Assembly: GCA_963931925.1 (NCBI GenBank)
Contig: OZ007576.1
Span: 16,771,577-16,835,576 of the forward strand
Source of the DNA: Onchidella celtica
Taxonomy: Eukaryota > Mollusca > Gastropoda > Systellommatophora > Onchidiidae
Length of the DNA stretch: 64,000 bases
Direction: 5' to 3'
The notes under the pieces are model-generated. The model ran no database searches and had not been told where the DNA came from. It worked only from the letters and a program-made list of their open reading frames with translations. The position numbers were made by a program, and so were the translations under genes. Below, one piece after another: positions 1 to 64,000 of this stretch (within the stretch, counting starts at the first letter, position 1; each line of letters opens with the position of its first letter).

Positions 1-3000
1 ACTTGATCCTCTCTGTTCAGGAGATGATATTTATCCTGTTGGTTTATTTGCTGCCGTCTGTCGTTTTTGATGAGGTTTTTCTTCTCATAGTAGTTTAGGA
101 GGCACTGTGGCTGCTCCAGGCCGGAGCCCTCCTTGGCCAGTTGGTCTGCCTTCTCATTGCCTGGGACTCCACAATGTGATGGTATCCACTGTAGGACTAT
201 CCTGCTTCTATTTCCAAGCTGTGTAAAACATTTCTTCAGGTCGTTAAGCTTGCCAGCTTGAAGGGCCTCAAGGACTGATCTTGCATCTGTGAGGAAGACG
301 ATGTTGCTGTCCTCTACTTGAAGCTCTGTGGCAGCTGTCATGAGGGCTTTGGCTTCTGATCCATAATTATTGCAGAAGGTTCCGGTTGGCATGCTAATTG
401 CCGTTCTTGTTGAGTCTGGATACTCTATATACACTCCGGCACCTCCGTTTGTTACAGCATTCTCAGCAGAGCCATCTGTGTAGACTCGAACCCATGATTC
501 GCTTGGATACTTGTCATCAAGTAGGCCGAGTACAGCAGTTCTTCTTTCTACTTCACTTTGTTCTCCCTTGTTGAAGACACCATCAACGTCTGTGTGTATC
601 TGGACTTGGGTCTCTGTCTCCTCCGTCCAAGGGGTCTGTTCAGGTACAGATGTCAGGGGGTGGGCAATCTGGGGAAGGTGTGATAGCTGTCTTCTTATTC
701 GCTTTGCCTTGTGAATAAAGCTCGTACGTTTCAGCCTTCCCCTTGCCAGGTCTCCTAGCTTCTCTTTCATTGGGTGATTCTCTATGCTGTTGAATTTCTC
801 TGCCTGGATTGCCACCCTGGTTTCTCTTCGTTCTGCAAGTGTTGCTATCTGGGTGATCTTCTCCATCTCCACAATGGGTGTTGACTTCATTGCTCCTGTG
901 ATGATGCGCAAAGCCTGGTTCTGAACTTTGTTTAACATCTGAAGGGCTGAGTTGGACGCTGAACTCCAGGCTGTTGAACCATATTCGAGGTGAGGGCGAA
1001 TCCCTTGCTGATACACATTCTTGAGAATTCTTTCTGTCGCTCCCCATGATGTGCCGCTCAGTTTCCTCAATATGGCTAGCTTTCTTCTAGCTTTTGTCTC
1101 TGCCCTCTCGATGTGATTCCTCCATGAGAGCCTGGTGTCGAATGTGACTCCTAGATAGGTTGGTGCTTTGTCTTCCTTGAGTGATGTCCCATTGAGCTTG
1201 ATGGCTCCAGCAGTCTGTTTTGGAGACAGGGTGAAAAGAGTAGTGGACGACTTCTCTTCGTTGACTGTGACACACCACTTATTCGTCCATGCTAAGAGGA
1301 TGTCAGTGGCTCTTTGTAGTCTTCTTGTGGCAACTGTGGCTTGTTCTTCCGTACACCACATAACTAGGTCATCTGCATATAGAGCTGTACGTATTCCGCA
1401 GGGTAGTTCTTGAACTAGATCATTTATGAAAATCAGGAATAAGGTGGGTGATATTACTCCTCCCTGTGGCACACCGTGTCTCAGCAGTACCCTCTTGCTG
1501 TGACATCCATCCAGCTGGACTCTTGCTCTTCTGTTGTGTAGAAGGCTCTTGGTCCACTTGTACATGCTACCAGTCACTTTGTTGTCTCGCAGCTTCCTGA
1601 GTAGTCCGTCTTTCCAGACTTTGTCAAAGGCCTTTCGAAGGTCGATCCACACTGCTAATACTTGTTTCTTGTCCTGGAAGGCATCTTCAATGTCCTGTGA
1701 CAGATAGGTTGCTTGATCCTCTGTGGAATAACACTGACGGAACCCTGCTTGCTGATCAGCCAGTAGGTGGTTGCTTTCCAGGTACCACTTCATTCTGTGG
1801 TTGACGATCCGTTCCATGGTCTTGCAGAGGCAGCTTGTCAAGCTTATTGGTCGATAGTTTCTTGCTGTTCCTTTGTCCTTTCCATTTTTGGGTATTGGGA
1901 CCATGATTGCTTCTCGCCAGATCTGTGGTACTTCTCCAGTTTTCCAGCTGACGTTGAAGATCTCTAGTAATTTATTCAGAGCTCCGGATCCGAGTTTCTT
2001 GATCATCTCATTTGGTATTCCATCTGCACCTGGTGACTTCCGCAGTTTTAGTTTGCTAATGGCAAGGTCTAGTTCTTGCCGTGTGATCTTTGTGTTCATG
2101 ACTTCTGGCTGGTCTCCTTCGTTTCTCTCCGGGGCCTTGTCATTTCTTGCCTCCTTTAACTTGCTTGTACTTACCTCTATGTTACAGTCCTTAGCAAACA
2201 CATCTGCAAAAACATTCGCTGCTGTTTTCTTGGTTAGGGTCTTGCCATTCTCTTGCAAAGTGACTCTGATGTTACTATCTGTTCCTTCATCATTTAGAGC
2301 TTTAACCAGGTTCCATAGTTTCTTGCCGTCTTTTTCAAAGTTGAGGGAGGCTGTTTTCTCTTTCCAGCTCTTGCGTCGTGCCTGGAGCTTTCCTCTTTGA
2401 AATCTTGCCTTAGCTTGCTGGAGGGCATTGTGTTGCTGTTGTCCTGGGTTGTTTTCAGCCTGTATTCGTGCCTTTTCTACTTCTTGGTGGAGTTCGTCAA
2501 GATCCTTGTTCCAGTATGGTTTGTAGTTCTTTCGTGCTCCACGAGGTATTGTTTCCTTGGCAGCTTGAAGAATAGATGAGTTGAACTCTTGCACAATGGT
2601 GTTGATGTTTTTCCCTGTTGAAATTATACTTGTGGCAAGCACGCTTGTTCTGTGTCTGAACATCATCCAATTGGCCTTCTTGTAGTTCCATCTGGCAAGG
2701 GTGCTGCTGTTCTTTATTAGCTCGTTTTCCACCATGATGAAAACAGGGCGATGGTCACTTCCTCCAAGTTGTTTCCCCACAGTCCTTTTGATCTTCCAGT
2801 CCAGGTCTGGTGTATAGAAGGCTATATCCGGTGTTGAGGTGGTATGCCAGCATCTTGAGTAAAATGTAGGTGGGTCTGTGGGCTGATTTATGAGAAGCAG
2901 TCCTAACTCATCCTGCCATGTTTCAACCTCCTCACCTCTCTTGTCCATGTGTTCATAGCCCCAGCTTTGGGAATGGCTGTTGAAGTCTCCACATGCTATT

Positions 3001-3572
3001 AGCCTACCTCTAAAGGGAATTGTATCCAGGGACATGGATCGGTCGTTTGGGCAGTAATAATTGAGGATGTGGAATTCCGTCTGATCTGTCCTGGTGTGTA
3101 GTAGATGATATTCTGCTCCCTCCATTAGCACTTGAATCTGGCTTGCTCTGATGTTGTTTCTCACCAAGGTTAGAATTCCTCCTTTTCTTCTGTCTGTCCG
3201 GTCGTTTCTAAAGCACTGGTATCCTCTTACCTTGAAAGCAACGTCTTTGCTGAGGTGGGTTTCTTGGATGCAGCAGATACTTACTTTCTCCTCAAAAAGG
3301 ATGTTTTCTAGCTCTAACTTCTTGCTGTATCCATCTTTCTTGCTGTTGACTCCTTCAGCATTCCAGTGCATTATCTTTAAAGGTTGCTCCTTATCTTTGA
3401 TGGTTTGGCCAGTAGCATTCCTCTCCTGCCCCCCGGCTCCCCGGGGCAGACGAGAGGGACCTCCAGTAGCTTGGGTGGGCCCCTTCGAGGCTGGGGGGCC
3501 CGGCACTGCCGCTGCCTGGGGGGACTTCACAGGGCGAGCACCATGACGATAACTAACTGCAGACTTAGACAT
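1..3572 (-). CDS. LINE polyprotein: endonuclease, reverse transcriptase, RNase H (C-terminus cut by window edge)
   Basis: The protein copies element RNA into the chromosome by target-primed reverse transcription. I translated it from an ATG at 3572, preceded in frame by TAG at 3597-3599; every checkpoint down to base 2 is in the same frame with no stop seen, giving about 1190 residues. The first 65 or so residues are a Pro/Gly/Ala-rich leader. The apurinic-type endonuclease follows: HWNAEG near 69, QETHL near 103, GDFNSHS near 193, SDHRP near 273. The reverse transcriptase has FRQCYSTEDQ, WIDLRKAFD near 645, PQGGVISP and YADD near 732. An RNase H domain starts at YTDGSAEN near 1030, with SEAKAL, LTDARS and GNEKAD supplying the expected acidic residues. 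A C-terminal zinc motif, if any, is off-window. An upstream Met is used because the leader stays open; the Met at 3371 inside the endonuclease motif is too late. Confidence 0.88.
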   Translation of the reverse strand, partial: MSKSAVSYRHGARPVKSPQAAAVPGPPASKGPTQATGGPSRLPRGAGGQERNATGQTIKDKEQPLKIMHWNAEGVNSKKDGYSKKLELENILFEEKVSICCIQETHLSKDVAFKVRGYQCFRNDRTDRRKGGILTLVRNNIRASQIQVLMEGAEYHLLHTRTDQTEFHILNYYCPNDRSMSLDTIPFRGRLIACGDFNSHSQSWGYEHMDKRGEEVETWQDELGLLLINQPTDPPTFYSRCWHTTSTPDIAFYTPDLDWKIKRTVGKQLGGSDHRPVFIMVENELIKNSSTLARWNYKKANWMMFRHRTSVLATSIISTGKNINTIVQEFNSSILQAAKETIPRGARKNYKPYWNKDLDELHQEVEKARIQAENNPGQQQHNALQQAKARFQRGKLQARRKSWKEKTASLNFEKDGKKLWNLVKALNDEGTDSNIRVTLQENGKTLTKKTAANVFADVFAKDCNIEVSTSKLKEARNDKAPERNEGDQPEVMNTKITRQELDLAISKLKLRKSPGADGIPNEMIKKLGSGALNKLLEIFNVSWKTGEVPQIWREAIMVPIPKNGKDKGTARNYRPISLTSCLCKTMERIVNHRMKWYLESNHLLADQQAGFRQCYSTEDQATYLSQDIEDAFQDKKQVLAVWIDLRKAFDKVWKDGLLRKLRDNKVTGSMYKWTKSLLHNRRARVQLDGCHSKRVLLRHGVPQGGVISPTLFLIFINDLVQELPCGIRTALYADDLVMWCTEEQATVATRRLQRATDILLAWTNKWCVTVNEEKSSTTLFTLSPKQTAGAIKLNGTSLKEDKAPTYLGVTFDTRLSWRNHIERAETKARRKLAILRKLSGTSWGATERILKNVYQQGIRPHLEYGSTAWSSASNSALQMLNKVQNQALRIITGAMKSTPIVEMEKITQIATLAERRETRVAIQAEKFNSIENHPMKEKLGDLARGRLKRTSFIHKAKRIRRQLSHLPQIAHPLTSVPEQTPWTEETETQVQIHTDVDGVFNKGEQSEVERRTAVLGLLDDKYPSESWVRVYTDGSAENAVTNGGAGVYIEYPDSTRTAISMPTGTFCNNYGSEAKALMTAATELQVEDSNIVFLTDARSVLEALQAGKLNDLKKCFTQLGNRSRIVLQWIPSHCGVPGNEKADQLAKEGSGLEQPQCLLNYYEKKNLIKNDRRQQINQQDKYHLLNREDQ

Positions 3573-3723
3573 AATAGTGAAAAGGGTGCGTGGTATCTAG
3601 GTTAGGCGCCCTACTCTGGCCAGATACCTCCGTCTTCAGCTTATTTTGCTAGAGCAGAGTTTGCTCATGCTCGGCGAGATGGCTCGGCCACATTTGTTTC
3701 ACACCCCTGGTGGTGTTACTAAA

Positions 3724-3761
3724 GCCCCCTCACCGGCGGCAAGGAGTGACCTCGAGGGGGC
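3724..3761. repeat. GC-rich hairpin at the LINE 5' end
   Basis: GCCCCCTC at 3724-3731 and GAGGGGGC at 3754-3761 form a perfect 8-bp stem with a 22-base loop, itself GC-rich. It sits about 150 bases upstream of the LINE start codon, near the inferred 5' end of the element, so it would be in the 5' UTR of its RNA. A role in ribozyme activity or translation is only a possibility. Confidence 0.6.
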
Positions 3762-3779
3762 AACTTCTGATAAACTAGA

Positions 3780-4876
3780 ATCACAAAAGTAAAATGTAAT
3801 TAAAAATGGGTTTGAAAAATATTTTTCCTATTACCCCCCTTTCCATAAATAAACTGCCCCCCTCCCCCCATCACTCCACTAATTCTCCACTCCCACTTCT
3901 CCCAAGGATTAATCTAAACCCCCCCCCCCCTTGAAGTACATTGTAAAATATAATGGGTTGTAAAAGTTAAGTGTTACTTGAAAAGCCATAAAATGGCACA
4001 TTGTTCAGTCCACATTAGTTCCATACGCCAAAAATTATTCCCCCCCCCCCTCAATCCCTACTTCCTCACCCATCAAAACCACCACCAGACAATAAAACTT
4101 ACGCAAGATTTAACATGTTGAAAAGAAATGCTCTTTCAGAGCCCTGAGTTGTCGCCGAGCAAGAACAGTGAAATTCTGGCTTGTCTCCCACCCCTGTCTT
4201 CAATCAATGTTTCTTTTCTATTCATTCTAGTGCAGGAGCATTGTTCAGTTTCCATCCTCAAAGGCCTTTAACTTTGTGTGCAGTGTGACATTACAAATGC
4301 CTGCAAATGGGGGAGAGGGGAGTATTTGCTGCTTTACAGCCATCCTAATTGTACAAGATAGACTAGATCTATTCGGGATGTTCACCTTCTTGTAACATAT
4401 CAGTGGACGGGAGGCACCTCAAAACAGTCTTGGGGGCAAATTATCAAATACATGCAATCCCCTATGCCTATCTCCTCAATACATGTGGATACCCAGATCT
4501 AGGCCTATACAGGTTTCTGTTATAGTTTACATTTCAAATGTACGCAAAATACATCTAACTTCACATGTTTCGATGACAGGCTTTACATGTTCCACTTCTG
4601 ACCACAGCCATGTACCTACCACCCTAGTAAATAAACCGAGTTACAATCTTTGTGTCGACAACAGAACTTTCAATTTTAGCTCAGCCGCCATTTCTACTTT
4701 TCCCACTTCCGGTTCCGGTGATTCGTAGGGCTCGTGCTCTTACTTCTTTGTATTGGCAGTTTGCATTTCAGAATACGCCAGTTAATTATTCACGAGGTGG
4801 CGTACCACTGCACTTGATGTAAACTGCATTTTTCGGTTCTTTCGCTATGTATTCTTGTAGGCAATAGAGAAATCAC
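3780..4876. other. Intergenic, no gene seen
   Basis: Non-coding sequence with C-homopolymers at 3919-3930 and 4040-4050. Open frames are short and match nothing I know. Confidence 0.6.
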
Positions 4877-5857
4877 TTAACCCTAGTCCTGCGGGAGGCC
4901 ACTATATTGGCCTCCCCGCGCAACACGCGAGACACGGGAGGCCGTTATTTTGTCCGACACGCTTAACCGCGGGTCCTGCGGGAGGCCACATTTTTGTATA
5001 GCAACGGTGCGCCTCGCGCTTTGGTTATTCGGTTGCCAAGGCTGTCGTTGTTGTTTTTTTCACGTTTTTTTTCCACACTATTTTCGCGTGTTTATCTATC
5101 CTGTCACCCCTACTATATCTAACAAAATGGTATCGTCCGATTACGTTTATTACGATGCAACTATTCGCAACTATTCGTCATACTCGTGTAATAGTACTGA
5201 CGGTCTGAAGTTTGAACTGGGGAAAAGTCTTGGGGAAACTTTTACTTTGATGCTAGTTGTCGTCTACATGTGAAATGAGAAGAAAGGGGCCATGTGCGTA
5301 TTTGGGACGCTGTTCTACGTCTGTAATTATGAATTCCGATGTAATGTTAGGGCATGCTGCATAAAGGCGTCTGTCAGTAGGTTTTTCATCAGGGAAAGCT
5401 GGGAGAAAATGAACGACTTTGTTGTTGGTCGTTGTCTTTATTTGATGTGGTAATTAGAGAGACTAGCAAGTATACCCGTTCTACGAACGGACACGGTGAC
5501 AAAAACTTGTTAGTTGAGTACCTAAAAAGCTATAACGAAATACCACATATAATGAAAAAAAAAAAAAGACGCAAATATATGAACTGAAAAAAAATTTTAG
5601 TGTATAATAAGCCGCACAAATATCTCCTGAAAAAGAGTGAGTTAAGTACAAAATGTAGTGGGGTTTTTTGGTTGTTGTTTTTTTGTTTTTGAGAAGATGA
5701 AAAAAAAGGTATAGTGGAGTGAAGAAATGATATGATGTAAATAGCCATGTTGGAATCATATTATAAAGGAGCTAGCGCCATATAATAAAAGGTACAAACA
5801 TCACTTACCACATCAGTTGCGGAGAATCTCACTGTAAACAATGTTGTCTGTATATAC

Positions 5858-6764
5858 TCAGGGATGATCAGGAAATTGTTGTGCATGCACTCTCAGGTGC
5901 AAGACTTTTGTTGCAATGTCAAGATCTTGCTGGGTTGAAGTTAGCTCAATAGCAGTTTTAAACGACAAAACGTATGTATTGATTCTGTGTAGCTTTTGTT
6001 GCAAATGATGAACAATATTTGGACGTAGTTTGTCAGTGTGATGAAGTCGTGTATTCAGTTCGTCGTGTGTACTGTTGAACAAAATTTGCGCAAATTTTGG
6101 AATGTCTCCAGCTGGTGGAATCAAGGCTCCAAGTCTATGATATAGTTTTCCTTGAATTGTAAATGTTGGGTTGAAACCATTTTGTCTAACTTCACTGCAG
6201 CCTATTGAAGCCATGGCTAGCGCATTGTTATAAGCTCTTATATTTTGATAAACATGTGAGTTGACATTATGATACGTCATCAAATCTGGTGGTGGTGGTG
6301 GAGGAAATTCAATCACAACTTTTCCATTTCCGCAGCAGAAAGAAGAGCGCTCTGACGACCATCGTAACGCACGACGATGTTCACAGTTGACAGCCATTTG
6401 CCCATCGTTGTGTTGTTCTATTACACGATGAATGTTCTCATCAAAATTTTCGCTGTCTACTTGTCGTCCACACCCAACATAATCTTTTTTTCTTCGTCAT
6501 GCTCTAGCAGGTTCTCTTTGAATTTGATTTGTATCATCGTCTCCCATCCAGAATGGCTTGATTAATGATAGGTTGTAACGGTGTTTCATCATGAGCTTGA
6601 GTTGCCACTCCTATTCTATCCGCATCTTCTAGATCTACTTCTACAGCTGTTTCATTCTCAATGTCATTATTTCCTACATCTCTGACAATTCTAGTTTGCT
6701 CTCTCTTTCGTAACTGTCGAGTAGTTCTGCTAGTTAACGATGCACGTTTTTTTGAGCGGGGCAT
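5858..6764 (-). pseudogene. Helitron Rep/helicase, N-terminal fragment, broken
   Basis: Helitron proteins (Rep nuclease fused to helicase) drive rolling-circle transposition. The 6534-6764 frame gives the basic N-terminus (MPRSKKRASLTSRT...RKRE) followed by an acidic stretch. The 5858-6397 frame gives the Helitron_like_N region: a YNNALAMASIG motif, NPTFTIQGKLYHRLGALIPP, then a PKFAQILF segment, a long helical stretch with TRLHH, and VLSFKTAIE. Between the frames are stop codons around 6400-6440. The reading frame ends before the HUH nuclease and helicase domains, so this is a non-functional fragment of under a quarter of a normal Helitron protein. Confidence 0.72.
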
Positions 6765-6866
6765 GATGAGGCAAATTTTATTTCAGGACATTCCAAGACG
6801 ATTAATTTTCACAATGTCAATGTACTTTATTTGCTAGATCTAAGCCAATAAAAAGAAACGTAAACT

Positions 6867-7020
6867 CGTGGAAGAAAATTTGCAGAGCTTTAAATCTACT
6901 CTCTACTCTAGATCTGAGCTTCTTACTGAGGTTAAACTACACACACGTGGAAGAAAATTTGCAGAGCTTTAAATCTACTCTCTAGATCTGAGCTTCTTAC
7001 TGAGGTTAAACTACACACAC
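6867..7020. repeat. Two direct copies of a unit of about 77 bp
   Basis: 6867-6945 and 6946-7020 are almost identical; the first has an extra few bases around CTCTACTCTAGATC. AGATCT-rich sequence continues to 7065. It lies within the inverted-repeat block. Confidence 0.8.
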
Positions 7021-8219
7021 GAAACTATCTAGATCTAGTCTCTAGATCTAGATCTAGATATTTATTAAATCTATAACGTCTGCATTTTGCTTTTCCAACT
7101 GAAAAACTTCACTTTTGCTAATTTTTGCAACTGTAATCGCCGCGCTTCCATTGTTGTCTTTGTTCCAGCTGATAGTAATGTGCCAATAACTGTATTTGTC
7201 CGAATTTAAAACTGATACAAAAAAAAATATCTGAGTATTTATAGTTCGCAGGTTATAGGTCTTTTAGCTTCAGTTTTATGTTTTCCCAGTGACTCCGACA
7301 ATTGTTCAGATATGAGAGAGTTCAATTTTTTTTTATTAATGACACAAATGATAATACATTTTTTTTAGGCAACGAAAAATATGAATACTCGAGTACTGGT
7401 ACTGTTGCTTTCAGGTTGTTAGTGATTACAGGAAACGTATCAAACAGGAAACAGTTCGTACTGGAATGGCCTATCGAAAAATCCATTTTTTGCTTTTATT
7501 ATTTTGTGTTTTAAGTCAATTTGCAATCAAACCAAAGATTATTTTGAAAAACAAAAAGTGTCACTCACACCCTTTTTTTTGTCCAAATCAACATGCCAAA
7601 TTTGGTTTGTGTCCGTTTCTTAGTTTTTGAGCCTTAGGTGCCACAATGTTTTGGCGCTAGCTCCATTATAATATGATACTGTGTTCCTTTGATTAAACCG
7701 CTTTTCAGTTCATGTATGTGCTCTACGACCTGGAACTGGAAATCTAATCTCTCGCTAAAACTAACATTATAGTAAGTGAACGCTTTACATAGTAGAGGAG
7801 GGAGAAGGCAATGTCACGATACATGTGGTTAGTAAATTAAGCGAATAGCTTAAAAAATAATTTGTTCACCTGAATGACCTGACATAGGGACAGAAAAAGC
7901 GCAGAGGTCTTGGGAACATGATAAAACATGTGCTAAACGGCATGTAAATGCAGAAAATTCTTGATTTGGGGCCTTCCATTTCACAATAAAACCTACTGCA
8001 TATCATCACAAGTATTTTATCCACATATCATAGAGGTCCCTTACGATTTATCCACCACTATTGTTGTTATTGCGTCCTGAAGTATACGCGATACACGTGT
8101 TCACACGGACCCGATTGACCCGACCGCCGAGGTTATCGGCAACACGCGAACCATCGGCTGACTGGCCGCTGGCTATCCCCGCACGGGGCGTAGTCCACGC
8201 AACGCAGGACAAGGGTAAA

Positions 8220-8684
8220 CATCACATACCATAGTTCAGATCCTTGGACCTCGGTGTTTCAACAGTTCTCAAAAAAGCCACAAATTCTGTCAGTCAGCGA
8301 TGGATCACTTTCCAAAACCAGTGATCATGAATGCTAAAATCATCGGGGAGACTGCTGAGTGACTGCATTCTGCTCAATCGTAACGTTGTGCATGAATGCC
8401 TGTCAAACTTACCGTATGAGCAGCAAACTTTTGCATGACTTATAGTACTGTATGGCGTGAGCGAAATATCTTCCTTGTCGTTGTGTCTTCGACAACTTTG
8501 TTCGTTTTGATTGCCTGTTCTCAGAGAACCTACATGCATTGCATGGAGGTGAAGGTGCGTAGATTTTGTTCAATCGTCACAAATGCAGTTACCGGAGCTG
8601 GAGTGGATTAAAGGGAGCGCATGAAGGCGGGCCAAGGGTTTTTATACTTCGTTAGGACGCCATTGGAATTTTTTAAAATGAGTT
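8220..8684. other. Intergenic, no gene seen
   Basis: A minus-strand open frame of 81 codons at 8294-8539 has no recognisable domain and no supporting signals; I treat it as chance. Confidence 0.5.
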
Positions 8685-8890
8685 TTTAGGGACGGCCCAA
8701 ATGAATTATACACATCATCTCTTTAGGAACATCCTACCCGATATGTATACACCACCGTAGGAACGTGCCAACTGACGTATACACAATTTTCATCTTGATA
8801 GGAACGATCCAACTGATGTACTCACAGCATCTTTTTAGGAACGCCCCAGTTGATGTATACACATCATTCTCTCTAGGAACGTGCTGCGTT
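8685..8890 (+). repeat. Degenerate tandem repeat, unit about 50 bp
   Basis: Four diverged copies share TAGGAACG, then CAACTGATGTATACAC, at spacings near 45-55 bases. Confidence 0.6.
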
Positions 8891-8942
8891 TGATAAAATA
8901 GGCGGCAGGTTCATTTGTAAACCACCAGTCCTACTGTCCGTA

Positions 8943-9184
8943 CCACAGAATAGGGAAGTACCAGAAGCGAAATAAGCCCACATTTCGTGAGTACAGGAAG
9001 TATGCGTAACGCCATTTTGGATGAAATGCAACTTCACTTGACTTGATCTGCGGTAAACAATACCCTCTTGTACATTTTCGCAGGGGGTAAGAGCTTACAA
9101 ACGGCTGTAAATAGTTTCAATCAATCCAAAAATATGAACAAACCACAGTAAACAAATACGCACACTATCTTTGGTGAAGACGGT
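8943..9184 (+). repeat. Dispersed repeat, first part, split by the solo LTR
   Basis: This matches 19385-19622, where the repeat is uninterrupted. Shared landmarks are CCAGAAGCGAAA, GCCATTTTGGATGAAATGCA and TTTGGTGAAGACGGT. The remainder of the repeat resumes at 10405. Confidence 0.8.
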
Positions 9185-10404
9185 TGTCACGAGCAGAGTT
9201 AGGGTCTTGGGGATGTTATGACTGCACGAGAGGCAGCTAACTCACACTCGGACACAACCACACAAGAAAAGTATTAAATAACTAGAGGGTCTATATGTGT
9301 CAGGCCGGTCAGGCCATATTTTACATAAATATTAATAACAAACAAAAGACAATAGAGGTATATATTCAAACCCAAAAATTCTAATTACTAACTTAATCTA
9401 TGATATTCATGTAACTATGGTTCCTTATTGTATGTACTGCAATCAATAGCAAATAGGTATATTATACGAAACTAGATATCAATCTAAAGTGACAGTTGAG
9501 TCGCCACTGGCCAGTCGCCAGGCAAACTCTCCATAAATCATATGGGCTTGAATGTTAGGAGAGCCCAGTACGTTCAATGTAGGTAATTAAGCAGTTGCAA
9601 AAGACTATATATATATATATGCACAATCACTATTCAATTCATCAACAATGTGCTATATTATTTCAATCATACTATGGAGATAGATCTATAATACAGGCCA
9701 CTCGTTCGTCGAGTGCCAGCTGGGGTTTCCTTAGACTTCCTATGAGGCTGTGGTTCTCTTTCTATCTCCGAACGTCTATTATGCTTAAACAAATAGGATA
9801 TATTACCGTTGGTCACGCCTACTGGTAGGCGCGAACATCAATAGAGCGCAGCGTGGGCTTTTAAAGGTCAGCCCACTCAGACCTTTCTTTCTAGAGCTCA
9901 GTCAGTCCGAATAGCAAGGACTTCTAGTCTTCAAACCACACAGTTCAGGTACTGGCCAACCGGGGGTACTTCACGGAACGATGCTTGGCTTCTCGTCTGT
10001 ACTCAATGAATCTGAACGTTACACGATGTTTTATACTATCTAACTACCCAGCAGTGCTAGTCCGCTGGCCCAATTAGTTCAGCAATCTCATTGGCCGAAA
10101 CCTCCCACCATTTTAATTGTAGTAATACGTCTGCACTATTCTACCAGCCAGTTAACGTGCAAAACTTGTCTAGTCATACTTAATAATGTCAACTATCCCC
10201 ACCTTGTTTCACCCCTACTCCATTACTTATTAATCACGAACATTAAAACCGACAAGCGTGAATCTAACAGTTTAACTTTACATTTATTTACTCACCAACT
10301 ATAATTCGCGAGGACCGTTCAAGGCCACCAGCCAATTTCTCATGGCCCTGGTAAAAAAACAACTCACGCTCTGCGTGAGTTTTAATAACACTCGAATCAT
10401 GACA
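9185..10404. mobile_element. Solo LTR, 1220 bp, with 5-bp target duplication ACGGT
   Basis: The element starts TGTCACGA and ends TCATGACA, a short inverted repeat with the TG...CA ends typical of LTR retrotransposons. It is flanked by ACGGT at 9180-9184 and 10405-10409. The intact relative near 19620 has only one copy of this target (GACGGTATCTTTC), showing an insertion. There is no gag or pol between the ends, so it is either a solo LTR left by recombination or a TG/CA-ended non-autonomous element. A TTTAAA box lies near 9860. Confidence 0.78.
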
Positions 10405-10645
10405 ACGGTCTCTTCAATTCTTTTACCGCCGTGACCTAGTTTTGCGATTTGGCGAACGTGAGCTCTCTCTCTAAATACATATTACTATCTGATGTTATAT
10501 TAAACATCGTTACGCTCATGCCTAGTTATGAACAATCGATCTGATCCAAAATGGCGCAGGATAGTCAAAATTGTTGACATACTCCTGCGTTGTGTTGCTT
10601 CTGGTAGTATCTCTATTCTGTGATCTGTACTGACCAAGATGCTTG
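10405..10645 (+). repeat. Dispersed repeat, second part
   Basis: It matches 19618-19850: shared ACCGCCGTGACCTAGTTT, GAACAATCGATCTGATCC and TATCTATTCTGTG. Together with 8943-9184 it reconstitutes one repeat interrupted by the LTR. Confidence 0.8.
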
Positions 10646-10705
10646 TAGATATTACACTAAACATACCTTGTCTGGTCTGATGCAAGAAAATGTGGAAATT
10701 TCATT

Positions 10706-11787
10706 TTAGGGTATGGAAAGTAAAATAACGACCAGCGCAATAACAGTAGAAGAAAAAAATATGACGAAACCAAGTAGGTCCAACTGCCGATGGCTCAGCA
10801 GGTAGAAATTTCGCATTGTTTTCTTTGTTGGGGGTTCAGCTCTGCTTTCCACCACTTTGTCCTCCTGCTCAGCATTGCCGAGAGGATTGCTGAGGTCGCC
10901 ATTCATGAATGTTCCATTTCTATGATGAGAGTGGATAGTATCCGCAGAAGAGTCATGCCTAATTTGCCTTGAAGAAATGTTTGTAGTCGCTGAAGAGTTC
11001 TTTTTGCAACCCGCAACACCAAAAGGACAGCAGATCCTTGTTTGCGATCTGGTCATGACATCTGTATAAGGAGAGAATCGGTCGTCATTATCAAAGCCAT
11101 GTCTTCCTTTTGTAAATGTCTGTCTCATTTCTTCTCCCTGTCTCAATTCTTCTCCGTTTTCTTGGTGGTATCTTCTAAGGATAAGCGCCTCGACGGCTGT
11201 CACTGCGCCAATGATAATCCATAAAGCCATAATCAACCAGACCAATTTAGGCAGTTGGTCCATACTTCTGGGGACGACGCTAACGATAAAGTTGATGAAA
11301 ACAGTCATTGCGACGAAAAGAGAGATAAGAAATGACATTTTCTCTCCGGACTCCGCAGGGATGCAGAACACGAGGAACGTTGTAATACACATGGCAGCCA
11401 GCGGGAATATCACTGTAGCTACGTAGAAGACACTTCGCCTCTTCATAGTAAACCAGCACTCTGTATAATTCACATTATTGAGAACGTTGATCTCCCCACA
11501 GCCATGACCCAGTAGTCTCCACTCAGCACTAGTTGAAAAGTACTGTGTTAGATCTATTGGGAAAGGGAAATTCTAACTGACTGACGTAGTTCGTCCACGG
11601 ACAAGATTTGGACTGGATCAAAATGCAGATCCACAGCGTCATTCCCGGCTATATCTGGTGCCAATTTGTGCTGTATGGCCGGGCACGACAGTATCCGGCG
11701 TTTCAGGTCAATATGGGATTGTTGAATCTGAGCATTGGTCACTACTGGTAGTAAAACAATTGTACACCAGATCAGCATTGTCCCCAT
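10706..11787 (-). pseudogene. Nicotinic acetylcholine receptor-like subunit lacking most of the ligand-binding domain
   Basis: Cys-loop subunits form pentameric ligand-gated cation channels in the plasma membrane. The frame 11787-11556 gives a signal peptide, a DLKRRIL segment and PVQILSVDELRQ, matching the N-terminus and strands beta1-2, then a TAG. After a stretch that ends like a 3' splice site (11555-11542), frame 11541-10706 continues with TSAEWRLLG (beta9), KRRSVFY (pre-M1), M1 (IFPLAAMCITTFLVF), GEKMSF and M2, M3, a 125-residue intracellular loop, and M4 ending the protein. The conserved tryptophan loops, the true Cys-loop and the whole beta3-beta8 core are absent, with no room for them in the 14 bases between the parts. 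The GTG at 11473 is not a genuine start. It is most simply an internally deleted, inactive copy; a functional truncated subunit joined to exons elsewhere cannot be excluded. Confidence 0.78.
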
Positions 11788-11789
11788 AG

Positions 11790-14700
11790 TTGAAAGAGCT
11801 TCTGGGACGGATCAGAAGTTTTTTCTGTTTCAAAATATCATGTACACTTTGTTGGGGGCGGTGATGGACCTACATTTTTGGGGCCGGGAAGCTTGAACCG
11901 TTATGGGGCCCCCTCGCTACCAGCAACAATAGGGCAACATCCAAAATTCACTCATTAAAAATGTTTCTTCACGGCCTCTCTGGGGTTAGGGGTCCTGAAG
12001 CTTAAGCTACATTAGTTTCATACATTATAGTAGATCCGACACTAGTTTGGGGAGTCCTGGTTTGGGTTTTTGAAAGTTAACTCTGTCGTCACGCACTGCG
12101 ATTATTAATTAGTTCTTGAAACACACATTTTATTTTACACCTCCTGATTATGACTCTTATAATAAAAACAACAAAAACAATAGCTACCGAGCTTTCCATG
12201 CTGTAGAGTTTAAAAATATCCACACTTGAACTAGCTCTATCATAGTGTTTCTATGTCAATTAGGCACTAATAGTTTTCTTTTTAATTTGATCAATGTTTA
12301 AAAAGTGTATTAGTCACTGTCAGATATGCTTATGAATAGTTTGCGCCTCTTCTCTTCTCGTGATAGTCAAAATGGATTTGAATGTAGTACTTTTCGTGAT
12401 GTAGTATTTTGATAAATTATATACGAGCCCTTTTTCTTTTCAGTTTGGTAAAGACTACATAATATCCGCTTACAAGGATACTTTTGGTAGTGCATACTTC
12501 CTGCATCTTCTGTGTCGTTATATTATTATGTCGTTTTTTAAATATTTTTTAAAATTTCAATCTCATTCCATTTTACTTTTTCACCAATGGTACTTTCATT
12601 TCAGATATTTCATTCACTGATTTACCGTATCTCGTGAAAGTAGCCATGCTCGTCCTTTTACCAGATTCACCCACCCACATTTAATCTGAAAATGTTATCA
12701 ATTGATATTAGGACAGGACGAGCCTGCTCTGGAAGAAAGCTATAGCCCCCATTCTTGTCATCACACACAAATTGAACACGCTATAATTCTAACTTAATTT
12801 ATGACACGGCAAGTAAATACCAATATTCACTTGTTCCAACATCACGCCGTATGCGGATAAACTTGCGATCCAGTATTGAACACAAAAACTGGAACCTCTG
12901 TAGAATCGATCAGAACTGAGACATGCAGTGAATACACGCATCTCCACTGGTCGCTTACTAACTTGTCCACAGAATTTCAAAGGTCGTGATAAAAAGTTAC
13001 AGAAGATCTACACGGACTGATACTTTTCAAAGAACGGTTATCGAAGCAAATCAGTCAATCCAATGATAAAACTGAAACTGTCAACAGACAAGTACCAGTT
13101 CATGAGTCTCGAGTAAATGATTTGTTCAGGCCACCTCGGATTACTTCAGCGCGTACTCAGGCCACACAAAGGGCGCAGTAATACGTCGCAGATCACTTTC
13201 AATTTACACGAACGTCCCCGGGGCCCCACGCTTTCCTGAATCTGCGGCAACCTCTTTAAAAATGATGATTGAAACGATGGTGCTCTGCTGGAGACTATAG
13301 CCGAATCATTTAACTCCCATGATTAATTCAAAACATCGCTTAATCAAAACTGTGTAGATAATGTCGTTTCTTTCTTTCTTTTTTTTGTTGTTTTTTTTTG
13401 TTTGTTCTGTCCCTTCTGACACTCCCGAACGTTCATTTAATTTCATCCCTCTGTTGTGTAAACTGATTTCTGATCAAAACAATTTAAGCTGTTGATAGGC
13501 GACTGTTGTCTAATTACAATGCCCAGTAGAAAAAATACTGTGTTCACTGCTCATCCGTTGCTTTCTGTGTAAAAGACTGCGTTCCGGTAAAAAGGGCCAA
13601 CAGTTTCTGTTTGTTCTTTCTTCTTTTCCTTTTTTCTTTCCATTCCTATTTTCTGTCTCTCTTTATTGACATTTTTTTACCATACACCGCCCCCCCCCCC
13701 CTACTGGACAGGTATTAGTGAACTGTTATATCGTGAATGGTTTAAAGTGTGTTACCTTTGTCCGTGCCTTGTAGATGTAAGGAGAAAAGCTGTAAACGAA
13801 ATAAAGACAAAGACAAAGGAAGAAGAAATTAATTGTGAATAAACAATTAAGTAAACAAGTAAACAGATAAAAAATGACTGCACAAGTAAATGAGCAAATA
13901 AAAAGAAATAAACAAATATAAATAAATAAATAGAAATAAATTCATGGTTTTCAAGTTGTCTGACCGACAAGTCCCATGCCCAGCGTTCCTGGCCATTTTC
14001 TCTCATACCGATTCTGATATGGATCGACATTTTGGCATGAGCGCAAAAACTGTCAACGGTTTCAACTGTCAGTTAATAATTGACAGAACTGAAGAATGGG
14101 TTTCATTGCCCAGTCTGTAATTAAAAGTGATTATCTGCTGCCACCAATTTAATCACATACAGTTCAGCTTACAATAAAACACCACAGACTTTTGGTCTGT
14201 TAAAGAGTCCAAGCATATTGAATTGATTTGTTCCCAGTTTTAGCAACATGAATTTTAAGGGACGTGAAAAATATAAATAATCTATTGAGGCTGCTGTGAA
14301 AAAAAAAATCTATGGAACTGTAGCCATATTCGCCAAACTGACTTATTTATATCTTATAAAATCGCTTTTCTTCTTCATTTTTTAAAATCCAACCCATCTG
14401 ACCTGTATGGTAAAGAGGGAAAAAGACGATATAGATTTAAAAGCTAAATGAATGTTAACGTTATAAGTTTGAGTTGGAATTTGGGTTTAACGACGCGTCG
14501 GCACGACGTCTAAAAACAAACAGAGAGAGTCAGAGATGATCTTTTTTGCCAACTGCCATTTGAAGCAGTAGTGTTTCCTGATGTGGTAGGCTGTTGTTAA
14601 TTTTCCTAATGGATTGTTCAGACAGTATGTGTGTGTGTGAGTAATGTTCTCATTTGCTGGTAATGTTGTGTGAGCAATGTGCGTGTGTGCGGTATGCGCC

Positions 14701-15125
14701 AAAGGCCTGTCTGCCTTAATTATTGTATTGACTGTTGTACTGTTGCTGATGCTGTGACAACAAATTTCCTGACAATAATAAAATTATATCTTATCTGTCT
14801 TACAGCGGCCACCTTAAGCCTTTCATGGTGTTTTTGTGATCTTACTTTGGGCTAGCTTTCAGCGATCAGATTACTGTAGATAAGATCAAAGTGAAGGTAA
14901 AGATCTAATGGGCAAAGGCCGGTATTGTAAAGAATGTCTAAATGGACCCTATAATTACGATAAAAATCTGTGAACTGACTCTCTGCCACAAACTGCGCTG
15001 AACGGTTCATCTGGAAAATACCCACTTCAAATAATAGTCTTTGTGGAAATATCCATAATTTGGCACTTAACCATATTTTGTAATGCTCATATACACTGCT
15101 ATTGTATGACAGTACACAATACAGC
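11790..15125. other. Intergenic, no gene seen
   Basis: AT-rich sequence without recognisable exons. It contains a 12-C run at 13690-13701, an A-rich degenerate AAATAAAC tract over 13796-13942, and a short TG run near 14630. Open frames here are low-complexity. Confidence 0.6.
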
Positions 15126-15129
15126 CTGC

Positions 15130-18100
15130 TACTGTCACCCCCACTGCCTTGTGGGTCATCTCGGGAGAGAGGAAGACTAGGGGAAGGTAACCCTGAATAC
15201 AAATACCACACTGCCTTGTGTGTTGCTATGATAGCAAAGGCTATGGGAGTAAACCCAGACAGAAAATCAGGAGTGGAGACCCGAAGGTGGTTGTCAGGGA
15301 GAACTGCATCAAACTGGCTTCCAGCATCTTCTGCAGCCGGACTAGTTCCAAATGTATTGACCTGGTCTCTCCCTTGGGTTTAACTAGAATGGCAGAGAGA
15401 GGGGTGGTGCCTCTGGGCAAAGCACCATCTCTTAAAAATAGCCCAGGCAAGGCAGCAAAACGAGGAGGCGTTTGCTCGGGCTTGGCAAGCGTCTGTCTCT
15501 CCTCTATAAGCCCACCCATTTCCGATTTGGAGAGGACACTCCAGCCATCCGTTACGGATGGGCACAACACGGGAGGTGGCAGTTACCGGTGATAAGCTCA
15601 ATCCATTTGGCGTACGGATGAGCGCCAGGGGTCCCCTCTGTCGGTGGGAGCGGCTTTTCAGCTGCATTGATCAACTACCGCCCGCCGTAACCTGGGCAGC
15701 CCCCAGGCAGTTGGGTGTTGTTCCGCCACGTCAGCCTGCTTCATAAGGTGGTTGGAGCTAGACCAAAAGTCAAAAAGCTGACGTAAAGTGTGCACCTGGC
15801 AAAAACAGAAAAATACTAAAACTTGGTACCTGGAACGTCAGAACAATGCGCCCAGGCTTGCAACAGCAAGATCTCACTGATATTGACTCCATCAGGAAAT
15901 CCCAAATTATTGATCGAGAACTTCAGCTACTAAACATCGACATCGCTGCCCTTCAAGAAACTCGACTTCCCGACTCCGGGTCAGTCAAAGAAGAAAACTA
16001 CACCTTCTTCTGGCAGGGCCTTAGCAGCGAACAGCCGAGAATCCACGGCGTGGGCTTCGCCGTAAAAAACTCCCTTATCAATTCGATCGCAACTCCAATT
16101 GGAGTGTCAGAACGCATCATGACACTCAGACTGAACACCCGGTCTGGTTTTACCAACATTATCTGTGTCTATGCCCCAACACTTACCTCCTCTGACGAAA
16201 CCAAAGACATTTTCTACGAGGCATTGCAGAGGACTCTCCACAACATCCCTCTCACCGAAGGCCTGCTAATTCTGGGTGACTTTAACGCTCGAGTGGGAGC
16301 AGATCACTCCGCATGGCCAAAGTGCATTGGGCACTTCGGCATTGGCAACATCAACGAAAACGGGCAGCGCCTTCTGGAGCTATGCTCCGTAAACTCATTA
16401 TGTGTTACAAACACGTACTTTGACCTTAAGAGATGCCAAAGAACATCATGGCGCCATCCCAGGTCTGGCCATTGGCATCAATTAGATCTTATTCTCTCAA
16501 GGAGGAAGAGTTTGGGCTGTATAAAAATAACTCGTTCCCTCCACAGTGCTGACTGTGACACCGACCATGCACTGGTAGTCAGCAAAATCAAAATTTCGGC
16601 CAAGAAAATATACAGATCGAAAGCCCCTTCAATCCCTAAGATCAATGTAACAGCAATCAGAGATGAATCAAATAGAAAGTCATTTGAAAAGTTATTTGCT
16701 GAAAGCATGGATAATGTCAGCCAATGTGACTCGGTAGATGAAACATGGAACACTCTCAGTTCAAAAATTCATGACTGTGCCATCAAGTCTTTTGGACAGC
16801 ATAACGTTTCAAACAACGACTGGGTAGCCCAGAACAGCGAAATTCTCCTACCTCTCATTGAGCAAAAGAAATCTGCTTTCAATGAGTATAACAAAAATTG
16901 CAATCAGAGTACAAAAACTTGTTTGAAAAATGCAAAAGCTAAACTTCAGCTGGAGGTAAGACGTTGCGCCAACAAATACTGGACAGACTTGTGTAACAGC
17001 ATACAAGAGGCAAATGAAAAGGGAGATATGAAAACCGCCTTTAGTCAGATGAAAGTAGCTCTTGGGCCAATCATCACCAAAAGCGCCCCACTTAAGTCTG
17101 TAAATGGTGAACCCATCACAGATAAAAATGAACAACTGAATAGGTGGGTAGAGCATTACTCTCTGTTGTATTCAACTGAGAAAAATATTCCACCAGATTT
17201 TGAGGAACACCTCCAAAAACTGCCAATAATGGCCGAACTTGACGCTGAACCTTCCTTAGTCGAGCTTTCCAATGCAATCGACCACCTGTCTGCTGGAAAA
17301 GCCACAGGAAGTGACAACATTCCTGCAGAGGTATTAAAAGACCTAAAAGGCCCACTATTACCACACCTGTATAATCTGTTACTGCAGTGTTGGAAAGAAG
17401 GCGTGATATCACATGATATGAGAGACGCCAAAATTGTCACACTTTACAAGAACAAAGGAGACAAAGGCGACTGCAACAACTATCGAGGCATATCCCTCCT
17501 CAGCATTACTGGAAAGGCTTTTGCTCGCGTCATCCTCTGCCGCCTTCAACAACTGGCGGAAAAAGTCTTACCAGAAACACAATGTGGCTTTCGAAGCAAA
17601 CGATCAACTATTGACATGATATTTGCACTTCGGCAAATCCAAGAAAAATGTAAAGAACAAAACAGGCCGCTTATAACATGCTTTGTGGACCTAACAAAGG
17701 CTTTCGACACCGTAAGCCGATCTGGCCTGTATGCAGTCCTTAAATCCATAGGCTGTCCACCAACATTGCTAAAACTTATTGCATCCTTCCACACTGATAT
17801 GAGGGCATGTGTCAACTTTGAAGGCTGCACATCCAATTCATTTGCTGTAAACAGCGGTGTGAAGCAGGGATGTGTTCTTGCTCCTACCTTATTTGGTATA
17901 TATTTTGCAGCCCTACTCAAGAATGCCTTTGGTCAATGTTCAGGTGGAGTACTTATTAACACCAGAGTGGACGGCTCCATTTTTAATGTTGCCAGACTAA
18001 AAGCAAAATCTCGTACAGAGCATATTATGTTACAAGAGCTCCTCTTCGCAGATGATGCTGCAATCGTGGCCCACGATGAAACCACGCTCCAGGCTCTCAT

Positions 18101-19030
18101 CAATAGCCTTGACAAATTCATGCTAAGGATCAGTGTCTCAAAAACTGTAGTTTTGACACAAGGCTTGAGAAACCCCAACCCAATCATGCTGAATGGCTCT
18201 CCTCTGGAGCAAGTGGGAAAATTCTGCTACCTAGGCTCAACCATCAGTGGTAGCACAGACATAACAACTGAAATAAATGCCAGAATAGGAAAGGCGGCCA
18301 CAGCTTTTGGCAAACTCTCAAAAAGGGTGTGGAACAATAGCAAGCTGACCATCAAAACAAAGGTACTCGTGTACCAAACTTGCGTCCTAAGCACCCTGCT
18401 GTATGGCTCAGAGACATGGACCACCTACTCCAAACATGAAAGATCCATCAACTCCTTCCACCTGCGCTGCCTACGCAAAATTCTCAAGATCAAGTGGCAA
18501 GACAGGATCTCAAATATCGAAGTTCTGAGCCGAGCCAACATTCCATCAACTCAGGCTCTCCTAGGCAAAAAAAGACTGCGGTGGCTTGGACATCTCCACC
18601 GTATGGAAAATGATCGCATCCCCAGACAAATTCTCTACGGGGAACTTGCTACTGGCAACCGACCCAGAGGTAGGCCACATCTGCGATTCAAAGACACTTG
18701 CAAGGTCACGATGAAAGCATTCAACATCGACCCCAATGAATGGGAGAACCTTGCAAATGATCGAAGCAGATGGAGACAAAAATTGCGCAGTGGCACGCTC
18801 GCAATAGACTTCAAGGCAAAAGAAACATACCTGACAAAACGACAGAGGCGGAATGAAAACACTCGCCAAAGTGAACCCAAAAGACTGACCTGCAATCACT
18901 GCCATCGCACTCTCGGGTCAAACATTGGTAGAATAAGCCACGAGAGAAGCTGTCAGTCAAAGTGAAAGTGAATATTCTAGCTGCTAAGACCGTCTGTAAA
19001 GACGCTAAAGGCCATATATATATATACACT
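15130..19030 (+). mobile_element. RTE-like LINE, near full length
   Basis: The element has a GC-richer 5' leader from about 15130 and one long ORF. Its short 3' end finishes in a (TA)n tract at 19013-19026, as RTE-type elements often end in a simple repeat. A frame in the leader (15218-15592) codes for a Ser/Pro/Arg-rich peptide and may be untranslated or a remnant ORF1. The 5' boundary is approximate; I did not find a clear target duplication. Confidence 0.8.
15846..18965 (+). CDS. RTE-like endonuclease/reverse transcriptase, intact, 1039 aa
   Basis: It nicks target DNA and reverse-transcribes the element. Endonuclease motifs are LQETR (36-40), GDFNARVG (144-151) and TDHALVV (about 240). 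Reverse transcriptase motifs are GSDNIPAEVL, NNYRGISLLS, CGFRSKRST, FVDLTKAFDT, GVKQGCVLAPTLF and FADD near residue 735. The C-terminal region has GNRPRGRPHLRFKD, common in RTE-type proteins, and ends with a CxxC...H...C zinc motif (C1016, C1019, H1032, C1036). The frame is open upstream to a TAG near 15760 and spells GTWNVRT directly before the first ATG. That is the canonical first motif of this endonuclease, so the true protein probably starts upstream without an ATG or by another mechanism. There is no stop or frameshift, so the copy is young. Confidence 0.92.
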   Translation: MRPGLQQQDLTDIDSIRKSQIIDRELQLLNIDIAALQETRLPDSGSVKEENYTFFWQGLSSEQPRIHGVGFAVKNSLINSIATPIGVSERIMTLRLNTRSGFTNIICVYAPTLTSSDETKDIFYEALQRTLHNIPLTEGLLILGDFNARVGADHSAWPKCIGHFGIGNINENGQRLLELCSVNSLCVTNTYFDLKRCQRTSWRHPRSGHWHQLDLILSRRKSLGCIKITRSLHSADCDTDHALVVSKIKISAKKIYRSKAPSIPKINVTAIRDESNRKSFEKLFAESMDNVSQCDSVDETWNTLSSKIHDCAIKSFGQHNVSNNDWVAQNSEILLPLIEQKKSAFNEYNKNCNQSTKTCLKNAKAKLQLEVRRCANKYWTDLCNSIQEANEKGDMKTAFSQMKVALGPIITKSAPLKSVNGEPITDKNEQLNRWVEHYSLLYSTEKNIPPDFEEHLQKLPIMAELDAEPSLVELSNAIDHLSAGKATGSDNIPAEVLKDLKGPLLPHLYNLLLQCWKEGVISHDMRDAKIVTLYKNKGDKGDCNNYRGISLLSITGKAFARVILCRLQQLAEKVLPETQCGFRSKRSTIDMIFALRQIQEKCKEQNRPLITCFVDLTKAFDTVSRSGLYAVLKSIGCPPTLLKLIASFHTDMRACVNFEGCTSNSFAVNSGVKQGCVLAPTLFGIYFAALLKNAFGQCSGGVLINTRVDGSIFNVARLKAKSRTEHIMLQELLFADDAAIVAHDETTLQALINSLDKFMLRISVSKTVVLTQGLRNPNPIMLNGSPLEQVGKFCYLGSTISGSTDITTEINARIGKAATAFGKLSKRVWNNSKLTIKTKVLVYQTCVLSTLLYGSETWTTYSKHERSINSFHLRCLRKILKIKWQDRISNIEVLSRANIPSTQALLGKKRLRWLGHLHRMENDRIPRQILYGELATGNRPRGRPHLRFKDTCKVTMKAFNIDPNEWENLANDRSRWRQKLRSGTLAIDFKAKETYLTKRQRRNENTRQSEPKRLTCNHCHRTLGSNIGRISHERSCQSK

Positions 19031-19034
19031 GGTA

Positions 19035-19380
19035 TCATTCGTATCCATACCACTGGTTATCGTCTTTCAAAGAGGTCAGTATGAGAACTCTTGTTCTGTG
19101 AAAGAAACTAGTTGGGGACTGAATCAGTTAAATCAACTTGTAAACTTCGGCCCCCTTCAGAAACGACAAGATTCGCGGCGGGTCCACGTCAGAAAAGTGT
19201 TCTTGTTTAAGTTATGAGTAGACAGTGCAAGAGAAGTTCTCCTTTGAAACTTGTTAAAAGTGCATAGAGAACCGATCTCAGAAGGGCGCAATCAATGTCA
19301 GTTATATCACTTCTCTGTCCATTCATTGGATCCTGTATGTACAGTGGAGCAATGCATATCCTGACTTATACAGTCTCACA
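19035..19380. other. Intergenic, no gene seen
   Basis: Short non-coding spacer between the RTE element and a dispersed repeat. Confidence 0.5.
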
Positions 19381-19381
19381 G

Positions 19382-19850
19382 CAGCACAGAATATGGAACT
19401 GCCAGAAGCGAAAGAAGTCTTTCGTGACTACAGGAAGTATGCGCAACGCCATTTTGGATGAAATGCAACTTCACTTGACTTGATCGGCATTAAACTATAC
19501 CCGTTTGCACAGTTCCAATGGCAGTAAAAGCTTACACATTGCTGTAAATAGTTTCAATCGACCGAAAAATATGAATAAACCACAGTAAACAGATATGCAC
19601 ACTGCCTTTGGTGAAGACGGTATCTTTCAATTCTTATTACCGCCGTGACCTAGTTTCACGATCTGGCGAAGTGAGATCTTTCACTAAATACAAACTCGCG
19701 GATGTTACATTGAACATCGTTGCGCACGCGCCCAATTGCGAACAATCGATCTGATCCAAAGTGGCGCAGGGTAGTCAAAACTAATGGTGTATCTCTGCCT
19801 CGCGTCGCTTCTGATAGTATTATCTATTCTGTGTCTTGACCTAAGCCAAT
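19382..19850 (+). repeat. Uninterrupted copy of the dispersed repeat at 8943/10405
   Basis: One continuous 470-bp copy; it joins the two halves that flank the solo LTR. It shows the pre-insertion target, GACGGT. Confidence 0.8.
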
Positions 19851-19859
19851 TCCTCCCTC

Positions 19860-20235
19860 CTACCCAGCGAGGTGGAGAAGCAGACTGGCGGTGACTGCGA
19901 GTTTTAGATTTGGTCAATTGGTTTGGTTCACTTACGCCGCCCAAAATTATGATGCACCACCCACGCCCCTGCATGGTGTATGACTATGCGCCCTCGCAAA
20001 GAATTTTTGTTTGTTTGGCATGTAGGCTGAGCATGCACACTCGCAACAATTGTCTGGAATTAAAAAAAAGGAAGAATTGAAAGTCTTGGGGGAACGACAT
20101 TTATAACCTTGGAACTTCTGACGAAAGACGAAATAAAATTCATAGGAGCACTTGTTCCGTGACGTCGTGACACAAACAAATTCTACTTTGGTGCCCATGT
20201 GTGGGGAAGTGAGAAAATAGTACAGATATCGTCTA
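19860..20235. other. Intergenic, no gene seen
   Basis: No supported feature. Confidence 0.5.
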
Positions 20236-20237
20236 AG

Positions 20238-20559
20238 GTTGTTGTTACCTGTACGTACGTCATCCAAGATTTGTGCCCCAGGGGTACGCATTTTAAAGCC
20301 TTTTGTGACCCCAGAGCTAGAGAGATCCTCCCGAAATACTCCCAACAACAGCCTTGATTAATTATTCTTTCAGATTTTCTTTTTGTTTTCCTCCTGTTTT
20401 TTTTTTGGTTGAAAAGGTATGTGTGTGTGGGGAGGGGGTTGTGTGTTAGGGATTCGATAAGATTTAGGGTTGAGGATCAGGACGGGGTTAGGGATAGGTA
20501 TGATAACGTGCGTGCCCCTAGCGCAAACCGCTTGGGGGTACGTAGGTGCAAGTAACAAC
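20238..20559 (+). mobile_element. MITE copy a, about 320 bp
   Basis: It begins GTTGTTACCTGTACGTACG and ends with the inverse, GCAAGTAACAAC. The long imperfect terminal inverted repeats include GCGCTAGGGG near each end (GTGCCCCAGGGG on the left). The internal TTTCTTTTTGTTTTCCTCCTG marks this orientation. Three more copies occur in the window. Confidence 0.75.
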
Positions 20560-21008
20560 AGCCATTGTATAATATTTCTGTTATTAGTTCAATAATGTCC
20601 ACTCAGATTGTACACGTATTTGATTTCATGAAAACGATTATTTCTATTTGCTTTTTGTATGTTAGAACTTGCAAATGTACAAGACATTTTTTAAAAATTC
20701 AGATCAATATTGTTGTTTAAGAGCAGTAATAAAATGTGGACCCCACAAAAACACCATCACCACCACCAAAAACAGCAACAAGAACAACAACACCAACACG
20801 TACCAATAACAAATACAACAATCACACTATAAAGGAAGTGACGCCCCCCAATGTAATCACGAAAGGCTATTCAACCGATGAGCCTTGAATTCTACAAGAC
20901 ATCATTATTACACATAGAAAGACGTAAAGATGTAAGCGGGCATATTTTAAATAACAACAGCAACAAACTAAGATTGGCGTTACATGGGAAGTACAAGGTT
21001 TTCTTCTT
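20560..21008. other. Intergenic, no gene seen
   Basis: An A/C-rich stretch with CAACAA-type simple sequence lies near 20745-20820. Confidence 0.5.
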
Positions 21009-21187
21009 AAGCTGCGTTTCCATGTGTACGGAAACGGAAACGGCAAAGGAACATCAAAAACCCTTCAAGTAGTGATAGAGAAAGAATGTTTCCAGGTATA
21101 TATTCATGAAAACACTATCGCTTTTTACTACTTGATGGATTGTTGACGTCTCCGTTGCCGTTTCCGTACACATGAAAACGCGGCTTT
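21009..21187. repeat. Palindromic MITE-like element, 179 bp
   Basis: The left end AAGCTGCGTTTCCATGTG and right end, inverted, share TTTCCATGTGTACGGAAACGG-type sequence (right end TTTTCATGTG). The arms also share the AAGTAGT segment nearer the centre. A relative lies in an intron at 45784-45960. Confidence 0.7.
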
Positions 21188-21300
21188 ATCAATGATTGTA
21201 GAGCGTGGGACTAGTTTACAAGACTGTTGGGCAACTATCAACGATGCAAATGGTGTGAGACTTTTTTTTTTCTTGAACACAATAATAATAGAGGGAAACG

Positions 21301-21500
21301 NNNNNNNNNNNNNNNNNNNNNNNNNNNNNNNNNNNNNNNNNNNNNNNNNNNNNNNNNNNNNNNNNNNNNNNNNNNNNNNNNNNNNNNNNNNNNNNNNNNN
21401 NNNNNNNNNNNNNNNNNNNNNNNNNNNNNNNNNNNNNNNNNNNNNNNNNNNNNNNNNNNNNNNNNNNNNNNNNNNNNNNNNNNNNNNNNNNNNNNNNNNN
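21301..21500. other. Assembly gap, 200 N
   Basis: Exactly 200 N; a default-size gap is likely, so true length is unknown. Frames that cross it are artefacts. Confidence 0.99.
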
Positions 21501-21638
21501 GGAAACGTTAATGTCCGGATTTGCCCCGGTCATACCACATCTTTACTATGCAAAGAAGATGTAAGACGTCCAGAAATCACGGTCGCAATGAGAGCAATGT
21601 TGATACTGCTGGTCGCAGGTGTTTGTGTGAAGATGATT

Positions 21639-21941
21639 GTTGTTACCTGTACGCACGTATCCCAAGCCGTTTGCGCTAGGGGCGCGCACGTCCACGTATC
21701 TATCCGTAACCCAGTCCTTATCCTCAACCCCTAAATCTGATCGAATCGATAACCCCGCCCTTTATCCTCTCAACCAAAAAAAAACAGGAGGAAAACAAAA
21801 AGAAAATCTGAAAGAATAATTAATTGAAGCTGTTTTTGGGAGTAGTTCAGGAGGAGCTTTCTAGCTCTGGGGTCACAAACGGCTTTAAAATACCTACTCC
21901 TAGCACACAAAAACTTGGGGAACGTACGTACAAGTAACCAC
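21639..21941 (-). mobile_element. MITE copy b, inverted orientation
   Basis: Same family as 20238-20559, reversed: GTTGTTACCTGTACGCACG, then GTTTGCGCTAGGGGCGCG, with CAGGAGGAAAACAAAAAGAAA inside. It ends ACGTACAAGTAACCAC. Confidence 0.75.
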
Positions 21942-22223
21942 AATCTATGAAGATAGTTATGGGAGACAGTCGTATTCCTGGATCATCATCAGAACTGCAA
22001 GCTGTGTGATGGTCATCTATTCAAGTTGAGTACCATCCTTTGAACGACAGGTAACTGTATACCGTACCGGTATATAATTATGAAACTATCTGAAGTAAAG
22101 ACGAGCAGGATACTTCTCCAAAGATTAACATGACTTGTGTAGCTTGTATAATGTCCCTTTCACTGATTGTTTGCTGTAGTAAACATGACATTCCTCACAC
22201 AACAGTGACTGAAATGTCTGTAA

Positions 22224-22640
22224 GATAAGATAAGATATAATAAGATAGGATAAGATAAGAATCAGTTTATTATCCCATGAGTGAATTCACTTTGACAGAA
22301 TGTGTAAGAGCACATGCATGGGTACACATAACTAACGCATCAATACATAAACATAGTACAACTCAATAAAGGGCTTATTAAATGCAGTAACATGGCATGG
22401 AACATTGGTAAAATATGGCACTCATCTGGCTATAATGCCTTGTTGAGGCGAATTGAGGAGGGCGAAAACGATCTTCTGTATCTTTCTCTGTTTGCCTTGT
22501 TATGTATTATTCTGTTGCTCCTAAATGATCTATAAATTTGATGAAACAGAGGAGGGTGAATGCCATTTAAGATGGATATGAATTGTTTTACACAAATATT
22601 TGAGTACAGACGTTCAAAACTGAAATATGCCGTGTGTCAT
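22224..22640 (-). mobile_element. LINE 3' end fragment
   Basis: On the minus strand a frame of about 40 codons (around 22560-22440) reads LFHQIYRSFRSNRIIHNKAN and then SFSPSSIRLNKAL before a stop. This resembles the extreme C-terminus of CR1/BS-like LINE proteins. A 3' UTR follows, ending in (TTATC)n at 22224-22259, as such elements do. A second C-terminal fragment of the same kind is at 41753. Confidence 0.65.
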
Positions 22641-22807
22641 GTTGCATATTTTCTTGATCACCGTGTTTCAATATTACAGACATCATCATAACGTTCTTCA
22701 CACTATCAGTTTTCGGCTGTATGATGTATATCAAAGGATGTGTTCAAGTAATGACAACACGCCTGGCAATGAAGAAAACATGATTGAGTGACGAACATAG
22801 TAAATTA

Positions 22808-23896
22808 TCACTGAGATTTGCGTCCTTTGAATAGAGATTTGTACGTGTCTTTAAACTTTTTATTCGTCGCCACGTAGACAACGAAATTGCAGGAACTATT
22901 CACACACATAACAGTTTCCATGACTAGATGCAAGACCTCAGACAGATTAGACGGTGCGTCCCGTGTAAACGGTGAATAAAAATAATCGGGTAAATATACT
23001 GTCAGCAACAATATGCCACATGTCACAGTGTAAATAGCACACACAGCCAGTAACATTTTAGTCGTGCGGTTTGAAGAAACTTTATTCTCTTTTGAACTCT
23101 TGGACGCAATTTCACGCCTCTTGCTGGCAGCCATTTTGATCTTTGCGCTGATACAAATACAGCCAATCAGCGTGAAGGAGCATGGGATCTTCAGGTTCAA
23201 GTAGACTATGGCGTGCAGAATTATTTCCACAGATTTGATAGTGTCGTAGAAAAGTTTCGAACGTTTGATAAGCCCCACTGAAATGTTGTATTTGTAGTTG
23301 AACTCGTAGTCAAATCTGAACCAGAAGGACATGTAGATAATTAAAGCAAACCAAAATGTGCCAATGAGAGCCACAGCAAACCAAATTCTTCTGGGTGTAA
23401 TTATTTGATGAAATTGCATAGGCAAATATACAGCTACTAGACGTTCGAATGTGATCAGCATTGGTATAGTGACGGAAACAGCTCCCAATGCGTAATTCAT
23501 AGCACGTTGTATGAACAACAGGATAAAAAATATCAAAGATATACTTTTAGAGAACTGAAACGTGTCTTGTATTCCAACAACCAGGTAGAGCATTATCGGG
23601 ACATTGTTGATCCCAATCAAAAACCCAATGTCTGAGATAGCCAGGCAACACAAGATTATATTGGAACATTTATGAAGTCCGTGTTTGACTAGTATGATAA
23701 TACTGATAATGTTTCCAGTTATGCCGAGAACAGATATTGATGGCATGATCCCGAACATGAATAACCGCAGCAGAGTGAGCTTTAACTCAATGGAGATGTC
23801 TGAGTAATTTGCTGCATTCTCGGAGGAGAAATCATTAACATGAATTCCGCTTGACAGGACAGATGGCAGAGTTGTAAAACTGGTGTTCTTAAGCAT
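22808..23896 (-). CDS. Class A GPCR, gastropod chemosensory receptor-like, 362 aa
   Basis: A seven-transmembrane, G protein-coupled receptor for the plasma membrane; the ligand is unknown. TM1 carries GITGNIIS, TM2 has LAISDIGFL, and TM3 ends in ERLVAVYLP in place of DRY. Paired basic residues (SKRREIASKSSKEN) sit in intracellular loop 3. TM7 has NSSCNFVVYVATNKKF in place of NPxxY, then a short tail ending GRKSQ. The extracellular N-terminus has N-glycosylation sites (NTS, NYS). The chosen start is the Met at 23896 because the paralogue at 37969 has a Met in the same place (KNTxFTTLP). The frame is open to 23995, and the DNA similarity extends there too, so an earlier start is possible. There are no introns. 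Sequence style resembles receptors called chemosensory in sea slugs; a peptide receptor is an alternative. Confidence 0.85.
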   Translation of the reverse strand: MLKNTSFTTLPSVLSSGIHVNDFSSENAANYSDISIELKLTLLRLFMFGIMPSISVLGITGNIISIIILVKHGLHKCSNIILCCLAISDIGFLIGINNVPIMLYLVVGIQDTFQFSKSISLIFFILLFIQRAMNYALGAVSVTIPMLITFERLVAVYLPMQFHQIITPRRIWFAVALIGTFWFALIIYMSFWFRFDYEFNYKYNISVGLIKRSKLFYDTIKSVEIILHAIVYLNLKIPCSFTLIGCICISAKIKMAASKRREIASKSSKENKVSSNRTTKMLLAVCAIYTVTCGILLLTVYLPDYFYSPFTRDAPSNLSEVLHLVMETVMCVNSSCNFVVYVATNKKFKDTYKSLFKGRKSQ

Positions 23897-23996
23897 AGCG
23901 GAATGCCACATTTTTCTAAAGCAAAATTTTCTCAACTTGATGCGATCGTATGAACAAGAAAGCCCAGTCTTTATCTTTAAGACAGCGGTGAACATT

Positions 23997-26590
23997 TTAA
24001 CGACATTACTTAAAAATTTTTAATATCGTATCATTTTTTTCTGCATTCCCTGAGAAGTCTGTAGGGATTCTGTGACAATATGCTAAAGAGTTACAATTCA
24101 TGCTCCACAACCAAATTTTATTCAATCCCAAATAACCGGTTACAGGCAAATTGTAGGGGAAACTGATGCACATTACAGAGTTTATCACATATAGAACGGA
24201 AATAAAATATTCTGTGACTTGGTTGGATCAATTAGAAAGGATTTGACATGAAAATGTAATGAAAGACCTTCCCTTTGCCACCTCGAGTAGGATATATTTT
24301 TTTAAAGTGACATTCAAAGTGTCCACAGTTGTTCATTTTCTATCAGAAAGGTAAAGATTACTTGCTGATTCATCCTCAAATGTGAAATTATTATAAAATT
24401 AAAGTTTTGCTTATCAGTTATGTTGAAATAATCGAATCCCACTTGACAGAAACGCTTTGACCTATAATTAATACACGCTGATGATCGCAGTGTTTATGAC
24501 ATTCAATAATGTTCGTGTATCTGGCAAGGCAAGTGAAGTCTGAGTATGTCATTACATTCCGGTAATCTTATCATACTTCTTAAATTGTTTCACGTTGCTT
24601 GACATTTTCAGACACCGTCATTTCATGTCGAAACTGAAAATAGTTTCTCTTTCATCTACGAAATTTTGCATTAAAGATAATGTTTTAGGTTACATATATA
24701 ATTGTTCCTGTTGAAGTCTTTTATTGTTCGTTTTTTTTTTTCACTTGACAAAGGCGAAAGCCGAAAATTTGTGTATTTTCTGTCTTCTCTTTAGTTTGCT
24801 TTGTATTGTTTGGGTTTTATTTCTCACGCGGGGCTTTGCAACATACAACCTTTTCTTTTTGCCCAATTTTGACTTTGCTTATAGCCCTGCTGCGACCCCA
24901 CAGTTTTTCTGTGGTTTTTATGATATTTCGTGAATATATAATTATATGCATCGTTCTGAGACAACACCCCCATATTCACCCCTTTTGACATAATTATGTG
25001 AATTTTTGTTATAAACTGACAATAACATGTTTAAACTACAAAGAAATTTTACCCGTTCTAAAACAAAGCAAGACACATCCAAAACCCATCTTTTTCTTCT
25101 TTAAGCCTCTTGATTCCTTGAGGAGCATAGGGCCGCAACAACACTCCTCCAATGCACGGCAGGTCCACCCTAGCTCGGTCCACGCCATTCCGTCTGTCTT
25201 CACCTCAGCATCGATACTCAAGAACTGCAAACTGTATGTTGTAAGCTGTTCAAGTAAAATATTATTCTGTCGCGACAAGGAGCTGAATAATATAATTATA
25301 TAAATCTGTTAGTGTAAAGACAAGACTTTTTTTTTTTTTTTTTTAACTATAAAGATGGCGTCTACACATTTTTTTTGGTCAGAACTGCCAGCCGCTCAGT
25401 GATGAAGTTACACTAATCATCAACACCCCCTCGGAATGTTCGATCTTCGATTAGATAGAAGAGTATCTACACACTTGTTCAAGTGACTCTTCCATCACTG
25501 TCAAATGACTCTGACTGTGCTGAATGTGATTTTGAATTATCTTTGTGAAAAGAAAGCAAAACAGCCTTTGGTCACGTTTCGATCCAACATTGTCTGGTCA
25601 CACCACGACCTACAGGGTAGGAAATGGCCCAGGGTATGAATTCTTAATATTGCCTGTTTCATTTTGTAATTTTTTTTTTTTCAGGCCCTGGGGATTCCGT
25701 ACACCGGTAACAACTAAAATCGAAAGCTTTAAAGCGGCACTATTTCACTTTTATCGGTGACGAGCCTTAACTGTCATTAAACATTCTAACATTTCTTCGA
25801 TACTTTTATTTCAAATGAAACTTTTTGTACAATGTACCAATACTATATCACACTAATCTGTCTCAATCTCCAAGGCCGGTCAAGACAGTTATACATAGAC
25901 CTCCAACCTGCCATTTTGTCATATTGCGTACTTCAAATATTGTGATGAGAAGTTCAAAAGATTTATAGATTGAAAGGAAAGTTAATTTTTGGGCTGTTTC
26001 CAAAGTCTCTAAAGCAGAAAAAAATATAATTATTAAAACGATAAACATGTTAAGTCATATAAATATTATGTACGATTTAATGTCAGCCTTTCCTACTTTG
26101 TGAAATCTGAATGGAAATTGATGTCTTAACTTTTCTAAATGTTGTGGATTAACTTCTGCAGTAAAGTTAATTCTGCGTCCATGTTGCATTATACGTTGGC
26201 AAGGATGATTTAGATGTCACACAGATCAGTTCTTCTCAGAACTTCAAAGGAAACCCAATCACTGTGTGAAGCCGCTTGATTATTCTTAAATTTTGGTTGG
26301 TCGATCTACTCGCTGGAAGTCACTAAACATTAGCTTTTGTCAGCGTGACTAATGCATGATACTATAATAATAATAAATCTGATTTGTTTAAGACAGAATT
26401 GCCAAATGATCGGTATATAAACAGAGAAATGAAGAAACAGCATTTTTGTATCTTTTGTGTCTGCCAGAGTTTAATAAACCAGAGCCATTTGTATTCACCA
26501 AACCGCAATGTGCTACACAGAACAGTTTGAAGACAGAACAAATGGAAGTTTATAATTTGAATGAAAGAACGAGATATAAAATAATTAGTT
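23997..26590. other. Intergenic, no gene seen
   Basis: AT-rich spacer with T-runs near 24731 and 25327. Short open frames at 24998-25303 and 25545-25760 have no domain signature. Confidence 0.6.
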
Positions 26591-26596
26591 TACTAC

Positions 26597-27215
26597 ATGA
26601 TATGAAATCACTTGTTCACTATATGAAAGGAAATCTAATATAGTATGAAATCAGTTGTTTACTATATGGTATGAAATCAGTTGTTTACTACATGGTACGA
26701 AATCAATTATTTATTACATGATACGAAATCAGCATTTTACTGTATGTTATGAAAACGATTGCTTGCTGTGTGGCATGAAATCAGCCGTTTACCATATCAT
26801 ATGAAATCATTTGTTTACTGTATTTACAGTGTATTTTTTCCTACATGATACGAAATCAGTGGCTTACTATATTATACGAAATCAGTTGTTTTGCTACATG
26901 ATATGAAATAAGTTGTTTACTATATGATACGAAATCAGGTGTTTTTGCCACATGACATAAGTTATTTGCTACGTGATGTTAAATTAGTTATTTACTATAT
27001 TATACGAAATCAGTTATTTTTTACTACATGATATGAAATAAATTATTTCCTATATTATAGGAAATCAGGTGTTTTTGCTACCTGATACGACATAAGTTAT
27101 TTGCTACATGACATGAAATCCGTTGTTTACTATATTATAAATACGAAATCAGTGGTTTTTCTGAATGATATGAAATCAGTTGTTTACTATATGGTACGAA
27201 ATTATTTATTTCTTG
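26597..27215 (+). repeat. Minisatellite, unit about 28 bp, diverged
   Basis: About 20 copies resemble TTTACTATATGATATGAAAT followed by CAGTTG. Copies differ by substitutions and small indels, so the array is old. Confidence 0.8.
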
Positions 27216-28110
27216 TTTCTGTGTTCACTGCTACGCAAGACGAAAAATGGTTCGTTGTGTAAGTTTTGTTTTCAACCAGAAATTGACAATGTATGATTTC
27301 ACTACACCAGAATCTCGGTGACTGATCAGTTGTGAGCTAAGAAGGTATATAGATCTATGTTTCTTGGATTATTAATCAAATAATCTGATTTTTGTGACAG
27401 GTTCTGAGTGAATGGTCAGGATTTCTATGTAACGTTTCTGGAAACAAAACTCTTGTAGCTTTGCATTATGAGCTGTGCTATTGTCAGAGCATACCGAAAC
27501 ATTTAGCCACAGAAACATATTGCTTGGGGTAATTTATAAATGTATTCTTAAAGTTGTGCCCACATAATTTGAAAGCTATAATATTTTAGTGGTTGCATAT
27601 CTATTAGGAATAAAAGCGATTTTATCAGAGATCGACGATCCTTATTAATACATGATATGTGAGATACGGTATTTTTGTAACATCTTTATCAACTTGTCTG
27701 CAGTTACTTTACAATTATGGTTTTAAATCTGCTCCCAATATTTCGTATGATTAATTAGACAGTAGTTTTGTTTACTGTGTACAGCTCAGTAGCTCTGTGG
27801 TGCAACTTAAAGTTAATAGTCTCATTACCAGCACTAAAATATATATTTAAAAAAGAGAGTATCATGGCTATTAGGAGAATGTTCTTATTATGTGTTTTCA
27901 TTTGCATTATGTTTTCTTTAACACATTTTAAAGATTTTATATCTCGGTATTTCTGTCTGATATATTTCTCACACTTTGACAATAAATTCTTTTGATAAAG
28001 TCTTGCATTTCAACAAACGATATGATATAGAACTGTTCGTAAACACGTTTGTGGTGAAACTGAGTTTTTAATTATTTTTTTTATAACCACATAGAACATA
28101 ATTTATTGAT
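27216..28110. other. Intergenic, no gene seen
   Basis: Both strands are open for about 75 codons around 27755-27995, but I find no domain and composition is AT-rich; treated as chance. Confidence 0.5.
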
Positions 28111-28111
28111 T

Positions 28112-28410
28112 GTTATTATAAGTATGTACGTCCCCCAAGTTTTTTTGCGCTAGGGGTACGTATTTTAAAGCTTTTGTGACTCCAGAGCTAGAGAGCTTCC
28201 CCCGAAATACTCCTAACAACAGCCTTAATTAATTATTCTTTAAGATTTTCTTTTTGTTTTCCTCCTGTTTTTTAGTTGGAACTGTAGGGGGCAGGATTAG
28301 GGGATTCGATAAGACTTTGGGTGGAGGATAAGGACGGGGTTAGGAATAGGTACATATACGTACGCACCTCTAGCGCAAAACGCATGGCGTACGGAAGTAC
28401 AAGTAACAAC
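28112..28410 (+). mobile_element. MITE copy c
   Basis: It runs from GTTATTATAAGTATGTACG to GTACAAGTAACAAC, same orientation as copy a. It contains TTTTGCGCTAGGGGTACG and TTTTGTTTTCCTCCTG. Confidence 0.75.
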
Positions 28411-28880
28411 AGCACAATTTATTACCAATAATTCATCTTCCTCCTACAAACTAGGACCACTTTTCTGTTTCACTTGCTTTTGACTGAATGCTTATATGAC
28501 AAGCCTCCCCGACACTGGTTCAGTATGGATCTCTTCAGAGTCCGTGGCCATTGCTTGACAAGGACACACTGGCCATGTCTTCCCCGGGTCAACTTTTGTT
28601 CGACGCCACGCGCCAACAAAATTTGGTCACCTCGACCGAATGTACACAATACAGAAGACGCAGTCCAGGCATGGGCACTTTAAATATCCACCAGTGTCAC
28701 AAATTTCCTTCAGGATTTGAGGATTACAGTACACCCGAAATTGAAACAGCGACTTCTCCGAGCAATGTGTAGCCACGGAATAACTTTTTTGCGCATGTCT
28801 GCCTTTTCTCATGTTGTCTTGACGGCCCCAGATAGCTATGGAATCACAACTACAGGTACGATAATTCATCTTCAGATGTA
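28411..28880. other. Intergenic, no gene seen
   Basis: Overlapping short frames at 28474-28869 have no recognisable domain. Confidence 0.5.
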
Positions 28881-28886
28881 GATTAT

Positions 28887-29989
28887 TGTCACAAGTGGAG
28901 TGAGTGCAATTAATAGGATTGCTATAGAGTGGGTGTATAGTTGTAGGATTAACTCACGGGATAGTTGAGGCAGACAGTTAACGTGAAAGCGTGCAGTGAC
29001 ACGAGGAAAGTGCGTAGTTATTGAGGTAGCGTTTGGGGTAATGGGAAGTCACTGCAAGCTTAGAAGTTCGAGAGAGCAGACGTGGGATGGGCAGTCGTGA
29101 GTTGATGTTTCCAGTGAAGACTGGTAGGTTGAATTATAAGGATTTGTAATTGTGATGATAAGTCTACTATATTCTGATGATGATAATAATGCAAATAAGT
29201 TATATGCGAGGACTTAAGGAGTGTGCAAGTAATTCATTACTGTATAAATTGATGTGAACAATGAGCGAGATACGTATGTTAGGAGCATGGATTCTTAGCA
29301 TAGTCGGAGTGCTGTGTAATACTGTGAGGGTGTGTTACAGTAGAGATGTGCGGCTGTGTAGTGTTTGCGTGAGTGTTGGCTGTGTGGTGGGTGTAAAGTG
29401 GAATGTAGTGTGTACGCTTGATGGGTCGTAATGAGTGGTGAGTGTATAGTAAGTACATAGTATTATAGAGATGTGATGTTATTCTTTATAGGTGCCGGGT
29501 GCAGGCTGTAATCTGTAACAGTGTAACTGAAGTGACGGGGTTGGGCTGTGAGGCCACCGTCAGGAACTAGAGGACATAGGCAGAGCTGGGGTGTACGCCA
29601 GTAATTGGGTGCTTCCGCCAAGGGTAGCTGTGGCGTAAGGCCGACAGGCGGCACAGTCTACGCGGCAGTCCGATTCGGGGAATCAAGGCTGGCCACATTT
29701 AGGATGTATATGTATTAAGTTGTTGTACTGCCCAGTAGTGCAGATTTTGATGTTAGGCTGAGGCCAAAGTTGCATACTTTAAAGAAGGGAATAATATACG
29801 GTTATAGAACTGGAAGTGGAATGACTGATTGAGGGGATGAGTACTGTATGGTATTTATGTTGATTATATTTGTTAATGTTATAATAAATATGTGAGCCTG
29901 TTTGACTGTTTTGTTAATTGCTATACTTGTTTGTTTGTGATTGTTCCTCTGTCTTATTAAGGGCATTTCCCAATCTGGGATTTGTTACA
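28887..29989 (+). mobile_element. Solo LTR, 1103 bp, with 5-bp target duplication ATTAT
   Basis: The element starts TGTCACAAGTGG and ends GGATTTGTTACA, with TG...CA ends in an imperfect inverted repeat. It is flanked by ATTAT at 28882-28886 and 29990-29994. The strand is inferred from an AATAAA at about 29883 near the right end. The interior is rich in GTG/TGT and has no protein-coding domain. It differs from the 9185-10404 element, so it is another family. Confidence 0.72.
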
Positions 29990-30103
29990 ATTATCCCGAA
30001 GTATCCGTAAATATTGGCATTGGTATGTCATACTCTGTGTATTTCTGGTTTCCTTGATAACTCAGAATATGATCGGTGAGTTTGTACTGAAGACTACTTT
30101 TTA

Positions 30104-30130
30104 TAATAATAATAATAATAATAATATAAT
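30104..30130 (+). repeat. (TAA)n microsatellite
   Basis: ATAATAATAATAATA repeated for about 27 bases. Confidence 0.9.
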
Positions 30131-30419
30131 AACAGTAATATAAAGCATATATAGAGCATCTCATTAACGGCCAGGCTTTAAAGGCCTCACAACATTATAT
30201 GCCTGTCCTGAATCAAACACACATATATGTAGACACAAACAGACACAGTATGCACGCACATTCATTTAATAAATGAAAAAGGAAAAAGCAAAATCATTCG
30301 TGGATGTTCAGGGAATAAAGAATGGCTCTTCAGCGGATGTTTAAAATCCCTGAAATGTTTAATCTCTCTCAAAGACTGAGGCACAGAATTTCAGATCTGT
30401 GGCCCTTGTAGCATAGATT

Positions 30420-30560
30420 ATAGGATGATTCCCCTGACCAGCTGCTCAATGTTCTTTTACAGGATTATTCCTCTGACCAGCTGCTCAATGTTCTTTTACA
30501 GGATGATTCCTCTAACCAGCTGCTCAGTGTTCTTTAACAGGATGATTCCTCCGACCGGAA
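30420..30560 (+). repeat. Tandem repeat, 39-bp unit, about 3.5 copies
   Basis: Copies begin GGATGATTCCTCTGACCAGC and continue with CTGCTCAATGTTCTTTTACA. Confidence 0.85.
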
Positions 30561-31119
30561 GGTCAGACTAAACCAAACAGGCTCTTCTGACCCGGTTTTT
30601 AATTTTAAACAATCACTGCGTCTTTCTTGCGTAGGAGCCCGGGCGCATCGAAGTTCAGCCTAAAAATGGCGATCACCGACACAATGGAGGCTTTCTTCAT
30701 TTTGCTTGAAATAAGGTTTGATTGTTGGGATGAGTTTGTTCACCAGCTTGATTTACCGAATCAGAGGATACTCTTTGGATTAGTCAAACCACTTGGTCGG
30801 AGGAACCTTATCCAATGATATTTCGCCAGTGATCTTCAGAGGCATTTTATCGCTTTGAGTATTCATCCACATTCATCCTCCTGGTAAGTCTCTCCATCCT
30901 TTGCCTGTCCATTATAGGTAGTCATCATTTTCTTTACCTATTGTAAGAAAACATACCTTACACTGTAGGATTCTACAAACCCAGTTTTCTCTGTGATCTC
31001 CACATAAGTTCAAAATTTCTTTATTTTATGCAAATAAAGTGTTTGACAGTTTTGTTGTTCTGAGTGTATTTTGGTTTTTGCGTTGGTCTGACAATGGATG
31101 GGTAAGAGTGCTGGATCTA

Positions 31120-31175
31120 GAAACAACAACAACAACAACAACAACAACATTAACAACAACAACAACAACAAAAAA
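31120..31175 (+). repeat. (ACA)n microsatellite
   Basis: AACAACAACAACAACAAC with one TTA interruption. Confidence 0.9.
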
Positions 31176-31385
31176 CGAAACGCCTAATCTTTTCTCAGGG
31201 CTGCAAGACAGACCGCTGGCTTAATAATTAGGCTCTTCTGTCAGTAAAATGTCTTACAATTCAGCACAGTGCATGATGATAATTACAACTATGGAAACAT
31301 AATAATTTATACTTAAGGTTTTCTTGATTATCTAACTTTTGTCCAATCCATGAATGCATCCATGTCGTTCAAACTCATGAATCCA

Positions 31386-31396
31386 TGACGTCATCA
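31386..31396. promoter_or_regulatory. CRE-type palindrome TGACGTCA
   Basis: Perfect 8-bp CREB/ATF site, with another at about 31789-31796, in a CpG-richer stretch that could be a promoter. Binding is not shown by sequence alone. Confidence 0.3.
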
Positions 31397-31562
31397 CTTC
31401 CTGCCGGTTGTTTTGAATTCTGAGAGGCTATTCGACGGGCTCCTTTCCGCGTGCGTTTCGGTAGTTTGAAGCACAGACTAATAAATTAACCAGACTGGAA
31501 ACACGAGCTACGGGCTGTGTCGTTTTTTACGGAATTTCCCGAGCCGAGACCTTATAACCAAC

Positions 31563-31718
31563 ATGGCCGCCGCTCGGAAAATTCCGATTCTAGTTCTATC
31601 TGCAGTAGAAATCTCTTTTTATTTGTCAAGATTGGTTGTACTTGTATTGATTTCTTGGTGCGGAGCTAAACTTCCGCGTTCAGTAGGCGCGTCAAAATGG
31701 TATCATTCAACATTGTAG
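31563..31718 (+). other. Short ORF with strong start context, 51 aa, unproven
   Basis: ACCAACATGGCCGCCGCT is an excellent eukaryotic start context. The frame MAAARKIPILVL... is hydrophobic in the middle (LSRLVVLVLIS) and stops at 31716-31718. Sequence around it (31370-31800) is CpG-richer than neighbours and has two perfect CRE sites. It could be a first exon, an upstream ORF or chance; no splice partner was found. Confidence 0.25.
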
Positions 31719-32149
31719 CTATGCTGAAGCGTCGGTCGATACCGTAAACCTAATGTGGCGGATGGTTCCTGACCTTTCGCTGTTTTGTGACGTCACACAA
31801 TGGGATCATCCAGTCTGGGTATTTTATTAGTCTGTGGGTTGAAGTCTAGTTTTGGAGAAAGCACATCTACACAATAACGAATAATGGTCACGTCATGTTA
31901 AAAAAAAAAAAAGCGAGACGAAAGACAGAATTATAATTATAGCAAGATAAGACAGGAGGAGACCTTATCAAAAGCACCCGCCAACCAGTCTCCGTGTGTT
32001 TCGGGGCTGGTGTGTAGTTTAAAAAGAAAAAGACGTTCATTGTGGACATTTTGATAACAAGCGGGTATTTGATGAAATCATTGTTATGACAAATACAGAA
32101 GACTGAAGAAGACTGCGAAGAGAGCCACTGATAAATTCCTTAACTTTAA

Positions 32150-32530
32150 GCAGTGTGTCCTCGGCGTCACAGGTCTTGCGTATCTTCGCCTGTCATGCCG
32201 GAGACCAGGGTTCGATATCCTGCTTGGGAGGAATTTTTTTTCTCTGATACATAAACTGTTTTTTCCTCGCTGTGCTCAGTTTAAAATCAGTCAGTGTGAT
32301 TTTTAGGGTTTTGCCAACGGCTATTGTGTTAGGGGACCGTAGTCTGATTGTAAAGCCAAACGGAGAAAATACTGAGTTGTCTACACCGGATTTGGAACAC
32401 TAAATTCACATTGTCTAAAATTATACGGTATAACCAGTGGCAGTATTGGCAGAATGGATAAGACACTTGCACCAAAGCCAGCGATACTGGTTCAAATCCT
32501 GATCCTGTCGAAAAGAAAAAAAGGGTGACG
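32150..32530 (+). mobile_element. tRNA-related SINE-like sequence
   Basis: GGCAGAATGGATAAGAC (A-box-like) at about 32450 and GGTTCAAATCC (B-box-like) at about 32490 are spaced as in a tRNA, then a poly-purine tail follows. Another B-box-like GGGTTCGATATCC lies at about 32208. No intact cloverleaf can be folded by eye, so I call it a SINE rather than a tRNA gene. The module GTAGTCTGATTGTAAAGCC in the middle recurs near 33305. Confidence 0.4.
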
Positions 32531-33289
32531 AACACCGAGAGTCATGACTTCGGTGTGACCGGGGTCTCTATACTAAAAGATGTCAGGAAGTCAAAGACCG
32601 AAACATCTAATGAAAGAACCCACTTTCTTCCTCTGGAGATCGTCGCCTATCCCGCTCCACCTGAGGAGTTTTTTATTTTTTTTTTACCACTAAAGGTCAT
32701 TCTGTGAAATGCCACTGAAAACAACCTTTGCGAAGTCGATATCGTGGGAAACATCACTGTTTGTTTGCTCTATATTGCTTCCTTTATTTAGGCTATTCCC
32801 CTTCCCTGAACGGATCAATTACTAGTATATCATAATTATAAGTATACATCACATGCACGTGTGTTTGCACTTGCTTGTATTCTGATGAAATTAATGTACT
32901 ATCTAATAACTTAATAGATTTGCAAATATCACAGCGATAATAATCTCTGAGAGTAATGAAATACAAATAATGCCTTCGCATCTTATGATTTGATTAAACT
33001 CTGCGTTTACTGAGTTTGTGATTTAATACATTACAATTTGTGAAAAATATTTTGAATGTGATTATTTTATTGAGTCATTTCGTTTGGTGAAACTGAGAAT
33101 TATTTACAGAATAACCCAACAATGAACATGGGCTGCGTCTGCTAGATAATTTTTTATAAGAAGTATTAAATTTTTATTGATGTAAAGACTTAAAAGTCCC
33201 ATTGGTAAGCAACGGGTTAAAAACCCAAAAGATGCATACGGCCATGAACAGTCTTAATATCTTCAGTAGTCTGCTGGAACCTCGTTGCT

Positions 33290-33510
33290 CCTGTCATGGG
33301 AGCGTAGACTGATTAGAAAACCAAATAGAGAGAATACTGAGCTGTGTTTCTGCTCAGCAATATGTAAAAATACTACGGTTTCATATAAAAAAAAATAGCA
33401 TCTATGGCTAGTTTAACGGGCTCCCAACGGTCGACCGACTATACGCTCTAGGCAACCGAGTTGTTGAAAATTGTGGGTATAGAACCTCGGATTTGCCTAC
33501 CAAAAAAGAT
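33290..33510 (+). mobile_element. Second SINE-like copy
   Basis: GTAGACTGATTAGAAAACCA then GAGAATACTGAGCTGT matches 32337-32375. It is followed by a tRNA-like stretch (GGCTAGTTTAACGGGC, then GGGTATAGAACCTC). Confidence 0.35.
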
Positions 33511-33714
33511 CGGGGGAAAAAAAAACAGTCTACTGTCACTAGTGTCAGTTAACAATGACATTCATCCTACTGCGCATTAACAGTAATATGTCGATGGATC
33601 TGTTGAACCTGTCATGAAATGATTATACTTACAGTTGTGTAACTCGTGGACGAATGATTTCATCCTGAGAGAGGCGGTTCCTAGACAGCGAGTGATCATC
33701 GGCTACCAGACGCA

Positions 33715-34945
33715 AGTTACTAGAACGTGGGCGGGCCATCAGTTACTAGGCCGTTGGGGAATATCAATTACTAGACCTTGAAGGACCATCAGTTACTATG
33801 CAGCTAGGGACCGTCAGTTACTAGACCGTGAGGGGCCAGTAATTACTAGACCATGAGGGGCCAGTAGTTACTAGACCGTGAAGGGGCCATCGGTTACTAG
33901 ACTTCGAGGGGCCAGTAATTACTAGGCTGTAGAGGGGCCTTCAGTTAATACACCGTTAAGTGTCATCAATTACGAGACAGTTAAGTGTTATCAGTTACTA
34001 TACAGTTAAGGGTCATCAGTTACTAGACAGTTAAGGGTCATCAGTTACTAGACAGTTAAGGGTCATCAGGTACTAGACAGTTAATGGTCATCAGTTACTA
34101 GACAGTTAAGGGTCATCAGTTACTAGACAGTTAATGGTCATCAGTTACTAGACAGTCAAGGTCATCAGGTACTATACAGTTAAGGGTCATCAGTTACTAG
34201 CCAGTTAAGGGTCATCAGTTACCAGACCGTTAAGGGTCATCAGTTACTACACAGTCAAGGGTCATCAGTTACTAGACAGTCAAGGGTCATCAGTTACTAG
34301 ACCGTTAAGGGTCATCAGTTACTAGACCGTTAAGGGTCATCAGTTACTAGACCGTTAAGGGTCATCAGTTACTAGACCGTTAAGGGTCATCAGTTACTAG
34401 ACAGTTAAGGGTCATCAGTTACTAGACAGTCAAGGGTCATCAGTTACTAGACAGTCAAGGGTCATCAGTTACTAGACAGTCAAGGGTCATCCGTTACTAG
34501 ACAGTCAAGGGTCATCAGTTACTAGACAGTCAAGGGTCATCAGTTACAAGACAGTCAAGGGTCATCAGTTACAAGACAGCCAAGGGTCATCAGTTACTAG
34601 ACAGTCAAGGGTCATCAGTTACTAGACAGTTAAGGGTCATCAGTTACTAGACAGTCAAGGGTCATCAAATACTAGACAGTTAAGGGTCATCAGTTACTAG
34701 ACCGTTAAGGGTCATCAGTTACTAGACCGTTAAGGGTCATCAGTTACTAGACCGTTAAGGGTCATCAGTTACTAGACCGTTAAGGGTCATCAGTTACTAG
34801 ACCGTTAAGGGTCATCAGTTACTAGACAGTTAAGGGTCATCAGTTACTAGACAGTTAAGGGTCATCAGTTACTAAACAGTTAAGGGTCATCAGTTACTAG
34901 ACAGTTAAGGGTCATCAGTTACAAAACAGTTAAGGGCCATCTATG
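33715..34945 (+). repeat. Minisatellite, 25-bp unit, about 48 copies
   Basis: Unit: GGGTCATCAGTTACTAGACA plus GTTAA. The left part is diverged; from about 34000 the period is a strict 25 bases. Variants alternate ACAGTTAAG, ACAGTCAAG and ACCGTTAAG in blocks, showing stepwise local duplication. Confidence 0.95.
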
Positions 34946-34949
34946 AAGT

Positions 34950-36355
34950 ACGCCCCCCTCGATTTTGGCCAGTCCCCCCTCTCCCCCCCCCCACACCACA
35001 CCACCGCCTAAAATACGTTCATCATCCGCTTAACACTTTGATCTTCGAAAAATTTCACCGGACATTTTATCTGGACTAGTTGACTGTTTTACAGAAACAA
35101 TGATTGATTTTGTGATCAAACAGCTTACTTTGATTATATTTTTTTCATTTTTATTACCTTTTTTTAAAAAAAAAATTGTTATGATAACTGGAAAGCGCAC
35201 GTCACTTCCCAGGCCTCTCCCCCTCCCTCCTGTACACTTTTTCATAGGCCGGAAGCCTCCCCACCCCATCGCCCCACCCCGCGAGCGTGCGTGGTGTATG
35301 GATAACCCTTTTAAATGAATCATTGTATGAGGTGAAATACAGTGTTATGTATCAGGCATTGAAAGTCCATCTACACATCATAGCAATGACTTCTTGAACA
35401 TCAGTTTGTCATGGCGAACTATAGCTGAGTGCCAGTCTAGACATCACTCGTACTGTAAAAACACTTACAGGGTGCTCAATGTCGACTCGGACTTCCATTA
35501 CACAGACAATGTTTCTCATAACTTACAGTTACACCAACATCATTGTGGAAGTCGTTCACTGTGTCTCATACATCAGATATGATCTGCACATTGTACATGT
35601 AGCAATTGGTTTGGTACAAGTTGTTGTACTACTGTGATGGTGGTGGTGAGCTGCACGAAACACATGACTTCCATCAAATACCTCATTACAGTATGCTTAG
35701 AAAAAAAAAAAAAAAGCTGGTCCTGAGATACGCCGATCATGGGCAAGTAGGCATTTCTGTCATCACTTCCGATACGTCACCGGTAAATAATTACAGATTA
35801 TAGGGGAAAGCTAGCCATAGTCGCAAAAAAGTCATTTTCACCTTTATCCTTTGTGCAAGCTTTGTTACTTTAACCCTTTACATGCCAAAAGTGCACACTT
35901 GTAATTGTAGTTATGCCATTGGTAATATCATCGATGCAATTATAGAAAAGAGAAAATCATTGTAGAAAACTTTAGATTTCAATATTTTCGATTTTCACTG
36001 ACCACTTTAAACTCCTGCAGTGAACAAATCTAAAATGAGCTGGGAATACATAGATTATATCATTTCAACCTCGACAAGTAAAGGGTTAATGCTATTACTG
36101 TCATAAGACTATTGAATTGACAGTTTTGTTCGTCGCTGAGAGCGTATAGAATCAGCTCTTCAACAATGCATACCTTAGTTGGTCTCCTAATTCAAAGACA
36201 GCCTGATATACTGAATTTGTAAGTGAAGATAAGCAGTACAGACAGCTTTGGCAGGACACGGCAACTCCTTCCTAACAGTAATAAGGTTAAACCACTTCTC
36301 TGAGAAATCAGTTTTGGCAAGGGAACTGCACTCACAGAATAGTAAAATCGTACAA
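34950..36355. other. Intergenic, no gene seen
   Basis: It contains C-rich stretches near 34970-34995 and an A-run at 35701-35715. No supported gene. Confidence 0.6.
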
Positions 36356-36356
36356 T

Positions 36357-36450
36357 TGTGGACTTTCAGAAATACATTCTCTCACGTTCACATCCCCCCT
36401 CCCCCGGACTTTCAGAAATACATTCTATCACGTTCACACCCCCCCTCCCC
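36357..36450 (+). repeat. Direct duplication of about 46 bp
   Basis: GGACTTTCAGAAATACATTC followed by TCTCACGTTCACA and a C-run appears twice in tandem. Confidence 0.85.
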
Positions 36451-36454
36451 CCCC

Positions 36455-37765
36455 CCTACCATGGCCTTCAATTACAATGTGAGGAAAAACGTGAGAACAT
36501 CACGTTGTGGGGGAAAGTTGGTAAAGATAGAGGGGGAGGTGAAGGATATGGTTCTGTATCATTGCAACCTCACTTCTAATTTGTTCTATCTCCATTTTCT
36601 GAAAAAGTAGAAACCTCTTAGAATGTAGAAGAGGTTGTTTGAAATGCGTTATGGCACTTACCAAGCCGTTTCACAGTTCCGATTTATTCTAACTCCTTAT
36701 CATGATACTAAAGCCGCTAGTGTTCAACGTCGAATTTCTCTGCTGTGCAATAATAGGTGGAATTAGAACAAACAAAAACTAAGGATGCGCCGTGCCCAAG
36801 TGACAAAAATCTGAAATTGAGGCGTTGAGCAAAAAACAAACTGTTCTTTGTGGACGATTTGACTTTGAAAACTTCAGCTTGGTTTAATTTGCATTACTCC
36901 GAAAGTATTGTCTTGTTTTTTTTTCTTCTGTTTTACAATTAATTTTGGAATCCAGCTGGACTGGGTATGGTACAGTACTGACCCCTTCAATTTCTCCAAC
37001 TTTCGCGAAGTGTCTCTCGTAAGGGTTTCAAACTGCAGGATAATTACATAATTTTTTATATTAATCTGCCAAGAGTGGAGGGGGAGCTATTTTAAGTCAT
37101 AACGATGCACGTTTGAACAAAATTATAACATTTAGGAATGTGAACCTTTAACTGGGAACAGGAGAGTATCTTCAATTCTAAGTGGAATAATTTTGGTTCC
37201 CATAACGTAAGATTTCGTAAAGCAAGTTATAGATTTTATGATAAGTATTCTGGAAACTAATGACAACCTCAAAATTCGCTCGTCTAACCAGAATCATACT
37301 AGTATAATTGATTGTCCACAGTTGTAGCGATAATTAGAGGGAATAATTAATAATAGTACAAGTTTGTATCTTTTTTCATGTGAAATTAGAATCTGAAAAG
37401 CTCGCATAGAAACTTTAATTAATTTTCTGTCTAACCAGAGAGAAACATCGAGAAGTATGTAAAATTAACACCTGTAATAGTTAATCAGCAGTTATGGAAA
37501 AATTCAATGTTTTCAGAAATATCCAACTAGAGGTGACAAAACACCCCAGTCTTTCATTACGTTTGCCAGTCTGTTTCGTTATTGACCCGACAGTGACTCA
37601 CAGAATACGTCACAGCTAGGCCATCGAGTGCATTACCAATGGCGTCCATTCTCTGTAATTTGTTTGTAATATTTTACGGTTGTAGTCAGTTTTAAATAAA
37701 ATGTGCTTGCGGAGCATGGCATTCATTTCGCTCTCCTTTTGCGTTACAGACTTGCCACATAATAT
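36455..37765. other. Intergenic, upstream of a GPCR gene
   Basis: AT-rich, no recognisable exon. It would hold the promoter of the receptor gene that follows; no clear core element was seen. Confidence 0.5.
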
Positions 37766-37968
37766 GTATGAAACTGAACAAAAAAGGAAATATTTTAAAA
37801 ATTTATAAAGAATTAATGTTAAAATGTTGGCCATCATCTTCGTGTACTCAAGACAAAGAATGTATCGAGCATGGTGAATTAAATACTATTATTAGAACTC
37901 CAAAAGGCTGTACCGATTACCGTATCCAGCTGAACTATCTATGCTTTAGACAAATCTTGCATTTCACA

Positions 37969-39069
37969 ATGCATAAGAACACCTGTTTTACAACTCTGCC
38001 AGCCAACGTGCCCAGCAGTGCCCGAGTTGGCAACTTTTCACCCGAGAATGCCACAAGTGTTATGAAAGACTCTGACAACCAAATCATCTCCTTTGAGTTA
38101 AAGCTCACTCTTCTGCAGTTATTCACGTTCGGGGTCATTCCATCAATATCTCTTCTCGGCATAACTGGAAACGTTATTAGTATTATCATACTGGTCAAAC
38201 ACGGACTTCACAAATGTTCCAATATAATCTTATGTTGCCTGGCTATCTCAGACATCGGGTTTTTGATTGGGGTCAATAATGTCCCCCAGTATTTGTACCG
38301 AATGATCGGCATACAAAACACATTTCAATTTTCTAGGGGTGTATCCTACGCGCTGTACCTCCTGTATTCTCTACAAAACACCTTGGATTACGCAATGAGC
38401 TTCGTTTCGCTCAGTATACCAATGCTGATCACATTTGAACGTCTAGTAGCTGTATATTTGCCTATGCAATTTCATCAAATAATTACGCCCAGAAGGATTT
38501 GGTTTGCAGTGGCTATCATTTGTATATTTTGGTATGCCTTAGTTATTTACATGTGCTTTTGGTATAGGTTTGACTACGAGTTCAGCTACAAATACAATAT
38601 TTCAGTGGGGCTTATCAAACGTTCAGAACTTTACTACGATACCATCAAATCTGTAGACATCATTCTAAACGCCTTAGTCTACTTGAACCTGAAGATCCCA
38701 TGCTCCTTCACGCTGATTGGCTGTATTTGTATCAGTGCAAAGATCAAAATGGCTGCCAGCAAGAGGCGTAAAATGGCGTCACAGAGTGCCAAAGAGATTT
38801 CTGCGAACCGTACGACCAAAATGTTACTGGCTGTCTGTGCTGTTTACACTGTGACATGTGGCATAATGTTGTTGCCAGCATACTTGCCCGGATATTTTTA
38901 TTATTCCATCACACATGATGCACCGCCGTCTTATCTGGCCGAGATCATGAATCAAATCATGATAACAGTTATCTGCGTGAACAGTTCTTGCAATTTTATT
39001 GTCTACGTGGCGATGAATAAAAAGTTCAAAGAAACGTACAAATCGTTGTTCAAATGGGTGCCCACTTAA
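37969..39069 (+). CDS. Class A GPCR, gastropod chemosensory receptor-like, 366 aa
   Basis: Close paralogue of the minus-strand receptor at 22808-23896, sharing long identical runs such as GLHKCSNIILCCLAISDIGF. TM1 has GITGNVIS; TM3 ends ERLVAVYLP; extracellular loop 2 has YKYNISVGLIKRSEL; intracellular loop 3 is shorter (SAKEISANRTTK). TM7 has NSSCNFIVYVAMNKKF. Glycosylation sites are NAT near the N-terminus and NIS in loop 2. The Met at 37969 is chosen by alignment to the paralogue; the frame is open to ATG 37768, giving 433 aa if used. The last residues (FKWVPT) and stop are the first copy of a minisatellite that follows, unlike the paralogue's FKGRKSQ, so the tail has been rewritten. There are no introns. 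Confidence 0.85.
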   Translation: MHKNTCFTTLPANVPSSARVGNFSPENATSVMKDSDNQIISFELKLTLLQLFTFGVIPSISLLGITGNVISIIILVKHGLHKCSNIILCCLAISDIGFLIGVNNVPQYLYRMIGIQNTFQFSRGVSYALYLLYSLQNTLDYAMSFVSLSIPMLITFERLVAVYLPMQFHQIITPRRIWFAVAIICIFWYALVIYMCFWYRFDYEFSYKYNISVGLIKRSELYYDTIKSVDIILNALVYLNLKIPCSFTLIGCICISAKIKMAASKRRKMASQSAKEISANRTTKMLLAVCAVYTVTCGIMLLPAYLPGYFYYSITHDAPPSYLAEIMNQIMITVICVNSSCNFIVYVAMNKKFKETYKSLFKWVPT

Positions 39070-39357
39070 GTGATGTTTTGAAACCCCTTTTCAAAGGGTA
39101 TACAAATAAGTGATGTTTTCGAATCCCTCTTGAAAGGTGTACACTGAAGTGATGTTTTGAAATCCCTCTTCAAAGGGTGTACAAATAAGTGATGTTTTGA
39201 AATCACTCCAAATGGTGTACAAATAGGTGATATTTTCGAATCCTTCTTCAAAGGGTGTACACTGCAGTGATGTTTTGAAATCCCTCTTCAAAGGGTGTAC
39301 AAATAAGTGATGTTTTCAAGTCCTTCTTCAAAGAGTGTACAAATCGTAAGTGATGTT
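39050..39357 (+). repeat. Minisatellite, unit about 39 bp, starting inside the GPCR stop region
   Basis: About eight copies of TTCAAAGGGTGTACAAATAA then GTGATGTTTTGAAATCCCTC. The first copy includes the receptor's last codons (TTCAAATGGGTGCCCACT, then TAA). Confidence 0.9.
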
Positions 39358-39359
39358 TT

Positions 39360-40120
39360 CACGCCATCTGCATTCAAGAATGTTTTCGTCATTGGCATGG
39401 GCGTTACCACTACTTGTGCAGCTACAACAGATCGTGTGAGGAGCGTCATAATGACCTGAGCGACGCCACCAATGCACATTTTCCCGTCACTGTTGTATCA
39501 GGAACAGTACATAAAGGGGACATTTTATTGCAACATAATCTAATAGTTGAAGGCAAGATTTTGGGAAGCAATGAATGTTTGTCTCACTCCAGAGAAAGGC
39601 TAAGGTCTCAAAACTTGGACAATTTAATGAAGTGTATAAATGTCTCAGGAACTCCAATTTATTTCAACATACAGTACCAGTAATACATTTTATGCAAGTA
39701 CTTATCATGTGAGGAAGATTATTTGACTTCACCGTACAATATGCAGTTCTTTATTCACAAAAACCACCCGTGGCCACCCCCCCTCCCCCTAAACAACAAC
39801 AAGGGCAAAAAAAAAAAGAAAAGGTGTAAAATCTGCATCTAAATACTCTGTGACATAGAACATCAATGCTGCATTGTCTTGCAGAGGCGTGTAATTTTGG
39901 CCTTAATAAGGTCTCCTGACATCTTTACTCAGTTTAGAACGTGTGACACCAAAGATCAAAGAACTTAATGTGTCCTCCTAGTATTATATTGTTATGTTAA
40001 ATACTCTTTGATACCATATTACAGTTAACACGAAATGGCAAGTACCGATGACGTCGTACAATGTACACTCGTTTCCTAGAAGAAACACTGCACCAAATGG
40101 AACTTTTGTTAAGCGGTATT
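39360..40120. other. Intergenic, no gene seen
   Basis: An 89-codon open frame at 39414-39683 has no domain signature. Confidence 0.5.
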
Positions 40121-40427
40121 GTTATAAGTACGTACGCATCCTCAGTGTTTTGTGCTAGGGGCGCGGACGTATGCGTGCCTATCCCTAACCCTGTCCTTAT
40201 CCTAAATCTTATGGAATCCCCAACCTTGCCCTATCCTTTCAACCAAAAAGACAGGAGGAAAACAAAAAGAAAATCGGAAAGAATAATTAAGGTTGTTGTT
40301 AAGGCTATTTCGGGGGGGGGGGGATATTTCTAGCGTTGGAGTCACAAAAGACTTTAAAATACGCACCCTTAGCCCCCCCCAAAAAACAACAACAAAACAA
40401 CCAAAACAAACTTGGGAGACATACAAG
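40121..40427 (-). mobile_element. MITE copy d, inverted orientation
   Basis: Same family as 20238; GTTATAAGTACGTACG, then TTTTGTGCTAGGGGCGCG, with CAGGAGGAAAACAAAAAG inside. An 11-G run is at about 40313. Confidence 0.7.
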
Positions 40428-40619
40428 ATTTTTTGTTAAAACTAGTGTAACTAGTAACTAGTCAGAACGGGTTGCAAACAACACGCACAATCAGATTATG
40501 TAGATCTAGGAAGAAAACAACTCACAACTGGCACAGTAACACCCGCATGGCCCGTACCGTGCATAAGGCAGAAGGCACAGAAACTCATGCCTTCAAACTT
40601 TGAAACGCAACCGGAAGTT

Positions 40620-40885
40620 TAAAGTCGAAACAAAACAAAGGCAGGAGGGAGGCAACCATTGTTGAGGAGAAAGCATTATTCGATGTCGTACTCTCTCTCT
40701 CTCTTTCTCTTACAATAAAAGTAGTAATCTGCAGTCCTGCTTCAGAACTCATGCGCGCCAGGCCACTGCGCACCAAGCTTGATATGGTTACTTTTTATGA
40801 CATGCACGGTACTAAAGTCGAAACAAAACAAAGGCAGGAGGGAGGCCATCATTGTTGAGGAGAAAGCATTATTCGATATTTTTAG
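40620..40885 (+). repeat. Direct repeat of about 66 bp, copies 190 bp apart
   Basis: AAAGTCGAAACAAAACAAAG and the following GGCAGGAGGGAGGC...GAAAGCATTATTCGAT occur at 40621-40688 and 40812-40879. Confidence 0.85.
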
Positions 40886-40889
40886 GCCT

Positions 40890-41750
40890 ATTTTAATTTA
40901 TTACAAAATTACGATACTTCGCTTTCATGTCAAAGGAATAGACATAGTAGCAAAAAGAACTATCTTTCACATGTAATTTTTTCAGGTCTGGGCATTTCTT
41001 CCTCGTAGCAGTGAATTTTTGTTCCTTGCTGTTTTTTTATATAGATGTACACTTGTTGCAGATTGTTTTTCAAAATATGCTGGCCAATGTAAACTTTAGA
41101 TTTTAGATTGTTACTTTTGCAACAGAAGCCACAGAATAAGACCTACAGTGTATGTCTTACTCTGTGATAGGATAATGATTATAAATTGTATAATATCATA
41201 CTGTCACACAATATGTTATCATTGTTAATATTATTGCCAGCCGACCCGGGGAAGATAAATTTTTGCAAATTTTCCTTGTACCAAGCACAGTTGCACATCT
41301 AGATTTAGGTCACATTAATAACGATACTGCAAAGAATAGTAGATCTTTTTGTTACACCGCAGTTCTTTGCAGAATACATAGATGTGATGAAGTTTGACTT
41401 TCAGCCACCAATGTGTAAAGAATGGCGCAGAACGCAATTTCCGGTCACACTTTTCGATTGTACTCGACGAAAATGCGTCTCTTGTTTCGCTGTTAAAAAA
41501 ATGGTGAATAAATAATGTTAAAGACTGAAATTTGTCCAAAAAGGAGGTTTCCACATAATTACCATAAAAAATTGCAGCAGCACATCAAGTTTTATAATTT
41601 TTAGTAGACAAATTACCACGTTTTAGGTGCTTTACAGGTTCACCCTCATGCTTTATTGTAGTAAGATATTGGCAAGGTTATTATTATCAATATATTGGCA
41701 ATGCCAAAGACAGTGACAATGACAAAATTCAGAACACAGTCACCAAGAAA
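40890..41750. other. Intergenic, no gene seen
   Basis: No supported feature; AT-rich. Confidence 0.5.
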
Positions 41751-41752
41751 AC

Positions 41753-41998
41753 ATGGAACATGACCACACAGACACAGCATTTTCCGGTTCTGACCATCTG
41801 TACTCAAATGCTTGTGTGAAGAAATTTATGTCTATCTTAACTGACAGTCGTAATCCCCTGTTTCATCAAATTTGTAGATCATCCAGGAGCAACAGAATAA
41901 CAGACATCAAAGCAGGCAGAGCAAGATATAAAAAACCCTTTTTTACCATCTGCAATTCGCCACGACAAGGCAGTCTGGATAGATCTATGCCATAATTA
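41753..41998 (+). mobile_element. LINE C-terminal fragment
   Basis: The frame includes NPLFHQICRSSRSNRITD, then ARYKKPFFTICNSPRQ and a stop. It resembles the terminal segment of CR1/BS-like LINE proteins and matches the minus-strand fragment at 22440-22560. Only the extreme 3' end is present, as for 5'-truncated insertions. Confidence 0.6.
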
Positions 41999-41999
41999 T

Positions 42000-42340
42000 G
42001 CTTTAAGGTTCCATGCAATGTTACTTCATGTGTTATGTGTTACTTCATGTGCCATGCCTATTTTTGAGTTATGGCGCATTCATGTAATAATACATATTAA
42101 GACATGTGTTTTCAAACGTTCTGTCAAATTAATTTATCCCCAGGAAATGATAATAAAGAGATTTTTATCTTAGCTTTTCTTATTATTAAATCCACAAACA
42201 CGCAGCAGAACTTGAGTCACTAAAAAATTTGCAATAGGTGAAATTTCTTGTGTTTAGATGGGGTAACCTTGAAATTCATAACACACTATGCAATGTCTTT
42301 CCCCTACCTCCGTTATCACGAAATAAATAAAATGTATAGA
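42000..42340. other. Intergenic, no gene seen
   Basis: Probably the 3' UTR of the LINE fragment in its first part; otherwise nothing. Confidence 0.4.
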
Positions 42341-42342
42341 TG

Positions 42343-42475
42343 ATCTTCACCCCCCCCCCTCCACACACACAAGACAGAACAAAACCCTCAGTGCACTACT
42401 GTGTTGTATTCACGCCACTGTAAAACCAACCGGAAATTCCCGCAGACCGAGTACTTACCAGAATGGAAAGGAAAT
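42343..42475 (+). repeat. Dispersed repeat, copy 1 (copy 2 at 44285-44420)
   Basis: Shared landmarks: a C-run, ACACACAAG, ACTACTGTGTTGTATTCACG, ACTGTAAAAACCAACCGG and CTTACCAGA. Copy 2 is inside intron 1 of the MTFP1-like gene. Confidence 0.75.
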
Positions 42476-42599
42476 ACCTCGGTGCACAAGAACGCACATC
42501 CCAAGATGGCAGTCGAGAAGTCTTAAGGAACGAGCTTTTCATTTGTAATAAACCCAAATGTTTTTATAGTCAGCCCCAAATTTTCCACATCTTTCGACG

Positions 42600-43525
42600 G
42601 TAAAGGCCTATTTTATTGTCTGTTGCTACTCACACGATGATAGAAATCTAATATATTGTCTGTTGCTACTCACACGATGGTAGAAATCTAATATATTGTC
42701 TGTTGCTACTCACACGATGATAGAAATCTAATATATTGTCTTTTGCTACTCACACGATGGTAGAAATCTAATATATTGTCTGTTGCTACTCACACGATGG
42801 TAGAAATCTAGTATATTGTCTGTTGCTACTCACACGATGGTAGAGATCTAGTATATTGTCTGTTGCTACTCACACAGTAATAGAGGTCTAGTATATTGTC
42901 TTTTGCTACTCACACGATGATAGAAATCTAATATATTGTCTGTTGCTACTCACACGATGGTAGAAATCTAATATATTGTCTGTTGCTACTCACACGATGG
43001 TAGAAATCTAATATATTGTCCGTTGCTACTCACACGATGATAGCAATCTAATATATTGTCTGTTGCTACTCACACGATGGTAGAAATCTAGTGTCATGTC
43101 GGTGGATACTCACACGATGGTAGAGGTTTAGTATAATTATTGTCTGTTATAGATACTCACACAGTGGTAGAAATCTAGTATAATGTCTATTGCTACTCAC
43201 ACGATGGTAGAAATCTAGTATATTTGTAGCTACTCAAACGATGGTAGATATCTAGTATTGATCTATTGCTACTCACACGATGGTAGAAATCTAGTATAAT
43301 GTGTACTGCTGCTCAAACGCTGGTAGAGATCTAGTATATTGTCCGTCGTAACTCAGAATTTGGTAGAGATCTATCTAGTATAATGTCTATTGCTACTCAC
43401 GCGATGGGAAGAGATTTAGTAAATTATTGTCTGTTGCTACTCACACGATGGTAGAAATGTAGAATAATGTCTACTACTACTCACACGATGGTAGGGGTTC
43501 AGTACATTGTCCATTGCCACTAACG
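42600..43525 (+). repeat. Minisatellite, 40-bp unit, about 23 copies
   Basis: Unit: TGTTGCTACTCACACGATGG then TAGAAATCTAATATATTGTC. The left two-thirds is regular; copies degrade and vary in length after about 43090. Confidence 0.95.
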
Positions 43526-44200
43526 CATAATAAAGAGAGCTATGATCTTGCCCATGACCTGTCACACCTGATCTGTCCATTCTTGGACTCCCCTTCCCTC
43601 TTCCCCCCCACTCCCCCCCCCCCCCCCCACATTTGAATGAAGCAGATGTGTTTCACTTATCACAAATTTTGACCTTTGACTACCTGTCATGCAGGGAACC
43701 GGGAACCTCCCCCCCCCCCCCCAACCCCCATGTGAACTGAGATGCGACACCACTGACACAAATCGTATTAACCCTCTAGCGCCAAGCATTCTATATCTGA
43801 GAAAACGTCACGAGAGCCCAATGTTCTAAAACTGGAACGTTTCTGAATTTTATCAACCAAATAAATGATTTTACCTGAGAAATATTCATATTTCTGCATC
43901 CGTTTGACCATTTAAAATTAGTTTTCCAAGATTCAGAATTGTTATGTTGGTTAAGTGAATATAAGAGTGGGCATTACAGTGTTAAACTGTATGAGTGTGA
44001 GCGATGTGGGAAGAGGCTAAATATAGTAACTACTACTTTGAAACGAAAAGAAAATCCAGGCTAATTTACAGCACATGTGTAAAATATACAATATATCTTA
44101 TTCCAGAACGACAAAATCTCGTGTCCCTTAAGACTTCCCATGCCAACTTTATCATCCTACCTGCCATCCGTTTTGCCTTAATTCACGTCAGTTCTGAGCT
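43526..44200. other. Upstream of the MTFP1-like gene
   Basis: Long C-tracts at 43613-43628 and 43709-43722. Any 5' UTR exon or promoter should be here; no core element is evident. Confidence 0.5.
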
Positions 44201-47200
44201 ATGGAATTCACAAAGTATCCTGTCCGATACCTAGGTAAGTTGACTCAACGATAATCAACCAAGCAAGCATAAGTAAAATCTACAGATAAACATTCCCCTC
44301 CCCCTCCCCCCCCCTAACACACACAAGGCACAGCAATGCCCTCGATGAACTACTGTGTTGTATTCACGCCACTGTAAAAACCAACCGGCCAGTCCCACAG
44401 ACGGAATGCTTACCAGAGTGGGACCATAAGTACGAAAAACCCTTGAGCGGGTTTTAGAACGGGGAGAGGAACACTTATGGGGATACCCGATGTGCAAGGA
44501 TTCTGGTTCCTATCACCAAACCAAACTAAAACCAGAATGGCGCAAGCAAGCAAACAAGCAAAGCAACCAGCCACCAGCCAACATGGCAGCCCGCTGATCA
44601 GACCACGAGATCCCCCCCCCCCCCCACACACACACAAACACATACATACACCCGACTACCAGGAATCAATACAGTTGGCATTGAAATATCATAATTATAA
44701 AACTCTACAACCAATGGCACGTTCATCAGAAAAAACAAACAAATAAACAAAAAACCACAACACACTAAACTTTTGCGTCTGTCCTACACTTGTGTGTGTA
44801 TATTATGGCTTAGGGAAATGGGAACGTGTAAAGACTGTGTTAGGATGCCACTGTATGGTTCTATTTAATGAACATCGAGGCATATCACCGTAATAGCCAC
44901 ATAACAGATTCGTCGGTCATCAGCAAACAAACACAATTTGCCCAAACATATAAACAATTTAACAAGAAACCAGTGCCGGATTTACTATTAGGATAGATAG
45001 GCTGAAGCCTAGGGCCTCACAATCCAGGAGTGGGGGGAGGGTGGGGAGGCTGTCCGCCTCAGGCTAATCTGCATAATATTTTGTGACACGTGTCGCTTTT
45101 TCTTACATATGATATTACAATGCACTGCAGTTTCTGAACAAATATTCTGTAATTTTCCTAGCTTACGTCCGTTCGAGAAGAAACTACCAAGTGCGGAATT
45201 TCAAAGACCTATCATCATCATTGGCCTTACTCATATTATTTAAACACTTCCATTTCCCCCTAGGCGTGAAGGTGGGGAATTGGGAGAGTCTCACAACTGG
45301 AGTAGCCTAGGTACTACTCTCTTTATCTAAATCCTGCCCTACAAGAAACCAAAGCAAACTGATACAAAAAAAAAGTTGTGCTGAAGATGGTCTCAAAAAG
45401 AAAAAAAAATATTTACATTGAAAACCACCACCACAACCACCACCACCACCACCACCATCACCACCACCACCACAACAACAACAACAACCACCACAACAAC
45501 AACGACGACAACAACAACAACAGTCCTGTTTTTGATCTATGCTCCTGGTTTTCGGCAGGCTTTCATGGCAAAAAGTAAAAATACAAGTACACGTTTAAAA
45601 CAACACCACTGGTCACCTCCCTGGCCTTGAAGTGACTCATTCGTATTCCCCAGGCTACGGCTCTGCACTGGGAGAGGCTCTGAGACTCTACGTCTCCAAC
45701 GATACTGTGAATGCGCTATACGCTCTCACTGCTTTGTTTATCTTGGGGCACGTCATCACTGTATTGTCCACTGGGGTAAGTCTAAAGCTGTGTTTCCATG
45801 TGTACCAAAATGGAAACGGTTACGGAAACGTCTAAAACCTGTCAAGTAGTGAAACAGAAGAATGTTTTCATGGGTAGCAAAATGTCATTTCTGTACACAC
45901 GGAAACACCATTTATTTTTAGTACTTCGTGGACTTTTTCAAAAGTAACTGAATGCAGCTTCTATGTTTGAGTGAAAGTTGAGAGAATAAAGTGTGAATTC
46001 TTTCAGGGGAATGGGAGGATACACAGGAAACTCTACGCAGACAAAGTACGGACAGCGTGTGAAACTGGTTGCTTTACTTGACGTCACGGAACAGACCTTG
46101 TGCTCCAAATAAACTCCTATCAAATTTTCAATTTTATTTCCCGTATTTCGTTGGACGTTCTAAGGCCCTGTGTTTCGGTCTGCCTAAAGTTTCAAACCTT
46201 CTCTTTAGATTACAGCTAATCCTTGCGGGTGCGCATGGTCAGCCGCCGTGCTCAGATTTTATTTATTTATTCATTTATTTGGCAAGTGTGCATGCGCAGC
46301 ATCAGTACCCTGGGGGGTGGAGATGCCAAGCGGCCAACATCACAATTTGGGGTGACGCATATGAAACAAAACTGATACAATGGCAAATTAGACAAAAAGT
46401 CAAAAAAAAAAAGGATCAAATCTCTGCCGTGTCACCCACACAACGATTAAAAAACTCTTCCCAAAAAGAGAAGTCACGAATCAATAATAACTGATTTCAA
46501 TTTTTCCGAAGAGAAGAAGAAAAAAAAGAAAGACATTTCTCATCCTCTTCACGTCCCATGTATGACAATTACCAGTGCACCGACCATTAATTTCTAAAAG
46601 CAAAAGCCACAAATTTCACAAGCGATTTAGGGCATAATTAATATGGTACACAAGCTAAATATATCTCAGTTCCCCTTTCCAGAAATATTTACCTTAGCAC
46701 CTCAGGGAAAACCATACGTTCAGACGATAATTATTTGGGCTAGTATAATGTTAATTTTGCACTGATAATGACGGTCTATGACGTCTCCGTGCACACTTTT
46801 AATTATAAAGGCCAAGCCAGGAAGCGGCGAAGTTTCATTCTCATCGGAGTTGCATGGTAAAATCTATATTCCTATGACTTCCAGCACATTTCATTTTCAC
46901 TGACTAAATATGCATGTACATGAATCGGTGAATGGATAAATTGATGAATGAATAAAAAAAATCAACGCTATAATTATCCTCGGCCTCATTAAGATGCCAC
47001 AACAAAAATGAAACAAATACTTATTTCAGACTGACTTCATAAAATGCTGCCGTACTGTAGATGAAAACCTTGAGCACTAGACCACTGTGCCATGGCATCG
47101 TATTAAAATATTAGTAATCTTATCCACAGCATCCGCTCCACTCCGTTATTTTTACCGAAAATAACGTATTGAAACAATAACACACTCTTTGCCTCTGTAT

Positions 47201-49191
47201 ACTTGTCCACATCATCCTTTCCGCTCCGCTTCTCACTGCTATGGAGGCAAAGGGAGTTTTTCATAAGCCATTTTCCGTAAAAATAGCGGAAAGGGTGCTG
47301 CGGACGGGGCCACTAAATGCTCTTGTTGGCAGCATCCACTCCTCTCCGCTATTTTTACGGAAACATGACGCGTGACAAAGTAAAACACTATTTATTTTGC
47401 TTCCATAGCTGTGGGAGCGGACCCGGACGGATGCTGAGGACAAGTATGCACAGGCAAAGTGTGTTTTATCTCGTTGCCCGTAAAAATAGCGGAGTGGAGC
47501 GGATGCTGTGGACAAGAGCAGTTAATCAGTCTCTGACCTGTCAAGACAGTAAAGCGTAGTACTACAGTTAGGGAATTGCCCGTACAGTTTTGTGGCAGCC
47601 GGGCTCTATTTCTTTATTATCTCTCTTCGCAGGTCGATACAAAAATAGAATTCCCCCGATACATCCTTTTTTTTTCTTTGTTCTTCGCACTTGACCTTTA
47701 CACAGCCCCATGCATGACGTCAGAAGCGTACTGCAGATTCCAGTGATACACGCCGAGTTCCTCAGTTAGTAAATAAATGAAATAGTTTCAAAAAGCGATA
47801 GATAATAGTTTGTTAAAATTTAGGAATGAAACAACTGGACTTTCTACTTCATGCGTAAGTCACTTAAATATTTACAACTGAAAAAGGGCCCTGATTATGT
47901 TTTCATCATCTTCATCTGTAACGTAATGTAATCTGTTCTTGTCTCAGAATGTTCCAGAAGGAATTATCACACTTCTGTTTGAGTTATTGGCCACTGCATT
48001 CATCCCAACCTTTCTCATCAAACATTTGGTCAGGTAAGCAGATCTAACTTAAGCTTGTATTCAATCCAGTTCTCCCTCTCCCTTTCTCTCTCTCACACAC
48101 ACGTACACACACACACACACAAACACACGCGTCATTCGACCCCCCCCCCCTCCCTCACGCTTTATAATTTTCGTAAGCCCTAATTCTCTCTTTTTACATG
48201 TATGTATCTCCTTCTGGTGCATGTTTCGAATTGGCCTTTTAAGGGTCTATAATAAATCTGTATTTGAACTCTCTCTTTGGAGAGTGGGATGAGGGCTGTT
48301 CAAATAAAATAGTATCTGGTGCAGAACGGGTATTATTAACATTTGTTTACTTACTCACTCATAGTCATAGGAAGCTAATTCTGACAACAAGAGGACGTTA
48401 TCGTATGAGAAATGCAACGGCATTGTAGTGAAATAAAGACACTGTAGTCAGATTTTTATTTAGTATTTCAGCTGGTAATCTAGTTTGGTAAAAAAAAATA
48501 AAAAAATCCCCGGATGTTGAGGTTTTTGTTTTTGCATGATCTCTGCATTTGCACCTCTTTTTTTTTCTAGTTCTGTCTTTCTTATTCTTGTTTTTGTTGT
48601 TGCTATTTCTGTTGTCCTCTTGGCTTCCTTAGCCATCAAAAGGGCTCCCTGAGGGATTGCCTTGTTCTTTTCCTTCTTTCTTTCTTTCTTAGCCCTCAAA
48701 AGGGCTCCGTAATAGATTGCCTTGTTTTTGGCTTTCTTTTCCTTCTTTCTTTCTTTCTTAGCCCTCAAAAGGGCTCCCTAATGGGTTACCCGGTTCTTGG
48801 CCTTCTTTTCCTTCTTTCTATCTTTATTGGCATTCAGAAGGGCCCCCCCAGAGGGCTGTTTTCTTCTTTTCCTTCCCCCCCGCTCTTTTTAAAATTTTTT
48901 CTTTAGCCTGGCGCCAAAGCAGGGATGTAAGAACAGACAGACTTCATTACTTGGGAAATCAATCTCCCCCCGCCCCCTCATTTAAAAAAAAATGTGTCTT
49001 ACCTTGTGTCATCCGCTGTGTCATCTTCCAGGGTATTAGTAGACGTGTTCCAGGACCTGGGTCTGTCCAGTGATTTCACCCGTCCTGCCGCCGTCCTGCT
49101 GTGTGTCTGCGCTATCGCGGCCATGTCCGTGCCACTGGACAAGCTCATCAACAACCTGCTGGATGACACTGTCCGAAAAGTCCTCAAATAA
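44201..49191 (+). CDS. MTFP1: Mitochondrial fission process protein 1 (MTP18)-like, four exons, 133 aa
   Basis: MTFP1 is an inner-mitochondrial-membrane protein involved in fission and membrane integrity. Coding exons are 44201-44234, 45654-45775, 47948-48033 and 49032-49191, joined by GT-AG introns with GTAAGT/GTAAGC donors; phases match and the total is 402 bases including TAA. Exon 1 begins ATG with a TGA two codons upstream. The joined product starts MEFTKYPVRYLG and has VRYLGYGSALGEALR, matching the family's VRYLGY...GEA start. It continues with a hydrophobic segment (LYALTALFILGHVI), FELLATAFIPTFLIKHLVR, and a last segment (LLCVCAIAAMSVPLDKLINN then LLDDTVRK) matching the family's IP-x-IDxxxxxLLDxxxRK end. 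At 133 residues it is shorter than the usual 160 or so, mainly at the N-terminus and loops. Family assignment is firm; one-to-one orthology is not proven. Confidence 0.87.
45428..45523 (+). repeat. (CCA/ACA)n microsatellite in intron 1
   Basis: CCACCACCACCACC passing into ACAACAACAACAAC. Confidence 0.95.
45784..45960. repeat. Palindromic MITE-like element in intron 2
   Basis: It starts AAAGCTGTGTTTCCATGTGT and ends GAATGCAGCTT, with CAAGTAGTGAAACAG inside. It is the relative of 21009-21187 and starts nine bases after the exon 2 donor. Confidence 0.65.
45961..47110. other. Intron 2 sequence, no other gene seen
   Basis: An open frame at 46069-46494 is low in domain content and lies in the intron. 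Confidence 0.5.
47119..47516. repeat. Nested palindromic modules in intron 2
   Basis: Outer arms: CTTATCCACAGCATCCGCTC (47119 on) and its inverse ending at 47516, arms about 37 bp with few mismatches. Inside, CCGCTATTTTTACGG and GCGGAtGCTG-type blocks recur in both orientations around 47210-47310 and 47327-47446. Confidence 0.75.
48625..48880 (+). repeat. Four degenerate 60-68-bp repeats in intron 3
   Basis: Each has CTTCTTTCTTTCTTTCTTAG, then CCCTCAAAAGGGCTCC and GATTGCCTTGTT. AGCCCTCAAAAGGGCT is itself a small palindrome. Confidence 0.8.
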
Positions 49192-50420
49192 CAACACGAC
49201 TGAATCTTAGTATTATATACACGCAGTTTCTAATCTGCAGAAGCTTCCAGTCCTGCCTTCCTATAACCTATCTTATTAATGTGTCTCCAGCTGTGTGCAT
49301 GACTTTCGCATGTAAACCCCACGAATCTTTGCCCAAGAAAAACGAACATGATGGAAATCTTTATCATTTTTTTTTTTTGCGAGAACATTTGGAATCCGTT
49401 GGTATTTTGCATCTGGGACTGTAATATATTATTTTCTAACTTATTTTTGTAGTGGAATCCCCATTTTCATAAACAAAGTTGTAATAACAGATTTTGAGAT
49501 AAAAGTGCACTAATTTAACTAAAAATTCTCCTCGCTTCATTAGAAACACTGAGGCATTTCTAGTACTTTACTAATAATATTTTTTTGTTTTACAACTCTC
49601 GACATTAGTTCTGGTCTGTTTCAAATCCACTTTTTGCAGAAATGAGAAATTCGACGTTAAACGTTTGTGGCTAATCGGAAATGTGAAGCATCTTGATAAG
49701 TGCCACAACGTAGTTTAAGCAAACGTCAGAGTGCGCAATTGTTATATCTCTTCTGCATACTCAATGATCTCCAGTTTTTTAAAATTAAAATACTGAAGAT
49801 AAAACAAACAAGAACTAAGGTCGAGCTGGGTTGATCTGCTTGGAACAGAAGTCAGTACACCTGCTTATCTTTATACACACCTACTACACTGTTTGTCTTG
49901 GAGTTCAGACGGACTGAGACATGGCCTGGAACTAATCGTTTCAATTAGCTTCATTCAATTTCGAAAAAATCATAAAACAGTAAATTAATCAGAAAAAAAA
50001 TAAATCAACATTACAAACTTCTCTTTGGATAAACATCCTTGTCATAGTTTCCATTCTGACCGTTGCATTAATGACAGTGCAGACTCACAAAGTGATCACA
50101 ACATCAGTTGTCATGGCCATCTCTGAGCAGGTATAAATTGTGGTATAAGGAATAAAATAGAATTTTGACCATCTTGCCGTTGTTGCTCTGGGTTTTTGAT
50201 TGCATGATAATTTTTATCAAGCGTGAATGGTCGATTCGATCTTGTGGGAGAAAGTGTTGTGATTTTGATGTTGTGTTCAGATCTTTATGTTAGGAGATTT
50301 CGCTGTTCTTGACATTTACACCTCACTTTTCTTGTTTGTATGTGTTCTTGTTTTTGTTTCTGTGCGTGTGTGTTTTTGTGGTAGGGATTAGGCTTGTAGA
50401 ATTTTGCCCGTGCAGCGGCC
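49192..50420. other. 3' flank of the MTFP1-like gene
   Basis: No AATAAA appears until about 50000 and 50151; the 3' UTR may be long or use a variant signal. No other gene seen. Confidence 0.5.
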
Positions 50421-50422
50421 TG

Positions 50423-50559
50423 TGGCCGTATGCATAATCAATGCGTAAACTAAAGTAAATACGTTGACTGGTGTTAACGCAAGAAATGAATACAATTTCT
50501 CGTGTTAACACCAGTCAACGTATTTACTTTAGTTCACGCCTTGATTATGCATACGGCCA
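50423..50559. repeat. Long near-perfect hairpin, 56-bp arms, 25-base loop
   Basis: Arms 50423-50478 and 50504-50559 are inverted copies with two mismatches; they begin TGGCCGTATGCATAATCAA and end GACTGGTGTTAAC. It may be a fold-back MITE or a recent inverted duplication. Confidence 0.92.
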
Positions 50560-50990
50560 CTGGTTCGGCTTGCTCTACACCACTTTTACCTGCCAAGGTA
50601 TTTGTTGTTGTTATTGTTTGTTGTCTTGTGCCACGTTATATGGGGAATGATTTTATTTCCTTTATTTGGTATAATAGTCAACTGGAGTGTGTGGAGCTAG
50701 TATATTTACCTTGTGCCTGACTTCGTGACTATCTGTCAACACACAGAACTGTCTCTCTCTCTTTCTCCCTCTCACACACCCAATTCTTATTTTGCGAGGT
50801 TTGCAGTGTGTTGATCTAAGGGGACTTTGGTAAAAAGTACCTACGTACCGGTACGCTCTATTTATGGCGATTTTTGAAACTCTTCCCCTCAAACGCTTTT
50901 TACACACTTGGTTTCAACCCCCCTCCCATTGTACAAAAGCACAATCATTAAGATATCAAAGGTCTACGATAAGGCTTCGTAGTCTTAAAA
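50560..50990. other. Intergenic, no gene seen
   Basis: Nothing supported; a CTCTCTCTCTTTCTCC tract near 50752. Confidence 0.5.
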
Positions 50991-50995
50991 CTTGT

Positions 50996-51363
50996 AATGT
51001 AATATAATGTAATGTATTGTAATGTAATGTAATGTATTGTAATGTAATGTAATGTATTGTAATGTAATGTAATGTAATGTATTGTAATGTAATGTAATGT
51101 AATGTATTGTAATGTAATGTAATGTATTGTAATGTAATGTAATGTATTGTAATGTAATGTAATGTATTGTAATGTAATGTAATGTATTGTAATGTAATGT
51201 AATGTATTGTAATGTAATGTAATGTATTGTAATGTAATGTAATGTATTGTAATGTAATGTAATGTATTGTAATGTAATGTAATGTATTGTAATGTAATGT
51301 AATGTATTGTAATGTAATGTAATGTATTGTAATGTAATGTAATGTATTGTAATGTAATGTAAT
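50996..51363 (+). repeat. TAATG/TATTG satellite, 15-bp higher-order unit
   Basis: The array is mostly TAATGTAATGTATTG repeated, about 24 copies. One part near 51062-51110 has three TAATG between TATTG. Open frames through it are artefacts of the 5-bp period. Confidence 0.97.
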
Positions 51364-52499
51364 AGTTAACTTGTATATCGCTCAGATCCACACGCACACA
51401 CACACACAAATGATATGCTCTAAGATGCTGTATTAAAATTAAAAACAGGATTAATTTAAACTCGATTCATCATGCTACCACCCACACATGGCATTTGGCA
51501 CGGACTATTTGACTGTTTCATGAGAATCAAAGCCCACATTAGATCTTTGTACGATCTTTCACCTTATTTCGTTAATTTCAGCTAAACTTTTAAAATAATT
51601 ACCGTAAATGAAAAATGTAAGTACTCATTACAGACACCCCCCCCCCCCATAGTGTCCGGTTTTCATACTTTGGGCCCCCCCCCCCCCATCCCCTTACCTC
51701 ACAGAGTGTCCATATGTTATGAATGTGAACACCTTATGTGAACACTAACATTTCATTCACCATACATAATACTACTTAAAAACGTCAGTCAGATTGCGTT
51801 GCATACACAAATTTTATTGATTGAAAACTAAGTAATATAAGAAAAGGAAAGAAAACATCGTAGAAAGAAAAAAAAAAGTCATCACTGCAAGACTTGTGGC
51901 CGTATCAGTAGATGAGAACTTGAATTACACGTGTGGATTAATAAAACGTTCAGTAGATACAATGAGGTGTGAAAATAATAATTATAAAATGAGTGATAAA
52001 GCCATGTCATGTTACCCTGTCTCGCTAAGGAACGGGTGGTTGATGGGCGATTCTGGTAGAGGGCTCCTTGTGTCCTATTGGTCTGTTATGTTCTATTTAT
52101 CCTCTTGCCTTTTTTCCTAGCACAATGTGGTCGTTATCATGTGGACGTGCTTTCTGAAAATTCAAAACTCAAAACTCTTCGAACTACCCAATTTACAAAC
52201 GTTGATTGTTCAAGCCTGTACGGCCACAATAATGGTTAATTCGAGAAATCGTTTCACGTTTCGGTTCTGAGACTAGAAAGTGGGGGCAGAGGATGGGGCA
52301 GCAACTGAGCAGTGCTGCATGAGGTTATGGATAGAATCCAAATCAGAAATGGCAGTGAATCACTCACGTCCAGCCCAGAACAGTTTAGCATGACATAATG
52401 TAATGTAATAAAGCAACATCATTGCAGTTTGCTGACGAAAAAAAAAATCGAATACTGACATAATGATCGATGATAGGCTGTTGTTACATAATGATATAA
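51364..52499. other. Intergenic, no gene seen
   Basis: C-tracts at 51637-51648 and 51675-51687. Frames near 51896-52120 are not supported. Confidence 0.5.
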
Positions 52500-52505
52500 T
52501 TTATT
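52500..52505 (-). terminator. Candidate polyadenylation signal of the giant gene
   Basis: AATAAA on the minus strand, about 370 bases after the stop codon. Plausible position; not proven. Confidence 0.4.
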
Positions 52506-52872
52506 TTAAATATTATACCAGCACTGGCTGAAGAATCTGCAGCAAACTGAATGTGCATTGGGCAGTATTTACACCCTACTGAACTGTTATAGAATTTTCA
52601 CTAGCAGGCATGAAAGGCTAAAAAAATATAATGGGTGATTAAGGACAGTATTGTTTCTATAGTAAACTGTGAGAAAAAAAAAAGACCTAAATGAACACAT
52701 ATATGGCTCAATATCATAGTTTATAGGCTACAAGCTACATGATATATTGGACAAGATGTGTTCAGGTGAGTTAAGCGTGATGCGAAATTGTTCGACAGCT
52801 GTGCTTATCACGGCTAACGTGATCAAAAATCATATAAGAAAAGTGGCCGGGCAGCTCCTACCACACGTTAAT

Positions 52873-55800
52873 TCACCACTGTCTGTTCCAGGGAGACGAC
52901 CATGGGAACCAGCGTTGTCTAGACTGGGAACTGTAAGGAGATGAGCCCTGCCATGAGAATGGGTAGTAACGCCCCTGCATCATTCCGCTACCGTTGTAAG
53001 GACCGCCCATACGGCTTCCGTACGAACCCCAGCGCTTTGTCTTCGGTGTCTGGTCTTCAGTGGCGTCTCTTTTCTGTCGCTCCTGGTCTCCGCTCACTGA
53101 GTCTGTGGATTCTCTAGGAAATCTTGCGTTTCGGTCCCAGTTACTGAACCTTGGGTTCCATCTATTAAAACTTCCAGAGTTGAACGGATTATAACCCCCG
53201 AAACTATTCCATTGGTTGTTAAAACCAAATGGAGAATAGCCTGGAAAGTTCCAGCGTTTATCTCTGCTGACATCGCTCGTGTCCCGCTTTTGTCTGGTGC
53301 TTTCTTTATCCACAGTGGTTCTCACACTTTCTCTGGGCATGCGCATAAACGAGTTCCACTGCCAGTTAGAACCCCTTGGATATCCCCAACGATTACTGCC
53401 GCTGTTCCAGTTAGATCTCTGGTCGACCGGGCCCCACATGTGTGTATTGTGTTGTCCCATATTGTTAAAGAACTGACCACTTCTGGGATACCAACTCCAC
53501 TGGTTCATTCGTTTTGTCCTGCTGCTCTCATCAGTGTTACGTTTGTATCTGTAGAAATTTCCTCCTCCCATTGAGGCCCGATTGTTTGGAAATCCCATTC
53601 TATTCCAGTTTGGTCGTCTAAAACTGTTAGACATCGCAGACCAAGAATTTGGTGACCACGAGTTCCTCCAGCCTTGAGAATTTGATGTCATTCCTCCCCA
53701 TCTGCTATTCCAACCCGATCCACTCATCATGTTATAATCTGGTCTGCCAGATTGCCACCAACGTTTACTTCTCGTGGTTTCGTCGTTGTGTGTGTCACGT
53801 TTGCCACGGTGCGGCATCTGGCTTCGTCCACCACCCCAGAAGTTATTTCTGTACCAAGGGAACCAAGAGTTTGATCCCCACCGATTAAACGAGCCCCTTC
53901 TCCAGTCAAAGGATGGAGACATCATCGTACTATAGTAGTCCATCCCCCACCAACGTTTGTTTCTTGTAGCATCTTCCACATCACGCTTGGATCTGGTCTC
54001 AGTCGTGTCACGCCGTTGGAAAGGCATCCAGCCGCTTCTGCCTGTCCAGGGATATGCACCATACCCGGGATACCAAGAGTTAGATCCCCAGTGATCCCTG
54101 AATCCACCTCTCCAACCATTTCCCGAGTCATATTGCGGCGTCAGCATCCCACCAGAACCACCAAATTGCCACCACCGTTTGTCTCTGGTTTGGCTGTCAA
54201 CATCTCGTTTCGCTCTGTCGCTAACTGCTTCATCGGCTTTTTGTTCATCCACATCTGAGCTTCTCTTGTAAGACGACTGAGAATAAGTCCTAAATCCAGA
54301 ATTCCATGGATAGAAACCCCAAGGAGAACCAGTGAAACTATCTGTATTCATATTCCACCACTGACTAGGCCTCCAGGGATAATCTCCACCCCAGCCTTGC
54401 ATCTGATTGTTGTCATACATTTGCCCATAGCCATACCATCGTTTACTTCGCTCTGTGTCATCAACTTCCCGTTTTGTTCTTCCGCTTGTGTCATCTCGTG
54501 GCCTCCTCATCCAATTATTAAAGTTGTTCCCTTCCCACCAGTTGTTTCCCGACCCCATGGAACTGCGTAGCCAAGGAAAGTTCTGGTTTCCAAATCCGGG
54601 TCTGTTGTACCCAGAAAAACGCCAGTCGAAAAATGGAGAGAACTGGTTTCTGTTCCAGTTATTGCCATAGCCATTACCAAAGCCTTCAGAGAAATCATGC
54701 CCTCCCATCCAGCGCTTCTGTCGTTCTTGGTCTGAATCAGCCTCACGTTTCTCCCTGGCAAGAGTATCATCTTTGCCATCGCTCATTTCTTCCACACGCC
54801 GAGTATTTCTAGGGTAATTCCAATAGTAGCCAGTGTACCAGGGCATTCTACTCTGGGAGAACAAATACCACCAGTACCAGAGACCAAAAGAGGGCGCCAT
54901 CCATCTGTCACGGTGAAAGTACATCATTGGATTCTGACCCCATCGATATTCATAATTCATCGGGAAGTAACTCTGCTGGGGCCAGTAGTTTGGATAACCC
55001 CACTCTCCAAATCTTTTATCTCTTGAAACAGTTTCTGTCTCGCGTTTAAGGCGCTCGTGATCGCCGGTGTCTTGGCTGTCACTGGTCTCTCTGTAAAATC
55101 GGTTCTGAAATGCGCCAGACTGGCCAAACCACGGGTACCAAAACCTCGTCGATGACAAACCGGACGGACCGAACCAGCCCTGGTTCATGTCGCCATTGTT
55201 GTCCCAGTAGTTTTGATTCATCATGTCAAAACTGTCCCATCTTTTGTCCTTTGCTGTGTTGTCCACTTCCCGTTTGTTACGTTGTTGTTGTTGTTGGTGT
55301 GTGTTTCTGAAGTATCGAGATGGGAATTGTCTGCTCATGCTGGTCCAGTAGTTATATCCCCCGGTGTAAGGATAACCAAACCCCATATTTGAGACTGTTG
55401 AATACATTGAGTTATCACCATACATATTGCTGTCCTGCCAGTTGGGATATCCGTTGTTGATCCAGTCCTGGTCCCAGTCAAACCACCACCTCTTCTGTCT
55501 CTCTCCAGGAGGCGACTGCGTATCACGTTTGGTCCGCTCCTGGTCATACTCAGAGTTTCGTGTGTACCTCATTGAATTCCAGTCATAGCCCCACCAAGGA
55601 TTCATTCTAGACCAAGAATTCCAGTTCATATAAGGATTTCTCCATCCGTCATTCCAGCTGTTGCCACGCATCTGTGAGTAAAAATTATTATACCATCTCT
55701 TTGCTCTCGAGTTGTCCTCGGTATCTCTTTTCGATCTCTCGTTAGATTCGGAGGTTTCCGATCCAGATCTGTCTGTGGCTCTGAAGAATCTGCTGCTGGA

Positions 55801-58800
55801 ATAGCTGGGCCAGTGATGTGACATGCTGGAGGACGAAGACATGGGAAACCACGAGCTTCCAAAGACAAAATCATTTGGCCAGTTGTACCACGGATTCATC
55901 CAGGTATTTCCTTCCCTGAATTGCCAGCGTTTGGCTCTACCCCCTGTAGCGTCAGTGTCGCGCTTTGTGTTGCTCTGAGCTTCACTGTCCTCCTTCTCTT
56001 CTGCATGTCTCGGGATTCGCCATGTCATTTCCGCTGGATTCCAGTTCCACATGTCATTGCTTCCCCTGCGCCAGTTCCAGTTTGAACTTTGACCTGGAAA
56101 CCACGACCTGCCCCCTGACATAAACTGTCTGCCTCTGTTTTCATTCCAAGGGTTCATCGAATTTTGAGAGTTCCAGAACCCTTGTTGACGATCTCCTGCC
56201 CATGGCGTCTTATTGAGACTCTGCCAGCGTTCAGATTTGGGTGAATCGCTGACATCTCGTTTCCTCCTCTCACTATGATCGTCTTGATCTGTCTCTCGTT
56301 GGAATCTGTAGGAACTGGACATTTCAGGATTGGTCCCAAAATTCCAATGTGATCTTGGATAATTTGTCCATTCGTTTTGCCAATTGAAATTTGAATGAAA
56401 TGGGTTATAAAATCTTCCTTGTGTTGTCATGGACTCAGGATACCAACTGTTCCTTTGCCATCGTTTAACTCTGTCTTCAGTGTCAGCGTCTCTTTTAGTT
56501 CTGTCGGTGGCATCAGTCTGACTGGCATCTCTGTAATATCTAGAGAAATAGTTGCTACGGTCATTTGTCCAGCCCTGTGGTCCTTGCCAGCCCCGGTTCC
56601 CAAAAGGTGTCCAGTTCATTCTCTGATACGATGTGTCAAAATATGGCCAACCCTCCATTGCCGAATAAGACCAAGGAGAATTTTGCCATCGCTTGACTTT
56701 TTCACTGGGTTCTGCTTCTCGTTCAGTTCTTGAAGCCACGTCCTTGTCTTCAGTCTCTCTCGGATAACGCATTGAATTCCACATATTATTTTGCCACTGA
56801 TTTCTAAATGGCATGTACGAATTCATACGATTGCTGTATCTGTTGGACCAAAAGTTTCCATCCCAGTTCTGACCCCACTGATAATTCCATTGCTGTGGCC
56901 CGTTACCTCCGTAGTTAGACATGGACCATGGCATTTGACCACTTCCTTGCCATCGTTTCTCCCTGTTCTCTCCAGCAGTGTCACGCTTACTTCTTGGCTC
57001 CTTTTGTTCTGATTCTCTGGGATATCTCATGGAATTCCACATACCCATACCGGTGTTCCACCATGGCTCATTGTACCGGTTTGTATAGCTGCTGAAATCG
57101 TAAGGGTTCATTTGTCTACTTTGATACCAGGGAAATTGTCTGTCATATCCCCACCAACGTTTCTCTCTATTCTCTCCACTCGTGTCACGCTTATCTCTTG
57201 ATTCTATTTGTTCAGATTTCCTTGGAAATCTCATAGAATTCCACATACCCATACCGTTGTTCCACCACTGTCCGTTGTACATGTTTGTATGGCTGCTGAA
57301 ATCGTAAGGAGACATTTGCCTACTTTGATACCAGGGATACTGTCTGCCATATCCAGACCGACGTTTCTCTCTATTCTCTTCAATAGTGTCACGCTTATTT
57401 CTTGGCTCTTTCTGTATTTGTTCAGATTCTCTGGGATATCTCATGGAATTCCACATATCACCATTCCAGTCTGGTCCGTTGTACCAGTTTCTGTAACTGC
57501 TGAACTCGTAAGGGTTCCACTGTGTTCTCTGGTGCCAGGGAAATTGCCTGTTATTCCCCCACCAACGTTTCTCTCTCTTCTCTCCACTGGTGTCACGCGT
57601 ATCTCTTGACTCTTTCTCCATTTGTTCCGACTCTCTGGGAAATCTCATGGAATTCCACATACCTTGACCGCGATTCCACCACGGTTCATTGTACATATTT
57701 GCATAGCTGTTGAAGTCTCTGTTTGGGTTCCATTGCCCACTTTGATACCGGGGAAATTGTCTGTCATATCCCCACCAACGTTTCTCTCTATTCTCTCCGC
57801 TGGTGTCACGCTTGTTTCTTAACTCTGTTTGTTCAGATTTCCATGGAAATCTCATAGAATTCCACATGTCACCATTCCACTGTGGTCCATTGTACCAGTT
57901 TCTGTAATTGTAGAAGTCGTAAGGATTCCTTTGTGTACTTTGATACCAGGGAAATTGTCTGTCGTATCCCCACCAACGTTTCTCTCTATTCTCTCCACTG
58001 GTGTCACGCTTATCTCTTGACTCTTTCTCCATTTGTTCAGATTCTCTGGGAAATCTCATGGAATTCCACATACCTTGACCACGATTCCACCACGGCCCAT
58101 TGTACCAATTTGTATAGCTGTTGAAGTCACTGTAAGGGTTCCCTTGTCCACTTTGATACCAAGGAAATTGCCCGCCGTTTCCCCACCACCGCTTCTCTCT
58201 GTTTTCTGTATCACGTTTGTTTCTTGAATCCATTTGTTCTGTTTCTCTGGGATATCTCATGGAGTTCGACATACTACCACCCCACCGTGGTCCATTGTAC
58301 CAATTTGTATAGCTGTTGAAGTCATAGGGGCTCCATTGTGTACCGTGGTGCCAGGGAAATTGTCTACCGTTTCCCCACCACCGTTTCTCTCTACTCTGAT
58401 CCTCCACCTCGCGTTTCGTTCGGCCATGTCCGTCATCCTGAGATTCTCGTGAATATCGACTAAAAGGGTACCGGCTGTTGCTCCACTGACCTCCCATGGA
58501 CGACCAATCGCCATTCCAGGGGAACATCGAGCTGTGTGACCCCCATTGACGTCCAGGCCAGTTTCTCCACCACTGTGGCCAGTTTCCACCTTCCCATCCC
58601 CATCGCTTCACCCTTTCATCAGATCCAACATCGCTTCTGTTTCTGGACTCTGTTTCCGTTTCGTCAGTTTCTCTTCCGTACCGCCCGGAATTCCACATGA
58701 AACGATTGCCGAAGCCGGGGCCATTTCTCCACGGAAAGTTCCAAGAGCTGAATGGTCCTGTTTGCCAGTTGAAGAACGAAGGATTCCATCTGTACTGTTG

Positions 58801-61800
58801 ATCCCATCGTTTGTTCCTCTCACCGTTCTCTGAGTTCCGCCTTTCTCTGGTTTGCGTGTTTGCTTCACTTTCTCTAGGATATCTCATCATGTCCCAGGAA
58901 TTTCCGTATTGTGACCACCAAGGGTTCCAGAAATTTCTCATAGATGACGGGTTTCCATGTCCCCTGTACCAGTCTTGACTGAAACCAGGTGGGAAATAAT
59001 CCCACATAGACATCCGTTTGCCCCGGATCTCTGTCTGCGTCTTGCTCGTCACGTCTTCAGTGTCACGCTTTTGTCGGTTTTCACCTTCCTCGTCTGTGAG
59101 ACTTGTTTCCCTCGAGTTTCTCCCGAAACCCCACATATTTCCGAACATATTCTGCCTGTCGGACCGGCCCTGAGGATTCCAAGAGTAAGGAAATTGTCGT
59201 TGATGATAAGATGGATAACGTCCCCAGTTGCCACCCATAGTTTGATGACTTTGTTGCCAGGATGGATAAAAGCTGCCAAATCCTTGGAACCTTTTCGCTC
59301 GGCTAGACTCGTCTACGTCACGTTTAGTTCTGTCGCTGTTCTTTTGTTCCGCAGAGTCTCTGGGAAATCTGTCCATGTTCCAGTTGTGGTTGTTCATCCA
59401 TGGATTCATCCTATTAAAACTGCCCATGCTGGACCAGTCATTCCATGGATACATGTTATACTGACCATATCTATTGTTCCATTGGTTTCCAAACATTCCC
59501 ATGAAATCATTCCAGCCACTCCATCGTTTCTCCCGCTTAGAATCTTCAGAGACCTCCCGTTTGGCCTTGCTTGATCCATCAATCTGGTTATCACCATCAT
59601 CAGCTGTCCTAGCATTTCTCATCAAACTCCAGTAATTATCAGGCCCAAACCACATAGGGAAATACATTCTAGGCCAGAAACGCCACTGGTGCCACGGTTG
59701 ATAGAATCCGCTACCCCAGTTTCTGCCCCAGCCATTTCCGTACCACCCTGGGTAGAACCACTGAGATCCGAACTCTCTTTTCTCTCTGTGTTCACCGGTG
59801 TCACGTTTATTTCTTTCCTCCTGATCTTTTTCCATCTCGGATACGTCACGAGAAAATCGCCAAGGATTCCTCATGTTACTCTGCCTTTGATGGTCCCACC
59901 AGTTTCCTTGAGGATTCGCAAACCACGGCATTTGTCCCTCCCAGTTTCCAAAGCGGGGATTTGAATTAAAGTTTTTCCAAAATGTGAAACGTTTGTTTCG
60001 ATTCAGGTCGTCCAGCTGGTCTTTTCCTTCAATTTCACGACGGAATCTTTGATAAGGACCGTTGAAATTGTTGTCCCAGAAATGAGAGGGAAATTGTCCA
60101 CGGTGGCTACCTGACCACCAGGGCTGCATGAACCTCCACCCGGAATTGTCTCCCCAGTTATTTCCAGGAAACATATTCCAGTCATACTTCATCCCACGTT
60201 TCTCTCTTGACTCGTCACCAGCATCTCGTTTCTGTCTCGTATTGTCTTCGCCGGTACTTCTGTAGTTTCTCATCCAGTTTTGTGAATATCCATTGTTCCA
60301 GGAATTCATATAATTTGGATAATTTGAGTACCAATTGAATCCACGGGAAGATTCTGGGTATCGACTTCCATACCATTTGTCTTGATTCATCCAGTTGTAG
60401 TTGGACATCCATGGACTGGCATTCCAGAAACGTTTACTTCTCTCTGAGCCCTCAACTGCAGTATTTCTCTCTTGACGTGTCCTCGTCCCACTGATTGAAT
60501 CTGCTCCATTTCCCGCTGCTCGTGGCGTTCTCATGTAGCTCGGCATTCTGTTCCACCCGTAGTTGTTCTGGAAGGGAAAGTTATTCATATTTCTCGACCA
60601 TGCAGGACTATTGCTGTATTGAGGAGGCCACCAGCTGTTCCCAAAACTGTTGAACGGATTTGAATATTCATAATTCCAGCCACTTTGTCGCTCATGGCGA
60701 GTGGCATCACCAGTGTCTCTCTTCTCCCTGAGTAAGTCTTGATCGTCAGCCTGACCTGATCTCCTCTGATTTCTCATGAACCCCCACTGGGAATTCCCAC
60801 CCCATGGATCTCCCATTGGATCAGACATCATTCGATGGTAGTTATTGTCCTGGCCGTGGTTGTAGTTTTTCCTGTACCAGTTCCGACATCTGACCGCTCT
60901 GCTGTTCTTATCACTAGAACTTGTCTGAGAACTGGAGGATTCATCAACAGAGGACTCTGACTGCCCGGCTGCGGCTCTTGTCGACCTGAGCATGTTCCAA
61001 CCTCTCCAGGGTGACCAGGCTGGTGTGGGCGTTGTCCACTCTACACAGTCATGGTCATCTCCGTACAAGTTCCACCAGTCATTCCAGCGTCTGTCACGAT
61101 TGTCCAGTGACGTAGCGCTACTGTCGGCAGTGCCATCTCCCGCATCAGCTTCTCTCTTCATCCGAAACTGCTGATTGTTGGGCATACCGTAACCATGCAC
61201 GGAGTTCCAGATTGTGGGACAAACCACATCCCAGAATGTTGGCGACATCCAGTTTCCTCTGAACGACTGTTGTTGCTGATGTTGGCCGCTCCAGTCATCC
61301 CATCTCTTGTCTTTGTCCATGTCTACACCAGTGTCGCGTTTCTCTCGCTCTCCACTTTCTCTGGGATATCTGAACTGATTCCAGTACATCTGACACCAGG
61401 GATAGGCAGACCAGGTCATCCAGTGCCACATTTGCTGATCTGGGGAGTACGCACTATTCATAGGACTGAACTCTCCCCACCACCTTTTCTCTCGTTGAGC
61501 ACCGTCTGCGTCTCTTTTAAGTCTCTCTTCAGCCCTGCTTTCCTCCTCACCAGCGTTCGAGTCTCCATTGACCTGTCTAACAAACCGACTATACCAGGCT
61601 TTCCACATGTTGCCCAATCGTCCAAGCTTGCCGCCAGTGTCACGCAGAGAGAACATAGATCTAGGGCTGCCTCCAAATGTCTCTCTCCATTGGTTCATCC
61701 AACCGGGAAAGCCCATCTGTGGTTCCATCACACCCACAGGTCTCATGTGTCCTCTATCAAACCCAAACATATTTTTGCTAGACCAGCCAGGCCCAGGTGA

Positions 61801-63780
61801 CATCACAGAAGAGAAAAACGTTCTGGGCACCAGAGGATCACGGGGTGGTTGCTGTTGGAAATTCTGATACCCATAGGTGAACGGCTGTTTAACGTGTCCT
61901 CCACGCCACATGAAACTTGGTTGACCAGACTGAGGATATTTCCATTCCGCACCTGGGCTGTCCATGTAGTTTCTCGGCCAAGCAGGTTGAGTGAGGAAAG
62001 AAGAAGTTGGTACATTTCCACCCGACCATCGATCAGACGTAAATCCATGCATATCATTCCTCCCCTGGTTCCAGCGTGAGGATCCTGAGTTTAGTTGTTG
62101 CTTCCAGTTGTCCTCAGATTCAAATTTGCGTGCGGCACTTCTCCAAACGCTGTCTTGTTCATCATCTGAAGATGATTGGCCATCTTTAGAGTAATCACGT
62201 TTAAAAGGTTCACTTTCATCACTGCGTTGTTCGCGTATGGCATCGGTTCCAGAAGGATCAAGCTCCGTATCATCTGTACTTCTTTTTCTCCTGTAACTCT
62301 GGAATCGATTATACCACATGTTGTTTTGCCGCTCGGGGTATCTGTTAATCATTGAATTCATCCATGGATTTGAACCACCGGAGCCTCCATTATACCAGTT
62401 TCTGAAGTTTGTTGAGCCAGTTCTCCACGGCATCTGCCAGTACGCACTTCTATCCGCCATAGTAAAACGTTTCTCGCGACTGCCATTTGTTGTTTCTCCA
62501 TCATTTTCATCCATTTCAGTTGTTTCTTTCGTCCATCTCATCATGTCGTTCCAGATTTCTTCAAAGTCTATAGGATCTGTAGCATTTCCATCCGTGCTGT
62601 TGTTATCTTCTTGCCAACTACTCATCAGCATGGATTCCCACATAGCATTGTCCAACATCCAGGCCATCCACATGTCCCACGGCGTCATACCAAATCCTGG
62701 AGGGGGAGGCATCATGGCGTCCCACGAGTCGTCATCTGTATTGTTTCCCTTGTCTGCAGTCTCATTGAGTTTAGAACTTTCATCTTTCTTATCCTGTTTC
62801 GTCTCTCGTCTCTGTCTCGTGGTCTCGTCACTCCCTAGATCTACTTCCATTTCAGCGGCCAATCTTTCAGAAGCTTCATCTTCTGGTTGTCTCTTTCTCC
62901 TGCCCACCATTCCCCAGTTGGGGATTCCTCCAAACATCCACGGATCAAATCCGAATACGATAGGATAACCTAACACCGGCATCTGAGCGGGCATCCATGT
63001 GGGTCCTTGGCGCACAACATTTGGGTTGGGGGTCGGCTGTGTGCCAGAATCAGCGGAAGATTGACTCTTTCCATTGCCGAACACTCTCGTTCTTTGCGTG
63101 CCCATGTTATTTAAACCGTTTTGTTTGGCAAAGTTTGCAACATTGTTTGGCCTGTCCTGTGACATAGTTCTACCCTCTCCTAGCTGCTGTTGTCTGAATA
63201 CATTGTTCAAAGGGCGAATCGGAGTTGGTGTGGATCCTCTGGCAGTCTCAGAAAATGGTCTGAACAAACGGTGGTAGTTACTGAAGTATGGATTGTTGTT
63301 GGTGTCGACCGACCTGTCACTCTGAGCGTTTTCGGAGTTCTGGCTCTGGCTCTCCACGGATCTCCTGTAACGTGGAAAAGGTGCCCCGCCCATTGGACTC
63401 ATATCCATCCCTGGCCATTGTGGCTGGGGAAACATCGGGCCTGAACTGCCAAGTCGTTGATTGGGAATCCCACCAACTGGACCTGAAACCCCGCCCATCT
63501 GACCGGCGATAGGAGAAGGCGCTCCGCCAACACCTCTCAGCCCACCCTTCATCCCCCACCACATCCAGGCATCAGGCTCTCCCCAGGATTCTGTGTATTC
63601 ACCCTCATAACATTCATCTTTGCCCCGACACAGATTCTGACGTCCACTGGTGGGCCCCGTGCCATAGGAATCTTTAGGCAACCAAGGTCGCTGTTGTTGT
63701 TGTTGTTGTGGTAGGTTCTGAAGATACCATGACCATTCCTCCTGTAAACGTCTCTCCATAGCCTGGCGAAGTTCTCGATC
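52873..63780 (-). CDS. Giant Trp-rich, furin-site-punctuated polyprotein precursor (5' end off-window)
   Basis: I recognise no described family. The exon probably starts at 63780 after a good acceptor (TTTGTGTCATTTCAG); the frame stays open to the right edge but its upstream part is T-rich and has no convincing start. About 3635 residues follow in one exon. Residues encoded by 63780-61483 (about 766) are a divergent Met/Pro/Gln/Gly-rich region with a CRGKDEC pair and dibasic sites. From 61482 to the stop are 37 units of about 65-100 residues. A unit has a Trp/Asn/Gly/Tyr/Met-rich segment, usually starting W; an R-[YF]-x-R site; an acidic spacer; R-x-K-R; a short D/E-T/S spacer; and a second R-E-K-R-type site. 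One segment (48 residues, from about 58190) has seven Trp. Cys occurs only in units 1-3. The cleavage grammar implies secretion and release of about 37 peptides, each of about 45 residues; the signal peptide should be upstream. Function unknown. Confidence 0.85.
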   Translation of the reverse strand, partial: DRELRQAMERRLQEEWSWYLQNLPQQQQQQRPWLPKDSYGTGPTSGRQNLCRGKDECYEGEYTESWGEPDAWMWWGMKGGLRGVGGAPSPIAGQMGGVSGPVGGIPNQRLGSSGPMFPQPQWPGMDMSPMGGAPFPRYRRSVESQSQNSENAQSDRSVDTNNNPYFSNYHRLFRPFSETARGSTPTPIRPLNNVFRQQQLGEGRTMSQDRPNNVANFAKQNGLNNMGTQRTRVFGNGKSQSSADSGTQPTPNPNVVRQGPTWMPAQMPVLGYPIVFGFDPWMFGGIPNWGMVGRRKRQPEDEASERLAAEMEVDLGSDETTRQRRETKQDKKDESSKLNETADKGNNTDDDSWDAMMPPPPGFGMTPWDMWMAWMLDNAMWESMLMSSWQEDNNSTDGNATDPIDFEEIWNDMMRWTKETTEMDENDGETTNGSREKRFTMADRSAYWQMPWRTGSTNFRNWYNGGSGGSNPWMNSMINRYPERQNNMWYNRFQSYRRKRSTDDTELDPSGTDAIREQRSDESEPFKRDYSKDGQSSSDDEQDSVWRSAARKFESEDNWKQQLNSGSSRWNQGRNDMHGFTSDRWSGGNVPTSSFLTQPAWPRNYMDSPGAEWKYPQSGQPSFMWRGGHVKQPFTYGYQNFQQQPPRDPLVPRTFFSSVMSPGPGWSSKNMFGFDRGHMRPVGVMEPQMGFPGWMNQWRETFGGSPRSMFSLRDTGGKLGRLGNMWKAWYSRFVRQVNGDSNAGEEESRAEERLKRDADGAQREKRWWGEFSPMNSAYSPDQQMWHWMTWSAYPWCQMYWNQFRYPRESGEREKRDTGVDMDKDKRWDDWSGQHQQQQSFRGNWMSPTFWDVVCPTIWNSVHGYGMPNNQQFRMKREADAGDGTADSSATSLDNRDRRWNDWWNLYGDDHDCVEWTTPTPAWSPWRGWNMLRSTRAAAGQSESSVDESSSSQTSSSDKNSRAVRCRNWYRKNYNHGQDNNYHRMMSDPMGDPWGGNSQWGFMRNQRRSGQADDQDLLREKRDTGDATRHERQSGWNYEYSNPFNSFGNSWWPPQYSNSPAWSRNMNNFPFQNNYGWNRMPSYMRTPRAAGNGADSISGTRTRQERNTAVEGSERSKRFWNASPWMSNYNWMNQDKWYGSRYPESSRGFNWYSNYPNYMNSWNNGYSQNWMRNYRSTGEDNTRQKRDAGDESREKRGMKYDWNMFPGNNWGDNSGWRFMQPWWSGSHRGQFPSHFWDNNFNGPYQRFRREIEGKDQLDDLNRNKRFTFWKNFNSNPRFGNWEGQMPWFANPQGNWWDHQRQSNMRNPWRFSRDVSEMEKDQEERNKRDTGEHREKREFGSQWFYPGWYGNGWGRNWGSGFYQPWHQWRFWPRMYFPMWFGPDNYWSLMRNARTADDGDNQIDGSSKAKREVSEDSKREKRWSGWNDFMGMFGNQWNNRYGQYNMYPWNDWSSMGSFNRMNPWMNNHNWNMDRFPRDSAEQKNSDRTKRDVDESSRAKRFQGFGSFYPSWQQSHQTMGGNWGRYPSYHQRQFPYSWNPQGRSDRQNMFGNMWGFGRNSRETSLTDEEGENRQKRDTEDVTSKTQTEIRGKRMSMWDYFPPGFSQDWYRGHGNPSSMRNFWNPWWSQYGNSWDMMRYPRESEANTQTRERRNSENGERNKRWDQQYRWNPSFFNWQTGPFSSWNFPWRNGPGFGNRFMWNSGRYGRETDETETESRNRSDVGSDERVKRWGWEGGNWPQWWRNWPGRQWGSHSSMFPWNGDWSSMGGQWSNSRYPFSRYSRESQDDGHGRTKREVEDQSREKRWWGNGRQFPWHHGTQWSPYDFNSYTNWYNGPRWGGSMSNSMRYPRETEQMDSRNKRDTENREKRWWGNGGQFPWYQSGQGNPYSDFNSYTNWYNGPWWNRGQGMWNSMRFPRESEQMEKESRDKRDTSGENREKRWWGYDRQFPWYQSTQRNPYDFYNYRNWYNGPQWNGDMWNSMRFPWKSEQTELRNKRDTSGENREKRWWGYDRQFPRYQSGQWNPNRDFNSYANMYNEPWWNRGQGMWNSMRFPRESEQMEKESRDTRDTSGEKREKRWWGNNRQFPWHQRTQWNPYEFSSYRNWYNGPDWNGDMWNSMRYPRESEQIQKEPRNKRDTIEENREKRRSGYGRQYPWYQSRQMSPYDFSSHTNMYNGQWWNNGMGMWNSMRFPRKSEQIESRDKRDTSGENREKRWWGYDRQFPWYQSRQMNPYDFSSYTNRYNEPWWNTGMGMWNSMRYPRESEQKEPRSKRDTAGENREKRWQGSGQMPWSMSNYGGNGPQQWNYQWGQNWDGNFWSNRYSNRMNSYMPFRNQWQNNMWNSMRYPRETEDKDVASRTEREAEPSEKVKRWQNSPWSYSAMEGWPYFDTSYQRMNWTPFGNRGWQGPQGWTNDRSNYFSRYYRDASQTDATDRTKRDADTEDRVKRWQRNSWYPESMTTQGRFYNPFHSNFNWQNEWTNYPRSHWNFGTNPEMSSSYRFQRETDQDDHSERRKRDVSDSPKSERWQSLNKTPWAGDRQQGFWNSQNSMNPWNENRGRQFMSGGRSWFPGQSSNWNWRRGSNDMWNWNPAEMTWRIPRHAEEKEDSEAQSNTKRDTDATGGRAKRWQFREGNTWMNPWYNWPNDFVFGSSWFPMSSSSSMSHHWPSYSSSRFFRATDRSGSETSESNERSKRDTEDNSRAKRWYNNFYSQMRGNSWNDGWRNPYMNWNSWSRMNPWWGYDWNSMRYTRNSEYDQERTKRDTQSPPGERQKRWWFDWDQDWINNGYPNWQDSNMYGDNSMYSTVSNMGFGYPYTGGYNYWTSMSRQFPSRYFRNTHQQQQQRNKREVDNTAKDKRWDSFDMMNQNYWDNNGDMNQGWFGPSGLSSTRFWYPWFGQSGAFQNRFYRETSDSQDTGDHERLKRETETVSRDKRFGEWGYPNYWPQQSYFPMNYEYRWGQNPMMYFHRDRWMAPSFGLWYWWYLFSQSRMPWYTGYYWNYPRNTRRVEEMSDGKDDTLAREKREADSDQERQKRWMGGHDFSEGFGNGYGNNWNRNQFSPFFDWRFSGYNRPGFGNQNFPWLRSSMGSGNNWWEGNNFNNWMRRPRDDTSGRTKREVDDTERSKRWYGYGQMYDNNQMQGWGGDYPWRPSQWWNMNTDSFTGSPWGFYPWNSGFRTYSQSSYKRSSDVDEQKADEAVSDRAKRDVDSQTRDKRWWQFGGSGGMLTPQYDSGNGWRGGFRDHWGSNSWYPGYGAYPWTGRSGWMPFQRRDTTETRSKRDVEDATRNKRWWGMDYYSTMMSPSFDWRRGSFNRWGSNSWFPWYRNNFWGGGRSQMPHRGKRDTHNDETTRSKRWWQSGRPDYNMMSGSGWNSRWGGMTSNSQGWRNSWSPNSWSAMSNSFRRPNWNRMGFPNNRASMGGGNFYRYKRNTDESSRTKRMNQWSWYPRSGQFFNNMGQHNTHMWGPVDQRSNWNSGSNRWGYPRGSNWQWNSFMRMPRESVRTTVDKESTRQKRDTSDVSRDKRWNFPGYSPFGFNNQWNSFGGYNPFNSGSFNRWNPRFSNWDRNARFPRESTDSVSGDQERQKRDATEDQTPKTKRWGSYGSRMGGPYNGSGMMQGRYYPFSWQGSSPYSSQSRQRWFPWSSPWNRQW
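56953..58380 (-). repeat. Recently expanded block of seven polyprotein units (units 14-20)
   Basis: Seven units in 1428 bases average 68 codons and are far more alike than the rest: WWGYDRQFPWYQS starts, NWYNGP middle, MWNSMRFPR ends, SEQMEKESRDKR and DTSGENREKR spacers. The DNA is also closely similar, so this is local tandem duplication. Unit 16 has RFPW instead of RFPR, and unit 19 begins R instead of W. Confidence 0.9.
61483..63780 (-). other. Non-repeat N-terminal region of the giant precursor
   Basis: About 766 residues. Glutamine run at 63700-63717; GMDMSPMGG, GRRKRQPEDE and a WDMWMAWML segment; acidic stretches between dibasic sites, for example after RRKRSTDD. It shares Trp/Met richness and furin-like sites with the repeats but not their periodicity, so it may hold older diverged units. 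Confidence 0.6.
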
Positions 63781-64000
63781 CTGAAATGACACAAATAGCA
63801 TTTGGGCGCCCGATAAAGCTCCAGAAATGATCCAACGAATGCTCTCTAAAGCCTCGAAACATCGCATTTTTAATCGTTTTGTCACACTCGATATAAATTG
63901 TCCACAAAAAAGAAAAAGATTTTTAAAAAATGCAAAGGAATATGTGAGTGTGCAGGAGAAAATCCACAATAAGTCGGCAACATGACATTCTGAGTTCTGT

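Follow-up and report, generated by a model that had tools for sequence, protein, structure and literature searches.

Multi-copy neuropeptide precursors of molluscs are built of many units lying between basic cleavage sites. Profilaggrin has an S100 calcium-binding head and a large tandem-repeat exon and is cleaved in its linkers; furin and PACE4 cut between the head and the repeats in vitro, and condensation fails at four or fewer repeats. These points on profilaggrin, and the observation that S100-fused type proteins carry low-complexity repeats whose copy number differs between species, are taken from passages of PMC9140947 and PMC12468283. Phase-separating prion-like domains of the FUS/hnRNPA1 type present evenly spaced aromatic stickers among polar spacers, as outlined in passages of PMC10187436.

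The gene described here, from the gastropod Onchidella celtica, can be compared with each of these systems. Like profilaggrin and other S100-fused type proteins it has a head of calcium-binding type, one large tandem-repeat exon and linkers with protease sites, which are putative here. It differs from them in that several EF-hands are spread over many exons, the repeated segments are rich in Trp, Asn, Ser and Gly, most junctions carry an R-x-K/R-R site and the array occupies two alternative sites within the family. No sequence relation to S100-fused type proteins was found. Since no S100 family is listed for the two relatives that were scanned (from Lymnaea and Biomphalaria, E up to 0.1, both with incomplete N-termini), we treat profilaggrin as the nearest working precedent by analogy, in design rather than in membership. 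With the neuropeptide precursors the gene shares many units between basic cleavage sites, but its units are long and divergent, show no amidation Gly and follow an EF-hand head. With the prion-like domains it shares evenly spaced aromatics among polar spacers, but Trp is the commonest aromatic and the segments are probably cut and probably extracellular. Convertase-cut polyproteins and EF-hand-fused repeat proteins are already known as kinds; new to us are the combination, a chemistry based on tryptophan and an array that has probably expanded twice. Our preferred reading, to which we give a probability of about one half, is that of an EF-hand-fused secretory polyprotein which yields a self-associating material, is stored as a calcium-sensitive condensate and is cut by furin-type proteases for use as gel, mucus or adhesive.

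The giant 3' exon

The window is a stretch of 64,000 nucleotides of contig OZ007576.1. The giant 3' coding exon lies on its minus strand at 52873..63780 and comprises two cores, a Trp-rich array and the stop codon (52875-52873). The frame is open from 63999 to 52873, that is to the window edge, over 3,708 codons; the exon start was set at 63780 because of the splice acceptor TTTCAG/GAT, the slash marking the border. The 3,635 codons from there to the stop would stay open by chance with a probability of about 10^-92, calculated from base composition alone, and the other five frames over the exon hold 69 to 265 stops. A candidate polyadenylation signal on the same strand (AATAAA, 52500..52505), read from the sequence, follows about 370 bases past the stop. 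Tryptophan is costly and in general a rare residue. The first-pass annotation had proposed a single exon beginning at 63780 with an extreme Trp content, and both are borne out, Trp making up 283 of the 3,635 residues (7.8%). Its statement that Cys is nearly absent also holds (6 of 3,635, 0.17%), with the correction that the six are not scattered: all lie within the first 965 residues, and their positions are invariant in two sea-slug relatives.

Core 1 (62467..63780, minus strand) continues the EF-hand part of the protein (RELRQAMERRLQEEW) and is collinear with the Elysia and Plakobranchus proteins. It contains Cys 51 and Cys 57 (63630 and 63612) and the conserved motifs AWMWWGMK and GFDPW. 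Trp-rich segment 1 (62281..62466, minus strand) aligns with the segment directly before the array of the sea slugs. Core 2 (60718..62280, minus strand) contains an SVWRSA block, segments 2-4 and an AWSPWRGWNML motif. Of its four Cys, three are distributed one to each of segments 2-4 (61395, 61221 and 61047), and the fourth (60888) stands ahead of segment 5. A possible likeness of the SVWRSA block to a cathepsin propeptide was set aside for want of a Pfam match. Segments 2-4 (60976-61482) thus each hold one conserved Cys flanked by cleavage sites and, if cut, would give single-Cys peptides able to cross-link.

The C-terminal array (52876..60717, minus strand) contains segments 5-38 and their linkers, most of which end in R-x-K/R-R. 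It closes with segment 38 (52876..53031, minus strand), which has no following linker; the Elysia marginata and Plakobranchus ocellatus proteins likewise end with a Trp-rich segment. In total the exon holds 38 Trp-rich segments, where about 37 units had been counted before, with a mean length of 53 aa and a range of 37-74 residues; the borders were defined by script and several were then adjusted by hand. Every one of the 38 contains at least four Trp, and in 27 Trp is the first residue. A site of the form R-x-K/R-R precedes 32 of 38 segments, and 33 of 38 close with an R-x-x-R or dibasic site. At a typical junction the Trp-rich segment is followed by RYPR or RFPR, an acidic linker A running to R-x-K-R, an acidic linker B with the consensus D-T-x-x-x-x-R-x-K-R, and the next segment. 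Among the linkers B matched by a pattern that allowed 8-14 residues, exactly 10 residues were found in 19 of 22 in the window, 17 of 17 in E. marginata, 24 of 26 in P. ocellatus and 15 of 17 in P0006, another family member; the same pattern had no match in the Biomphalaria protein. That convertase-type sites bound the units, as first proposed, is confirmed by 67 R-x-K/R-R sites in the exon, about 12 times the expectation (mean 5.6, maximum 12 in 500 composition shuffles).

Older segments share a common composition and no common sequence. The seven youngest units (15-21; 56953..58380, minus strand), six of which start with WWG, are under purifying selection, with an omega of 0.18 in the Trp-rich segments and 0.16 in the linkers. 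Because of the omega of 0.18 in these units, the giant exon is functional coding sequence. It might be argued that repeats can keep a frame open for a time, and that the exon is a functionless expansion which is open by chance or through recent amplification. The chance probability given above and the omega both oppose this, as do five other family proteins, two of which align collinearly with the window protein; the idea is refuted as far as sequence allows and retains practically no probability. Conservation of linker sequence among the old units was also considered and rejected, the conserved signal being the cleavage sites alone.

The upstream exons and the EF-hand region

When the flanking genome was aligned with the Lymnaea protein, nine upstream exons were found in order on the same, minus strand. 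Their coordinates continue the window numbering (contig position = 16771576 + coordinate): the first four lie at about 80920-80801, 80663-80502, 79562-79524 and 78593-78540, and the last five at about 77897-77787, 75576-75415, 72164-72120, 71411-71334 and 70468-70343. Seven of the matches had E values of at most 4.4e-4, two short exons had 0.86 and 4.3, and AG/GT borders were seen by eye at all nine. Four canonical 12-residue EF-hand loops were found in these exons by pattern match, one of them spanning an intron. In the relatives, Pfam recognised EF-hand_7 with E values of 2e-12 (Lymnaea) and 9.6e-10 (Biomphalaria). In AlphaFold models the Lymnaea EF-hand protein (4 sequences, mean pLDDT 33.8) showed only helices in an EF-hand-like order, and a single Trp-rich unit (8 sequences) reached a mean pLDDT of 51.7, which says little. 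The gene thus has many exons and starts with EF-hand domains; the giant exon, its 3' part and the part that the first-pass annotation described, comes last among the coding exons and does not encode an isolated repeat protein.

A scan of the readable upstream DNA for a signal-peptide exon returned low-complexity or unsupported candidates and none that was convincing; the proteins of the relatives have incomplete N-termini. This result would suit a cytosolic structural protein, in which cleavage of the sites, if any, comes with cell death and the product hardens an epithelial or gland cell in the manner of profilaggrin or trichohyalin. Such a protein would also follow the S100-fused design, described in passages of PMC12468283, of an EF-hand head, a single giant repeat exon and linkers. 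We nevertheless consider it quite unlikely, as the strong excess of R-x-K/R-R sites and their retention at 38 of 39 places when E. marginata is compared with P0006 fit luminal convertases, and the six invariant Cys fit an oxidising compartment; neither point is proof. A secretory polyprotein remains our preferred reading.

Related proteins in gastropods

Five other family proteins were found (P0004-P0008), all of them unnamed. The first protein search yielded P0004 of Elysia marginata (ElyMa_002807400, 2,969 aa), P0005 of Plakobranchus ocellatus (PoB_002765600, 3,545 aa) and P0006; P0004 and P0005 are entered as hypothetical proteins and appear in UniRef as EF-hand domain-containing. With the N-terminal part of P0005 as query, only P0005 and P0004 were returned within 0.55-1.75 times the query length. 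The window cores and repeat-free sea-slug proteins as queries added P0007 of Lymnaea stagnalis and P0008 of Biomphalaria glabrata, both partial. Further relatives may be missed, since all protein searches were limited to lengths between 0.55 and 1.75 times that of the query. No paralogue from the same genome was among the matches listed for the C-terminal 1,708 residues of the exon or for a Plakobranchus EF-hand piece. The relatives found are all unnamed, and none comes from a characterised family. Judged from these sequences, the window gene is a member of a conserved gastropod family of EF-hand/Trp-rich genes.

When the window protein is aligned with those of E. marginata and P. ocellatus, the cores are collinear and all six Cys invariant. 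The main array lies between core 1 and core 2 in the sea slugs and P0006 and after core 2 in the window, and because of this different position it has probably expanded twice. ElyMa_002807400, PoB_002765600 and P0006 share the unit plan and the composition of the window protein, but their segments mostly end in WKR, in place of RYPR or RFPR, and are shorter on average. The Lymnaea model has the EF-hand region in common with the window protein and ends ahead of the array. The partial Biomphalaria model has, by eye, a few C-terminal Trp-rich units placed as in the window; its linkers are longer and undivided. Over four of the nine upstream exons, those of the EF-hand region, the window protein is closer to Lymnaea (142/189 identical) than to Biomphalaria (115/189).

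One-to-one correspondence holds for 27 of 32 segments in the comparison of E. marginata with P0006, with 60.2% identity, and Trp positions are retained like the cut sites. In P. ocellatus the nearest neighbour of a segment lies inside the same protein for 24 of 38. Much of this array, at about 1000-2700 of P0005, consists by eye of near-identical YGMMGNY...NQMWKR units, and the arrays of Elysia and the window are more divergent than this homogenised one. The homogenisation points to a recent amplification, or to gene conversion, within a single lineage.

The sea-slug proteins also bear on a possible role in shell formation, in which acidic linkers and EF-hands would bind calcium and the Trp-rich peptides would form the organic frame of a biomineral matrix. 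The EF-hands and acidic linkers are indeed there. Elysia and Plakobranchus have no adult shell. The reading is weakened because the large array occurs in these animals; moreover, no Pfam family passes its cut-off in the exon and a search of the PDB gave no relative, and we regard a matrix precursor as very unlikely compared with the secreted polyprotein.

Composition and spacing of the segments

The segments are 26.7% aromatic, with Trp the commonest aromatic, and only 1.9% aliphatic (I, L, V, A), with about 9% Arg. This composition is nearly identical in E. marginata, P. ocellatus and P0006, while the Biomphalaria pieces are less extreme (6.7% W). The net charge of trimmed segments averages +0.70, single segments ranging from -4 to +5 (40 script-defined segments), and that of the linkers -2.78. 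Aromatic residues are more evenly spaced than expected by chance in the window, E. marginata and P0006 (0 of 1000 shuffles in each case; segments with at least 18% aromatics in the latter two). In stricter subsets of the window segments 2, 3 and 21 of 1000 shuffles reached the observed value. WxxW, the C-mannosylation motif, is not enriched (23 observed, 22.4 expected); a single conserved WSPW lies in core 2.

Convertase sites and many segments of mostly little mutual similarity would also be expected of a precursor that releases a set of bioactive peptides for signalling, defence or deterrence, each with its own target, and the mostly one-to-one segments of E. marginata and P0006 would fit such a set. 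Against this, the clear net positive charge of Trp-rich cationic antimicrobial peptides is absent, and an amidation Gly ahead of the basic site occurs at 0 of 22 pattern-matched sites in the window and 1 of 17 in P0006. Charge and missing amidation signals speak against the commonest forms of bioactive peptide, and the defensive and signalling roles suggested at first are weakened in their cationic antimicrobial and amidated forms. Segments of 37-74 residues are long for this purpose, change in the seven young units is purifying rather than diversifying, and the Plakobranchus array is partly homogenised. A bioactive set is unlikely, if still a reading of some weight.

Searches of databases and literature agree with the earlier view that no characterised family is involved. 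The exon gave no match in a PDB sequence search at E up to 1 and no Pfam family above cut-off; the Lymnaea protein matched one PDB chain, a calcium indicator, weakly (E 0.0086). Apart from EF-hands, no Pfam family had a passing stretch in the window exon or in the relatives scanned. Pro-MCH, the sole Pfam match in the exon, scored 23 bits against a cut-off of 24, and DUF7160 scored 32 bits in the Plakobranchus protein, above its cut-off of 27; both lacked a single passing stretch and look like summed weak matches over repeated linkers. None of the listed titles and abstract beginnings, drawn mostly from outside the subscription literature, describes such a protein, and the passages of PMC10475054 and PMC9589101 that name EF-hand proteins make no mention of a Trp-rich one.

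A proposed self-associating secretory polyprotein

The polyprotein model rests on the cut sites, the composition and the aromatic spacing. According to this model, the polyprotein would enter the secretory pathway, where calcium binding by the EF-hands together with the many aromatic stickers might cause it to condense in granules. Furin/PC-type proteases would cut the linkers, often twice in each, as the sites suggest, which would shed acidic pieces of about 10 and 13 residues. Released from these acidic neighbours, the Trp-rich peptides could associate through Trp, Tyr and Arg contacts to form a gel, mucus, egg-jelly or adhesive, which the Cys-bearing core pieces may cross-link. Copy number would set the valency and therefore the stickiness.

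A wider claim can be put forward only tentatively: that these proteins are an undescribed class of animal material, in which a calcium-sensing, EF-hand-fused polyprotein condenses in the secretory pathway and is cut into dozens of Trp sticker peptides, the building blocks of an extracellular gel or glue, the array having been invented twice at different sites of one gene, in sea slugs and in pulmonates. If true, this would be a secreted molluscan counterpart of profilaggrin with tryptophan-based chemistry, and self-assembling Trp-rich peptides, probably released by proteases, would be a new chemistry among natural secreted materials. Comparison within the family would put the valency rule to the test in nature, over a range from the few units seen by eye in the partial Biomphalaria model to more than 30 in the window, at two alternative sites. 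Proteins listed as hypothetical in the databases gain an anatomy, and peptidomics of snail and slug secretions becomes directly testable.

Other reading frames of the window

Two LINE-type frames with endonuclease and reverse transcriptase domains are present, at 3-3596 (minus strand) and 15762-18965 (plus strand). The former also has an RNase H domain and runs off the window edge. They are uninterrupted over 1,198 and 1,067 codons, respectively, and may therefore be young elements. A frame at 10709-11572 (minus strand) contains the membrane region of a neurotransmitter-gated ion channel. Rhodopsin-type GPCR frames were found at 22811-24019 (minus strand, 403 codons) and at 37696-39066 (plus strand, 457 codons), the latter with its best score for Srw.
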